Shown here: positions 1 to 49,534 of the stretch, piece after piece
How positions within the stretch are numbered: the stretch's first letter is position 1
Layout: each line of letters opens with the position of its first letter
Source of the DNA: an uncultured Myxococcales bacterium
GTDB lineage: Bacteria; Myxococcota_A; UBA9042
Assembly: GCA_903869075.1 (NCBI GenBank)
Contig: CAIPXZ010000724.1
Location: 1-49,534 of the forward strand
Reading direction: 5' to 3'
DNA length: 49,534 nucleotides
Translations under genes and position numbers: made by a program
The notes under the pieces: generated by a model
Seen by the model: the letters and a program-made list of their open reading frames with translations, nothing else
What the model was told of the DNA's origin: nothing
Databases searched by the model: none

Positions 1-1
1 G

Positions 2-523
2 CAGAACCTCGCGTATTCGCTGGGTTTGAAGAAAGTGGCGTACGTCGATGCGGCGGTCATCGCCACCGGCTTCTTGCTGCGCGTGCTGGCCGGCTCGGCG
101 GCGGCACCGGTCGCGGCGTCGCACTGGCTGCTGGCGTGCACCGCGCTGGGCGCCATGTTCCTGGCGCTGGGCAAGCGCAAGCACGAGGTCATCACCTCGG
201 ACGTCAAGCACCGCGCCAACCTCAAGGATTACCGGCTGCACCACCTGAACATGGCGCTGGCCGTGCTGGCGGTGCTGACGTCGGCGGCGTACCTGCTGTA
301 CACGCTCGACCCGGTCACCGTGCAGCGTTTTCACACAGCCCGCCTGCCGTGGACGACGCCGTTTGGCATCTTTGGCCTGTGGCGCTTTTCGCAGCTGCTG
401 GACGCCCGCGACACGGCACACAGCCCAACCGAGCGGATGCTGCACGACGTGCCGTTCCTGCTGAACCTCGCCGCCGGCGTGCTGACCGTCGGCCTGCTGA
501 TTTACGGCGTGCTGCCCACATGA
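2..523 (+). CDS. UbiA-family prenyltransferase, 3' part only
   Basis: C-terminal part of a polytopic UbiA-superfamily membrane enzyme. The frame is open from base 2 (QNLAYSLGLKK...), so the start and the Asp-rich prenyl-diphosphate site lie outside the window. The stretch YSLGLKKVAYVDAAVIATGF, then LRVLAGSAA and ALGKRKHEV, is typical of the decaprenyl-phosphate phosphoribosyltransferase branch of UbiA, which makes lipid-linked pentose donors for cell-envelope glycans. At least four hydrophobic segments follow. The TTG at 26 is an internal Leu codon, not a start. The stop overlaps the start of the next gene by 3 bases (ATGA), so the two are probably co-translated. The branch assignment is inferred from the conserved motif; quinone or heme prenyltransferase is the alternative. 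Confidence 0.75.
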   Translation, partial: QNLAYSLGLKKVAYVDAAVIATGFLLRVLAGSAAAPVAASHWLLACTALGAMFLALGKRKHEVITSDVKHRANLKDYRLHHLNMALAVLAVLTSAAYLLYTLDPVTVQRFHTARLPWTTPFGIFGLWRFSQLLDARDTAHSPTERMLHDVPFLLNLAAGVLTVGLLIYGVLPT

Positions 524-909
524 TGCGCAACCCCGTGTGGCTGCTGGCTTTGGCGCTGACCGCGTGCGGCGCCGCCGAGTCCGCCGTCGCCGACAATCCA
601 GTGCGCGCCGCGCTGGAGCAGTCGATCGCCGGCCTGGACGCGCAGGTGCCGCTGGTGCTGCGTTACAACCCGGCGCCGTGCGCGTGCCCGCCGGCGGAGA
701 TCCGCCTGGATGGCCAGTGGCTGCGCGCGGAGCTGACCGGCAACGCCGCGGTCCAGTCTTGGCTGACGGCGCTGGCGCGGACGCCAACCGAGAACCTGCC
801 CGTGCCGTTGCAGCTGGCTGGCCACGTCGAGCCGGAGCTGCTGCGCACGCCGCAAGGCAGCTACGCGGTGCGTGTGGCGGTGGCGCGCATCCTCGCGCCG
901 ACGCCGTGA
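520..909 (+). CDS. small lipoprotein of unknown function
   Basis: A 129-residue protein with a short basic N-terminus, a hydrophobic stretch and a lipobox ending LTAC (Cys16), so it is predicted to be lipidated and envelope-anchored. I do not recognise a domain in the mature part; it has a CAC tripeptide near residue 49 (PAPCACPPAE). ATG 520 overlaps the UbiA-like stop by 3 bases and ATG 523 directly follows, so either could be the start. This overlap suggests translational coupling to the prenyltransferase and a role near envelope lipid-linked sugar chemistry, which is inference only. Confidence 0.7.
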   Translation: MMRNPVWLLALALTACGAAESAVADNPVRAALEQSIAGLDAQVPLVLRYNPAPCACPPAEIRLDGQWLRAELTGNAAVQSWLTALARTPTENLPVPLQLAGHVEPELLRTPQGSYAVRVAVARILAPTP

Positions 910-999
910 CGGCACAAAATGCCTGAAAAATTGACGGCGCGGGCAAGCCTGACCACAGTGGCGCGCGCGCGGTTCCTGCCGCCGCGCTCGAGGTACCGC

Positions 1000-1782
1000 G
1001 TGAAACGACCGCTGCTGATGATGCTCGTCGGGTTTGGCCTGCAACTGGGGGCGCTGGCGCACGCGGCGCCGGTGGCGAAGCCGGAAGCGCTGGAACTGAC
1101 GGTGTCGCTGAACGACAAGAAGGTCGGCATCGAGACGCTGCGGACGCAGTCTGGCCAGGAAGGCCGCTATGATTCGCTGGACGCGTCGCTGCAGGACAAG
1201 GTCAACAAGGCCTGGAAGTCCTTCCAGCAGCGCGCGACGCTGGACAGCCAGGCCGATGGCACCATCAAAAGCTACCGCCGCGGCATCTACGTGACCGGCG
1301 CGACGATCAACACGAACCTGTTCAGCTACAACGGCGGCTGGCGCATCGGCGCGCAGGCGGACGCGGGCGGCAAGCCGAAGGTCACGGACGTCAAGCTCAA
1401 GGCGCCGTTTGTGGTGCTGGATGAGCGCAGCGTGGCGCTCGTGGTGCTGGCGGCGGAGCGGCTGCAAAAGCTGGGCGATGCCGACTACGTCCGCGTGGAC
1501 AACGCGACAAGCGGCCACTTGACGCTGACGACCGAGACGCTGGCAGCGGAAGGCAAGCACTGGACGCGGCTGCACCTGAAGGACGGCAAGAACGTCAACC
1601 TGGAGGTGCTGAAGGCGCCGGGCGGCCAGGTCGTGGCGGTCAAGGGCCTGGAAGGCTGGACGGGCGTGACGACCGGGCAAAAAGTGCCGGCGAACCTGAC
1701 GCCTGTGGCCAAGGACGCCAAGCCTGCCGAGCTGCCCGCCGGCGCGACGCCGACGCACCACATCAAACCGGTCGTGCCGTAA
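1000..1782 (+). CDS. secreted protein of unknown function
   Basis: A 260-residue exported protein. I choose GTG 1000 because GAGG (990-993) sits 6 nt upstream and the protein then begins MKRPLLMMLVGFG...AHA|A, a clean Sec signal peptide. The frame is open further upstream to 919, but that extension is Arg-rich and would bury the signal. The mature part is Lys/Asp-rich and soluble-looking, with a pattern of short beta segments (for example KKVGIETLR, KVTDVKLKAP, VDNATSGHLTL), so it may be a lipid- or polymer-binding beta-fold periplasmic protein. It has no cysteine and no recognisable catalytic motif. It lies 90 bp after the small lipoprotein on the same strand. Confidence 0.7.
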   Translation: MKRPLLMMLVGFGLQLGALAHAAPVAKPEALELTVSLNDKKVGIETLRTQSGQEGRYDSLDASLQDKVNKAWKSFQQRATLDSQADGTIKSYRRGIYVTGATINTNLFSYNGGWRIGAQADAGGKPKVTDVKLKAPFVVLDERSVALVVLAAERLQKLGDADYVRVDNATSGHLTLTTETLAAEGKHWTRLHLKDGKNVNLEVLKAPGGQVVAVKGLEGWTGVTTGQKVPANLTPVAKDAKPAELPAGATPTHHIKPVVP

Positions 1783-1809
1783 CGGTGAAATCGCGGTGAC
1801 AGATCCCGC

Positions 1810-1837
1810 TTGATTCTCTCGGCGGATCGCCTACGCT
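1810..1837 (+). promoter_or_regulatory. candidate sigma70-like promoter of panD
   Basis: TTGATT (1810-1815), 16 nt, then TACGCT (1832-1837), 58 nt before the panD ATG. The -35 matches 5/6 of the sigma70 consensus and the -10 matches 3/6. It lies in the 112-bp gap after the secreted-protein gene. This is an eye match only. Confidence 0.4.
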
Positions 1838-1894
1838 TAGAGGACGTCGGCGTCGACCTGCACCCAGCGGGCGGAGACCGGCACGGAGGGCCCT

Positions 1895-2293
1895 ATGCGC
1901 CGGCAAATGTTCAAGTCCAAGCTGCACCGCGCGACCGTGACGCAGGCCGATTTGGAATACGAAGGTTCCGTCACGCTCGACCAGAACCTCATGGAAGCTG
2001 CCGACATTTTGGAGCACGAAGCGGTCCACATCTGGAATGTGACGCAAGGCACCCGTTTGCAGACATACGCGCTGCGCGGGCCGCGCGGCTCCGGCGTGTG
2101 CTGCGTCAACGGCGCGGCGGCGCACCTGTGCAACCCGGGCGACAAGGTGATCATCGCGACGTTCACTGAGCTGGAGGACGCGGAAGCGCGGCTGCACGTG
2201 CCGACGGTCGTGCTGCTCGGCGAAGGCAACCGCATCCTGGACGCCCACGCGACGGAAGTGCCCGGCCCGCTCAAGCGCGCCGCCTGGTCGTAG
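1895..2293 (+). CDS. panD: aspartate 1-decarboxylase
   Basis: PanD makes beta-alanine from L-aspartate for pantothenate and CoA synthesis, using a pyruvoyl group formed by self-cleavage. The 132-residue product has the family pattern [20 protein letters not shown] with the cleavage pair Gly24-Ser25 intact, then [25 protein letters not shown] and GDKVIIATF. The length is usual for the family. ATG 1895 is preceded by GGAGGG (1885-1890); the MFK start used in other species corresponds to Met5 here. No panB or panC is nearby in the window, so it looks like a stand-alone gene. Confidence 0.95.
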
Positions 2294-2322
2294 CCGACCG
2301 CGATCGCCGCGCGCATCTCCGC

Positions 2323-2351
2323 TTGAATCCGCTGGCTACCTGCACCATGCT
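2323..2351 (+). promoter_or_regulatory. candidate promoter of the MshEN-like gene
   Basis: TTGAAT (2323-2328), 17 nt, then CATGCT (2346-2351), 32 nt before the chosen ATG. The -35 context (CGCTTGA.T) resembles the proposed panD promoter. The -10 is weak. Confidence 0.3.
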
Positions 2352-2383
2352 GCGGTCTCCACGATTTGCCGCGAGGTGCGCAC

Positions 2384-2956
2384 ATGGCCATTCCGACAGG
2401 TCCCGCTGGCCGGGGCAAGCCCAAGAAACCGCAGCAGTTGCCGGATGAACCGCGGCCGCTGTCGACGGCGCGGCGCACGACCGATCGGCTAAGCCCCGAA
2501 GTTCTCGCGCGGGCGCGGGCGGCGGCGGAGCGCGCTGAGGCGCGGGGCCTGCTGGATCGCGTGCCGGCTGCCGCGCTAGCCGACACCGACGCGGTGTCGC
2601 CGGCGGCACTGTCGCTAACACTCGCTGATTTTTTTGATCTTTTCTACCAAAACCGCATCGGCGCGGCCGACATCACCGTGCACGAGCTGCTGCAGATGCG
2701 CGACAACGGCGATTGGCCGGAGACGTTCACCGCCGGCGATCCGCGCGCGCTGTTCACCGAAGCGATGTGCCGGCGCGGCGAATTCGTGCCGCTGGCGTGG
2801 CATGAAAGCGGCCTGTACTTCGCGACTTGCAAGGACGACGCGGCGCAAGATGAGCTGATCCGCGCCCTGGACCTGCTGGTGCGGGCGGAAGTGACGCTGT
2901 TTACCGCGACGCCGGAAGTCCTCGACGCGGCGATCGCCTGGCTGTATCGGCGGTAG
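2384..2956 (+). CDS. stand-alone MshEN/GspE N-terminal-like domain protein
   Basis: A 190-residue cytoplasmic protein. I choose ATG 2384 over an upstream TTG (2366) because GAGGTG (2373-2378) is 5 nt before it. Residues 1-80 are basic and Pro/Arg/Ala-rich and probably flexible. Residues 85-190 read like the small N-terminal domain of type II secretion/type IV pilus ATPases (T2SSE_N/MshEN): ALFTEAMCRRGEFVPLAWHE, then LYFATCKDDAAQDELIRALD, then EVTLFTATPEVLDAAIAWLYRR. Some MshEN domains bind cyclic-di-GMP. No ATPase follows. The fold assignment is by pattern and moderately sure; ligand binding is not established. Confidence 0.65.
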   Translation: MAIPTGPAGRGKPKKPQQLPDEPRPLSTARRTTDRLSPEVLARARAAAERAEARGLLDRVPAAALADTDAVSPAALSLTLADFFDLFYQNRIGAADITVHELLQMRDNGDWPETFTAGDPRALFTEAMCRRGEFVPLAWHESGLYFATCKDDAAQDELIRALDLLVRAEVTLFTATPEVLDAAIAWLYRR

Positions 2957-2958
2957 AC

Positions 2959-4782
2959 GTGAAGCTCCTTGTTCTGCTTGCGTTTTTGACCCCAGCGGCG
3001 GCGCTGGCGGCGGCGCCGACCGTGCTGAGCCAGATCGCCGTGGACCACCTGACCGACGCTTCTGGCATCAAGCTGATGTCCGTCGGCGATCGCACTGTGG
3101 TCGCCGTGCAGCCCCCCGAAGGCGACGACAAGGGCGCGTACTGGTACGGCGTTGACCCGGGCATGGACGCGGCGACGGCGCGCGTGGTCTGGGCGAGCCG
3201 CGTGGCTTGCCCGCTGCCGGGCGTGGGCGAGGTTGTGGCGACGGCGAGCCTCGTGCTGTGCCGCACCGACCATGACCTGTTCGCGCTGGCGCCGGCCGAT
3301 GGCAGCGTGCGCTGGCGCTTTCACGCCAAGCGCGAGCTGGCGCCGCTGGCGACCGCTGGCCAGCGGGTGGCGATCAACCTGGACAACGAGGAACTGGACG
3401 TGCTCGACCTGCAGACCGGGCATGTGCTGCGGCGGTTCGAGTTGCACGGCGCGCCGCTGCAGACGGCGGCGCTTTCGCCCAACGGGCCGCTGGCGCTGAT
3501 TGTCGCCAAGGCAGTGGGCGCGGCGGCGGTGGGCCACACGCACGAGATGCTCGCGCAGCCGCTGGCGGAGGCGGCGAGCACGACGACGGCCAAGCTGGAG
3601 CCGCTGGCACCGCTGTGGCGCGTGCCGTTTGGCGGCGCCGATTACCGGCTGGTGCCAAGCCAGACGGCTGTTGTGGCGACGCCGATGCCGGGCGTCATCG
3701 ACGCGCGCGACCTGGCGACCGGCAAGGTGCTGTGGGCGGAACCGGTGCCTCTGTTGCCGACGCTGGAGCCGCTGGCCGATGGCCTGGCGGTGGGCGGCAT
3801 CCGCCCCGATGGCGTGCGCTGGATCGGCGTGGCGGACACGCGCACCCGCATCACCACCTGGCGCCGGGCGTGGCCATACGGCGCGCTGCACGGCGTCGGC
3901 ATGGACAACGGCCACGTGGTCTGGCTGGGCGACGGCGGCTGGCTGGTGACGCGCGGCAAGGACGGCCAGCTGGAAGCGTCGGGCGAGGTCGCGGATGCCG
4001 GCGACGTCGTAGCCGTGCAAGCCGCGGACCATGTGCTGACGCTGCTGACGTGGCAAGGCAAGACCGGCGCGCTGTGGCACCAGTTCACGCTGAGCCCGGC
4101 GCAGCCGCCGCCGCCGCTGCCGGACCAGCCAGCGACGGAATGGCTGGCGCCGGGCCGCCAGCTCGTGTTCATGGACTTTGCGCACGGCGGTCGCGACCCG
4201 CAGACGCTGTTGCCCGGCAACGGCGCGATGATGGCGCTGATGGTCTGGCCGGTGGCGACGGCGCAAGGGTGGGCGTTTGAATTCCGCCGCCAGGACGACA
4301 ATGGCACCGGGCAAAATGGCACGCGAACGATGACGGCGGAGGCCCTGGAGTCGGCGGGCATCGACCTGGACCTGGCCGCGGCGGGTCCGGCGGCGGCGAG
4401 TCGCACCGCATTGCGCCTGAGCAAGCAGCTGTGGCGCGCGTTGCTGGACACGGGCCGGGCGGAACAGACGCTGGACGGCGGCAAGCTGGGACTGCACCTG
4501 GACGGGCCGGCCTCGAGTCGCCTGCAAGTGCGCGATAAGGATGGCATCTTTCACTGGGCCGACGTCGACGTGCAGGTCGCCAGCACGGCCGACGGCACGT
4601 ACCGGCTGTGGCTGATGCCCTACGGCGACGCGGCGCTTGTGGTGCGCGCGGAGCTGCCGAACCAGACGTTGGCGCTGATGAGCGTCGACTGGCGGCCAGC
4701 GGTCGAGCCGCCGCCGAACGCCAGGCCAGCCGGCAAGGCGGCGAACAAGTCCAAGAGCCCGAAACTGCGCAAGAAAAAATAG
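2959..4782 (+). CDS. exported PQQ-like beta-propeller protein
   Basis: A 607-residue protein starting at GTG 2959, two bases after the previous stop. It begins MKLLVLLAFLTPAAALAAA, a Sec signal peptide. The mature part is built of repeated beta-blade units of the type DLFALAPADGSVRWRF, LDVLDLQTGHVLRRFEL and VIDARDLATGKVLWAEP, the pattern of PQQ-like (PF13360-type) eight-blade propellers, although no PQQ-dehydrogenase active site is evident. After about residue 390 the pattern fades into a second region. The C-terminus is a strongly basic Lys/Arg/Pro/Ser tail (KSPKLRKKK), unusual for a secreted propeller. It ends 18 bp before folE and is probably in the same transcript. Confidence 0.75.
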   Translation: MKLLVLLAFLTPAAALAAAPTVLSQIAVDHLTDASGIKLMSVGDRTVVAVQPPEGDDKGAYWYGVDPGMDAATARVVWASRVACPLPGVGEVVATASLVLCRTDHDLFALAPADGSVRWRFHAKRELAPLATAGQRVAINLDNEELDVLDLQTGHVLRRFELHGAPLQTAALSPNGPLALIVAKAVGAAAVGHTHEMLAQPLAEAASTTTAKLEPLAPLWRVPFGGADYRLVPSQTAVVATPMPGVIDARDLATGKVLWAEPVPLLPTLEPLADGLAVGGIRPDGVRWIGVADTRTRITTWRRAWPYGALHGVGMDNGHVVWLGDGGWLVTRGKDGQLEASGEVADAGDVVAVQAADHVLTLLTWQGKTGALWHQFTLSPAQPPPPLPDQPATEWLAPGRQLVFMDFAHGGRDPQTLLPGNGAMMALMVWPVATAQGWAFEFRRQDDNGTGQNGTRTMTAEALESAGIDLDLAAAGPAAASRTALRLSKQLWRALLDTGRAEQTLDGGKLGLHLDGPASSRLQVRDKDGIFHWADVDVQVASTADGTYRLWLMPYGDAALVVRAELPNQTLALMSVDWRPAVEPPPNARPAGKAANKSKSPKLRKKK

Positions 4783-4800
4783 CGCCTGCAGGAGAATCCC

Positions 4801-5379
4801 ATGGCAGCCGCCAAACCGACAAAGCCCGCACCGCCGGGCGCACCGACCATCCGCGCCTGGCTGCAGGCGAACGTGACTGAAAATCCCCATGCGCTCGGGT
4901 GGTTTGACCATGCCGGCGCCGAGGACCGCATCGCCCGCGCCTACCGCCAGCTGCTGGCGGGCTACGACCTGGATCCGGCGGCGGTGCTCAAGACCACGCG
5001 GCCGGTGACGGGGACGCACCACGGCCATGTAACCGTTCGGGATATCAACTATTATTCGATCTGCGCCCACCACTTCCTGCCGTTCTTTGGCCAGGCGGCG
5101 ATCTCGTACGTGCCCGGCGATCGCATTTTGGGGCTGGGCAAGCTGCCGCGGCTTGTGCAGCTGTACGCGCAGCGGTTCCAGATTCAGGAGGATCTGGTCA
5201 AGGACATCGCCGAGGCGATGATGACCCACGGCGGCGCGCGCGGCGTGCTGGTGACCGCCAACGGCCGCCACATGTGCATGTGCAGCCGCGGTCCAGCGGA
5301 CCAAACCGCCGTCACCGACACGTCTTACGCGCTCGGCAGCCTGCAGGGCTTGACGCGCCACGAGGACGTGCGGGCATGA
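4801..5379 (+). CDS. folE: GTP cyclohydrolase I, divergent type
   Basis: A 192-residue homologue of FolE, which opens GTP to dihydroneopterin triphosphate, the first step to folate and other pterins. The zinc ligands are visible as Cys88 and His91 (SICAHHFLPF) and Cys159 (RHMCMCSRG), matching E. coli Cys110, His113 and Cys181. Arg117, Glu130 and Arg163 also align with substrate-binding residues. Two positions differ from the classical enzyme: the Glu of CEHH is Ala89, and the Ser of GLSK is Gly113. AGGAG (4789-4793) precedes the ATG. The stop overlaps the start of the cytochrome gene (ATGA), so the two are likely co-translated. Family membership is sure; the exact reaction is less so because of these substitutions. 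Confidence 0.85.
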   Translation: MAAAKPTKPAPPGAPTIRAWLQANVTENPHALGWFDHAGAEDRIARAYRQLLAGYDLDPAAVLKTTRPVTGTHHGHVTVRDINYYSICAHHFLPFFGQAAISYVPGDRILGLGKLPRLVQLYAQRFQIQEDLVKDIAEAMMTHGGARGVLVTANGRHMCMCSRGPADQTAVTDTSYALGSLQGLTRHEDVRA

Positions 5380-6191
5380 AACACGCGCTGCTTGTGTGGC
5401 TGCTGCTGACGGCGTGTTCGCCGCGACCGAGCGCCGTAGTCGCCTTCGCCGCTGACGGCGCGGCGGTGACGCAGCTGGATCTGGCGGCGACGGCGGCGCC
5501 GCTCCAGCCGCAGACGGTGACGGTTTTTGAGCCGTACGAGCAGCGCGACGTGGCGTTTCACGCGCTGCCGGCGACCGCCGTGCTGGACGCGGCGTATGGC
5601 GCGCGCTGGCGCAAAGCCGAGGCGCTGGGCCTGGTTGCGCTCGACGGCTACACGACGACGGTTCCGGTGAGCCGCCTGCTCAGCCACAGCGCGTACTTCG
5701 CCATCAGCCGCGAGGACCGCGCCGATTTTGTGCTGGACAAGAAAGTTCCCAAGCCGGAGACCGTAGCGATTGCGCCGGTTTACCTGATCTGGGACAGCGC
5801 CAAGGATCCGGTCATCCGCGCCGAGGGCGACTACGGCTGGCCCTACCAGCTGGCCAGCGTCAACCTCACGACCTTTGCCCAGGCATTTCCCGGACTTGCG
5901 CCGCCGGCGCTGGGCACCGCGGAGGCGGCTGAGGGCTTCGAGCTCTTCACCCGCTACTGCGCGACCTGCCACAGCATCGACGGCCACGGCGGGAAGGTCG
6001 GCCCGGAGCTGAACGCGCCGCACAACGTGACCGAGTATTGGCAGCCGCAGTGGCTGCACCAGTGGATCGACAATCCGCAGTCAATTCGCAAGGGTACGGC
6101 GATGCCGGGGCTGCCGGCGCACGTGCCGGAGCGGCAAAAGGCCATCGCCGCGGTGATCGCCTACCTAAAGGCGATGACCCACGGGCCGTAG
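5376..6191 (+). CDS. lipoprotein with SUOX-like domain and C-terminal cytochrome c
   Basis: A 271-residue protein in two parts. Residues 1-14 are a lipoprotein signal (LLLTAC, lipidated Cys14). Residues 45-175 resemble the sulfite-oxidase/molybdopterin-binding fold found without cofactor in some electron-transfer proteins (AEALGLVALDGY, APVYLIWD, WPYQLASVNL); I see no conserved Cys for a molybdenum ligand. Residues 185-268 are a class I cytochrome c domain with the heme motif CATCH (Cys195, Cys198, His199) and a likely distal ligand Met243 in TAMPGLP. It should sit on the periplasmic face of a membrane and carry electrons. ATG 5376 overlaps the folE stop by 4 bp. Its last 27 bp overlap the 3' end of a convergent membrane-protein gene. 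Confidence 0.75.
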   Translation: MKHALLVWLLLTACSPRPSAVVAFAADGAAVTQLDLAATAAPLQPQTVTVFEPYEQRDVAFHALPATAVLDAAYGARWRKAEALGLVALDGYTTTVPVSRLLSHSAYFAISREDRADFVLDKKVPKPETVAIAPVYLIWDSAKDPVIRAEGDYGWPYQLASVNLTTFAQAFPGLAPPALGTAEAAEGFELFTRYCATCHSIDGHGGKVGPELNAPHNVTEYWQPQWLHQWIDNPQSIRKGTAMPGLPAHVPERQKAIAAVIAYLKAMTHGP

Positions 6192-6866
6192 CGGCAGCGT
6201 CCACGCCTCCGCGGGCGCGCGCCACGCCGCGAACGCCAAAAAGCCGCCGTAATACAAGGTGTTCGGCACCAGCCGCAGCGCGTAGCCGGCCTCCTGGCCA
6301 GCGGCGGTGCCAAACAGGATCAGCAGGTCCGCCAGCGGCCACAGCGCGTACTGGATGATTTCAAAATACGCTAGCCGAAACAGCCACTTGCGACGACCCA
6401 CCGGCACCTGCGCCAGCCGCGCCGGCAGCACCGCGCCGCGCCAGACGATCGCCAGCGCCAGGAACAGCAGCTCGTAGGCGACAAAAGTGTGGCGGAGCGT
6501 CGGAAACGCCTGCGGAAACACGGCGATCAGCGCGCCCTGCGCCACCGGCACCAGCAGCGCGAAGCCCAGCGACACCGCCCACGCGCGGCGGCCCGGGGCG
6601 CGGAACTGCTCGGTCAGCAGGAAGACCCGCCAGTCGCCGAGCACCCCGAACGCGATCGCCAGCGGCTGGTTGAGCGGCGACGCCGGCGGCAGCGGGTTCC
6701 ACGCGCCGGTCAGCAGGTTGTCGAGGCACAGCTGCACGCCAAACAGCATCAGCACCGTGCGCAGCCAGCCCGACGGCTTGGCGCCCAGCCACAGCAGCGT
6801 CGCCGCGGTCAGGAGGCAGCCGGCAATCGGCTGGTTGAGCGGGCCATCGTACAGCTGCTGCCACAT
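6165..6866 (-). CDS. polytopic membrane protein of unknown function
   Basis: A 233-residue protein with about seven hydrophobic segments (for example PIAGCLLTAATLLWLG, AVSLGFALLVPVAQGALIAV, FVAYELLFLALAIVW). Polar residues in and near the membrane include the Asn-Asn pair region NLLTGAWNPLPP, HTFVAYEL and LVPNTLYYGG. I do not recognise the family. It starts 3 bp after the gatB stop, so it is probably the last gene of the gatCAB transcript. It converges on the cytochrome c gene with a 27-bp overlap of coding sequence and no room for a terminator. Confidence 0.65.
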   Translation of the reverse strand: MWQQLYDGPLNQPIAGCLLTAATLLWLGAKPSGWLRTVLMLFGVQLCLDNLLTGAWNPLPPASPLNQPLAIAFGVLGDWRVFLLTEQFRAPGRRAWAVSLGFALLVPVAQGALIAVFPQAFPTLRHTFVAYELLFLALAIVWRGAVLPARLAQVPVGRRKWLFRLAYFEIIQYALWPLADLLILFGTAAGQEAGYALRLVPNTLYYGGFLAFAAWRAPAEAWTLPLRPVGHRL

Positions 6867-6869
6867 GCG

Positions 6870-8303
6870 TCACCCGCCCAGTTTGCGCGCCAGCAGCGCG
6901 GTGATCGCCTTGGCATCGGCCTTGCCGCCCAGCGCGCGCATGACCTGGCCGACAAAGAAACCGGTGAGCTGCCGCTGCCCGGCCTGGTACTTGGCGACCT
7001 CCGCCGGGAATTGCGCCAGCACGCCGTCCAGCACCGGCTCCAGCGCGCCGTCGTCGCTCACCACCGCGCCCGCCTGCGCCGCCGCGTGCGCGAGCGCGTC
7101 CGCCAGCGTGCGCGCCGGGTCGGCAAACGCCGCCTGCAGCAGCTCCGTCAGCATTTTGTTGGAAAGCTGGCCGCCGCGCCACTTGCCGCACGTCGCCAGC
7201 AGCGCCGGCATCGCCGCCGCCAGCTCCGGCCACGGCCGTGCGCTGCGCTGCAGCTGGGCCTGCACCTGCGTCATCAGGAACGCCGCGAACGGCGCCGCCA
7301 GCGCTGGCGCCTCCGCCACCGCTTGGTCAAAAGCCACCGCCCGCGCCGGTTCCTCGACGAGCCACGCCGCCGTCCGTGCGTCCAGCGCCAACGCCTGCTG
7401 GTACCGCGCCTTGCGCGCCGCCGGCAGCTCCGGCAGGTCCGCGCGCTGCGCCGCCAGCCACGCCGGATCCAGGTGCAGCGGCGGCAGGTCCGGGTCGGGA
7501 AAGTAGCGATAATCCGCGGCTTCTTCCTTGGAGCGCATCGACTCCGTGCGCGCCAGGTCCATGTTCCACAGCCGCGTCTCCTGCACCACCCGCGCGCCGT
7601 CGGCGATCAGCCCGACTTGCCGGTCGATCTCGTAGCCGATGGCGTCCCGCACGCTGCGAAACGAGTTCATGTTCTTGATTTCCACCCGCGTGCCGAAAGC
7701 GTCCTGGCCCAGCGGCCGCACCGACACGTTGGCGTCGCAGCGCAGCGAACCTTCCTCCATGTTGCCGTCGCAGACGCCCAGCGTGACCAAAATCCCGCGC
7801 AATTCCCGCAAGTACGCCACAGCTTCGTCGGCGCTGCGCAAGTCCGGGTGACCGACGATCTCGACGAGCGGCGTGCCGGCGCGGTTCAGGTCGACGCGCG
7901 TGCCGCTGTCGCCGTGGATCGACTTGCCGGCGTCCTCTTCCAGGTGAATCCGCTGGATCCGCGCGACCTTGCCGTCGTCCAGCGTCAGCTGGCCGTCCAA
8001 ACAAATCGGCAGCTCGGCCTGGGTGATTTGGTAGCCCTTGGGCAGGTCCGGGTAAAAGTAGTTCTTGCGGGCAAAAACCGACGTCGGCTGGATGGCGCAG
8101 CCCGTGCCCAGCCCCGCGCGCACCGCCAGCCGCACCACCTCGGCATTCAGCACCGGCAGCGCGCCGGGCAGCCCGAGGCAGACCGGGCAGGTCCGCGTGT
8201 TCGGCTCGCCGCCGACGCTCACCGCACAGCTGCAAAAGATCTTGCTCGCCGTCAGCAGCTGCGCGTGGACTTCCAGCCCGATGACGGCTTCAAAGCTTGT
8301 CAT
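6870..8303 (-). CDS. gatB: Asp-tRNA(Asn)/Glu-tRNA(Gln) amidotransferase subunit B
   Basis: GatB binds mischarged Glu-tRNA(Gln) or Asp-tRNA(Asn), phosphorylates the carboxylate and receives ammonia from GatA. The 477-residue product opens FEAVIGLEVHAQLLT and has the zinc cysteines (KIFCSCAVS...CPVCLG), the YFYPDLPKGYQI motif, EEDAGKS(I/H) and VEIVGHPDLR, SLRCDANVSVRP, and the C-terminal YqeY-like domain ending LLARKLGG. The length is normal for the family. Its ATG overlaps the gatA stop by 4 bp (ATGA). The order gatC-gatA-gatB on one strand fits a single operon. Confidence 0.97.
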   Translation of the reverse strand: MTSFEAVIGLEVHAQLLTASKIFCSCAVSVGGEPNTRTCPVCLGLPGALPVLNAEVVRLAVRAGLGTGCAIQPTSVFARKNYFYPDLPKGYQITQAELPICLDGQLTLDDGKVARIQRIHLEEDAGKSIHGDSGTRVDLNRAGTPLVEIVGHPDLRSADEAVAYLRELRGILVTLGVCDGNMEEGSLRCDANVSVRPLGQDAFGTRVEIKNMNSFRSVRDAIGYEIDRQVGLIADGARVVQETRLWNMDLARTESMRSKEEAADYRYFPDPDLPPLHLDPAWLAAQRADLPELPAARKARYQQALALDARTAAWLVEEPARAVAFDQAVAEAPALAAPFAAFLMTQVQAQLQRSARPWPELAAAMPALLATCGKWRGGQLSNKMLTELLQAAFADPARTLADALAHAAAQAGAVVSDDGALEPVLDGVLAQFPAEVAKYQAGQRQLTGFFVGQVMRALGGKADAKAITALLARKLGG

Positions 8304-9682
8304 GCCGCCTCCGTCGCGAACGCGCGCTGCAGAACGTCGCCAACCGCCAGCAGCGTCGCCTCGTCAAACGGCCGACCGATCAGCTGCGCGCCAATCGGCA
8401 GCCGCTGCGCATCCACGCCGACCGGCACCGACAGCGCTGGCAACCCGGCCAGACTCGGCCCGACGGTGAAGGCGTCCATCAGGTACATCGCCAGCGGATC
8501 CGTGACCTTTTCACCCAACAGCCACGGCGCCACCGGCGAGGTCGGGCCCAGCAAGAGGTCGCACACATGCCACGCCGTCTGGAAGTCCTCGGCGATTTTG
8601 CGGCGCACGCGGCAGGCCTTCAGGTAAAACGCGTCCTGGAAGCCGGCCGACAGCGCGAAAGTGCCCAGCAGGATGCGCCGCTGCACTTCGTCGCCCAGCG
8701 CCTCGCCGCGGCTGCGGGTATACAGCGCGTCCAGCGTCGGCGGCCGGTCCGTGCGCTGGCCATAGCGAAGGCCGTCGTAACGCGAGAGGTTCGCCGAGGC
8801 CTCCGCGGTCGCCACCAGGTAGTACGCGGCGATGCCATGGCGCGTGTGCGGCAGCGTCACCGGCACAATCGTCGCCCCGCGCGCTTGCAGCGCCGCCAGC
8901 GCCGCGGTGATGCGCGCGTGGATCGCCGGGTCCAGGCCCTCGGCTGCGTCCAGGTGCTCGCGCGCCACGCCGATGCGCAGGCCAGCCAGGTCCTCGCGCC
9001 ACTGCACCGGCGTCACCGGCACGTCCGCCGAGGTCGCGTCCAGCGGATCGGCGCCCGCCAACACGGCGTAGACGCGCGCCACGTCCCGCACCGTCCGCGC
9101 CAGCGGTCCGACCTGATCGAGCGACGACGCGTACGCCACGACGCCGGAACGCGACACACGCCCGTACGTCGGCTTGAGTCCCGCCAGACCGCAGAACGCC
9201 GCCGGCTGACGAATCGAGCCGCCGGTATCGGTGCCCAGCGCCGCCCAAGCCATGTCCGCCGCGACCGCCGCCGCTGAACCGCCCGAGCTACCGCCCGGCA
9301 CGCGCGCCGGGTCGAGCGGATTGCGCGTCGGGCCAAACCCGGAGCGCTCGGTCGAGGAGCCCATGCCAAATTCGTCGAGGTTTGTCTTGCCGACGAGCAC
9401 CGCGCCGGCCGCCAGCAGCCGCGCCACAACCGTCGCGTCGCGCGGCGGCAGATAGCCGGCCAGCATGCGCGACCCGGCCGTCAGCGGCTGGCCCGCCACC
9501 GCGATGTTGTCCTTGACGGCGATCGGCAAGCCGTGCAGCGGTCCGGGCGGCGTTGTCTGCGCATCCAGCGCCGCGGCGCGCGCCAACGCCGCGTCGGTGG
9601 CCACGTGCAGGAACGCGCCCAGCTCCGCATCGCGCGCGGCGATCTGTCCGAGGCAAGCCTCGGTCCGCGCTGTTGCCGTCAT
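8300..9682 (-). CDS. gatA: Asp-tRNA(Asn)/Glu-tRNA(Gln) amidotransferase subunit A
   Basis: GatA is the amidase subunit that hydrolyses glutamine and passes ammonia to GatB. The 460-residue product has the full amidase-signature triad: Lys57 (GLPIAVKDNI), cis-Ser132 (PGGSSGGSAAAV) and nucleophile Ser156 (GTDTGGSIRQP), with the same spacing as in known GatA proteins. I choose ATG 9682 because the protein then begins MTATARTEACLGQIAARD, as in homologues, and the ATG overlaps the gatC stop (ATGA). The frame stays open further upstream, but that stretch is the antisense-like shadow of gatC. Confidence 0.97.
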   Translation of the reverse strand: MTATARTEACLGQIAARDAELGAFLHVATDAALARAAALDAQTTPPGPLHGLPIAVKDNIAVAGQPLTAGSRMLAGYLPPRDATVVARLLAAGAVLVGKTNLDEFGMGSSTERSGFGPTRNPLDPARVPGGSSGGSAAAVAADMAWAALGTDTGGSIRQPAAFCGLAGLKPTYGRVSRSGVVAYASSLDQVGPLARTVRDVARVYAVLAGADPLDATSADVPVTPVQWREDLAGLRIGVAREHLDAAEGLDPAIHARITAALAALQARGATIVPVTLPHTRHGIAAYYLVATAEASANLSRYDGLRYGQRTDRPPTLDALYTRSRGEALGDEVQRRILLGTFALSAGFQDAFYLKACRVRRKIAEDFQTAWHVCDLLLGPTSPVAPWLLGEKVTDPLAMYLMDAFTVGPSLAGLPALSVPVGVDAQRLPIGAQLIGRPFDEATLLAVGDVLQRAFATEAA

Positions 9683-9972
9683 CCGACCACCCGCGGCGTC
9701 AAAAAGCAGCCGTCCAGCTGCGCCGGCGCGTTGGCCAGCGCCTGCGCCTGCGTCAGGCCCGCGTGCACAACGTCCGGCCGCGGCTGCAGCCCGTGCGCGT
9801 GCGGGTGGATGAGCGGCGCCACGCCCGTCACGTCGACCTCGTCCAGCACCGCCACGAGCGCCAGCACGCGCTCCAGCTCGCGCGCCACCGTCGGCAGGTC
9901 CGCTTCCGCCACCGACAGCTTGGCCAGCTTGGCCACTTGCCGGACCATCGCCGCGTCGACGCGCACCGCCAT
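9679..9972 (-). CDS. gatC: Asp-tRNA(Asn)/Glu-tRNA(Gln) amidotransferase subunit C
   Basis: GatC is the small belt protein that stabilises the GatA-GatB complex. The 97-residue product has the family pattern VRQVAKLAKLSVAEADLP, then ELERVLALVAVLDEVDVTGV, PLIHPH and the C-terminal FLTPRVVG. ATG 9972 is chosen over a TTG three bases upstream; it overlaps the manB stop by one base (TGATG), so translation is coupled to the phosphomutase gene. Confidence 0.93.
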   Translation of the reverse strand: MAVRVDAAMVRQVAKLAKLSVAEADLPTVARELERVLALVAVLDEVDVTGVAPLIHPHAHGLQPRPDVVHAGLTQAQALANAPAQLDGCFLTPRVVG

Positions 9973-11354
9973 CAATGCGCTCCGGCGGTGACGGGGCGGC
10001 CGGCGGCGGCTTCGATGGCGGCGGTGAGCGTGGCGCGGATGCGGTCGCGCGCCGCGGGCGAGGTGGCTTCGCAGCGCAACACGAGCACGGGGCCGGTGTT
10101 GGACGCGCGCACGAGGCCCCAGCCGTCGGCGAATTTGACGCGCACGCCGTCGATGTCGATGACGTCATTTGTCGCGCGGAACTGCGCGGTCACGGCGGCG
10201 ACGACGGCAAACTTGATGTCATCTGGGCAGTTGAGGCGCAGCTCAGCGGTGGCAAACGTCTCCGGCACACCGGACAGCAGGCTGGACAGCGGCCCGTCGT
10301 GGTTGCTGAGGATTTCCAGCAGCCGGCAGGACGTGTACGTCGCGTCGTCGTAGCCAAAGTAGCGGTGTTTGTAGAAGATGTGGCCGCTCATCTCACCCGC
10401 CAACAGCGCGTGCTCCTGCTTCATGCGGTCTTTGATCAGCGAGTGCCCGACCTTGGACATCACCGGCCGGCCGCCGTGCGCCGCAATGTCGTCAAACAGC
10501 GTCTGGCTGCACTTGACCTCGCCGACGATCGCCGCGCCGGGCTCCACCTGCAGCAGCGCGCGGGACAGGATAATCATCAGCTGGTCGCCCCACAGCACGC
10601 GGCCCTGCTCGTCCAGCACGCCGATGCGGTCGCCGTCGCCGTCGTAGGCAATGCCGAGGTCCGCCTTGTGCGCCAGCACCGCCTTGCGCAGGTCCAGCAG
10701 GTTCGCCTCGACCGTCGGGTCCGGGTGGTGGTTGGGAAAGCGGCCGTCCGGGTCGGTGAACAGGCCGGTGACGGTCGCGCCCAAGCGCTCGAGAATTTTC
10801 GGCGAAATCGGCCCGGTCGGGCCGTTGCCGCAGTCGACGACGACGTTCAGCTTGCGCGAACCCAGCTCGATGTGGCTGGTCAGCCAGTTGCCGTATGGCG
10901 TGTGGATATCGACGTCGGTGACGGCGCCTTTGGCCGCGGCGGTGACGAAATCGCCGCGTTCGGTGAGCTCGCGCAGCTCCTGGATGTCCTCGCCGTGCAG
11001 CGTGCCGAGGCCAAGCATGACCTTGCAGCCGTTGTCTTCCGCGGGGTTGTGGCTGCCGGTGATCATCGCGCCCCCGCCGACGTCCAGATTGTGCACGGCA
11101 AAATACAGCATCGGCGTGGCGACGACGCCGATGTCGCGCACCGTCAAACCGGTAGAGGTGAGGCCATCGACGAACGCCGCGTGGATGCGCGGGCTGGACA
11201 GGCGCGCGTCGCGGCCGAGCGCGAACACCGGCTTGCAGCCGCGGCGGATGGCCAGCGTGCCGATGGCGCGGGCGATGGCGTAGGCGTCGGGCGACGTGAG
11301 GTCGCGATCGGCAACGCCGCGGATGTCGTAGGCGCGAAAGATGTTCGGGTTCAT
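9972..11354 (-). CDS. manB: phosphomannomutase/phosphoglucomutase
   Basis: An alpha-D-phosphohexomutase that interconverts hexose 6-phosphates and 1-phosphates, feeding GDP-mannose (and possibly UDP-glucose) synthesis. The 460-residue product starts MNPNIFRAYDIRGVADRDLT. It has the active-site phosphoserine Ser101 (ITGSHNP), the Mg site Asp238-Gly-Asp240-Gly-Asp242-Arg, and the sugar-binding loop Glu321-Met-Ser-Gly-His. This is the AlgC/ManB bifunctional class by length and motifs. ATG 11354 follows AGGA with 7 nt spacing; the upstream in-frame extension to 11450 is not family-like. It leads the gatCAB genes and works in the same pathway as manC 1.5 kb upstream. Confidence 0.93.
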   Translation of the reverse strand: MNPNIFRAYDIRGVADRDLTSPDAYAIARAIGTLAIRRGCKPVFALGRDARLSSPRIHAAFVDGLTSTGLTVRDIGVVATPMLYFAVHNLDVGGGAMITGSHNPAEDNGCKVMLGLGTLHGEDIQELRELTERGDFVTAAAKGAVTDVDIHTPYGNWLTSHIELGSRKLNVVVDCGNGPTGPISPKILERLGATVTGLFTDPDGRFPNHHPDPTVEANLLDLRKAVLAHKADLGIAYDGDGDRIGVLDEQGRVLWGDQLMIILSRALLQVEPGAAIVGEVKCSQTLFDDIAAHGGRPVMSKVGHSLIKDRMKQEHALLAGEMSGHIFYKHRYFGYDDATYTSCRLLEILSNHDGPLSSLLSGVPETFATAELRLNCPDDIKFAVVAAVTAQFRATNDVIDIDGVRVKFADGWGLVRASNTGPVLVLRCEATSPAARDRIRATLTAAIEAAAGRPVTAGAH

Positions 11355-11473
11355 CAGCAGTCCTGGCAGCCACGCGGCCGCGCTCCATGGTAAGTCGCCG
11401 ATCGCTGTCGGGCAACCGACAAGCCGGCGCAAAGGCGGCGCCGCGGCCAAAAAAAGCCGCCACGCCCTAGCCG

Positions 11474-12283
11474 CTACTTGCGCTCACCCGCCAGACGATC
11501 CAGCCGCAGCCGCTCGCGGTCGTCGGTCAGCAGCCGCAGCGTGCCCATCACCGCCAGGAACACCGCCAGCGCCGTCGCGCCCGCCACGAGCAAGATGATC
11601 ATCATCTGGTACTTGATGGCCTCCTGCGGCGACTGCCCGGTCAGGATCTGGCCGGTCATCATGCCCGGGATCATCACCAGCCCCGTCGCCGCCATCAGGT
11701 TCAGCGTCGGCAGCAGCGCCGTGCGCATCGCGCGCTGCAGGTGCGTGCGCATCGCGTCCTCAAACCGCCGGCCGAGCACGAGCTGCGCCTCGATGTTGAC
11801 GCGTTCGCGCAGCGCGTTCTGCGTCAGGTTGTCGATGCCCAGCGCCACCGCATTCATCACGCTGCCGAGGATCATACCGAGGATCGGCACCGCATACCGC
11901 GGCGCGTACCACGGCTTGGGCGACAGCTGGGTCAGCAGCGCGTAGCCGAGCGTCGTCAGCCCGGCGACGGCGATCGCCCCGCCCGGCACCAGATAGCCCG
12001 CGCGCCCAGCCAGCGGCCGGCTGATGCGCCGCCACGTCTCCCACGCCGCAAAACCCAGCATCACAAGCACCGTCAGCGCCGTCGCCAGCGCCGATTCCGT
12101 GTCGAACAGCCACTGCAGCACCACCGCCAGCAGGCTCAGCTGCACGACCATCCGCACCGCGGCGATGGCCAGCGGCCGCGCCAGCTTGAGCTGGAAGCGG
12201 ATCGACAGCCCGGCGTGGACAAGCAGCAGCAGCGCCGCGAGGCCGATGTCGACGTACGTCAGGTGCATCCCGTTCTCAGCCAT
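11474..12283 (-). CDS. fetB: FetB-family metal (iron) export permease
   Basis: A 269-residue inner-membrane protein of the UPF0014/FetB family with about seven membrane segments. Recognisable stretches are TYVDIGLAALLLLVHAGLS, RMVVQLSLLAVVLQWLF, PILGMILGSVMNAVALGIDN and LMAATGLVMIPGMMTGQILT; the last is a hallmark of the family. In E. coli FetAB exports iron and protects against oxidative stress. ATG 12283 lies inside the fetA end (8-bp overlap); Met at 12268 is an alternative start. The partner ATPase is directly upstream. Confidence 0.9.
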   Translation of the reverse strand: MAENGMHLTYVDIGLAALLLLVHAGLSIRFQLKLARPLAIAAVRMVVQLSLLAVVLQWLFDTESALATALTVLVMLGFAAWETWRRISRPLAGRAGYLVPGGAIAVAGLTTLGYALLTQLSPKPWYAPRYAVPILGMILGSVMNAVALGIDNLTQNALRERVNIEAQLVLGRRFEDAMRTHLQRAMRTALLPTLNLMAATGLVMIPGMMTGQILTGQSPQEAIKYQMMIILLVAGATALAVFLAVMGTLRLLTDDRERLRLDRLAGERK

Positions 12284-12893
12284 GCGCCGCCTCGTGCAGG
12301 CCGCCGTGCTCCAGCACAAGCCGCACATCGGCGACGCGCAACGCCTGCGCCGCGTCGTGCGTCACCCAAATCAGCGTCACGCCGGCTTGGCGCCGCGCCA
12401 GCAGCCACGCCTCGGTCGCCAGCGCGCTCTCGGCGTCCAGGTTCGACGTCGGCTCGTCCAACAGCAGCACCGGCGAGCCCAGCGCCACCGCGCGCACAAG
12501 CGACAGCCGCTGCCGTTCACCGCTCGACAGCCGCGCCACCGGCCACGTGCCGCAGTCCACCGGCAGGCCCAGGGCGTGCAGGTCGTCGGCCAACACCTTG
12601 AAATCGCTGAAGTGCTCGGCCACCGTCTCCGCCCACCAGCCCGCCGCGGCCGGCACGTACACGACCTGTTGGCGCCAGCGGTGCGGCGCCACCAGCGACT
12701 GCTGCTGCGCGCCGAGGAAGACGTCCCCGCGGTGCGGATCCAGATCCGCCAGCGCCCGCAGCAGCAGCGACTTGCCGACGCCGGACGGGCCCATGATGGT
12801 CAGGCACTGGCCCGGCGCGGCGGCGAGGTCAAACGGACCACCCGCGGCGGTGTAAATGCCGGCGCAGCGAAAGGCTGGCGGCGGTGCGGTCAA
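12276..12893 (-). CDS. fetA: ABC ATPase of the FetAB exporter
   Basis: A 205-residue ABC ATPase. Walker A is Gly35-Pro-Ser-Gly-Val-Gly-Lys-Ser42, the signature is LSSGERQRL (122-130), Walker B is VLLLDE (142-147), and the switch is His179 (WVTHD). Where the Q-loop is expected (about residues 80-86, VVYVPAAAGWW) there is no glutamine, which is unusual. ATG 12893 overlaps the manC stop (ATGA) and the 3' end overlaps fetB, so manC, fetA and fetB form one coupled unit. Assignment to FetA rests on the FetB partner and short length. Confidence 0.88.
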   Translation of the reverse strand: MTAPPPAFRCAGIYTAAGGPFDLAAAPGQCLTIMGPSGVGKSLLLRALADLDPHRGDVFLGAQQQSLVAPHRWRQQVVYVPAAAGWWAETVAEHFSDFKVLADDLHALGLPVDCGTWPVARLSSGERQRLSLVRAVALGSPVLLLDEPTSNLDAESALATEAWLLARRQAGVTLIWVTHDAAQALRVADVRLVLEHGGLHEAAHG

Positions 12894-13978
12894 AGCAGGT
12901 CCGCGCGGCCGAGCTTGTTCAGCTCCGCGACCACCAAGCGCACGTCCTGCGAGCGGTCCAGCGGCAGCACCAGCGTCGCGTCATCGGTCGCCACCACGGC
13001 CATGTCGCGCAGGCCGATCGCAGCGAGGTACGGTCCCTTGGAAATCAGCACGCTGTGGTGGCTGTCGACCGCCAGCACCGGACCGTGGATGAAGTTGTGC
13101 TCGCCGTCCGGCCGCAGCCCCAGCACGCTGTGCCAGGTGCCGACGTCGGACCAGCCGGCGTCCAGGCGCACGCAGCGGATGTCCGGCTCGTGCTCAGCGA
13201 CGCCGTAGTCGATGCTGACGCTCGGGCAGTTGGGGAACGTCACGCGCAGCAGCGCCTCGAACGCCTCGCCGTCGTAGCGGTGCTTGCCGTCGCGCAGCTC
13301 CGCCAGCGTCCGTCCAATCTCCGGCACATGCGCGTCCAGCGACGCCAGCGCCTTGTCAGCGCGCAGCACGAACACGCCAGCGTTCCACAAGTGCTTGCCG
13401 CCCAACAGGTATTGCTCGGCAGTCTCCAGGCTCGGCTTCTCGACGAACCGCTCGACCGCGTAGCCGCCATCGCCCAGACCATCGCCCAGCTGGATGTAGC
13501 CGTAGCCAGTCTCCGGCGTCGTCGGCTGGATGCCCAGCGTCGCGACGTGGCCACGATCGGCAAATTCGGCGGCGCGCACGATTGCCGCGCGAAAGGCGGC
13601 GGCGTCGGCGACAAAATGGTCAGACGGCAGCAGCACCAGGATCGCGTTCTCGACGATCTGCTCGGCGACGATCGCGGCGATCGCCATGCACGGCGCGGTG
13701 TTGCGCGGCGCTGGCTCGGCGAGAATCTGCCCCGGACCCAGCTCCGGCAGCACCGTCTGCACGGCGTCGCGCAGATGTCCGGCGGTCACGCACAACTGCC
13801 GCTCCGGCGGACACAGCGGCGCGATGCGGTCCACAGTCACCCGCAGCAGCGTCTTGTCGCCAAAAAACTGCAGCAGCTGCTTGGGCTCATGCTTGCGGCT
13901 CAGCGGCCAAAAGCGCGTGCCGGAGCCGCCTGCCATCACCGCGCAGACGATGCGGTCTTGCACCGGGGTCGTCGTCAC
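12890..13978 (-). CDS. manC: mannose-1-phosphate guanylyltransferase
   Basis: It makes GDP-mannose from mannose-1-phosphate and GTP. The 362-residue product has the nucleotidyltransferase signature AGGSGTRFWPLSR (16-28) followed by EPKQLLQFFG, then LAEPAPRNTAPC, LLPSDH, ERFVEKPSLETA, NAGVFVLRAD and the FPNCPSVSIDYGV motif of this family. It lacks the extra C-terminal isomerase cupin of bifunctional ManC/AlgA, so it is the single-function form. It starts at GTG 13978, directly abutting the CoA-transferase stop, and overlaps fetA. With manB downstream it gives a GDP-mannose supply route for envelope glycans. Confidence 0.93.
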   Translation of the reverse strand: MTTTPVQDRIVCAVMAGGSGTRFWPLSRKHEPKQLLQFFGDKTLLRVTVDRIAPLCPPERQLCVTAGHLRDAVQTVLPELGPGQILAEPAPRNTAPCMAIAAIVAEQIVENAILVLLPSDHFVADAAAFRAAIVRAAEFADRGHVATLGIQPTTPETGYGYIQLGDGLGDGGYAVERFVEKPSLETAEQYLLGGKHLWNAGVFVLRADKALASLDAHVPEIGRTLAELRDGKHRYDGEAFEALLRVTFPNCPSVSIDYGVAEHEPDIRCVRLDAGWSDVGTWHSVLGLRPDGEHNFIHGPVLAVDSHHSVLISKGPYLAAIGLRDMAVVATDDATLVLPLDRSQDVRLVVAELNKLGRADLL

Positions 13979-14650
13979 TCAAGCCTCCACGCCGGAAACG
14001 GTCAGTTTGCGCAGCTTGGCCGCCACCCGCAGCGGCGCGCCGGTCAGCCGCAGCACCTCGTCCACGGTGACATCTTCTGCGATTTCAATGAGCTCCAGGC
14101 CATCCGCGGTCACGTCGATCACCGCCAGGTCGGTGACGATCCGGTCGACGCAGCGCCGACCCGTCAGCGGCAGCGTGCACGTCGGCAGGATCTTCGGTTC
14201 GCCTGTTTTTTCGCAGTGTTGCATCGTCACCACCACCCGCCGCGCGCCGGCCACGAGGTCCATCGCGCCGCCCATGCCCTTGACCATCTTGCCCGGCACG
14301 ACCCAGTTCGCCAGGTCGCCGTTCGCCGCCACCTGCAGCGCGCCCAGCACTGTGATGTCAACATGGCCGCCGCGGATCATCGCAAACGACTCCGCCGAGC
14401 TAAAAAACGACGCGCCGGGCATTTCGGTAATCGTCTGCTTGCCGGCATTGATCAGGTCCGGGTCCTCGTCGCCCTCGTAGGGAAACGGTCCGACGCCGAG
14501 CATGCCGTTTTCACTCTGCAAAATGACGTCGATGCCGGCCGGGATGTAGTTCGCCACCAGCGTCGGAATGCCGATGCCGAGGTTGACATAAAAGCCATCC
14601 TTCAACTCTTCCGCCACGCGGGCGGCGATTTCATGACGGGACAAAGGCAT
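13979..14650 (-). CDS. scoB: 3-oxoacid CoA-transferase subunit B, unpaired
   Basis: A 223-residue beta subunit of a family I CoA-transferase (SCOT/ScoB type), which moves CoA from succinyl-CoA to a 3-oxoacid through a glutamyl-CoA intermediate. The catalytic Glu47 lies in [38 protein letters not shown] and [16 protein letters not shown] are typical. ATG 14650 follows GGAGGA with good spacing. The partner subunit A, usually adjacent upstream, is absent: the upstream gene is a HEAT-like protein and the downstream gene is manC. The A subunit must be elsewhere if the enzyme is active. Confidence 0.92.
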
Positions 14651-14674
14651 GGGTCCTCCGCAAATCGCCAGCAC

Positions 14675-15889
14675 TTACGGCTTGGCGGGCTTCTTGGCGT
14701 GGTCGTTTTGGTCCAGACCGGCCAGCTCGCGCCACGGCTTTTCGTCCGAGCCGTAGTGCATGCCGGTCAGGTTCTCCAGCGCGAAAACCACATGATTGAC
14801 AAGGAATTTGCTGTCCAGCCGCAGCAGCGGCACGAGCTCCGGCACTACCGTCTTGTCGCCCAGCGCCGGCAGCAGCCGCAGGATGCGCACCGCCTCGTCC
14901 GGCTCGCTGGCCAACGGCAACTTCTGCAGCCGCTTGACGAGGATCGCCGCCGCGCCCGACGGCTTGAGCGCGACGATCGCCGTCTGCAGCGCGATGCGCT
15001 CGTCCGGCTCGATGTCGTCGCGCACCGCCGCCGCCACCACATGCAGCCCCGCCGACGTCATCTTCAGCGCCACGAGCGCCTGCGCCGCCTCCGCGCGCGC
15101 GCCCGGCGTGTCCAGCCCAGCCAGCGCGGCGTTGTCCGCCCAGGGCGCCGGCACCGCCGCCAGCACATGCAGCGCGGCGCGGGCGACCTCGTTGGGCGTC
15201 GCATCGACGAGCATCGTCGCCAAGCCGACCGCCGCTTGCGAATGCAGCGCCGCCAGCGCGTCCAGCGCCTTGGACCGCACCATCGCCAGCGTGCGCGGCG
15301 CGCCGGCGAGCGCCAGCAGGTCCGGCTCTGCTTCCGCGGTGCCAATCATCCCCAGCGCGTGCGCCGCGGCTGCCTGCACGCGCGGCGTCCCCGCCGACAG
15401 CAGCTGCCGCAGCGCCTGAACCGCGCCTTGGTGTTTCAGCAAGCCCAACGCGCCGGCGGCAAGGATCTGCGCGCGCTGGTCCGGGCTGGCCAGCAGCTTG
15501 AGCAGCGCCGGCGCCGCGCGGGCATCGCCCAGGCGCGCTTGCGCGGCGCGCAGGTCCACAGCCGACGGATCGTCCACCAGCGTCGCCCCGGCAGCATCCA
15601 GCGCATCGACCTCCGAGCGCGCGTCCAGCAGGCTGAGCGCCAGCGCAATCTTGCCCGCTTGCTGCGGCGTGGCGCCTTTGAGCGCCGCCGCCAGCGCCGC
15701 CGCCACCCCGTCGCGGCTGGCCAGCGCCGAGCTGAGCGCCGGGCACGCGCCAAACGCCAGCGTGTCACACTGCAGCACTTCCTTGGCGAGATCCTGCGCG
15801 TCCGCTGACGGCGCGGCTGGCTTCGCGGCATCGGCATGCGCCGGAACGGCCAGCGCGGTCAGCAGGGCAACGGTCAGAAAACGGCGCAT
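14675..15889 (-). CDS. secreted HEAT-like repeat protein
   Basis: A 404-residue protein with a Sec signal peptide (MRRFLTVALLTALAVPAHADA). From about residue 105 to 390 it is an all-helical, Ala/Leu-rich array of HEAT-like units, for example DARAAPALLKLLASPDQRAQ, ALGLLKHQGAVQALRQLLSA and LPALGDKTVVPELVPLLRLD. Such arrays serve as binding scaffolds; no catalytic motif is seen. The C-terminal part (HVVFALENLTGMHYGSDEKP) resembles the ends of other exported HEAT proteins. It ends 24 bp before scoB and begins after an 87-bp gap, so it may share the scoB-manC-fetAB transcript. Confidence 0.75.
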   Translation of the reverse strand: MRRFLTVALLTALAVPAHADAAKPAAPSADAQDLAKEVLQCDTLAFGACPALSSALASRDGVAAALAAALKGATPQQAGKIALALSLLDARSEVDALDAAGATLVDDPSAVDLRAAQARLGDARAAPALLKLLASPDQRAQILAAGALGLLKHQGAVQALRQLLSAGTPRVQAAAAHALGMIGTAEAEPDLLALAGAPRTLAMVRSKALDALAALHSQAAVGLATMLVDATPNEVARAALHVLAAVPAPWADNAALAGLDTPGARAEAAQALVALKMTSAGLHVVAAAVRDDIEPDERIALQTAIVALKPSGAAAILVKRLQKLPLASEPDEAVRILRLLPALGDKTVVPELVPLLRLDSKFLVNHVVFALENLTGMHYGSDEKPWRELAGLDQNDHAKKPAKP

Positions 15890-15976
15890 GACAACCTCCA
15901 GTTCACGGCCGGGCGAACGCAGCTGCGCGCCCCGCTTTGGCCACCAAGCCTAGTACCCGCTGCCAGCGGTGTCGAG

Positions 15977-16927
15977 TCACCGCCGCCGCCACGCCGTCAC
16001 GGCCACGCCGGAAAAAATCAGCGCCGCCGCGGTCAGCACTTGCCAACCCGGTCGGAGCCCAAGCACGCGCCCGGCGGCGAGCCCGGTCACTAGCGGCTGC
16101 AGGTAGACGAACACCGCGACCGTGGACGCGCTGACGATCCGCAGCGCATAGGCGTTCAGCAGGTACGCCGCCACCGACGCGCCCAGCACGATGTAGACGA
16201 CGCCCGCCCACACGCCGCCCGGCAGGCTGTGCCAGTCGACAACGATGAGCGCCGGCAGGCTGTACGGCAGGACCTCGAGCGCCGACCAGCCAAACGTCCA
16301 GCCCGTGACCGCCAGCGGCCCGTGCCGCGCCACAAGCGGCCGCGACAGCACGAGGTAGAAGCTGTACAGCAGCGTGTTGCCGCACAGCGCGAGGTTGCCC
16401 CACAGCCGCTCGACGCCAAAATCGAGCCGCTCCGCGCCGACAAGCCACAGCGCGCCAGTCAGCGCCAGCACCACGCCGAGCACGCGCCGCGGGTCGAACG
16501 CCTCCTGCCGCAGCGCCATGGCGATCAGCAGCGTGTAGCAGGGGATCAGGCAGCCCAGCACCGCGGAGTTGATGGGCGTCGAGCGCGCCAGGCCTTCGAT
16601 GAACAGCGCCTGGTTGCCGACGACGCCGAGCAGCGCCAGCCCGGCGCACGCCAGCACTTCGCGCCGCGTCATCGCCGCGCGCCACGGCCGGGTCACCAGA
16701 AATAGCAGCGGACCCGACAGGCCAATCCGCGTGCCGACGAGCGCCCGCGCCGGCAGGTACGGCAGCACGAGCTTGCCAATCACCGGCCAGATGCCGAACA
16801 CGACCTGCGCCAGCGCCAGCGCCACAACGGCGCGGACGACGCGACGCGCTTGGACTTGCTCGCTCAGGGGAGGCTGCGTCACACCGGTTCCGCTGGCCAG
16901 AGGCGGCCGGGCCGCGGAGGTCACCAC
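15977..16927 (-). CDS. EamA/DMT-family transporter
   Basis: A 316-residue inner-membrane protein with about ten hydrophobic segments in two homologous halves, as in the drug/metabolite transporter superfamily. The first half has VFGIWPVIGKLVLPYLPARALVGTR and LALLGVVGNQALFIEGLARS; the second has WSALEVLPYSLPALIV and TVAVFVYLQPLVTGLAAGRVLG. The hydrophilic N-terminus is about 30 residues long. The start is GTG 16927, or GTG 16924. The substrate cannot be read from sequence; amino acids or other metabolites are typical. It begins 24 bp after the DUF2330 stop. Confidence 0.85.
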   Translation of the reverse strand: MVTSAARPPLASGTGVTQPPLSEQVQARRVVRAVVALALAQVVFGIWPVIGKLVLPYLPARALVGTRIGLSGPLLFLVTRPWRAAMTRREVLACAGLALLGVVGNQALFIEGLARSTPINSAVLGCLIPCYTLLIAMALRQEAFDPRRVLGVVLALTGALWLVGAERLDFGVERLWGNLALCGNTLLYSFYLVLSRPLVARHGPLAVTGWTFGWSALEVLPYSLPALIVVDWHSLPGGVWAGVVYIVLGASVAAYLLNAYALRIVSASTVAVFVYLQPLVTGLAAGRVLGLRPGWQVLTAAALIFSGVAVTAWRRR

Positions 16928-16951
16928 GGTTTGCCGGCGTTGGCAAGGCCG

Positions 16952-18790
16952 CTACGCGCGCCGCCGCCGCAGCGCCAGCACCACACCGGCCACCAGCAGC
17001 GCCAGCGCGCCCGAGCCCGCTGCCGGAACCGCGCTACAGCCACCCGCCGTCGTCGTGTTCACGGTCGGCGGCGCCACGGTCGGCTCGTCCGGGTTCCAGG
17101 TGATCGGCGGTAGCGCTTTGACAAATTCGGCGCTCAGGCTCGGCTGGCCCAGCTTGGCGTTGTTCAGCTCCGCATCAACCTGGTCGGCAAAGCTCTGATC
17201 GATCTCAATGGGCGCGCCGCTCTCGTCCAACACTTCAATCTTTTCAGCGGGCTCGCCACCCTCACCGACGATCGGCCCCTTGCCGGTGTTGGTTGAATTG
17301 TAGCCGTACGGCCCGTAGCAGGTGCCCGGAGTCAGGCTGGCGGGCATCGGCACTTCGTAGCTGCTGCCGTCGTCCAAGGTGATTTGCGCCACGACCGCCT
17401 CGGTCGAGCCGCTGCCGCAAAGCGGCTTCGCCGTCGCCACGTGCTGGGCGCTGACGGTCGGCAAGTCCTTGTTCCAGGCGAAGATCGGGTCCTTGTTCAT
17501 CTCGTCGGGCGAGACAAGCGTCATCAGCCGCGTCAGGTAAGGCGTTTTTGCGTACGCCGCCTGGACGTCCGCCAGCGGCTGCACGACGCCATCGGCGATC
17601 GCCTGCGTCATGCCCTTGGCGTCAAACGGCTGCTGCGCCATCGCCTGCTTGATCGGGCCGCAGTTGCCGCTGCACGCGTAGGTATTGCCGCAGTTGCCGG
17701 TGTAGCAGCAGTCCTGCTGGACGCAGCTGTAGAATTCCTGGTCGGTCAGGCTGGCGAACGCCGCGGGCTTGGGGATGAAGCTCTGGATGATCGGCTGCAG
17801 CGTCTTGGACTGGCCATTGCCGATGGTCTGCAGCAGCGTGTTCAGGTACGTCCCCGGCTGCGTGATCGCCGCCAGCGCCGTCGGATTCCAGCCCGTCAGG
17901 GCGAACTGCAGCTTCACGTCGGCGGCTTTTTGCGCCAGCTCCGTGGTAAACGCGTGGCCAGACGCCTGGTCGATCGCCTTGGACGCCACGGTCAGGTAGT
18001 TATCGCCCGCGGTCAACCAGTTGATTGTCTTCCAGTTCAGCACCACGTGCAGCCAGTTCTTGGGCACCGCGCGCGCCGGACCCATGGTCCAGATGATAAC
18101 CGGCATGTCCGGGTTCGCCGCCAGCTGCGTCAAGCGCAGCGGCAGGCACGGCGACGGCTCCTGCATCTGCACGACGATCGGCACCAGATCGCCATCCGAC
18201 TTGGCCTTTTGCAGCCGCAGCGCCAGGAACACGAAGCCTTCCTTGGCGTAGGCATCCAGCAGCCCCGTCGTCGCCGCAGGCTGGTCATAACCGTTGTCGG
18301 TCAGCCACTTCTGCAGGTCCGCGCCGGTGTCGCCCTGGATGACCTTGGTCTCGTACGGCCCGACGTTGGCCGACGCCAAGACGGTGACGCCGCCGCCACT
18401 TGTGTCGGTGGTGTTTTTGTCATTCGTGGCGCCGGCTTCCATGGGGTAGGCGCAGAACGGAAAGTGGCAGTTCGGGTCGTTGTTCGGGTATTGCAAGGTG
18501 AAGCTGGGCCGCGTCGCGTACTCCAACACCGTGAAAATGCTGTCCGATCCGGCCTTCAGCGTTGGCACGCTCTGCAGCGGCAACACCCAGCTGAAGTGCT
18601 GCGATGGCCCTTGGTAGGTGATCTGGATGTGGACGGTGATCTGCGCGCCGTCCTGGATGTACAGCACGCGCTCGGCCGCCTGGTTCACCGGACTCTGGCT
18701 GTTGCAGAAAAAGCCGCCGCACGCCCACGCGGGCGCGGCGAACAGCGCGCTGGCGGCGGCGAGGAGGCGCAGGAAGAATCGGCTGGACAT
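16952..18790 (-). CDS. DUF2330 secreted protein with MYXO-CTERM-like anchor
   Basis: A 612-residue exported protein. ATG 18790 follows AGGAG and opens a Sec signal ending AWA|CGGFFC (residues 20-29), exactly where DUF2330 proteins begin (CGGFFC, then VHIQITYQGPSQHFSWVLP). A Cys-rich insertion near the middle (CVQQDCCYTGNCGNTYACSG) suggests disulfides. The last 28 residues are Cys585 after two Gly, a hydrophobic segment and the cluster RRRRA, the layout of MYXO-CTERM sorting tails, so I infer processing and surface anchoring. It has its own promoter and is divergent from the thioesterase. The molecular function of DUF2330 is not known to me. Confidence 0.85.
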   Translation of the reverse strand: MSSRFFLRLLAAASALFAAPAWACGGFFCNSQSPVNQAAERVLYIQDGAQITVHIQITYQGPSQHFSWVLPLQSVPTLKAGSDSIFTVLEYATRPSFTLQYPNNDPNCHFPFCAYPMEAGATNDKNTTDTSGGGVTVLASANVGPYETKVIQGDTGADLQKWLTDNGYDQPAATTGLLDAYAKEGFVFLALRLQKAKSDGDLVPIVVQMQEPSPCLPLRLTQLAANPDMPVIIWTMGPARAVPKNWLHVVLNWKTINWLTAGDNYLTVASKAIDQASGHAFTTELAQKAADVKLQFALTGWNPTALAAITQPGTYLNTLLQTIGNGQSKTLQPIIQSFIPKPAAFASLTDQEFYSCVQQDCCYTGNCGNTYACSGNCGPIKQAMAQQPFDAKGMTQAIADGVVQPLADVQAAYAKTPYLTRLMTLVSPDEMNKDPIFAWNKDLPTVSAQHVATAKPLCGSGSTEAVVAQITLDDGSSYEVPMPASLTPGTCYGPYGYNSTNTGKGPIVGEGGEPAEKIEVLDESGAPIEIDQSFADQVDAELNNAKLGQPSLSAEFVKALPPITWNPDEPTVAPPTVNTTTAGGCSAVPAAGSGALALLVAGVVLALRRRRA

Positions 18791-18897
18791 CGGGACTCCT
18801 GGACGGAAAACGCCAAAGCCGCCGCGCGGGGACGGCAAGCGACAGCGCGGTTTGTCAGAGGCCGAGTGGACGCCCGGCCAAGGAGTCTGGCAGCCTC

Positions 18898-18926
18898 ACG
18901 CTAACGACGCGGTAACGCGCTGTCAA
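18898..18926 (-). promoter_or_regulatory. sigma70-like promoter of the DUF2330 gene
   Basis: On the minus strand: perfect TTGACA (18921-18926), 17 nt, TAGCGT (18898-18903). The inferred start of transcription is near 18891, leaving about a 100-nt leader to ATG 18790. The divergent thioesterase start (18960) is only 34 bp away. Confidence 0.55.
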
Positions 18927-18959
18927 GCTGACCCTTTGCCGACCCCGATGAGGCCCCGC

Positions 18960-19415
18960 ATGGCGGATCGATTGCTGCACGACTGTCCGCTCCCCGATTC
19001 GCGCCACACGCGCGCCGGCGGCGTGACGACCGCCTACCACTGGGCGGCGCAGGAGCGCGCGGTGCTGGGGACGCTGGCCTTTGGCGCCGACGCGGAAGGC
19101 TTGCCGGGCTATGTCCACGGCGGCGCGCTCGCGGCGATTGCCGACGAGGCGATGGGGCTTGCCTGCTGGTGTGAAGGCCACTGCGCGCCTGGCGCCCAGG
19201 TCAACGTCCGCTTCCTGCGCCCGGTGCACGCGGGCGATCGCGGCCACGTGACCGCGCGCGTGGTGGGCATCGACGGCCGCAAGCTGCAGTGCGAGGCTGA
19301 GCTGCGCGTGGGCGATGCGGTGGTGGCGGCGGCGACCGGGCTGTTCGTGGCGGTGCCGCTGGCCGACGCGACGGCGTTCGCCAGCTGGCCCGGGCTCGCG
19401 CGCTTCACGGTGTAG
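18960..19415 (+). CDS. PaaI-like hotdog-fold thioesterase
   Basis: A 151-residue single-domain hotdog protein, probably cytoplasmic and acting on acyl-CoA thioesters. The key pattern is GYVHGGALAAIADEAMGLAC (residues about 55-75), the HGG...D/E helix of PaaI/4HBT enzymes, followed by VNVRFLRPVHAGDRGHVTARV and the terminal strands KLQCEAELRV and ATGLFVAVP. I choose ATG 18960 because GAGG (18950-18953) gives 6-nt spacing; ATG 18948 is an alternative. The substrate is not predictable. It stands alone between a divergent DUF2330 gene and a convergent metalloprotease operon. Confidence 0.82.
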   Translation: MADRLLHDCPLPDSRHTRAGGVTTAYHWAAQERAVLGTLAFGADAEGLPGYVHGGALAAIADEAMGLACWCEGHCAPGAQVNVRFLRPVHAGDRGHVTARVVGIDGRKLQCEAELRVGDAVVAAATGLFVAVPLADATAFASWPGLARFTV

Positions 19416-19423
19416 CGGCGGCC

Positions 19424-19463
19424 AAAAATGCCGACGCCGGCGAGGTTACCCGCGCCGGCGTCG
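19424..19463 (-). terminator. intrinsic terminator of the barrel-metzincin operon
   Basis: A perfect 11-bp stem CGACGCCGGCG (19432-19442) with CGCCGGCGTCG (19453-19463) and a 10-nt loop. Read on the minus strand it is followed by GCATTTTT (T-run 19424-19428), 22 nt after the metzincin stop. The hairpin may also stop transcription from the convergent thioesterase gene, although the T-run on that side is poor. Confidence 0.75.
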
Positions 19464-19484
19464 ACAGTCTTCTGGCGAAAACGC

Positions 19485-22400
19485 TTACGGGAACAGGGCC
19501 TTGGACGCGGGCGTCAGGTCCAGACCGTACGCGCTGACCGCTTCCCGCAGGTAGAACGGGATGGTCACGTACTGCTTGAGCTTCATGCACGCCTGGTTGT
19601 CGGCGCAGGTGCAGCCCGAGTTATCCGTCGCGCTGCAGTTCGCCGTGCCACCGTTGGTGGTGACCGGCTGCATCGCGGGGTCGTACTTGACCAGCGCCGC
19701 GCCCGACTTCGGGTCCACCGCCGGCAGGTACCACTCCGGCGTACCGTCGCCGTCCAGGTCCGAGCCCGCCGTTGTGACGTACGCGTCCTTGAGCAGGCTG
19801 TTGGCGTATTCCAACACGCGCGCGCCAATGCCCTTCTGCACGGTCTTGCCAAAGATGGTCTCCTTGCCAAAGTACCGCGCCACGTAGGTCTTGCCGTCGG
19901 CATAGTGGAATTCCATGCGGTTGGCGCCGAGGTTCGGATCCGCGTCCGTGCCCAGCTCCCACAGCCGCATCTGGTCCAGCCAGTTCTGCTGCTGGTTCTC
20001 CATCAGGTACAGCATCGTCCAGGCGATGAAGAACTTCTGCTGCTCGTAGCTGATCTGCGGGTCGATCGCCGCGACGGCCGTCGGCTGCACCGCGCCAAAC
20101 GGCGTTGTGTTGTCCTGACCGTACGCGCGGCAGATGGTCGAGCCAGCGCCCGGGAAGCAGGACACCGGCGTCGCGCCGTACCACGACGTGAAGCCGAGGC
20201 CCTTGGTCGGGTACTGCGAAGCATCGACTTCCGGGTCGCCGCCGTCGGACTTCAGCGAGATGCGCGCGCCCTTGACGAAGTCGTCGCCGGTCAGCGCGTT
20301 GGCGATGAAGCGGCGGTAGCCTTCCGGGAACAGGTCGGCGATGGAGACCGAGCGGTAACGCGCGTCCTCAAAGTCGCCCAGCGTGGAGCTGATGAAGTTG
20401 TCGACCGACTCGGTCAGCAGCATCGCGACGCCCGCCTTCTCGTAGTACGAGCCGGCATTGAGCGTGAACTCGGAGTCGTACTCGCCCTGGTTATCCGCCA
20501 GCGCGTTCTCGACCGGCTTGCCGCCGAACGACACCGTCTCGAGCAGACCCGTCGCGCCGTTCGGCACGATGAGCTTGGTCGCCGGCGGCGTGTTCGCATT
20601 GGAGCCCGCCGTCGCGCGCAGCACGCCCGCCGTGTCCTTGTAGTGCGGGCCAGCTTCCGGCCGCGCCGTGATCATCGTGAAGTGGTCAAACACCATCGAC
20701 GCCGCGAGCACGGAATCCGGGAAGAAGTTCTGCGCCGCGTAGTTCCACAGGTCGTCCGGATTCAGGTTCTGCTCCAGCGCGATGTCGCGGTAGATGTTCC
20801 GGTACAGGCCGAGGCCCTTGGCGCCGTCGCGCATCTTCTCGTAGTACCGCGTGAGCGAGCGGTTGTAGGCGTTGCGAATCGCAAAGCTCTTCCGGCCGCG
20901 GCGGTAGTTGTCGAAGATGTGGTTCACTTCCGGCTGGGTGATCATGAAGTTGAAGATTTCGTAGTTGTCCGCGCCATTGTCGTGGCGGTAGACGCTGGCG
21001 TTGCCGAGGTCGGCCCAGGTGTCCGTGGCGAAGCCGTACGGCACGCGCGTGCGGCCATCCTTGTCGATGGCGGCGCCACCGCGGTAGTACTGCACGTTCG
21101 CGTACTGCGTCGCGTCCGGCAGCGCCAGTTCCTGCCACTGCACGTAATCCACCGGCTGCGCGCGGCAACGGGTGTAGCCGTTGGCGCCCTGCACAAGCAG
21201 GCCGTCCAGCAGCGGGCTGAACTGGCCGTCGCGGTTGTCATCCCAGCGGCCCGGCTTCCAATTGCTCGGATCCGAGATCGGCGCGCAGTTGCCGATGAGC
21301 GCGTAATTCTTCTGGTATTCCGAGTAGTGGATGTTCGTCGTCGCGCCCTTGGTGGAGCCGATGACCGGCTGCAGACCGAGGATGCCGCCGAAGTTGTCCA
21401 TCTTGCCCAGCGCGCCCACGCCGCGCTTCTGGCCGGCGTTGTAGCTGGTGTCCGAGAACACCGCGGCGACGTCGCCGTAGAACATCGACGGCGCATGGAA
21501 GTCGTACGCGCCCAGACCCAGCAGGTCCTGCGTCGTCTCGCCGGCGTAGTCCATCACTGACGACTGCATCCACATCCACACGAGGTTGTCGCGCTCGGTC
21601 GTGGTCACCGGGTCGTAGTAGCGCGGGCCAACGCAGTTCTCGGCGTTCGCCGTCGACTGCAGGTTTGTGCACTTCTTGGTGACGCTGCCGTCATTGGTGC
21701 GCAGCTGCCAGTACTGCGGGCGGAAGTTGAACGCGTCCGCCGACGAGATGAAGTTGTGGCGCAGACCGACCGAGTGACCCATTTCGTGAATCACCACGGC
21801 GTAGTGCACGCGGCGTGCCAGGTACTTGCGCATCTTTTCCGCGCGGGCCTGCTTGCCGGCGGTGAACGCCTCGTCGGTCATGTTCGGATCGGTCTTGGTC
21901 GGCTCGAACTTGCCGAACTTGTCCTGCAGCACCCTGCCGAGGCCGGCGATCGAGAGCGGCGCATCGGCCATCTCCATTTCGCAAGCGCCGCGGGCGGCCA
22001 TGGCGTTTTCCTTCATCTGGCGCAGGTTGCGCTGGATGGTCGGGTTGCCGCCGCGCATCGGCGAGATCATGTCCATCAGGCCCGAGGTGATCTGCATGCC
22101 CTGCACGCCCATCAGCTGCTGCATCATCGGCGTCATCAGGTCCATCTCGAACTGCGTGTTGGCCGCAGCCTCGCGCTTGGCCATGTACGACGGCGCGTTG
22201 ACCGACGCCGCGTTATGCTGCGCCGTGATCGCCGACAGCTTCTGCGCCGCGCCGGCCACCAGGGTGGCGGCCTCCGGGTGCTGCTGGGCGAACTGCTGGG
22301 CGCGCGCCGGGTCGATCTGCGTACCGGTCGAGCTGGTGCGGCGCGCATACTGGTCCGCGTTCACGGTGCCAGCCAAGCCGTTGGCCGAGGCCGCTTCCGC

Positions 22401-24371
22401 CGCCGCGCTCCAGTTCTTGATGTACTTGCCTTCGGTGATGTCCGAAGCCTGCAGTTCGCCAGCGGCATAGCGCGCCATGTCGACGGTGCCCTGGCTCCAC
22501 AGCTCGTTGATGTAGGTCCAGACGTTGATGCTGGCGGCAACTTTCTCGCCGTTGGTCGGGTCGGAACCATCGACCATGATGCCCCACGGCGACGGCGTCG
22601 CGGGCTCCACGATGCCGTTCACCTGGTGGTAGCGCAGGTCGCCGCGGCGGACGTGCAGCGCCGCATCGCAGGTCGCGACGGTCGTCAGGTCACCCGCGGT
22701 GTGCGCGTTGAAGCACGCCTCCGCGGTCAAGGTCGCGGGCAAGCGCTTGTCAGCCGGCGCGCAGATCGCCGGGTCATTGGCTTCCACCGGGCTGTGGCAA
22801 AGCACAACCATTTCCGGCAGCTTGGCCAGGGCAACCACGCCCGGCGCCAGATTGCGCTTGGCAGTGCCGCCCAGATCGTCGGCGATGGCGATGCACGCCG
22901 CTTCCACGCGGTTCTTGTCCTTGTAGGCGATGCCGTGGCGGCAGTCGTCCACTTCCTTGGCGAGCGCGATGGCGTCTTCGTTGTCGTCCTGCTGGCCAAA
23001 ATACACCGGGAAGCTGGTCAGGCACTGCGCCGGGTCCGTGCCCACGCGCTTGCATTCCGCATACTTGGCTTCCTGAGCGGCGGCGCGGAGCGCAACGTCC
23101 CACTCGTGGGTCGCGTCCTCGGTCGGCTGGAAGTATTCCGGGTTGCTGCCGTCGGCGTAGTACCACGCGATCGGCTTGGCGACGCGGACCTGGTACGGCA
23201 GCGTGCAGCGCTGGCGGAAGGTGTCGCACTGCGAGCCGCCCTTGCCGGTCGCCTTGGTGACCGCGGCGCACTCGTCTTCGGTGCCGTCGCCGTCGGTGTC
23301 GCGGTGCGGGTCGAGGCCGTACGGCGTGGTGGCGGTGGTGAAGCACGCGGTCTCGCCGGTCATGGCGACGGGGTCGGTGTAGTAGTGGCTGCGCTCCCAA
23401 ATGTTGTAGCGCTCGACAAAGCGGTGCCACAGCTCATCGGTCAGGCCGTAGTTGCGGGCGTAGCCCAAGCGCTCGGACGTGAACGCGCCGGCGGACTGGA
23501 AGCGGTAGCCGTCCCATTCCTTGGGCTCGTAGTCGCTGTCCACGACCTTGCGGAACGAGTGACGCAGCGTGAGCTCGACCGGGTTGCAGGTCGCCGCGGG
23601 CGCCTGGCCGCCCGAGAAGTCGGCGTCGAGGAAGCAGGACGGGTACTTGCTGATGCCCCAGCCCAGCGAGGACAGGTCGATCATGCCCGGGCGCGCGAAC
23701 GCCTTGGTGGTGACGTCGAAGTAGCTGCCGTCGTCGGCGAAGTACGGCGCGTCTTCCTGGCTCGGATCGACGACGTCGTAGGTCAGCGCCTCGTAGGTGA
23801 TGCCGCCGATCACGCCCATCATCGACAAGGTGTCGAAGTCATAGCTGTCGGTGTTCATGTTCTTCGACCAGTCGACGCGGAAGTAATCCCGTTCGTACCA
23901 CGGCCGATCCTGCGAGTTTTCTTCGATGACGTTGTACTGCTCGCCCGTCGTCGAGTTGTACGCGCGCTTGATGTCGAAGTGCGATTTGATCGCGAACGCG
24001 GCGACGATGATGCCGTTCTCCGTCATCTTGCCAACGCCCTTGCCGTCCGAGCCGGCAATGCGCTCGTAGGAAAGCCGCGCGATCAGCAAGTCCTCGGTGA
24101 TCTGCCACTTCACGCGCGACAGCGGCTGCGCGTACGTCGACGTGAACAAGCCGTCCTGCGCCGCGCCGTAGCCGACATCGGTCACCGTGGTCCGCGCCCA
24201 GAATTCCGGGTCATCGGACGTGTCGATGAGATTGGCGCCCACGAAGAACGACTTCTGCAGGGCGTACGGCTGCACGTGGTTGATAGGCGCGCGTTCCTGC
24301 GCGCAACCACTGACAATTGCAGCGATCAGCAGGCAGGGAAGGACGAGCGAAGTGAGGCGACGGAGGTTCAT
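19485..24371 (-). CDS. giant metzincin-type zinc metalloprotease lipoprotein
   Basis: A 1628-residue protein. ATG 24371 follows AGAGGA and gives a lipoprotein signal with lipobox VSGC (Cys23); the longer frame to 24455 would hide it. The extended zinc motif HEMGHSVGLRH is at 862-872 (three His plus Glu863) and a Met-turn candidate Met940 (SSVMDYAG) follows 68 residues later, as in metzincins. The motif with HN directly after resembles the zinc-dependent metalloproteases carrying DUF4953/PF16313. Two Asp-rich Ca-type loops (DTDGDGTEDEC; DLDGDGTPEW) flank a long Cys-containing N-terminal half and a C-terminal half ending in SALFP-like sequence. It should act at the outer membrane or cell surface. 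It is the second gene after the beta-barrel, 84 bp apart. Confidence 0.85.
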   Translation of the reverse strand: MNLRRLTSLVLPCLLIAAIVSGCAQERAPINHVQPYALQKSFFVGANLIDTSDDPEFWARTTVTDVGYGAAQDGLFTSTYAQPLSRVKWQITEDLLIARLSYERIAGSDGKGVGKMTENGIIVAAFAIKSHFDIKRAYNSTTGEQYNVIEENSQDRPWYERDYFRVDWSKNMNTDSYDFDTLSMMGVIGGITYEALTYDVVDPSQEDAPYFADDGSYFDVTTKAFARPGMIDLSSLGWGISKYPSCFLDADFSGGQAPAATCNPVELTLRHSFRKVVDSDYEPKEWDGYRFQSAGAFTSERLGYARNYGLTDELWHRFVERYNIWERSHYYTDPVAMTGETACFTTATTPYGLDPHRDTDGDGTEDECAAVTKATGKGGSQCDTFRQRCTLPYQVRVAKPIAWYYADGSNPEYFQPTEDATHEWDVALRAAAQEAKYAECKRVGTDPAQCLTSFPVYFGQQDDNEDAIALAKEVDDCRHGIAYKDKNRVEAACIAIADDLGGTAKRNLAPGVVALAKLPEMVVLCHSPVEANDPAICAPADKRLPATLTAEACFNAHTAGDLTTVATCDAALHVRRGDLRYHQVNGIVEPATPSPWGIMVDGSDPTNGEKVAASINVWTYINELWSQGTVDMARYAAGELQASDITEGKYIKNWSAAAEAASANGLAGTVNADQYARRTSSTGTQIDPARAQQFAQQHPEAATLVAGAAQKLSAITAQHNAASVNAPSYMAKREAAANTQFEMDLMTPMMQQLMGVQGMQITSGLMDMISPMRGGNPTIQRNLRQMKENAMAARGACEMEMADAPLSIAGLGRVLQDKFGKFEPTKTDPNMTDEAFTAGKQARAEKMRKYLARRVHYAVVIHEMGHSVGLRHNFISSADAFNFRPQYWQLRTNDGSVTKKCTNLQSTANAENCVGPRYYDPVTTTERDNLVWMWMQSSVMDYAGETTQDLLGLGAYDFHAPSMFYGDVAAVFSDTSYNAGQKRGVGALGKMDNFGGILGLQPVIGSTKGATTNIHYSEYQKNYALIGNCAPISDPSNWKPGRWDDNRDGQFSPLLDGLLVQGANGYTRCRAQPVDYVQWQELALPDATQYANVQYYRGGAAIDKDGRTRVPYGFATDTWADLGNASVYRHDNGADNYEIFNFMITQPEVNHIFDNYRRGRKSFAIRNAYNRSLTRYYEKMRDGAKGLGLYRNIYRDIALEQNLNPDDLWNYAAQNFFPDSVLAASMVFDHFTMITARPEAGPHYKDTAGVLRATAGSNANTPPATKLIVPNGATGLLETVSFGGKPVENALADNQGEYDSEFTLNAGSYYEKAGVAMLLTESVDNFISSTLGDFEDARYRSVSIADLFPEGYRRFIANALTGDDFVKGARISLKSDGGDPEVDASQYPTKGLGFTSWYGATPVSCFPGAGSTICRAYGQDNTTPFGAVQPTAVAAIDPQISYEQQKFFIAWTMLYLMENQQQNWLDQMRLWELGTDADPNLGANRMEFHYADGKTYVARYFGKETIFGKTVQKGIGARVLEYANSLLKDAYVTTAGSDLDGDGTPEWYLPAVDPKSGAALVKYDPAMQPVTTNGGTANCSATDNSGCTCADNQACMKLKQYVTIPFYLREAVSAYGLDLTPASKALFP

Positions 24372-24455
24372 GGCATTCCTCTGGGTGAACAGACGGGCGG
24401 TCAACATCAAAATGGCGGACGTCAGGTGAGCGGTCCCTGGGTAGCTATCAGACAA

Positions 24456-25697
24456 CTAGTGGGGCAGACCATCCAGCGCCACGGACAGCTCCAAATAGGC
24501 CGTCGTGTAGCGGTTGATCATCGGGGTTTCATAGGTCGAATCGGCTTTGAGCTGCGAGTTGTACGTCTCCAAGCCGATGCCGGCGCCAAGCCAGCTCAGG
24601 ATCGAGTAGTCGACGCCCGCGCCCCAGTACATGAGCGCGCGGAAGTTCTGGTCGCCCGCGGCGGCAAGCTGCGTCGGCGACGAGCCGACAACCGGGATGG
24701 TGGCGGCGCTGAGCGACGGCAGCCAATCCATGATTTCACCAGCCGAAACCGAGACGCTCAGCTTGTCCGTGATCGAGTAGCTCAGCGAGCCGATGGCCAG
24801 GATGCGGTTCTGGGTCGAGCGCACGCCCGACGATTGCAGCGACGGGTCGCAGCCGAACGCATCGCCGGTGCACGTGGTGATCGGCTGGGCGTTGTACTGC
24901 ATGGTCGTGGACTTGTAGAAGCTGTGCTGGAAGCGGCTCGTCAGCGACACCGTCAGGTCGCGCCAGGTGTAGCGCGCGCTCAAGCCAATGCCCGGCGCCG
25001 TGTACAACTGCTTGGCAATCGAGGCCTTCGACGTCGGCAAGCCCAACATGCCCTGCAGCGTCAGGACAAACGCCGACGGCGGCTTCTCGCCCTTCTCCGA
25101 CTTGAACCAAGCCGCCGTATTGAGCGCCGACCAGGCAAACGACAGCATCGTGTCGGACAGCTGCGGCTCGCGGTAATACGTCGAGTTGCCGGTGTTGGAC
25201 AGCTCGACCGTCGCGTATTGCCAGATGCCGACGCTCATCGTGTCGTTCAGCTGAAAGCGCGGCGCAATCATCAGGCCCAGCCCCTCGTACGGCAGGTAGC
25301 TCTGCTCGTAGTCCGGCGCAAAAGCCGTGGTGCCGGTCAGATTGCGAAACGCGATGGTCCCGCGCCACGGCCAGGTCTTCTTTTCGGTCGCCGCGACTTC
25401 GGCGGTGGCGACGGGCAAAGTGGACGGCGCAGCGCTCTCGGTGGGCGATGCTGGCACGGCTGGCGCGACGGCTGGCGCCGGCGTGACGACCACGGCGGCA
25501 GCATCGGGTACTGCGGCAGGCGCGACGGCAGGGGCAGCGGCGGCGGGGGCAGCCGAGGCTGCGGGCGTGTCGGGCGGGTCGCCAGCCAAAGCGGCCGTCG
25601 GCGCGAACACGATGCCGAGCGCGCACACCACCGTGGCGGCAACATGGGCCGGGACGAATTGGGCGCGCAGACGAAGGAAAACGGCGAACCTGGACAT
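24456..25697 (-). CDS. outer-membrane beta-barrel protein with Ala/Pro linker
   Basis: A 413-residue exported protein starting at ATG 25697 after GGGAG. It has a long Sec signal (to AALA|GDPP), then an Ala/Pro/Val-rich linker of about 60 residues, then a domain of alternating beta strands with aromatic edges (FRNLTGTTAFAPDYEQSYLP, MSVGIWQYATVELSN, YTWRDLTVSLTSRFQHSFYK, LEVSVALDG-like end). One Cys pair (TCTGDAFGCD) may form a loop disulfide. It looks like a porin or transport barrel; the linker could span the periplasm or bind peptidoglycan. It is cotranscribed with the metzincin lipoprotein and so probably works with it, for example as anchor or export partner, which is inference. Confidence 0.75.
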   Translation of the reverse strand: MSRFAVFLRLRAQFVPAHVAATVVCALGIVFAPTAALAGDPPDTPAASAAPAAAAPAVAPAAVPDAAAVVVTPAPAVAPAVPASPTESAAPSTLPVATAEVAATEKKTWPWRGTIAFRNLTGTTAFAPDYEQSYLPYEGLGLMIAPRFQLNDTMSVGIWQYATVELSNTGNSTYYREPQLSDTMLSFAWSALNTAAWFKSEKGEKPPSAFVLTLQGMLGLPTSKASIAKQLYTAPGIGLSARYTWRDLTVSLTSRFQHSFYKSTTMQYNAQPITTCTGDAFGCDPSLQSSGVRSTQNRILAIGSLSYSITDKLSVSVSAGEIMDWLPSLSAATIPVVGSSPTQLAAAGDQNFRALMYWGAGVDYSILSWLGAGIGLETYNSQLKADSTYETPMINRYTTAYLELSVALDGLPH

Positions 25698-25737
25698 GAG
25701 CTCCCGAGACCTGCTATCGACCTCGCGACAGCCAACG

Positions 25738-25768
25738 ACACCGAACATTCCGTACACCGAACATTCCG
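25738..25768 (-). repeat. tandem operator-like repeat in the leader of the barrel gene
   Basis: Two identical 15-bp units, ACACCGAACATTCCG on the plus strand, at 25738-25752 and 25754-25768 (16-bp period). Each holds a GAANNTTC half-palindrome core. An inverted partial copy, CGGAATG, lies at 25809-25815 and overlaps the -10 of the promoter. This arrangement is what a repressor bound downstream of and over the promoter would use. No matching regulator is identified. Confidence 0.5.
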
Positions 25769-25811
25769 AACAACAGCGCACAAACCGGAGCACCGCGCTT
25801 CGGAGCGTCGG

Positions 25812-25840
25812 AATGTACACGCTCGCATGCTGCCGTGCAA
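25812..25840 (-). promoter_or_regulatory. sigma70-like promoter of the barrel-metzincin operon
   Basis: On the minus strand: TTGCAC (25835-25840), 17 nt, TACATT (25812-25817), about 115 nt before ATG 25697. The predicted transcription start near 25805 lies between the CGGAATG copy and the tandem repeats, so both flank it. Confidence 0.6.
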
Positions 25841-25874
25841 GTCTTTGTTTCGATCGTGTGAAGGCCATGGAACC

Positions 25875-28382
25875 CTAGTCTATCCAGCTGATTGCTTCGT
25901 TGTCGGCGGCAAAGCAAAGGGTCAACGTTTCGCCGGTTGGGCCTTCGGCCGTCTGCAAACTCAGCGTTGCCTGCCAAACCCCTGCCCGCAGCCGCGCCAG
26001 CGCGCACGCGTCCGCGAGGCGGCTGCGGTGGTCAAAGACCAGCGGCCCCTCGGCCTCCGCCGCTGCTTTCCAGGCTGCAAGACGCGCCGCCGTCCACGGT
26101 TCGCCGGCGGGATCCGGCGCCAGCTGCGCCGCGACATCGTCCAGCGCGCCCGCCACCAGCGCCTGCAGCAGCGCCAGCGCCTCCACCCGCGCCCGCGCCC
26201 GCAGCGCCTTGTCGGCAGCGTGCGGGTCCGGCGGCAATGCTACAAGCACTTCAGGCGCTTCCACGCCGGTCTTCAACCGCTGCCACTCGTCAAGCAGCGA
26301 GCGATCGACGCGCGCCAGCACCGCCCGCAGCCAGGCGATGAGCTCCAGCAGCCCGTCGCTTTTGAGATCCTCCGGGACATTTTGCACGAGCGCCTTGTAC
26401 ACCTGCATCAGGTAGCGCAGCAGCACGCCTTCCACGGTTTGCAGGCCAAGCTCGCGGACATATTCGTCAAAAGTGCACCACGCCTCCGCCATCTCGCGCA
26501 CCACGCCCTTGGGGCGAATGGCGGTTTGCGTCACCCACGGGTGCTGTTCACCAAACTTCTCAAAATTCGCGTAGATCCAGTCCGCAAGCGGCTTGGGCCA
26601 GGTCACGGCGTCGACGAGCTCCTTGCGCTCTTCATACGCCACGCCGTCATTTTTCAGCTCCGCCAGCAGCAGCTGCTTGTCGCGTTGCGCTTGCGCTTTC
26701 AGCACTTGCGACGGGTTGTCGAGAATTGCCTCGGTCAGCGCGAGGATCTCGTTCGGCTCCGTCGGCCGGCCTTCCTCCGCGGTCTGCGCGTCCAGATCGT
26801 CCAGCGCGCCAACGAGCCACAGCGACAGCGCGTGGTGCAGCGAGAAATCGCGCTGCAGGCCGATCGCCAGCCGCGCGATCTTGCCGCGCCGACCATCGGG
26901 TCGCGGCACCAAATCGACGATGCCATTGCGCCACAGCGCCCGAAATAGCCGCGCAAGGTCCCGCTGATGCTGCAGTTTTTGCGCCGGACGCTCGTGACTG
27001 CGGCGGATCAGCGCCACGACGTCGCGCAGCCCGCCTTGCCCCAGCTCGGCCTCGGTGCGCGGCAACATCGCCAAAATCAGCCCTTCGTCGACGCGAAATA
27101 CCGACGTCAGTGGCTCCGGCCGGCCATTTTGCAGCCGCTCGAACGTCTCGGCATTCCACGGCACAAAGCCAAATTCCGGCGGCTTGGCTTTGACAAACGG
27201 CTTCGGTCGGCCGTGCTGGTCGATCTTCGCCTCCATGCGGCGGTTGTAAATCACATGCTCCGGCGCCTGCGCCACCACCCAACCGGCGTCGTCAAAGCCC
27301 TTGCGCCCGGCGCGCCCGGCCAGCTGGTGGAATTCGCGCACGCTCCACAGCCGGGTATTTTCGCCGTCAAAACGGCACAGCTTGGTGAAAACCACCGTCT
27401 TGATCGGCAAGTTGATGCCCACGCCCAGCGTGTCCGTGCCGCAAATCACCGGCAGCAGACCTTGTTGCGCCAGCTTTTCGCACAGCAGCCGGTAGCGCGG
27501 CAGCAGCCCGGCGTGGTGCAGGCCGACGCCGTGGCGCAGCAGCCGCTGCACGTCTTTGCCGTACGGGCTAGGAAAGCGTTGGCCTTCAAGCACTTGCGCG
27601 ATGCGCCGTTTCTGGTCCTTGCTGCACAGCTCCATCGACGTCAGCGCGTGCGCCGCCTCGCCGGCCTCGCGCTGGCTCGCGTGCACCAGGTAGACCGGCG
27701 CGCGGCCGGATTTCAGCAGGTCGTCCAGCGTCTCGGTCAGCGGCGTCTCGCGGTAGTCAAACTGCAGCGGCACCGGCCGTTCGGTCGCCGTCACAAGCTT
27801 CACGTCGCGGCCGGTCAGCGCCACGAGCGCCTCGGCGATGCCGGTCGTGTCGCCCAAGGTCGCGGAAATCAGCAGGAACCGCGCGTGCGGCAGCGTCAGA
27901 AGCGGGGTCTGCCACGCCATGCCGCGGTCCTTGTCGGCGTAGTAGTGGAACTCGTCCATGGCGATGTCAGCGTTTTGAATCGACTTGTCGCCGTGCAGCG
28001 CCAGCTGCGCCAGCACCTCGGCGGTACAGCAGAGCACCGGCGCGTCGGTGTGCACGGCCGCGTCGCCGGTCGCCAAGCCGACGCGATCGGCGCCGAGCTG
28101 CGCGCACAGCGCGAAGAACTTCTCGCTCACCAACGCCTTGATTGGACTTGTGTAAATGGACCGCCGCCCCGCCGCCAGCGCCAGCACGTGCATCCCTTCC
28201 GCCACCAGCGACTTGCCTGAACCGGTCGGCGTCGCGAGGATGACGTGGTTGCCCGCCGCCAGCTCCAACAGCGCCTCCTCCTGCGCCGGGTACAACCGCC
28301 GGCCGTTGGCCGTCGCCGCGTCGACAAAGGCCAGCACCGCTTCGTCGGGATCCAGGGCGTCCTGCAAAAACTCAAGCGCCAT
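25875..28382 (-). CDS. Ski2-like superfamily 2 helicase with DUF3516-type C-terminus
   Basis: An 835-residue ATP-dependent RNA/DNA helicase. Motif I is ATPTGSGKS (50-58), motif II DEFH (143-146), motif III SATLGD (173-178), and motif VI QLAGRAGRKG (353-362), with GTDTLGVGINLP before it. The C-terminal half (for example AWCTFDEYVRELGLQTVEGV and LLRYLMQVYKALVQNVPEDL) is the conserved region annotated DUF3516 in similar proteins of Actinobacteria and Myxococcota. Such proteins are likely RNA helicases involved in RNA turnover; this is from family resemblance. ATG 28382 lies 15 bp after the histidine-kinase stop, so it may be read from the efflux operon. Confidence 0.88.
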   Translation of the reverse strand: MALEFLQDALDPDEAVLAFVDAATANGRRLYPAQEEALLELAAGNHVILATPTGSGKSLVAEGMHVLALAAGRRSIYTSPIKALVSEKFFALCAQLGADRVGLATGDAAVHTDAPVLCCTAEVLAQLALHGDKSIQNADIAMDEFHYYADKDRGMAWQTPLLTLPHARFLLISATLGDTTGIAEALVALTGRDVKLVTATERPVPLQFDYRETPLTETLDDLLKSGRAPVYLVHASQREAGEAAHALTSMELCSKDQKRRIAQVLEGQRFPSPYGKDVQRLLRHGVGLHHAGLLPRYRLLCEKLAQQGLLPVICGTDTLGVGINLPIKTVVFTKLCRFDGENTRLWSVREFHQLAGRAGRKGFDDAGWVVAQAPEHVIYNRRMEAKIDQHGRPKPFVKAKPPEFGFVPWNAETFERLQNGRPEPLTSVFRVDEGLILAMLPRTEAELGQGGLRDVVALIRRSHERPAQKLQHQRDLARLFRALWRNGIVDLVPRPDGRRGKIARLAIGLQRDFSLHHALSLWLVGALDDLDAQTAEEGRPTEPNEILALTEAILDNPSQVLKAQAQRDKQLLLAELKNDGVAYEERKELVDAVTWPKPLADWIYANFEKFGEQHPWVTQTAIRPKGVVREMAEAWCTFDEYVRELGLQTVEGVLLRYLMQVYKALVQNVPEDLKSDGLLELIAWLRAVLARVDRSLLDEWQRLKTGVEAPEVLVALPPDPHAADKALRARARVEALALLQALVAGALDDVAAQLAPDPAGEPWTAARLAAWKAAAEAEGPLVFDHRSRLADACALARLRAGVWQATLSLQTAEGPTGETLTLCFAADNEAISWID

Positions 28383-28397
28383 CAGGGACTCCGGGCT

Positions 28398-29756
28398 TCA
28401 CGTTGTCGTCAGCGGCAGGGTCACGATGAACTGCGCGCCCTGGCCCGGCGCGCTCACCGCGCGGACCTGACCCCCGTGACGCTGCACGACATCGCGGACA
28501 ATCGCCAGCCCCAGGCCGCTGCCGACGCCACGTTTGTCCGGGCGGTGGAACGGCTCGAACACAGCGTCGAGCTGGCCGGCAGGCACGCCGGGGCCGTCAT
28601 CGGCCACGGTCAGCTGCCAAGTATCCGCGCCACCCGTCACGGAAAGTGCAATTGTTTCATGGGCAAAGCGCGTCGCGTTGGCCAGCAGATTGTCCACCAC
28701 CTGCCGCAGCGCGGCGCCATCGACCGCCGCCAACAGCTGCTGCGGCGCCGTCAGCCGCAGCGTCACGCCGCGCTCCGCCGCCGCCGCCGCGATCGCGTCG
28801 CAGGCCTCGCGCACGATCGGCACCACGTCTTGCTTGGCAACCAGCCATTTTGCCTGACGAATCGCCGCCAGATCGAGCAGCCGGCTCGCCAGGTCCGCCA
28901 GCCGATCGACCTCGCCGCGCGTCCGCTCGAGCGTCTCGCGCAGCTCCGCCGGCGTGCGATCGCGGCGCAGCGTCACGTCGATGTCCGTGCGCATGGCCGC
29001 CAGCGGCGTCCGCAGCTCGTGGGCGGCGTCGGCAAACAGCCGCTCTTTTACGTCGCGCGCCTGCCGCAGCCGGTCTGTCGCCTCGGCGATCGCGTCGCGC
29101 AGCTCCGTCAGCACGTCGTGTTGATCGTCCGGCAGCGGCGCGCTCGCCAGATCGCCGGCGCGCAAGCGCTGCATGTGCGCGTGCAGGCGCATGACCCGGC
29201 CGTGCACGGCGCGCGCGTGGCGCAGCTGCAGGGCAAACAGCCCCAGCGCCACGAGCAGCGCCGTCAGCCCGGCGACGTTGACATACGCCAGCAAAGTCTG
29301 GTGGTTGTGCTGCAGCGACGCCGCCAGCCGCAGCACGTGCGGCCGGCCATCGGGCGCGCGGACGGCGATGCGCAGCTCGCGCACCGGCTGGCCGGCAAAC
29401 TGCAGTGTCTGGAGGTGCGGCTGGGCGTCCGGCGCCGTCCACAGCAGCGTTGCCGGCACCGGCGCGTTATCCGGCTCCTGCGCCACAAGCCGGCCATCGG
29501 GACCGTACAGCGCGCCGGTCGCCGAGGTCAGCCGCACCGATTCCGGCAGCGGCGAGCGATCCAAATGCAGGTGCGGCGCGTGGTCCAGGCGGTCAAACAG
29601 GCTCACCGACTCCACCGCCGCCTGCGCCAGCAGCGCGCGGTCGACGCTGGCCTGCAGCTGCGCGTCCAGCAGCACGCCGACGAGCACGAACGCCGCCACC
29701 AACAGCAGCGACGGCACCAGCGCGCCATACAGCCAGAGCCGCGTGGACAGCTTCAC
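28398..29756 (-). CDS. sensor histidine kinase of the efflux operon
   Basis: A 452-residue two-component sensor. One membrane segment is at about 10-30 and a second at about 156-178, enclosing a periplasmic sensor of about 125 residues with His/Asp-rich patches (DHAPHLHLD) that could bind metal. A HAMP-like linker follows, then phosphoacceptor His246 (DAAHELRTPL), N box DNLLANA, G1 DDGPGVP, F EPFHRPD and G2 GSGLGLAI. It begins at GTG 29756 and overlaps the regulator stop by 4 bp. It most likely senses excess divalent metal in the periplasm and phosphorylates the adjacent OmpR-type regulator; the metal is inferred from context. Confidence 0.93.
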   Translation of the reverse strand: MKLSTRLWLYGALVPSLLLVAAFVLVGVLLDAQLQASVDRALLAQAAVESVSLFDRLDHAPHLHLDRSPLPESVRLTSATGALYGPDGRLVAQEPDNAPVPATLLWTAPDAQPHLQTLQFAGQPVRELRIAVRAPDGRPHVLRLAASLQHNHQTLLAYVNVAGLTALLVALGLFALQLRHARAVHGRVMRLHAHMQRLRAGDLASAPLPDDQHDVLTELRDAIAEATDRLRQARDVKERLFADAAHELRTPLAAMRTDIDVTLRRDRTPAELRETLERTRGEVDRLADLASRLLDLAAIRQAKWLVAKQDVVPIVREACDAIAAAAAERGVTLRLTAPQQLLAAVDGAALRQVVDNLLANATRFAHETIALSVTGGADTWQLTVADDGPGVPAGQLDAVFEPFHRPDKRGVGSGLGLAIVRDVVQRHGGQVRAVSAPGQGAQFIVTLPLTTT

Positions 29757-30424
29757 GCCCGCGCCTCAAGGCGAAAGCCAATGCCGCGCACGGTGGCGAT
29801 CGTCAGGCGATCTGTCTGCAATTCCAGAAGTTTTTTGCGGAGATAGCCGATGTAGACGTCGACGACGTTGGCCTCTCCGTCAAAAGCCGTGCCCCAGACG
29901 CCGCTCAACAGTTCGGTGCGCGTGCAGACGTCGCCCAGGCGCTCGAACAGCAGCCGCATCAGCGCAAATTCCCGAGCAGTCAGCTGGACTTCCGCGCCGG
30001 AGCGCGCCAGCACCCGGCGGTTGGCATCCAACTCGACGTCGCCGGCCCGCAACGCGCCAATCGTCGTCGAGCGGCGGTGCAGCGCCTCCAGCCGCGCCAG
30101 CAACTCTTCAAAATCAAATGGCTTTCCCAGATAGTCGTCGGCGCCCGCGCGCAGCCCGGCGATGCGCTCCGGCACGCTCGAGCGCGCCGTCAGCATCAGC
30201 ACCGGCATCGTGCAGCCGCGCGCCCGCCAGGTCCGCAGCACGGTCAGGCCATCGGCGTCGGGCAGCGACCAGTCGAGGATCGCCACGTCGTAGTCCAGCG
30301 CCAGCCCCTGGTCGATCGCGTCCGTCCCGCGCTCGCAGGCATCGACCGTGTGCCCTTCCTCGGTCAGCCCGCGGGCGATGACCCGCGCCAGCCGCGTCTC
30401 GTCTTCCACAAGCAGCAGCTTCAT
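29753..30424 (-). CDS. OmpR-family response regulator of the efflux operon
   Basis: A 223-residue regulator. The receiver domain has the phosphoacceptor Asp51 (AILDWSLPD), switch Thr79 (MLTAR) and Lys101 (GKPFDF). The C-terminal winged-helix DNA-binding domain includes VQLTAREFALMRLLFE and VVDVYIGYLRKKL. Its ATG 30424 overlaps the stop of the RND pump gene (ATGA) and its end overlaps the kinase start, so it is coupled to both. It should control the efflux operon. A possible binding site with 11-bp direct repeats sits just upstream of the first gene of the operon. Confidence 0.95.
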   Translation of the reverse strand: MKLLLVEDETRLARVIARGLTEEGHTVDACERGTDAIDQGLALDYDVAILDWSLPDADGLTVLRTWRARGCTMPVLMLTARSSVPERIAGLRAGADDYLGKPFDFEELLARLEALHRRSTTIGALRAGDVELDANRRVLARSGAEVQLTAREFALMRLLFERLGDVCTRTELLSGVWGTAFDGEANVVDVYIGYLRKKLLELQTDRLTIATVRGIGFRLEARA

Positions 30425-33400
30425 GCGGCCCTCCTCCGTCCCAGCCACGCCACCAAGCTCGGCAACACAAGCAAGGTCAGCGCCGTCGACGTGACAAGCC
30501 CGCCGACAACGACGGTCGCCAGCGGCCGCTGCACCTCGGCGCCCGGCCCCGTCGCCAGCATCATCGGCACAAAGCCGAGCATCGCCACCATCGCCGTCAT
30601 CAGCACCGGCCGCACGCGTCCCGCCGCCGCGTCCCGCGCCGAAGTGACTGCATCCAAACCACTTTCCTGCAGCTTGAGCACCTGCGCCATCAGCACCACG
30701 CCGTTCAGCACCGCAATGCCGGACAGCGCGATGAAGCCGATCGCCGCCGACATCGACACCGGCAAGCCGCGCAGCGCCAGCGCCATCATCCCGCCAACGC
30801 CGGCGAACGGCACGTTCAGCAAGATCAGCAGCGCCGGACCGACCTTGCCGAACGTGAAGATCAGCACGCCGATGATGAGCAGCAGCACGATCGGGATGAC
30901 GATCGCCATCCGCGCCCGCGCGTCCTGGTACGTGCGCCACTGCCCGCCCCACTCCAGCCGCAGGCCAATCGGCAGCTTGACGGCGCTGACGGCGTGCTGC
31001 GCTGCGGCCATCACGTCGCCCAGCTCGGCGCCGCGGACGTTGAAGCCGACGACGAGCCGCCGCTCGCCGGCATTGCGGCTGACAAGCCCGGGCGTCTCCT
31101 GCAAATCGACATGCGCGATGCGCGACAGCGGAATCAAGTCGCCGCTGCTGTTGGGCAGCGCCAGATCCTGCAGCGTAAAGGCCGTCGGCGTCTGCGCCAT
31201 GCGCACGCGCACGGGAATGCGCACCGGACCGTCATAGGTCATGCCCACCGGCACGCCGGTCTTGATCGCCTGCACAACGTCCAAAATGTCCGCCGCCGAG
31301 AAGCCCTGCTGCGCCGCGCCCAGCGGATCCGGCACAACCTGGACTGTCGCGACCGCCGGCGGCGCCAAAATCCGCACATCTTCCGCGCCCTTGGCTTGAC
31401 GGATCGCAGTCGCGACGTGCTCCGCGGCTGTACGCAGCACCGTCAGGTCGTCGCCGTAGACGCTCACATCGACGTCGGTCACGGAACCGCCCAGCAGCTC
31501 ATTGAAGCGCATCTGGATCGGCTGGGTAAACGCCGCTTCGCTGCCGGGATCGTGGCGCTTGAGCACGCGCTCCATGTCGGCAATCAGCGCGTCGCGGTCC
31601 AAACCAGCGCGCCACAGCGGCCGCGGCTTGAGGCGCACGAACACGTCCGCCTGCTCCAAGCCCATGATATCCGTGGCAACTTCCGGACTGCCAACGCGCG
31701 ACACGACCTGCGCCACCTCTGGCACATGCTCCAGCAGCGCGCGCTCCATGCGCGACGAGGCGTCGACGGCGGTCTCCAGCGACACGTCCGGCGAGCGCGT
31801 GGTCTGCACAACCAGGTCGCCCTCGTCCAGCTGCGGCACAAACGACGACCCCGCGCGCAGCACGAGCCACACGCCCACCGCCAACAGCGCGATCGCACTG
31901 GCAAAAACCAGCAGCGGGTGGGCGATTGCCCGCGCCAACACCGGCAGGTACAGCCGGTGCGCGGTGCGCAGCAGCAGCGGCTCGCGCTTGGGCACGTCCT
32001 GCGGCCGCAGCAGCATGCTCGCCGCCGCCGGGATGAACGTCAGCGACAGCACAAGCGCACCGGCGAGCGCAAAGATGACGGTGGACGCCATCGGCCGGAA
32101 CATCTTGCCGTCCACGCCTTGCAGCGACAGCACCGGCACGTACACAAGCAGGATCACAAGCACGCTGAAGAACACCGGCCGCGACATCGCCACCGCCGAG
32201 TCCTCCATTCGCTCTTGCAGCGGCCGCGCCGAGTCGCGGGACTGCAGCACGTGGAACAGGCCCTCGACCATGACCACCGCGCCGTCGACGAGCAGGCCAA
32301 AATCGATGGCGCCGAGGCTCATCAGGTTGCCCGCCACGTCGCTCCACACCATGCCGGCGGCGGCCACGATCATGCTCAGCGGAATGCACAGCGCCACAAG
32401 CAGCCCGGCGCGCAGGCTGCCCAGCAGCAGCAGCAGCACCGCCACCACCAGCAGCCCGCCTTCCAGCAGGTTCTTGCCGACGGTCGCCAGCGTCTTGCCC
32501 ACCAGCTCGGCGCGGTCGTAGATCAGGTCCAGGCGCACGTCTGGCGGCAGAATTGCCCGCACTTTCGGCATTTGGGCGCGCACGCCGTGCGTCACCTCCA
32601 GCGCGTTGGCGTCACGCAGCATTTGCACCATCACATACACGGTCTCGCCCTTGCCGTTCGCCGTCGCCGAGCCGATGCGCGGCAGCGCGCCCTCCACCAC
32701 GTCCGCCACATCGCTCACGCGCACCGAAGTCGGCTCGCCCGGTTGCGGCGCGCGGACGATTGCCGCCGCGAGCTGCGCCGGACGGTTGGGCCACGACACA
32801 GCGCGCAGCAGCACCTGACCGCCACCCGCCGCCACCGACGCACCCGGCGCCGCGCCGATCGCCCGATGCAGCGCGGCGATGAGATCCGCCACCGTCAGGT
32901 GCAGCCGCGCCAAATCCGCAGGCCGCGCCAGCACTTCCAGACTGCGCCGCTCACCGCCCCACCAGTTCACTTCCACAACGCCCGGCACCTGCCGCAGCAA
33001 CGGCGCGATGCGCAGCTGCACGAGCTCCAGCAGCTCCGCCTTGGTCCGCTGTGGCGAGCCGACGGCGAAGTGGTAGATCTCGCCCAAGCCGCCCGTCAGC
33101 GGTCCCAGCTCCGGCGGCTCGACGCCCAGCGGCAGGTCCGCCGTGACAAGGTTCAGCCGCTCCTGCACCACTTGCCGCGCCCGGTAGGCGTCGACGTCAT
33201 CGGCAAAAACCGCCGTCACCGAGCTCAGGCCGTACCGCGACAGGCTGCGCTGCGCCACCATGCCGGGCACGCCGCCGAGCGCCGTCTCGATCGGCCGCGT
33301 CACAAGCCGCTCGACCTCCTCCGGCACCAGCCCCGGCGCGCGCGTCAGCACCAGGACCTGATTGGCGGTCACGTCCGGCATGGCATCCAGCCGCAGCCGC

Positions 33401-33495
33401 GCGCCAAAAAAGCCCGCCACGCCCACGGCCAGCGCCGTCAGCAGCAGCACGAAGCCGCGGTGGTGCAGGGACCAGCGTGTCAGCGCCTCAATCAT
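30421..33495 (-). CDS. CzcA-type heavy-metal efflux RND pump
   Basis: A 1024-residue inner-membrane proton-driven pump (HME-RND), expected to export divalent cations such as Zn, Co, Cd or Ni through the fusion protein and outer-membrane channel. The proton-relay motif in the fourth membrane segment is Asp398-Phe-Gly...Asp404-Gly-Ala...Glu411, with the same spacing as CzcA D402/D408/E415. The residue after Glu411 is Gly instead of the usual Asn. The absence of the AIG...DAA pattern argues against a Cu/Ag (CusA) pump. ATG 33495 (MIEALTRWSLHHRGFVLLL) lies one base after the MFP stop. The longer upstream frame is not family-like. Confidence 0.92.
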   Translation of the reverse strand: MIEALTRWSLHHRGFVLLLTALAVGVAGFFGARLRLDAMPDVTANQVLVLTRAPGLVPEEVERLVTRPIETALGGVPGMVAQRSLSRYGLSSVTAVFADDVDAYRARQVVQERLNLVTADLPLGVEPPELGPLTGGLGEIYHFAVGSPQRTKAELLELVQLRIAPLLRQVPGVVEVNWWGGERRSLEVLARPADLARLHLTVADLIAALHRAIGAAPGASVAAGGGQVLLRAVSWPNRPAQLAAAIVRAPQPGEPTSVRVSDVADVVEGALPRIGSATANGKGETVYVMVQMLRDANALEVTHGVRAQMPKVRAILPPDVRLDLIYDRAELVGKTLATVGKNLLEGGLLVVAVLLLLLGSLRAGLLVALCIPLSMIVAAAGMVWSDVAGNLMSLGAIDFGLLVDGAVVMVEGLFHVLQSRDSARPLQERMEDSAVAMSRPVFFSVLVILLVYVPVLSLQGVDGKMFRPMASTVIFALAGALVLSLTFIPAAASMLLRPQDVPKREPLLLRTAHRLYLPVLARAIAHPLLVFASAIALLAVGVWLVLRAGSSFVPQLDEGDLVVQTTRSPDVSLETAVDASSRMERALLEHVPEVAQVVSRVGSPEVATDIMGLEQADVFVRLKPRPLWRAGLDRDALIADMERVLKRHDPGSEAAFTQPIQMRFNELLGGSVTDVDVSVYGDDLTVLRTAAEHVATAIRQAKGAEDVRILAPPAVATVQVVPDPLGAAQQGFSAADILDVVQAIKTGVPVGMTYDGPVRIPVRVRMAQTPTAFTLQDLALPNSSGDLIPLSRIAHVDLQETPGLVSRNAGERRLVVGFNVRGAELGDVMAAAQHAVSAVKLPIGLRLEWGGQWRTYQDARARMAIVIPIVLLLIIGVLIFTFGKVGPALLILLNVPFAGVGGMMALALRGLPVSMSAAIGFIALSGIAVLNGVVLMAQVLKLQESGLDAVTSARDAAAGRVRPVLMTAMVAMLGFVPMMLATGPGAEVQRPLATVVVGGLVTSTALTLLVLPSLVAWLGRRRAA

Positions 33496-33496
33496 C

Positions 33497-34555
33497 TCAT
33501 TCGCCTGCTTCTGGCGGCCGGGCCAGCGGCGAGCGATCGGCCTCGGCAGCGATGACGTCCGCCTTGTGGACGCCGCGCACGATCGCTGAAGTCCCTGAAA
33601 CTGCCAGCACTTCCACATGGCGAAACACCGCGCCGGCGCCTTGCTGCAGCACAACCGCCGCGCCATCGGGCCGCTGCATCAGCGCCCGCGCCGGCACCTG
33701 GAACGCGCCGTCCGGCAGCGCCGCCACCACCAGCCGGCCGCGCAGGTTCGTCGGCAGCTCAGTCGGCGTCGCCGGCTCAAACCAGCGCACCTGGCTGCCG
33801 TCCTGCGGATCGATCGCAGTGGCCGTCGCCGCGTCCTGCAGGTCCACCGCCGGGCCGAGCGTCGGCTCAAACCGCACGCGCACGCCTGCCGGTAGCGGCT
33901 GGTGCAGGTGCGCCTCGACCCGCGCTGCGCGATCCCCCACGAGCTGCACGAGCGGCGGCGCGCCCGGCTCCGCCAGCCCGCCCAGCTCCGCCGTCACCGC
34001 CCGCACCACGCCGTCGATCGGCGCCCGCAGCGTCCACAGCCCGGTCTGCTGCACCTCAGCGGCCGCGGCGTCATCCAGACCGGCGCCGCGCAGGATCGCC
34101 TCCGCCGCTGAACGTTCCGCTTGAATGTCAGCTAGTTGCGCTTCAACCTGGAACAGCTCCGCGGTGCGCAGCAAGCCGTCGCGCCGCAGCGCCGCCAGCT
34201 CCTTGACGTGCTTTTCATACGCGGTAATGCGCTTTTGCGCCGACGCCCGCGCCGCCACCGCCGAGACGAGCTCCGGCGCCCGCAGCTGCACAAGCGCATC
34301 GCCCGCGTGCACGCGATCGCCCGGCCGCGTCAGCACGCGCTCGATCCGCCCGCGCACGGTCGTCGTCAGCAGCGCCACGCCGCCCGGCGCCGCCACGGTC
34401 CACGCCGTCGCCTCCAGAATCGCCTGGTCGGTCGCCGGCGTCACGGTGAGCCAACGCGTCTCGACGCTCGACGCGCCAGCCGGCTCCGGCGCTGGCAGCT
34501 CAGTCGGCGCTTTGCCGCAGCCAAGCAACGTTGCGCACAGCAGAATTCGTCTCAC
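33497..34555 (-). CDS. lipidated membrane fusion protein (HlyD/CzcB-like)
   Basis: A 352-residue periplasmic adaptor that links the RND pump to the outer-membrane channel. GTG 34555 overlaps the OMF stop by 4 bp and begins MRRILLCATLLGC, a lipobox ending LLGC (Cys13), so it is probably anchored by lipid in the inner membrane. The barrel-sandwich halves are VRGRIERVLTRPGDRVHAGD and LRAPIDGVVRAVTAELGGLA, with an alpha-hairpin between (KRITAYEKHVKELAALRRDG to AAEAILRGAGL). Many CzcB relatives use a membrane segment; the lipid anchor resembles AcrA. The frame extends upstream but that region is a shadow of the OMF gene. Confidence 0.9.
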   Translation of the reverse strand: MRRILLCATLLGCGKAPTELPAPEPAGASSVETRWLTVTPATDQAILEATAWTVAAPGGVALLTTTVRGRIERVLTRPGDRVHAGDALVQLRAPELVSAVAARASAQKRITAYEKHVKELAALRRDGLLRTAELFQVEAQLADIQAERSAAEAILRGAGLDDAAAAEVQQTGLWTLRAPIDGVVRAVTAELGGLAEPGAPPLVQLVGDRAARVEAHLHQPLPAGVRVRFEPTLGPAVDLQDAATATAIDPQDGSQVRWFEPATPTELPTNLRGRLVVAALPDGAFQVPARALMQRPDGAAVVLQQGAGAVFRHVEVLAVSGTSAIVRGVHKADVIAAEADRSPLARPPEAGE

Positions 34556-35796
34556 GGCTCGCCTCCCACGCGCAGCTCGGCGGCCGGCTGCAACGCCGCG
34601 TGCAGCAGCCACGCCTTGATTTCCGCCCAGATGCGCTCAGTCTCGGCCTCGATCAGTCGCCGATTGGCCTCGCTGCGATCGCGCCGCGCCCGCAGCACCT
34701 CGAAAACCGTCGCCGCCCCGCGGCTGAACGCCTGCTCGCGCAGCCGCACAAGATCCTCGACCGCCGGCACGATTTTTTGGCGCAGCACAGCCTCGCGCTC
34801 ACGGCTATGCTCGACCTCGTGCCACGCGATCGCCAGCACGTGCGCGCCGTCGTGGCTCGCCTGCGCCGCCTCGCCCTGCGCCCGCGCCACCTGCTCTGCC
34901 GCCACCGCCGCCGCGCGCTGGCCATTGTCAAACGCCGCCCAACGCACGCCGACAGTGGCCAGCGCCTGCATGTCGCCGGCGGCGTCGCGCTGGAACAGCC
35001 CGCCGAGCTGCAGCGTGGACGCGTGCACGGCGCGCGTCTCCGTCAGCCGCGCCCGCTCCGCGTCCGCCTGGAGCTGCCGCGCCCGCGCTTCCGGCAGGTC
35101 CGCCGCGCGCGCCACGAGCAGCTGCCACTGCGCCTCGTCCGGCAGGGTCACCACCGGCGGCAAGCCCGTCGCCTGCGGCAGCGGCGCCGGCGGTAGCGCG
35201 CAGAGCCGCGCCAAATCGGCAGCGCGATCATGAACTTCCCCTTCGTAGAACACCGACCGCAGCTCCGCCTCGCCGCTGAACGCCCGCGCTTCGGCCGCGT
35301 CCGCCGCCATCAACGCGCCGCGCTGCGCGGCTTTTTGCGTCACCGCCTGCAGCTCCACCGCCAGCGCCTGCTCCGCCTGCGCCGCCAGCAGCAGTTTTTG
35401 TGCCTCCGCGACCTGCAGCCACGCGTGCGCCGCATCCAGCTTCAGCCGCAGCTGCCGCGCCCGCACGTCCGCCTGCAGCACCGCACGTTCCGCCCGCGCC
35501 GCGTCATCGCGCGACCGCGTCAGCCCGCCCAGGCTCCATGACTGCGTCAGCGCCAGCTGCAGCGCCGGTCCGGTGCCGCTCGGGCCAAAACCCACGCCAG
35601 GGCTCAACGTCGCCTCCGGATTGCCGGACGCCGTCGGCAAGGTCCGATCCAGATCCTCGCGTTCCCGCAAGGCTTTTTGCGCCGCCTGCAGCTGCGGCAC
35701 GTTCGGCGTCAGGCCAATCGCCGCGGCAAAATCCAGCGCGTGCGCGGGCGGCGCCCACAGCAACAACGGCAAAATGTAGCGCGCAAGCGTCCGCAT
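34552..35796 (-). CDS. outer-membrane efflux channel (TolC/CzcC-like)
   Basis: A 414-residue outer-membrane efflux protein of the CzcC class. It has a Sec signal (MRTLARYILPLLLWAPPAHA) and long Ala/Glu/Gln-rich helices with two internal repeats (KALREREDLDRTLPTASGNP, then LQLALTQSWSLGGLTRSRDD; RAADLPEARARQLQADAERA). It opens the efflux operon and is the outer channel of the tripartite pump. The gene begins 71 bp after the carbonic anhydrase stop, and the TCTNAGA repeat lies in that gap. The stop overlaps the MFP start by 4 bp. Confidence 0.85.
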   Translation of the reverse strand: MRTLARYILPLLLWAPPAHALDFAAAIGLTPNVPQLQAAQKALREREDLDRTLPTASGNPEATLSPGVGFGPSGTGPALQLALTQSWSLGGLTRSRDDAARAERAVLQADVRARQLRLKLDAAHAWLQVAEAQKLLLAAQAEQALAVELQAVTQKAAQRGALMAADAAEARAFSGEAELRSVFYEGEVHDRAADLARLCALPPAPLPQATGLPPVVTLPDEAQWQLLVARAADLPEARARQLQADAERARLTETRAVHASTLQLGGLFQRDAAGDMQALATVGVRWAAFDNGQRAAAVAAEQVARAQGEAAQASHDGAHVLAIAWHEVEHSREREAVLRQKIVPAVEDLVRLREQAFSRGAATVFEVLRARRDRSEANRRLIEAETERIWAEIKAWLLHAALQPAAELRVGGEP

Positions 35797-35840
35797 CGGC
35801 GCGATGATGGCGCAAATGGCGGCCGCGGTCTTGTGAGGTG

Positions 35841-35858
35841 TCTAAGATTTTTCTCAGA
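35841..35858 (-). promoter_or_regulatory. candidate response-regulator site upstream of the efflux operon
   Basis: Direct repeat TCTAAGA (35841-35847) and TCTCAGA (35852-35858) on the plus strand, reading TCTGAGA and TCTTAGA on the minus strand, with an 11-bp step, one helical turn. Each unit is itself a TCTNAGA palindrome. It lies 45 nt before ATG 35796. OmpR-family regulators commonly bind such 11-bp-spaced direct repeats. The match is by eye. Confidence 0.45.
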
Positions 35859-35867
35859 ATTGGCCCG

Positions 35868-36521
35868 TCAGCCAAACCGCCGCAAGCTCTGCGCCAGGCG
35901 CGGCGCCACGTCCGCCGGCCGCGCGATCGTCACGCCCAGATCGCGCAGCAAGCCGTCCTGCAGGCCGTAGATCCAGCCGTGCACGGTCACGGCTTGGCCG
36001 CGCTCCCAGGCGTCCTGGACGATCGTCGTCTGGCAGACGTTGTTGACCTGCTCGATCACGTTCAGCTCGCACAGCCGGTCGTGCTGCTCGGCGACAGACA
36101 GCGCCGCGCCGAGGTGGCATTCGTGCTTGGTGGCGACGTCCTGCACGTGCCGCAGCCAGTTGTCCGCCAGGCCGACGCGCCGCCGGCTCAGCGCCGCTTC
36201 CACGCCCGCGCAGCCGTAATGGCCGCAGACGATGACGTGCTTGACCCCCAGCAGGTCGATGCCGAACTGCAGCACGGACAGGCTGTTCAGGTCCGTGTGC
36301 ACAACGACGTTGGCGATGTTGCGGTGCACAAACAGCTCACCAGGCGGCAAGCCGACGATCTCGTTGGCCGGCACGCGGCTGTCGGCACAGCCGATCCACA
36401 GGAATTCCGGCACCTGCTCGTTGGCCAGCTGGGCAAAAAAGCCGGGATCGGCGTGGACCATCGCCGCGGCCCAGTGGCGGTTGTTGGCAAACAGCTGATC
36501 GAGGGCGTGCGGCTTGGTCAC
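35868..36521 (-). CDS. can: beta-class carbonic anhydrase
   Basis: A 217-residue zinc enzyme that interconverts CO2 and bicarbonate. Zinc ligands are Cys45, His101 and Cys104, with the Asp47-Arg49 dyad (IGCADSRVP and CGHYGCAGV). It also has GELFVHRNIANVVVHTDLNS, and ELNVIEQVNN and HGWIYGLQDGLLRDL near the C-terminus. The sequence closely follows E. coli Can, offset by three residues. GTG 36521 is chosen: AGGA lies 7-8 nt upstream and the protein then begins MTKPHALDQLFANNRHW as in the family. The longer frame upstream is not protein-like. Confidence 0.95.
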   Translation of the reverse strand: MTKPHALDQLFANNRHWAAAMVHADPGFFAQLANEQVPEFLWIGCADSRVPANEIVGLPPGELFVHRNIANVVVHTDLNSLSVLQFGIDLLGVKHVIVCGHYGCAGVEAALSRRRVGLADNWLRHVQDVATKHECHLGAALSVAEQHDRLCELNVIEQVNNVCQTTIVQDAWERGQAVTVHGWIYGLQDGLLRDLGVTIARPADVAPRLAQSLRRFG

Positions 36522-36743
36522 GGCAAATCCTGACTGCGGCGCGCGTGGGTGCGGCGGCGGCAGGTCGCAGTCTGGCGGCAGCCCGCGCGGCGTCAACTGC
36601 CGCGAGGCAACCTGCGCGTCACGGCGGGCAATTTGCGGCGCAGACGGCCAACCGGCGACAATGACCGGCAATCCGCGCGCCGCCGCTTGCGCCGCCGCCC
36701 GGGAGCCGCAAGACTGCCGCAGCGAACGCCCGCAGGGAGCCCC
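36522..36743. promoter_or_regulatory. divergent can/msrB intergenic region with weak promoters
   Basis: A 222-bp GC-rich gap. For msrB a possible plus-strand promoter is TTGCGG (36633-36638), 18 nt, GACAAT (36657-36662). For can a possible minus-strand promoter has TTGACG (36591-36596) with a poor -10 about 17 nt on. No terminator, repeat or convincing small ORF is seen. Confidence 0.3.
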
Positions 36744-37211
36744 ATGAGCCCGAACATCAGCGCCTCCGGCTACGATTTGACCCCGCTGACCAGCGCGCAA
36801 GTGCAGGAGTTGGCCGCCGCGTTGACGCCGCGCCAGCGGGCGATCCTGCTCAACGCCGCGACGGAAGCGCCCTTTTGCAGCGGTTTGCTGACGGACAAGG
36901 GCCCCGGCATCTACGTCTCTGCGCTCGGCGGCCTGCCGCTGTTTCGCGCCAGCGCCAAATTCGACAGCGGCACCGGCTGGCCGAGCTTTTTCGCGCCTTT
37001 TGACCCGGCGCACATCGTCGAACGCGAGGATGTGAGCCACGGCATGCGCCGAATCGAGATCCTGGACGCGCGCTCCGGCGGCCATCTGGGCCACCTTTTT
37101 GACGATGGGCCGCCGCCGACTGGCCGGCGTTATTGCCTGAACGGCGAGGCGCTCGTGTTCATCCCCGAGGGCACGCCGCTGCCGCCCGCGTCGCAGCCGG
37201 TGCGGAAGTAG
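36744..37211 (+). CDS. msrB: peptide methionine-R-sulfoxide reductase, zinc-less
   Basis: A 155-residue MsrB that reduces R-methionine sulfoxide in proteins. The catalytic Cys131 is in RRYCLNGEAL; KFDSGTGWPSFF, HGMRRIEILD and HLGHLFDDGPPPTG are the family motifs. All four zinc-binding cysteines of E. coli-type MsrB are replaced (YVSALGG and DARSGGH). The usual resolving Cys of GCGWPSF is Thr. Cys45 (APFCSG) falls near the position used as alternative resolving Cys in some MsrBs, so it may serve here. AGGGAG precedes ATG 36744. It lies 3 bp before the fRMsr gene and is surely cotranscribed. Confidence 0.92.
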   Translation: MSPNISASGYDLTPLTSAQVQELAAALTPRQRAILLNAATEAPFCSGLLTDKGPGIYVSALGGLPLFRASAKFDSGTGWPSFFAPFDPAHIVEREDVSHGMRRIEILDARSGGHLGHLFDDGPPPTGRRYCLNGEALVFIPEGTPLPPASQPVRK

Positions 37212-37214
37212 CCG

Positions 37215-37718
37215 ATGTTCCACGTGCAAACCGGTGAATTCGCAGATAAACCGGCACGCTACGCCGACCTGCTGCTGCAGCTGGACGGGCTGCTGGGCAC
37301 CGAGCGCGACGGCCTGGCCAACCTCGCCAACGCCGCGGCGCTGCTGGCGGAGCTGCTGCCGGCGCTGAACTGGGTCGGTTTTTACCTGGTGCGCGACGGC
37401 GCGCTGCGACTGGGGCCGTTCCAGGGGCGCGTGGCGTGCGTGCACATCGCGCTGGGTCGCGGCGTGTGCGGCACGGCGGCGGCGCAGCGGCAGACGATCG
37501 TGGTGCCGGACGTGCACGCTTTCCCCGGGCACATCGCCTGCGACGCGGCGTCGCGTGCGGAAGTTGTGGTGCCGCTGCTGGCCGGGGAGCGGCTGCTGGG
37601 CGTGCTGGATCTGGATAGCCCGCAGCCGGGGCGATTTGACGCCGACGACGCGCGCGGTCTCGACGCTGTGGCGCAGCTGCTCGTGGCGCGCTCGGACTGG
37701 ACGCGACTGGCGGACTGA
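37215..37718 (+). CDS. msrC: free methionine-R-sulfoxide reductase (GAF domain)
   Basis: A 167-residue GAF-fold enzyme that reduces free methionine-R-sulfoxide. The three key cysteines Cys75, Cys85 and Cys109 have the spacing of E. coli fRMsr Cys84, Cys94 and Cys118, in GPFQGRVAC, GRGVCGT and FPGHIACD. Other family motifs are LANLANAAALL, LNWVGFYLV and LLGVLDLDSPQPGRFD. It starts 3 bp after msrB and ends 3 bp before a convergent gene stop. The pair repairs protein-bound and free methionine sulfoxide. Confidence 0.95.
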   Translation: MFHVQTGEFADKPARYADLLLQLDGLLGTERDGLANLANAAALLAELLPALNWVGFYLVRDGALRLGPFQGRVACVHIALGRGVCGTAAAQRQTIVVPDVHAFPGHIACDAASRAEVVVPLLAGERLLGVLDLDSPQPGRFDADDARGLDAVAQLLVARSDWTRLAD

Positions 37719-37721
37719 CCG

Positions 37722-40700
37722 CTACGGCGTCATGACCTCGATGCCCGACCAGCCCATCGGCAGCCACAGCCCGGTCGCCGTCTCCAGCACGTCGTACGCC
37801 TGGCCTTGCATCGGCCAGAACGCCTGAAACTGCGGCGCCAGCGGGTTGGTCAGCTGCCAGGTCTGCACGCCCGCGCCCCAGCCGACGGTCGCCAGCAGCT
37901 TGTTGGCATGCAGGCTCAAAGCGCCCAGCGGCGCGCCCGGATCCAGCGCTTGCACGACTGTCGGCGCACCCGGCAGGCTCACATCGACGATGAACAGCTG
38001 GTTCTGCGGCGCGACCGTCGCGCCCGTCGCGCCCTTGGCCAGCCACGCGTACTGCCACGCGGCGATGTACAGCGCCGTGCCGTTGACAAGCGCCGAGCCC
38101 GCCGAGCCCGGCAGCGTCGTCTGGCCTTCCAGGAACGCCTTGTCGCCTTCCAGGCTGACCACGTCCAGCACGCTCTCGATCTGCCCGTCCTGCGGCTGCG
38201 TGCCGGTTTTCGCTTGCCAATCGAGCGCATAGGCGTGGCTGCCGTCCGCCGCGAAGCCGACGATCCAGCCCGGCACGTTCACTTTGCTGGCCACCACCGG
38301 CGTCTTGGCGTCGGCGATGTTGACGCGGTCCAGGTAGTACTTGCCGTACCAGGTGCCGTCCGCGCCCGCCGCCGATTCGTAGTGCGTCAGCCACAGCGTG
38401 TCGCCGGTGGCCTGCGCGCCCCACGCCCACGCCGCGTCCGGCAGCGTCACCGAGCCCGCGAGCACCGGCGCGTCCGGATTGGCCAGATCGAGCGCGGTAA
38501 TCGTCGTCGTGTACTGCCACGAGACAACGCACTGCGGCTGGGGCACGCCGGCGTCCACGTCGCTCTTGCTGTCGCTGTCGGGCTGCGCCAGCGCGTCGGC
38601 ATCGGTCGCCGGGTCACTCGCGGCGTCCACAGCCGGCTTGCCCGGCTCGGTGCTGGCGCCATCGGTGTTTGGTGCGTTGCAGGCGTCGGCGTCACCATAC
38701 GTCGCCACCGACTGATGGCCAACAATCCACAATTTATCGGCTTTTTGCACCGCGCCGGACAGGTCGTACCACAAGCTGTTGGTGCCGGCGTTGGTCCACG
38801 TGCCGCGCGCTTTGGGCTGCAGCGGGTCGGTCAAATCGTACGCCCGCAGCGTCTGGCTGCCGATGAACCAGACGATGTTGCCGACGACCGCCAGCCGGCC
38901 ATACGCCTCCGGCACCGTCAGCTTGGCGTCAAAATGCTGTTCATCCGTCGCGCCTTGCGCCAGCGTCCGCAGCTGCGCGGTGTTCGACTGCCAGTCCACG
39001 ACCAGCGCCACCACGCGCCCGGCGACGCTCGCCAGCGCGCTCACCTGCGCCGCCAGCTCCAGCGTCGCCAGCGGCTTGGGGTTGTCCAGGTCCGCCAGGT
39101 CCACGCTCTCCAGCGCCTGATTGCCGACGCGCCACAGCTTGGTGCCCGCAGCCAAGCTACGCAGCTGCCACCAGGAGACGAGGTTCGAGCCAAAAGTGCC
39201 GTGCAGCGTCAGCGCGCCGGCGGCATCGAAGCCGACGATCTTCAAGGCATTCAGTGACTTGCCGTCAGCGCTCTGCACCGCCGCGAGGATCACGCCGGCG
39301 TTGGCCAGCACCTCGGTTCCGGCGCCCCACCACGCGTTGCCGCCGTCGATGGTCTGCGCGCCCAGCAGCTGCGGCTTGGTCGGATCGGCAAGCGACAGCG
39401 TGCGCAAGATCGTCTGTGGCGTGCCGTTGGCGTTGGACTGCACGCCGCTCAGCAGCCACAGCCCGGCCGCCGTCTGCGCCAGCGAGGTCGCCAGCACCGG
39501 CTGCAAGCTGCCCGGCACCGCCAGGCTCGCCGTCTCGGTCGGCGCCGCGGTCAGGTCCAGCACGTGCAGCGTCGTCGGCGTCGCCGCGCCGGACTTGCTC
39601 TCCCAGCCGCCCGCGCTCACGAGCGCGATTTTGCCGTCAAACCGCGCGTCCCACCAGCCCTGCGCCGCCGTGGCCTGCCACGCGCCGAGGTCGGTCCACT
39701 GGCCGTTGGCGACCTTGCGGTGCTGCACGCGCACGCCCACGACTGGCGGCGTGCCGTCCTGGTACGTCGCCGAAGTCACCGCCAACTCACCCGCGCCCAG
39801 CGCCGTCGCCGTGCGCAAGCCCGCGTACCAAATGTCATTGCCCGCCAGCGTTTGCGTATCCGTCGCGGCGATCTTCAGCGCGCCATCGGCGGCGATCGTC
39901 ACCTGCTGCGTGCGGTCGATGCGTTGCGCGGCGTTGTTCACGGTCTGCCACTCGGAGCCGAGCACGAACACTTCCCCCGGCTGGATCACCGCCAGCGCCA
40001 CGCCGCCGGCAAATTGCACGCTGCCCAACAGCTTGGGGTGCGCGGCGTCCTGCTGGTCAATGACGCTGACGCGGCCGCTGGACGCCCAGGCGCCGTAGCC
40101 GTAGCCGCCCCACGGCCACCACAGGCTGGCGGGTCCGGCGACGGTGCTGCTGGCGCTGCCGCCACCGGATGTGGCGGTGCCCATCGCGCTGTCCATGCAG
40201 GCGTACGGACCCCAGCACCAGCCCCACCACGGCGTTTGGCCGACGTCGGCGGTGACGACGATGAGCCGGTTGTCGATGCGGCGGCTGGTCACGACCCAGC
40301 CCGGCAGGTCGATCTGCGCCGCGGTCTGCAACACCGCGGGATTGCTCAGGTCGATGACCTGCACCTGGCTGCCGATTGTCGACTGCAGCTGGCCCGCCAC
40401 GGCGGGGGCAAACGTGTAGTGCTCACTCAGCAGCACGGTCGCCAGACCGCCGGCCACGTACATCTCGCGCGGCGTGCCCTGGGCGGCAACCCGACCCAAC
40501 AGTTTGGGCTCGGTCGGATCGGCCACGTCAACGACCTGCAGGCCACGAAAGGCATTGAGCACATACAGCTTTGTGCCGTCCAAGCGGACGACGTCGCTGT
40601 CCTCGATGGTCACCGTGTTGGTGGTGCTGCCGTCCGGGCTGGCCGTCTCGGCGCTGCCGGATTTGGCGCTGCCGCTGCTGCCGGGCTTGAGCGAGGTGAA

Positions 40701-40802
40701 GTCCGACGGGCGCGTGTCCGTCGCCGACTTGCTGCCACAAGCTACGAGAACAACAGAACTTAGCAGCGCGACGACGTAGCGCCGCCCGAGTAAACTGGCC
40801 AT
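37722..40802 (-). CDS. large beta-propeller lipoprotein with acidic insert
   Basis: A 1026-residue lipoprotein. ATG 40802 follows GGGAGAAA and opens MASLLGRRYVV...LVAC, lipidated at Cys22; the frame upstream to 41459 is a shadow. The mature protein is a series of LVIVD/Beta_propel-type blades: TKLYVLNAFRGLQVVDVADP, TEPKLLGRV, GSQVQVIDLSNPAVL, LRAYDLTDPLQPKARGTW, QLFIVDVSLPGAP. A Trp/Gly-rich loop (TPWWGWCWGPYACMD) interrupts an early blade. About two thirds along lies an Asp/Ser/Ala-rich linker bracketed by Cys (DADACNAPNTDGAS to VPQPQC). Surface or periplasmic binding scaffold is likely; ligand unknown. It is convergent with msrC and divergent from the SDR gene. Confidence 0.8.
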   Translation of the reverse strand: MASLLGRRYVVALLSSVVLVACGSKSATDTRPSDFTSLKPGSSGSAKSGSAETASPDGSTTNTVTIEDSDVVRLDGTKLYVLNAFRGLQVVDVADPTEPKLLGRVAAQGTPREMYVAGGLATVLLSEHYTFAPAVAGQLQSTIGSQVQVIDLSNPAVLQTAAQIDLPGWVVTSRRIDNRLIVVTADVGQTPWWGWCWGPYACMDSAMGTATSGGGSASSTVAGPASLWWPWGGYGYGAWASSGRVSVIDQQDAAHPKLLGSVQFAGGVALAVIQPGEVFVLGSEWQTVNNAAQRIDRTQQVTIAADGALKIAATDTQTLAGNDIWYAGLRTATALGAGELAVTSATYQDGTPPVVGVRVQHRKVANGQWTDLGAWQATAAQGWWDARFDGKIALVSAGGWESKSGAATPTTLHVLDLTAAPTETASLAVPGSLQPVLATSLAQTAAGLWLLSGVQSNANGTPQTILRTLSLADPTKPQLLGAQTIDGGNAWWGAGTEVLANAGVILAAVQSADGKSLNALKIVGFDAAGALTLHGTFGSNLVSWWQLRSLAAGTKLWRVGNQALESVDLADLDNPKPLATLELAAQVSALASVAGRVVALVVDWQSNTAQLRTLAQGATDEQHFDAKLTVPEAYGRLAVVGNIVWFIGSQTLRAYDLTDPLQPKARGTWTNAGTNSLWYDLSGAVQKADKLWIVGHQSVATYGDADACNAPNTDGASTEPGKPAVDAASDPATDADALAQPDSDSKSDVDAGVPQPQCVVSWQYTTTITALDLANPDAPVLAGSVTLPDAAWAWGAQATGDTLWLTHYESAAGADGTWYGKYYLDRVNIADAKTPVVASKVNVPGWIVGFAADGSHAYALDWQAKTGTQPQDGQIESVLDVVSLEGDKAFLEGQTTLPGSAGSALVNGTALYIAAWQYAWLAKGATGATVAPQNQLFIVDVSLPGAPTVVQALDPGAPLGALSLHANKLLATVGWGAGVQTWQLTNPLAPQFQAFWPMQGQAYDVLETATGLWLPMGWSGIEVMTP

Positions 40803-40937
40803 GACTTTTCTCCCAGCGCCGCAGCAAGCGGACCACCGACAGACAAGCAGCCCGCACCGGCGCGTCAATGCGCGACCGGTCACGGCTTTGTCATCGAGCC
40901 TATGCATTGCGTCGCTCACGCTGCGGCGGGCAATTCT

Positions 40938-40946
40938 TGCTATCCT
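40938..40946 (+). promoter_or_regulatory. candidate extended -10 promoter of the SDR gene
   Basis: TGC (40938-40940) directly followed by TATCCT (40941-40946), 40 nt before the ATG. The -35 region at 17 nt spacing is poor, typical of extended -10 promoters. Confidence 0.35.
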
Positions 40947-40986
40947 CCGCGCCGGCCGATCGGTGGCCAGGGCGCGGGAGACGGAG

Positions 40987-41736
40987 ATGCAGCTTTCAGA
41001 TCTGAAAATCATCGTGACGGGCGCGGGCAAAGGCATGGGCGCGCATTTTGCCACGCGGCTGTTCGAGGCTGGCGCGCAGGTCTGCGCCGGCGATATTGAC
41101 GAGGCGGCGATGGCCGCACACCTGCCGGCGGGCGTGCACAAGCGGCGGCTGGACGTGAGCCAGGAGGCGGATGTCGTTGAATTTGTGCAGTGGGCCAACC
41201 GCGAGATGGCCGGGCTGAACGGGCTTGTCAACAACGCCGGCATTATCGCCGACGGGCTGCTTGTCAAAAAAGACCGCGTGACCGGGGAAGTGCAGCGGTT
41301 TCCGACCGCCAAGTGGCACGCGCTGCTGGGCATCAACCTGACCGGGGCGATGTGGATGGTGCGCGAGGTCGTGGCGACGATGGTGGAGACTGACCAGAAG
41401 CCGGGCGTGATCGTGAACATGAGCTCGATCGCCCGCCACGGCAACCGCGGCCAGTCCAACTACGTGGCCAGCAAAGCGGCGATCGCGGCGAATACCGTGA
41501 CCTGGAGCCGGGAATTCGCGGCGTTTGGCGTGCGCGTGTGCTGCGTGGCGCCGGGCATGGTGGCGACGCCGATGACCGCGGGCATGAACCAGAAAGCGCT
41601 GGAGGCGTTTGTCGCGACGATCCCGGTCGGCCGCGTCGGCCAGCCGGAGGACCTGTGGCTGGCGGTGAAATTCTGTCTGGAATGCGACTATTTCAACGGC
41701 CGGACGATCGACGTGGACGGCGGCATCGCATTTTGA
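40987..41736 (+). CDS. short-chain dehydrogenase/reductase (FabG-like)
   Basis: A 249-residue NAD(P)-dependent oxidoreductase. The cofactor loop is TGAGKGMG (11-18), then NNAG (82-85), catalytic Ser147, Tyr159 and Lys163 (NMSSIARHG; NYVASKAAI), and the C-terminal GRTIDVDGGIAF. Asp36 after the second strand (CAGDIDEA) favours NAD over NADP. The closest visible type is FabG/3-oxoacyl-ACP reductase, but the substrate is not certain. ATG 40987 has GGGAG (40976-40980) 6 nt upstream; the frame extends to 40801 without a plausible start. It stands alone upstream of the SOS mutasome. Confidence 0.85.
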   Translation: MQLSDLKIIVTGAGKGMGAHFATRLFEAGAQVCAGDIDEAAMAAHLPAGVHKRRLDVSQEADVVEFVQWANREMAGLNGLVNNAGIIADGLLVKKDRVTGEVQRFPTAKWHALLGINLTGAMWMVREVVATMVETDQKPGVIVNMSSIARHGNRGQSNYVASKAAIAANTVTWSREFAAFGVRVCCVAPGMVATPMTAGMNQKALEAFVATIPVGRVGQPEDLWLAVKFCLECDYFNGRTIDVDGGIAF

Positions 41737-41755
41737 CGGCCACGGCGGATCGCCG

Positions 41756-41783
41756 TAGACACTGAACGTTTGTTCAGTATACT
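41756..41783 (+). promoter_or_regulatory. SOS promoter of imuA-imuB-dnaE2 with LexA-type box
   Basis: TAGACA (41756-41761), 16 nt, TATACT (41778-41783). The spacer is filled by a perfect inverted repeat ACTGAAC-GTTT-GTTCAGT (41761-41778), core GAACNNNNGTTC. This matches 16 of 17 positions of the LexA consensus I recall for Myxococcus xanthus and also the Bacillus-type box core. LexA bound here would block RNA polymerase. The -10 ends only 6 nt before ATG 41790. Confidence 0.85.
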
Positions 41784-41789
41784 GGCGGT

Positions 41790-42479
41790 ATGAAACCGCT
41801 GCCGCACAACCTGACCGCCGCGCAAACCCTCCAGCAATTCCAGACGTTGGCGGATCTGGATCGCGTCCGGCGGCCCGGTCAGCAGCGGCTGGATTGGCCG
41901 GATCTTGTCGGGCGGCTTGTGGAGGTCGTCGGCGGGCCGCGCTCCCAGCGGCTGGCCTGGCTGGCGCAGCTGACGACGCAGGTGCAGGCGGCGGGCGACG
42001 TCGCCGTGTGGCTGCAAACGCCTGAAAGCATGGCTTTTCCGCCCGACCTGCAGCTGGCTGGCGTGGCGCTGGACCGGCTGCCGTTGCTGCGGCTGGCGGA
42101 CTTTCCGGCGCAGCTGCGGGCCGCGGACGTGCTGCTGCGCTCGGGCGCGTTTGGCCTCTGCGCGATCGACGCTACGGCGGCGAGCCAGCGCGCGCTGGAC
42201 GCCTCGCGGTCGCTGGACAATGCGCTGGGACGGCTGCTGGGGCTGTGTCAAAAGCACGCGTCCGCGCTGGTGTTTTTGACGCCGGAGCCGGCCAACGGTG
42301 AGCTGCAGCCGGAAAACGCTGGATTTCTGCAGACTTCCCTGGTTTCGCTGCGGCTGACCGTGGCGCGCGATCGCGACGTGCCGCGGCGGCTGCGGCTGGA
42401 CGTGAAAAAGGACAAGCGCCGCGGACCGGCGACGTTGCGGGCGGAAGTCAGCGGGGGACCCGATGGCCTGGAGCTGTGA
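41790..42479 (+). CDS. imuA: ImuA, SOS mutasome accessory protein
   Basis: A 229-residue RecA-like accessory protein that acts with ImuB and DnaE2 in damage-induced mutagenesis. RVRRPGQQRLDWPDLVGRLV, EVVGGPRSQRLAWLAQLT and VAVWLQTPESMAFPPDLQLA follow the ImuA pattern (PGG..ELVGP.SGRT; vawiD..aFdP). The P-loop is degraded: GGPRSQRL lacks the Gly-Lys-Thr core, so ATP binding is doubtful. ATG 41790 lies just 6 nt after the TATACT box with no clear ribosome site, so the message may be leaderless. The stop overlaps imuB by 17 bp. Confidence 0.85.
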   Translation: MKPLPHNLTAAQTLQQFQTLADLDRVRRPGQQRLDWPDLVGRLVEVVGGPRSQRLAWLAQLTTQVQAAGDVAVWLQTPESMAFPPDLQLAGVALDRLPLLRLADFPAQLRAADVLLRSGAFGLCAIDATAASQRALDASRSLDNALGRLLGLCQKHASALVFLTPEPANGELQPENAGFLQTSLVSLRLTVARDRDVPRRLRLDVKKDKRRGPATLRAEVSGGPDGLEL

Positions 42480-44040
42480 CGCCAAGCGCCTCGCCTGCGT
42501 GGACGTGCCGGCGCTGCCGCTGCAGTGCCTTGTGCGGCGGCAACCGGAGCTGGCGGCGCTGCCGGCGGTCATCGTCGATGAGCTGCATCCGCAGGGCGTT
42601 GTGCTGTGGACCAACCGCGCGGCGCGGCTGGCGGGCGTGCGGACCGGCGCGCGCTACGGCCACGCGCTGAGCCTGTGCGCCCAGCTGCGCGCGGGGCTGG
42701 TGCCGGACGCCGAGCAGCAAGCGGCGATTACCGAAATTGCCGAGCTGCTGCGCACCTTTACGCCGCTCGTCGAGCCAGCGCGCCAGGAGCCCGGCGTGTT
42801 CTGGCTGGACGCCAACGGCCTGACGCGCTTTCACCCCGAGCTGGCGCTGCCGGCGATCCACGCGCTGTGGGCCGACGAGATTCGCCAAAATCTGCGCGCG
42901 GTTGGCTGGCACGCCGCGGTGGTGCTGGGCTTTGACCGGCTGGCGACCTACGCGATCGCCCGGCACTTTCACGGCGTGCGCGTGCTGGCTGATCCGGCGC
43001 AGGAGACCCGCGCGTGCGGGCGCGTGCAGCTGGCGAGCCTCGGCGCGGCGTGGGGCATCGCGCCCAAGCTGCGCGATGAGCTGGAGCGGCTGGGCGTGGC
43101 GACGCTGGGTGAGCTGGCGGCGCTGCCGGAGACGGCGCTGCGCGAGCGCATGGGCCTGCAGGTCGCGCTGCTGCGGCGGCGGCTGGCGCACGACGTGCCG
43201 GCGCCGCTGGCGCCCGAGCTGCCGCTGCCGGAGCCGGTGGCGGCGCGCGATTTCGAGCCGCCGGACAACAACGCGCAGCGCCTGCTGTTTGCCGCCAAGG
43301 GCCTGCTGGCGACGCTGTTGCCGCTGCTCGTGGCCCGGCGCGAGGCCGTGGCGCGGCTGGACGTGCTGCTGGTGCTGGACCACGCGCCGAGCTGGCCGCT
43401 GCAGCTGCAACCGGCGGAGCCGACGCTGCAGGAACTGCAACTGCTGGATCTGATTCGCCTGGCGCTGGATCGCACGCCGCTGCCGGCGGCGGTGCAGACG
43501 CTGCGGCTGGCGCTGCACGGCGTACCGGCGACGGCGTCGCAGCTGGCGCTGTGGCGGCTGCAGGGCCAGCGCGATCCGCACGCGGCGGCGCTGGCGCTGG
43601 CGCGGCTGCGGGCGCTGTTTGGCGAGGAGGCGGTGGGGACGGCGACGCTGCGCTCGGCGTGGCTGCCGGAAGGGCAGTTCGCGTGGCAGCCGCTGCGCAA
43701 GCTGCAGATCCAGACGGCGCGCGCGCCGGACGAGCCGGCCAACGTGGTGCGCCTGCCACAGCAGCCGGCGGTGCGCCCGGTGCGGCGTCTGCTCGCCCAG
43801 CCAGCGCGGTTGCCGCCGCGACCCGAAGGCAATCGGCCGTGGCGGCTGGCGCCGTTTCGCCCCGAGACCGTGGTGCATTTTGCCGGACCGTACCGGCTGG
43901 CCGGCGGCTGGTGGCGCTCCATCAGCCAGACCGACCGCTGCCGCGACTACGGCTACGCCACAACCGACCGCGGCACGGTGCTGTGGGTCTTCCATGAGCC
44001 AGCGAAGAACGCATGGTTCTGCCAAGGTTTTTTGGAATGA
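42463..44040 (+). CDS. imuB: ImuB, Y-family polymerase-like mutasome protein
   Basis: A 525-residue Y-family polymerase relative without a full active site. Asp14 (ACVDVP) and Asp116 (FWLDANGL) keep two catalytic positions, but the Glu after Asp116 is Ala117, so it is probably not a polymerase itself. A beta-clamp motif QLALW (360-364) is at about the place where M. tuberculosis ImuB has QLPLW. The C-terminus has [14 protein letters not shown] and TVLWVFHE, a feature of ImuB tails. It recruits DnaE2 to the clamp at lesions. The ATG lies 17 bp inside imuA and the stop overlaps dnaE2 (ATGA), giving strict coupling. Confidence 0.93.
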
Positions 44041-47000
44041 CAGCGCCGTACGTGCCGCTGTGGGTCAAGACGCACTTCAGCTTTTTGGAAGGCGCGTCGC
44101 GGCCGGACGAGCTTGTGGAGCGCGCCCACGCCCTGGGGCTGCCGGCGCTGGCGGTGACGGATCGGGACGGCGTGGCTGGCGTCGTGCGCGCGCATGAGGC
44201 GGCGAAAGAGCTGAAGCTGAAACTGCTTTTTGGCTCGCAGCTGACGGTGGCCGAGACGCTGCCGGAGGTGGCGCTCCTGACCCCGCAAGACGTGGCGACC
44301 GCCCAGCCGCACACGCCCGTGCTGCTGGCGACGAACCGCGAAGGCTACGGCAACCTGTGTCGGCTGGCGACGTTGGGGCGGCGGCGCAGCCACAAGGGCG
44401 CCGCGCTGAACACCTGGCGGGAGCTGGCGGAGCACGCCGACGGCCTGCTGCTGCTGCTGCACCAACCGCCGGCGGACCTGGCCGCGCCGTGGCTGCAGGA
44501 CGTGGCGGCGGCGTTTGGCGATCGCGCGTATGGCTTGGCGCTGCGCCACGGCGAGGAGTCGGACAAGCCGCGGGAGCGCCAGCTGCGGCAACTGCTGACG
44601 CGCTTTGGCTGGCGCGGCGTGGCTGGCCGCGAGGTGCTCTACCACGACGCGGCGCGGCGGCGGCTGCAGGACGTACTGACGTGCATTCGCCTCGGGCTGA
44701 CGCTGGACAGCGCCGGCCAGCACCTGCATGCCAACGCCAACCACGATCTGCTGGCGCCGGACAAAATGGCGCGGCTGTTCCAGGATGCGCCAGGCTGGCT
44801 GGCGCAGACGCTGGAAGTGGCTGATCGTTGTGACTTTTCCCTGCGTGAGCTGCGCTACGTCTACCCGCTGGCGCGGCTGCCGGACGGCACGACGCCGGCG
44901 CAACACTTTGCGCAGCTGACCTGGGCGGGCGCGGCGTGGCGCTATCCGCAGGGCGTGCCGGACGAGGTCCGCGCGCAGCTGGCCAAGGAGCTGGCGCTGA
45001 TCCACCAGCTGGATTACGCCGGCTATTTCCTGACGATGTGGGAGATCGTGCAGTTCTGCAACAGCCGCGGCATTCTGTGCCAAGGCCGCGGATCGGCAGC
45101 GAATTCGGCGGTGTGCTATGTGCTGGGTATCACGGCGATCGATCCCGTGCGGATGGGCCTGCTTTTCGAGCGGTTTTTGTCGCTGGAGCGCGCCGAGCCG
45201 CCGGACATCGATCTCGACATCGAGCATGAACGGCGCGAGGAGGTCATCCAGCACGTCTATGGCCGCTACGATCCGCTGCATCCGGCGGCCAAAACCGCTG
45301 ACGATCCGGCAGCTTGTGTGCAGGCCGGCCGGTCGCACGCGGCGATGGTGTGCAACGTCATCCGCTTTCGCGGCAAGTCGGCGCTGCGCGAGGTCGGCAA
45401 GGTGCTGGGCATCCCGGAGACGGATCTCGACCGCGCGTCGCGGTTCGTGTCGTCGTGGGGCGAGGACATCGACGCGGCGCAGCTGCAGACCGCGGGCTTT
45501 GCGCTGGAGAGCCAGGCACACCGGCTGCTGCTGGAGCTGGCCAATGAAATCCAGGACTTTCCGCGGCATCTGGGCATCCATCCCGGCGGCTTTTTGCTCG
45601 GTCACGCGCCGATCGACACGCTTGTGCCGATTGAAAACGCCACGATGGAGGCGCGGACCGTCATCCAGTGGGACAAGAACGACGTGGAGGCGCTGGGGCT
45701 GTTCAAGGTCGACCTGCTGGGCCTGGGGATGCTGAGCCAAGTGCACCGCTGTCTGGATTTGCTGACGCTTACCAAGGGCTTGGCGCTGACGATGGCGACG
45801 ATTCCGGCGGAGGATCCGGCGACTTACGAGATGATCAGCCGCGGCGACACCGTGGGCGTGTTCCAGATCGAGAGTCGCGCGCAGATGGCGATGCTGCCGC
45901 GCCTGCAGCCGCGGACGTTTTACGATCTGGTGGTGGAGGTGGCGATCGTGCGGCCGGGGCCGATCACCGGCGGCATGGTGCACCCGTACCTGCGGCGGCG
46001 CCAGGGCACGGAACCGGTTGAATACCCGCATGAATGCCTCAAGCCGGTGCTGGCCAAGACGCTGGGCGTGCCGCTGTTTCAGGAGCAGGTGATGCGGCTG
46101 GCGATGGTCGCGGCGGACTACACGCCGGGCGAGGCGGACCAGCTGCGGCGGGACATGGCGGCGTGGAAAAAGTCGGGGGCGATCGACAAGCACCACGAGA
46201 AGCTGACGACGCGGATGGTGGCCAAGGGCATCGCCGCCGAGTTCGCCGAGCGAGTCTTCCAGCAAATTCGCGGCTTTGGCGAGTACGGCTTTCCCGAGAG
46301 CCACGCCGCGTCCTTCGCGCTGATTTCCTACGTGACGGCGTGGCTGAAGTGCCATCACCCGGCGGAGTTCACCTGCGCCCTGCTGAACGCCTGGCCGATG
46401 GGCTTCTACGCGCCGGCAACGCTTGTCGAGGACGCCAAGCGCCACGGCATCCAGGTGCTGCCGATCGACGTGCAGCACTCGGCGTGGGACTGCACGATGG
46501 CGGCGGGCGCGGTGCGGATGGGTAGCAAATTCGTCCATGGTTTGACCATGCTGCATCGCGCGCGGCTGGAGATGGCGCCGCCGCCGTACGCCAGCCTGGA
46601 CGATTTTGTGCGGCGGACGCGGCTGGACAAGCGCGCGCTGGACGCGCTGGCGGAGGTCGGCGCGCTGGACAGCCTGGGCGTGGACCGGCGGCAGGCGCTG
46701 TGGCAGGTGCGGGCGCTGGCGCACCGCGTGCATGAGCCGCTGCTGCTGCCGCAAACCGAGACGCTGCCGCTGTTTGCGCCGCTGCGGCTGGCCGGGGAGA
46801 TTGGCTGGGACTTTCGCCGCAGCGGGCTCTCGACCCGCGGCCACCCGCTGACGCCGCTGCGCCCGGCGCTGGACGAGCGGCGACTGCCCACGGCGCGCGC
46901 GCTCGCCAAGCTACGCGGCGGCACCCGCGTGCGCTTCGTCGGCCTGGTGATCTGCCGGCAGAGCCCCGGGACCGCCAGCGGCGTCACGTTCTTCACCCTG

Positions 47001-47204
47001 GAAGACGAGACCGGATTTTGCAACCTCGTGGTCTGGAAGGACATCATGGCGCGTTTTCGCGTCGTCGCCCGCACGGCGCAGCTGCTCGGCGTGACCGGCA
47101 AGCTGCAGGCCGAGGACGGCGTTGTCCACCTGATCGCCGAGACGCTGTGGGTGCCGGAGCTCAGCCAGCCGATGCCGCTGCCGTCAAGCCGCGATTTTCA
47201 TTGA
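44037..47204 (+). CDS. dnaE2: error-prone DNA polymerase III alpha-like, DnaE2
   Basis: A 1055-residue C-family polymerase that performs translesion synthesis. An N-terminal PHP domain begins [20 protein letters not shown]. The active-site aspartates are Asp392 and Asp394 ([10 protein letters not shown]) and Asp559 ([10 protein letters not shown]). [50 protein letters not shown] and the C-terminal OB-like part ([19 protein letters not shown]) are typical of DnaE2. ATG 44037 overlaps the imuB stop (ATGA); ATG 44013 inside imuB is possible. Expressed in the SOS response from the imuA promoter. Confidence 0.96.
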
Positions 47205-47220
47205 CGACCGCCAACGCGCC

Positions 47221-47250
47221 TTGACGCCGGGGCGGTGCGTCGTCCATCCT
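47221..47250 (+). promoter_or_regulatory. sigma70-like promoter of the tRNA-Pro gene
   Basis: TTGACG (47221-47226), 18 nt, CATCCT (47245-47250). Transcription would start near 47257, three bases before the mature tRNA 5' end, as expected for a single tRNA gene. Confidence 0.5.
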
Positions 47251-47259
47251 TGCGCCGCA

Positions 47260-47333
47260 CGGGGAGTAGCGCAGTCCGGTAGCGCGCCTGCTTTGGGAGC
47301 AGGATGTCGCAGGTTCGAATCCTGTCTCCCCGA
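47260..47333 (+). tRNA. tRNA-Pro (anticodon UGG)
   Basis: A 74-nt cloverleaf. Acceptor stem CGGGGAG (47260-47266) pairs with CTCCCCG (47326-47332), discriminator A47333. Anticodon stem CCTGC (47287-47291)/GCAGG (47299-47303) with 7-nt loop TTTGGGA; anticodon TGG at 47294-47296. The T-arm AGGTTCGAATCCT is canonical. The 5' C and G37 fit proline. The CCA end is not encoded (ACCG follows), so it is added after transcription. Confidence 0.97.
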
Positions 47334-47533
47334 CCGCCAACGGCCTGACTGAGCGCGAACGCTTGGCGCGCGACCGACGCCCGCGGCAGTTTGGCCCCCG
47401 GGCGGCGCCGGCGCTTCGCGCCCATTGGCAAACCACCCGGCCCGGCCCGCAACCCAAAAACGTTATCGAACGCTGACGGCTTTTGCCGCGCGGGATTCGT
47501 ACGCGCCGATGCAAAATCTTCGGATCGGCGCCC
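47334..47533. other. intergenic gap with no recognised feature
   Basis: About 200 bp between the tRNA and the terminator of the MopE-like gene. I see no convincing ORF with a ribosome site, no repeat of the tRNA 3' end and no integrase, so there is no sign of an integrated element. Confidence 0.6.
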
Positions 47534-47578
47534 AAAACGGCCGCGGGCCCCGGCTGCTGTGAGGCAACCGGAGCCCGC
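47534..47578 (-). terminator. intrinsic terminator of the MopE-like gene
   Basis: Minus-strand hairpin: GCGGGCTCCGG (47568-47578) pairs with CCGGGGCCCGC (47543-47553), 11 bp including one G-U pair, 14-nt loop, followed after GGCC by GTTTT (47534-47538). It lies 22 nt after the stop codon. Confidence 0.6.
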
Positions 47579-47599
47579 GAACCTATCAACCAGAAACGA

Positions 47600-49534
47600 C
47601 TACCAGCCGCTGCGACCCTGCTCGTTGTGGCCGTACCACTGCGCCGGGTAGGTGCCGTTGGACACTTCCAGGCTGTACGGCGCGCAGATCGTCGCGTCGG
47701 TGCCGGAGGCGCGGTAGATGTGGATCGCGTACCAAGCGCTGTCGTCCGCGCAGCGGTGCGCGTCGTAGCCGTACGGGAACGCGCCGTGGCCGGTGTAGGC
47801 ATTGGGCGCAATCAGCCACGCGTTGGCGAACCAGTAACCGGCGTAACCGGTCGTCGGCGCCGCGCCGCAGCCCGAGCCGCCACCCGGATAGCCCTGGCAG
47901 TCCCACGTGTCGTACGTGTCGCCGGTCCAGCACGGCCACTCACCCCATTCGGAGTAGTAGTTCGAGTACTGGCCGCCACCGCCGCGGTACGTGTTGCCGG
48001 ACGTGTACCACCAGAAGTCGGTGTCACCGCAGCAGACCATGTTCCAGCCACCAGGCGTCGAGGAGCCGGGCGTGCTGTAACCCGACGCCGTCGCCGCGTT
48101 CCACGCCGGCTTGCCGGACGCGGTCGCCGCGTTGCCGGTGCTGGTGTTCTGGTACTGCACAACCGCGCCAGGCGACGTGCCCGGGCACAGGTTCGCCGTG
48201 CCGGAGCCACGGTACACTTCCATGACCGCGCCGGTCGGGTTCGACGGGAACCAAGCGCGAACCGTGTACAGATCGTACTGCAGGTTCGTGCCCACGTCCG
48301 CCGAGTCCGCGGCATAGAAGTAGTACCAGTCGTTGTCCGTGCCGCTGATGAGCGAGCCGGTAATCGTGATCTTCTGCCCGGTGTTGCCGGCGCCGAGGTT
48401 CAGATTACCGTTGTCGTACAACGTGTTGCCGATGGCCGGAGCGACCTGCACACCCGGGCAGGTGTTGTTCGCCGGCTCGTACGCGTCGTTGACGTTGCAC
48501 TCGCAGCCGTCCGCCGCCAGCGTGTTGATGTTCTTGTAACCCGTCACGCACGAGGAGATGACGCAGCTACCGGCCGTGCACGCGACAATCGCGTTGTTGG
48601 CAGCGCCCGACAGCGGACCGGCCGAGGTGCACCAGTTGGCCGCGTTGTCATCGGTGATGCCGTTGCAGTTGTTGTCCACGTTGTCGCAGATTTCCACCGC
48701 ACCCGGGTTGATCGACGCGCCCGCGCCCGCCGTGTCGTTGCAGTCGCCACCGCCCTTGACGCAGATCGTCGGCGTGCCCTTGGTGACCTTGGCCGCGTCG
48801 CAGTAGGTGTCGCCGTCCTTGTCGCACAGCTCGTCCACGCCGCTCACGCAGTTGTTGTCGATGCCGTCGCACCACTCGGCGTGGGTCGGGTAGCAGTCGG
48901 CGCCGCCCGCGGCCGGGTTGTCGTTGCAGTCCAAGGTCGTGCCGGCAACCGGCGCAGCGCCCGCCAACAGCGCGCCGCTCTGCGGCACGGTGTAGAGCAA
49001 GTTCTGCAGGTTGTTGGCGCACATGCACTGGAACGAGTTGATCGGGTAGCCGTCCTGGTCACCGTCAAAGTAGTAGTTGACGCAACCGCTGGCGTTCTGC
49101 TCGTCCGTCGCGCCGTTGCAGTTGTTGTCCAACGAGTCGCCGCAGACCTCGACCTTACCCGGGTTGATGCTCGTGCCCGTCGCGCCCACCGTGTCATTGC
49201 AGTCGCCGCCGCCCAGGTTGCAGACCGTCGGCGTGCCGACCGTGACAAGGTTCTTGTCGCAGTAGTGGTCGCCGTCCTTGTCGCAGTTCTCGTCGGTGGA
49301 GCCGTTGCAGTTGTTGTCCAGGTTGTCGCACATCTCCGTCATGCCCGGCTTGATGTTCTTGCTCGTGTCGTCGCAGTCATCGCCGTAGCCCGCCGCGATG
49401 ACGGTGCTCGGGCAAGTCGTGCCGCGCGACGCCACGACCTGCATGGTCTTGCCGCAGTAGCCGTCGCCGTCGACGTCGCAGCCTTCATCCGTGACGCCGT
49501 TGCAGTTGTTGTCCTTGCCGTCGCAGATTTCCGC
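47600..49534 (-). CDS. secreted MopE-type metal-binding repeat protein, 5' end cut
   Basis: The frame is open to the window edge, so at least 644 residues are present and the N-terminus is missing; Met at 49444 is internal. The visible part starts with five Cys/Asp repeats of the form CDxxDNNCNGxxDE...CDxDGDxYC...GGDCND...INPGxxEICD, the putative metal-binding motif named after MopE (PF11617). They fold through disulfides and may bind copper or calcium. A CxxGYKN...DGCEC stretch and a PPC-like beta-sandwich (NDAYEPANNTCPG; LISGTDNDWYYFYAADSAD) follow. The C-terminal 200 residues are Trp/Tyr/Gly-rich with several Cys and end NEQGRSGW, without a MYXO-CTERM anchor. It is probably surface-exposed or released. 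Confidence 0.88.
   Translation of the reverse strand, partial: AEICDGKDNNCNGVTDEGCDVDGDGYCGKTMQVVASRGTTCPSTVIAAGYGDDCDDTSKNIKPGMTEMCDNLDNNCNGSTDENCDKDGDHYCDKNLVTVGTPTVCNLGGGDCNDTVGATGTSINPGKVEVCGDSLDNNCNGATDEQNASGCVNYYFDGDQDGYPINSFQCMCANNLQNLLYTVPQSGALLAGAAPVAGTTLDCNDNPAAGGADCYPTHAEWCDGIDNNCVSGVDELCDKDGDTYCDAAKVTKGTPTICVKGGGDCNDTAGAGASINPGAVEICDNVDNNCNGITDDNAANWCTSAGPLSGAANNAIVACTAGSCVISSCVTGYKNINTLAADGCECNVNDAYEPANNTCPGVQVAPAIGNTLYDNGNLNLGAGNTGQKITITGSLISGTDNDWYYFYAADSADVGTNLQYDLYTVRAWFPSNPTGAVMEVYRGSGTANLCPGTSPGAVVQYQNTSTGNAATASGKPAWNAATASGYSTPGSSTPGGWNMVCCGDTDFWWYTSGNTYRGGGGQYSNYYSEWGEWPCWTGDTYDTWDCQGYPGGGSGCGAAPTTGYAGYWFANAWLIAPNAYTGHGAFPYGYDAHRCADDSAWYAIHIYRASGTDATICAPYSLEVSNGTYPAQWYGHNEQGRSGW

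Follow-up and report, generated by a model that had tools for sequence, protein, structure and literature searches.

A conserved gene pair of an outer-membrane beta-barrel and a giant lipoprotein metzincin in myxobacteria

In a 49,534-nt stretch of DNA from an uncultured Myxococcales bacterium (contig CAIPXZ010000724.1 of assembly GCA_903869075.1; hereafter the window), a gene for an outer-membrane beta-barrel stands directly upstream of a gene for a giant lipoprotein with a metzincin zinc motif, which raises the question of whether the two proteins work together and, if so, what the barrel contributes to the protease. Both genes are on the minus strand. The barrel ORF covers positions 24456..25697 (start ATG at 25697, 413 aa) and the protease ORF covers positions 19485..24371 (1628 codons), with an 84-bp gap on the same strand (24372..24455) that carries an AGGA ribosome-binding site before the protease ATG at 24371. 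RNA folding revealed no terminator-like fold in this gap (z +0.95) and a strong Rho-independent terminator 3' of the protease gene (minus strand, 19424..19468), in which a 14-bp GC stem is followed by a U-tract (−43.4 kcal/mol, z −6.19). The two genes form an operon, and in this respect the neighbouring ORFs and the single terminator described in a first-pass annotation of this DNA were borne out. The single promoter that it had also assigned to the pair was not confirmed, as a sigma-70 scan found none upstream of the barrel (one site in the region, intragenic, against 0.7 expected) and was uninformative on this point; when the upstream regions of close relatives were aligned, no clear common element was found. 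Two near-tandem copies of GGAATGTTCGGTGT are located at window positions 25738-25767, 40-70 bp 5' of the barrel start, and this doubling was not seen in the compared relatives. Further upstream on the same strand, a helicase gene (DEAD, Hel308-like, DUF3516; 25875-28382) stops 177 bp short of the barrel start codon and is unrelated to the pair.

The protease has a lipobox, VSG/C (residues 20-23; minus strand, 24303..24314), whose C23 was invariant in 21 aligned relatives and which has no Asp at position +2 (VSG/CA), as expected of an outer-membrane lipoprotein. A conserved stretch, CAQERAPIN-VQ, follows the lipobox, and CAxERxPINRVQ was found in barrel-less loci too. The HExxHxxGxxH zinc motif of the metzincin clan is present as HEMGHSVGLRH (residues 862-872; minus strand, 21756..21788), together with a candidate Met-turn at Met940 (minus strand, 21552..21554). 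The zinc ligands His, Glu, His and His were invariant in 61 relatives and the Met column was invariant in alignments of both 21 and 61 relatives, so the motif is no chance match; the complete zinc motif and Met940 were found at the residues given in the first-pass annotation, and the lipobox that it mentions was found too. In several long-type metzincins the Gly of the motif is replaced by Ala (loci L111, L113, L125, L131, L133, L148, L152, L153, L163, L165, L169-L172, L174 and L175). Across the 21 relatives, which share 54-87% identity, hundreds of columns, including those of the zinc ligands and the Met, were invariant. In a separate analysis, 24 columns were at least 90% cysteine with the lipid Cys counted in. 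Two calcium-type loops were also recognised, DTDGDG at residues 358-363 (minus strand, 23283..23300), where 57 of 64 full-length relatives have the pattern DxD/NxD/NG, and DLDGDG at residues 1538-1543 (minus strand, 19743..19760), where the pattern occurs in 44 of the 64.

The nearest Pfam name for the protease is DUF4953 (PF16313), under which we found no literature. We rejected it as the protease family: in the 'Met-zincin' proteins of DUF4953 only the zinc motif region is alike, the match being limited to residues 852-879 and about 28 of 316 profile positions, with a score of 22.1 bits against a curated cut-off of 24.2 (25.0 bits in a genome search). The window protease does not reach this cut-off across the domain, its 21 relatives match equally weakly, and its paralogues score over the cut-off, again mostly across about 30 residues. 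Searches of NCBIfam returned nothing useful and sequence searches of the PDB returned nothing. An AF2 model of residues 430-1628 (pLDDT 83.6, pTM 0.86) matched no solved structure in the PDB at E <1 by Foldseek, and a small metzincin core is possibly hidden among additions in this model; membership of the metzincin clan therefore rests on the motif. We concluded that the protease represents a large, highly conserved and undescribed Myxococcota family, outside the well-described protease families.

The barrel protein consists of a signal peptide, an Ala/Pro-rich linker at about residues 36-108 and, according to sequence and an AF2 model, a barrel at about residues 111-407. The model, which started at residue 95, has 12 strands (pLDDT 83.9), and its best Foldseek match was FapF (E 1.8e-8, TM about 0.5-0.64), so that the predicted fold is FapF-like. 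By sequence, FapF appeared among the weak profile matches at E 0.73, which is not a significant relation, and a search of the PDB gave nothing significant. Pfam and NCBIfam searches with the window barrel alone gave no match, a few of its relatives weakly touch the Pfam families OMP_b-brl and Phenol_MetA_deg, and no TonB-dependent receptor match was found in Pfam. The N-terminal coiled coil and helical plug of FapF are absent from the barrel sequence, and no helix precedes strand 1 in the model from residue 95. The long Ala/Pro linker mentioned in the first-pass annotation is indeed present, as are the 413 residues, but it proved to be a local feature of the window barrel and is not conserved, many paired barrels starting almost directly behind the signal peptide.

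We then asked how often the two genes are neighbours elsewhere. From 80 named myxobacterial loci, 71 had sufficient upstream sequence by our own count, and in 38 of these 71 a barrel gene immediately precedes the protease gene on the same strand, with a median gap of 14.5 bp and nine 4-bp ATGA start/stop overlaps. When paired loci with less than 75% protease identity were compared, another gene within four positions was shared in only 20 of the 507 comparisons, which are not independent because the loci are related. The adjacency of barrel and protease is not accidental, and the pair recurs across much of Myxococcota beyond common gene order. In a set of 71 relatives, the long-type protease was found in 23 genomes, with a barrel adjoining in 18; the other five belong to one genus (g7), where a barrel with the signature described below is on another contig. 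The gene order is reversed with a 4-bp overlap in one genome, and in another the barrel is two genes downstream. These figures depend on gene calls made by a simple ORF rule in the fetched loci, on whole-genome searches in which a limited number of candidates was scored per genome, and on genomes that are mostly MAGs; the trees were built by a quick method. In the Polyangium loci, a conserved upstream gene of 430 aa was considered as a second partner and rejected as a plain neighbour; from reading its sequence, we take it to be histidinol dehydrogenase (HisD).

Barrels were found beside more than one type of metzincin. The barrels of the window family form one group (SH-aLRT 100), whose partner is either the long metzincin or one of about 1250 aa that resembles the long type mainly in its N-terminal domain and around the zinc motif. 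In 13 genomes of this family searched with both queries, ten had the long type, three had the short type and none had both. A tandem pair of metzincins, about 1500 and 1800 aa long, was preceded by a barrel in 17 loci (that of the window's own genome and 16 others), and three tandem-type loci had room for a barrel but lacked one. The own-genome locus (L086, contig C83, 8369-19569) is a paralogous operon, in which a barrel from this broad family precedes tandem giant metzincin lipoproteins of 1819 and about 1520 aa. The same genome also encodes a 1172-aa protein with the metzincin motif (L087, 1996-5511) and a matrixin-like 241-aa fragment with the motif (L088, 3-728), neither with a recognised barrel alongside. 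In genus g7, both kinds of barrel are unlinked from the metzincins yet retained.

A set of barrel positions is associated with the metzincins. This signature (T265, C276, C283, R293, T378, N395 and R396; stretch 24510..24905, minus strand) falls in loops L4 and L6 and in strand 11, was kept in barrels next to a long or a short metzincin as well as in the five g7 barrels that are unlinked, was retained in part only by tandem-type barrels, and was mostly missing from 29 orphan barrels. Mean conservation was 2.36 bits in the extracellular loops vs 1.92 bits in the periplasmic turns, and reached 3.02 bits in L3 and 2.84 bits in L6, with loop sidedness defined by assigning the barrel N-terminus to the periplasm, as is usual for outer-membrane barrels. 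On the model, the metzincin-associated positions are mostly in predicted extracellular loops, among them C276, C283, R293, N395 and R396. The signature may partly reflect common descent, since the paired barrels are nearly one group on the tree, and the loop conservation may reflect pore gating.

The protease also occurs by itself. In Sorangium, Polyangium and other Polyangiales, it has its lipobox and zinc motif with no adjacent or signature barrel, and only distant barrels were found elsewhere in Polyangiales genomes. Three of the barrel-less loci are on Sorangium cellulosum chromosomes titled complete, where the missing barrel cannot be put down to an incomplete genome. Given that these lineages keep the protease, the barrel is not generally needed for its anchoring or export.

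Taken as a tentative proposal that we rate somewhat below an even chance, the two genes would encode an envelope proteolysis module whose 12-strand, FapF-like barrel docks the metzincin and/or lets peptides through its pore. The barrel would be made together with the giant outer-membrane lipoprotein metzincin, whose own lipid would tether it to the outer membrane, most likely on the outer face of the cell; the conserved extracellular face of the barrel would dock the enzyme, and small products such as peptides would pass the pore. We regard the barrel as an accessory that does not itself move the protease through the membrane, since the protease is present in some lineages that have no such barrel, and passage of a folded protein of ~175 kDa with about 24 conserved cysteines through a 12-strand pore is unlikely. 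The conserved cysteines and DxDxDG loops would fit an outside-exposed protein, but cysteines and calcium loops occur in periplasmic proteins too, which counts against the surface reading, and the predicted similarity to the FapF fold would fit export equally well as a peptide pore. The pairing from which the first-pass annotation derived a surface proteolysis module is conserved, and the module is still the leading idea, while joint function and surface display are what we infer. Many myxobacteria feed on other microbes. A broader form of the proposal, which we consider rather doubtful, would be a surface digestion machine specific to Myxococcota, in which a FapF-like barrel serves as dedicated extracellular dock and peptide channel for interchangeable giant metzincin lipoproteins of the long, short and tandem types.

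The main rival of the docking module, unlikely in our estimate, is export of the kind served by FapF and FapD in the functional-amyloid Fap operon of Pseudomonas, with a metzincin on the periplasmic face that trims or clears a polypeptide leaving via the barrel. Default lipoprotein sorting leaves a protein periplasmic, in favour of such export, and FapF is both the top fold match and one of the weak profile matches. The Fap operon likewise contains a protease gene together with that of the 12-strand barrel that is the nearest solved fold, and in Fap secretion through FapF requires a separate periplasmic protease (PMC5557850). However, the window barrel differs from FapF in having no coiled coil, plug helix or significant sequence match, its conserved positions are extracellular and not periplasmic, no third conserved operon gene was found as cargo among the loci compared, there are no amyloid genes here, and FapD is a C39 cysteine peptidase as opposed to a giant lipoprotein metzincin.

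Less plausible is a role for the metzincin in envelope quality control, with the barrel as its client or cofactor, a reading that we judge quite unlikely. An enzyme encoded next to an outer-membrane barrel could act in the assembly or turnover of barrels, and the protease is about 54% identical across families where the barrel is about 25%, which fits a general enzyme whose client evolves faster. On the other hand, a general quality-control enzyme needs no dedicated barrel, and the same barrel lineage persists where one metzincin type replaces another.

That the barrel anchors or exports the protease, as the first-pass annotation had suggested, is improbable. The operon arrangement agrees with it, and in Myxococcus xanthus secretion of the protease PopC needs the barrel Oar (PMC6434023), so that a functional link between an outer-membrane barrel and a protease has a precedent in myxobacteria. 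Oar is, however, a large TonB-dependent transporter and not a 12-strand pore, and PopC is soluble, with no lipoprotein metzincin involved. Moreover, the protease in the window bears its own lipobox, the complete Sorangium genomes and other Polyangiales, Polyangium included, keep it without the barrel, and its roughly two dozen conserved cysteines suggest a folded, disulfide-bonded enzyme; this part of the annotation was not upheld. Least probable is mere co-regulation, in which one condition calls for both envelope proteins but the two are not direct partners. The loss of adjacency and retention of the protease in Polyangiales and genus g7 would agree with this; barrels beside three metzincin types, the exchange of partners, a reversed gene order and the fact that genus g7 kept both barrels when its two operons came apart speak against it.

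Barrels with dedicated proteases are already known for TonB-dependent import, PopC secretion and amyloid export. In protease-associated import by FusA/FusC and YddB/PqqL, a barrel and a metalloprotease are encoded together as they are here, but there the barrel is a TonB-dependent transporter and the protease a periplasmic M16 enzyme (PMC6793856), whereas the pair described here combines a 12-strand barrel with a lipoprotein metzincin; the window protease has no M16 match in Pfam and carries the metzincin motif instead. The porins WzpX, WzpS and WzpB beside OPX genes in Myxococcus were also identified via conserved adjacency to a partner, but are 18-strand polysaccharide porins (PMC9603273), in contrast to the 12 strands predicted here. 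If our proposal is true, it would add a small 12-strand barrel that works with giant lipoprotein metzincins and is widespread in myxobacteria.

Three other regions of the window were noted in passing. A 974-aa ORF at 12884-15808 had no Pfam match at E 0.001. Downstream of the pair, past the terminator and on the same strand, lies a gene for a DUF2330 protein with a MYXO-CTERM-like C-terminus (16952-18790). At 42463-47204, a Y-family polymerase-like gene (IMS) overlaps one for a DnaE-type polymerase, an arrangement known from mutagenesis cassettes.
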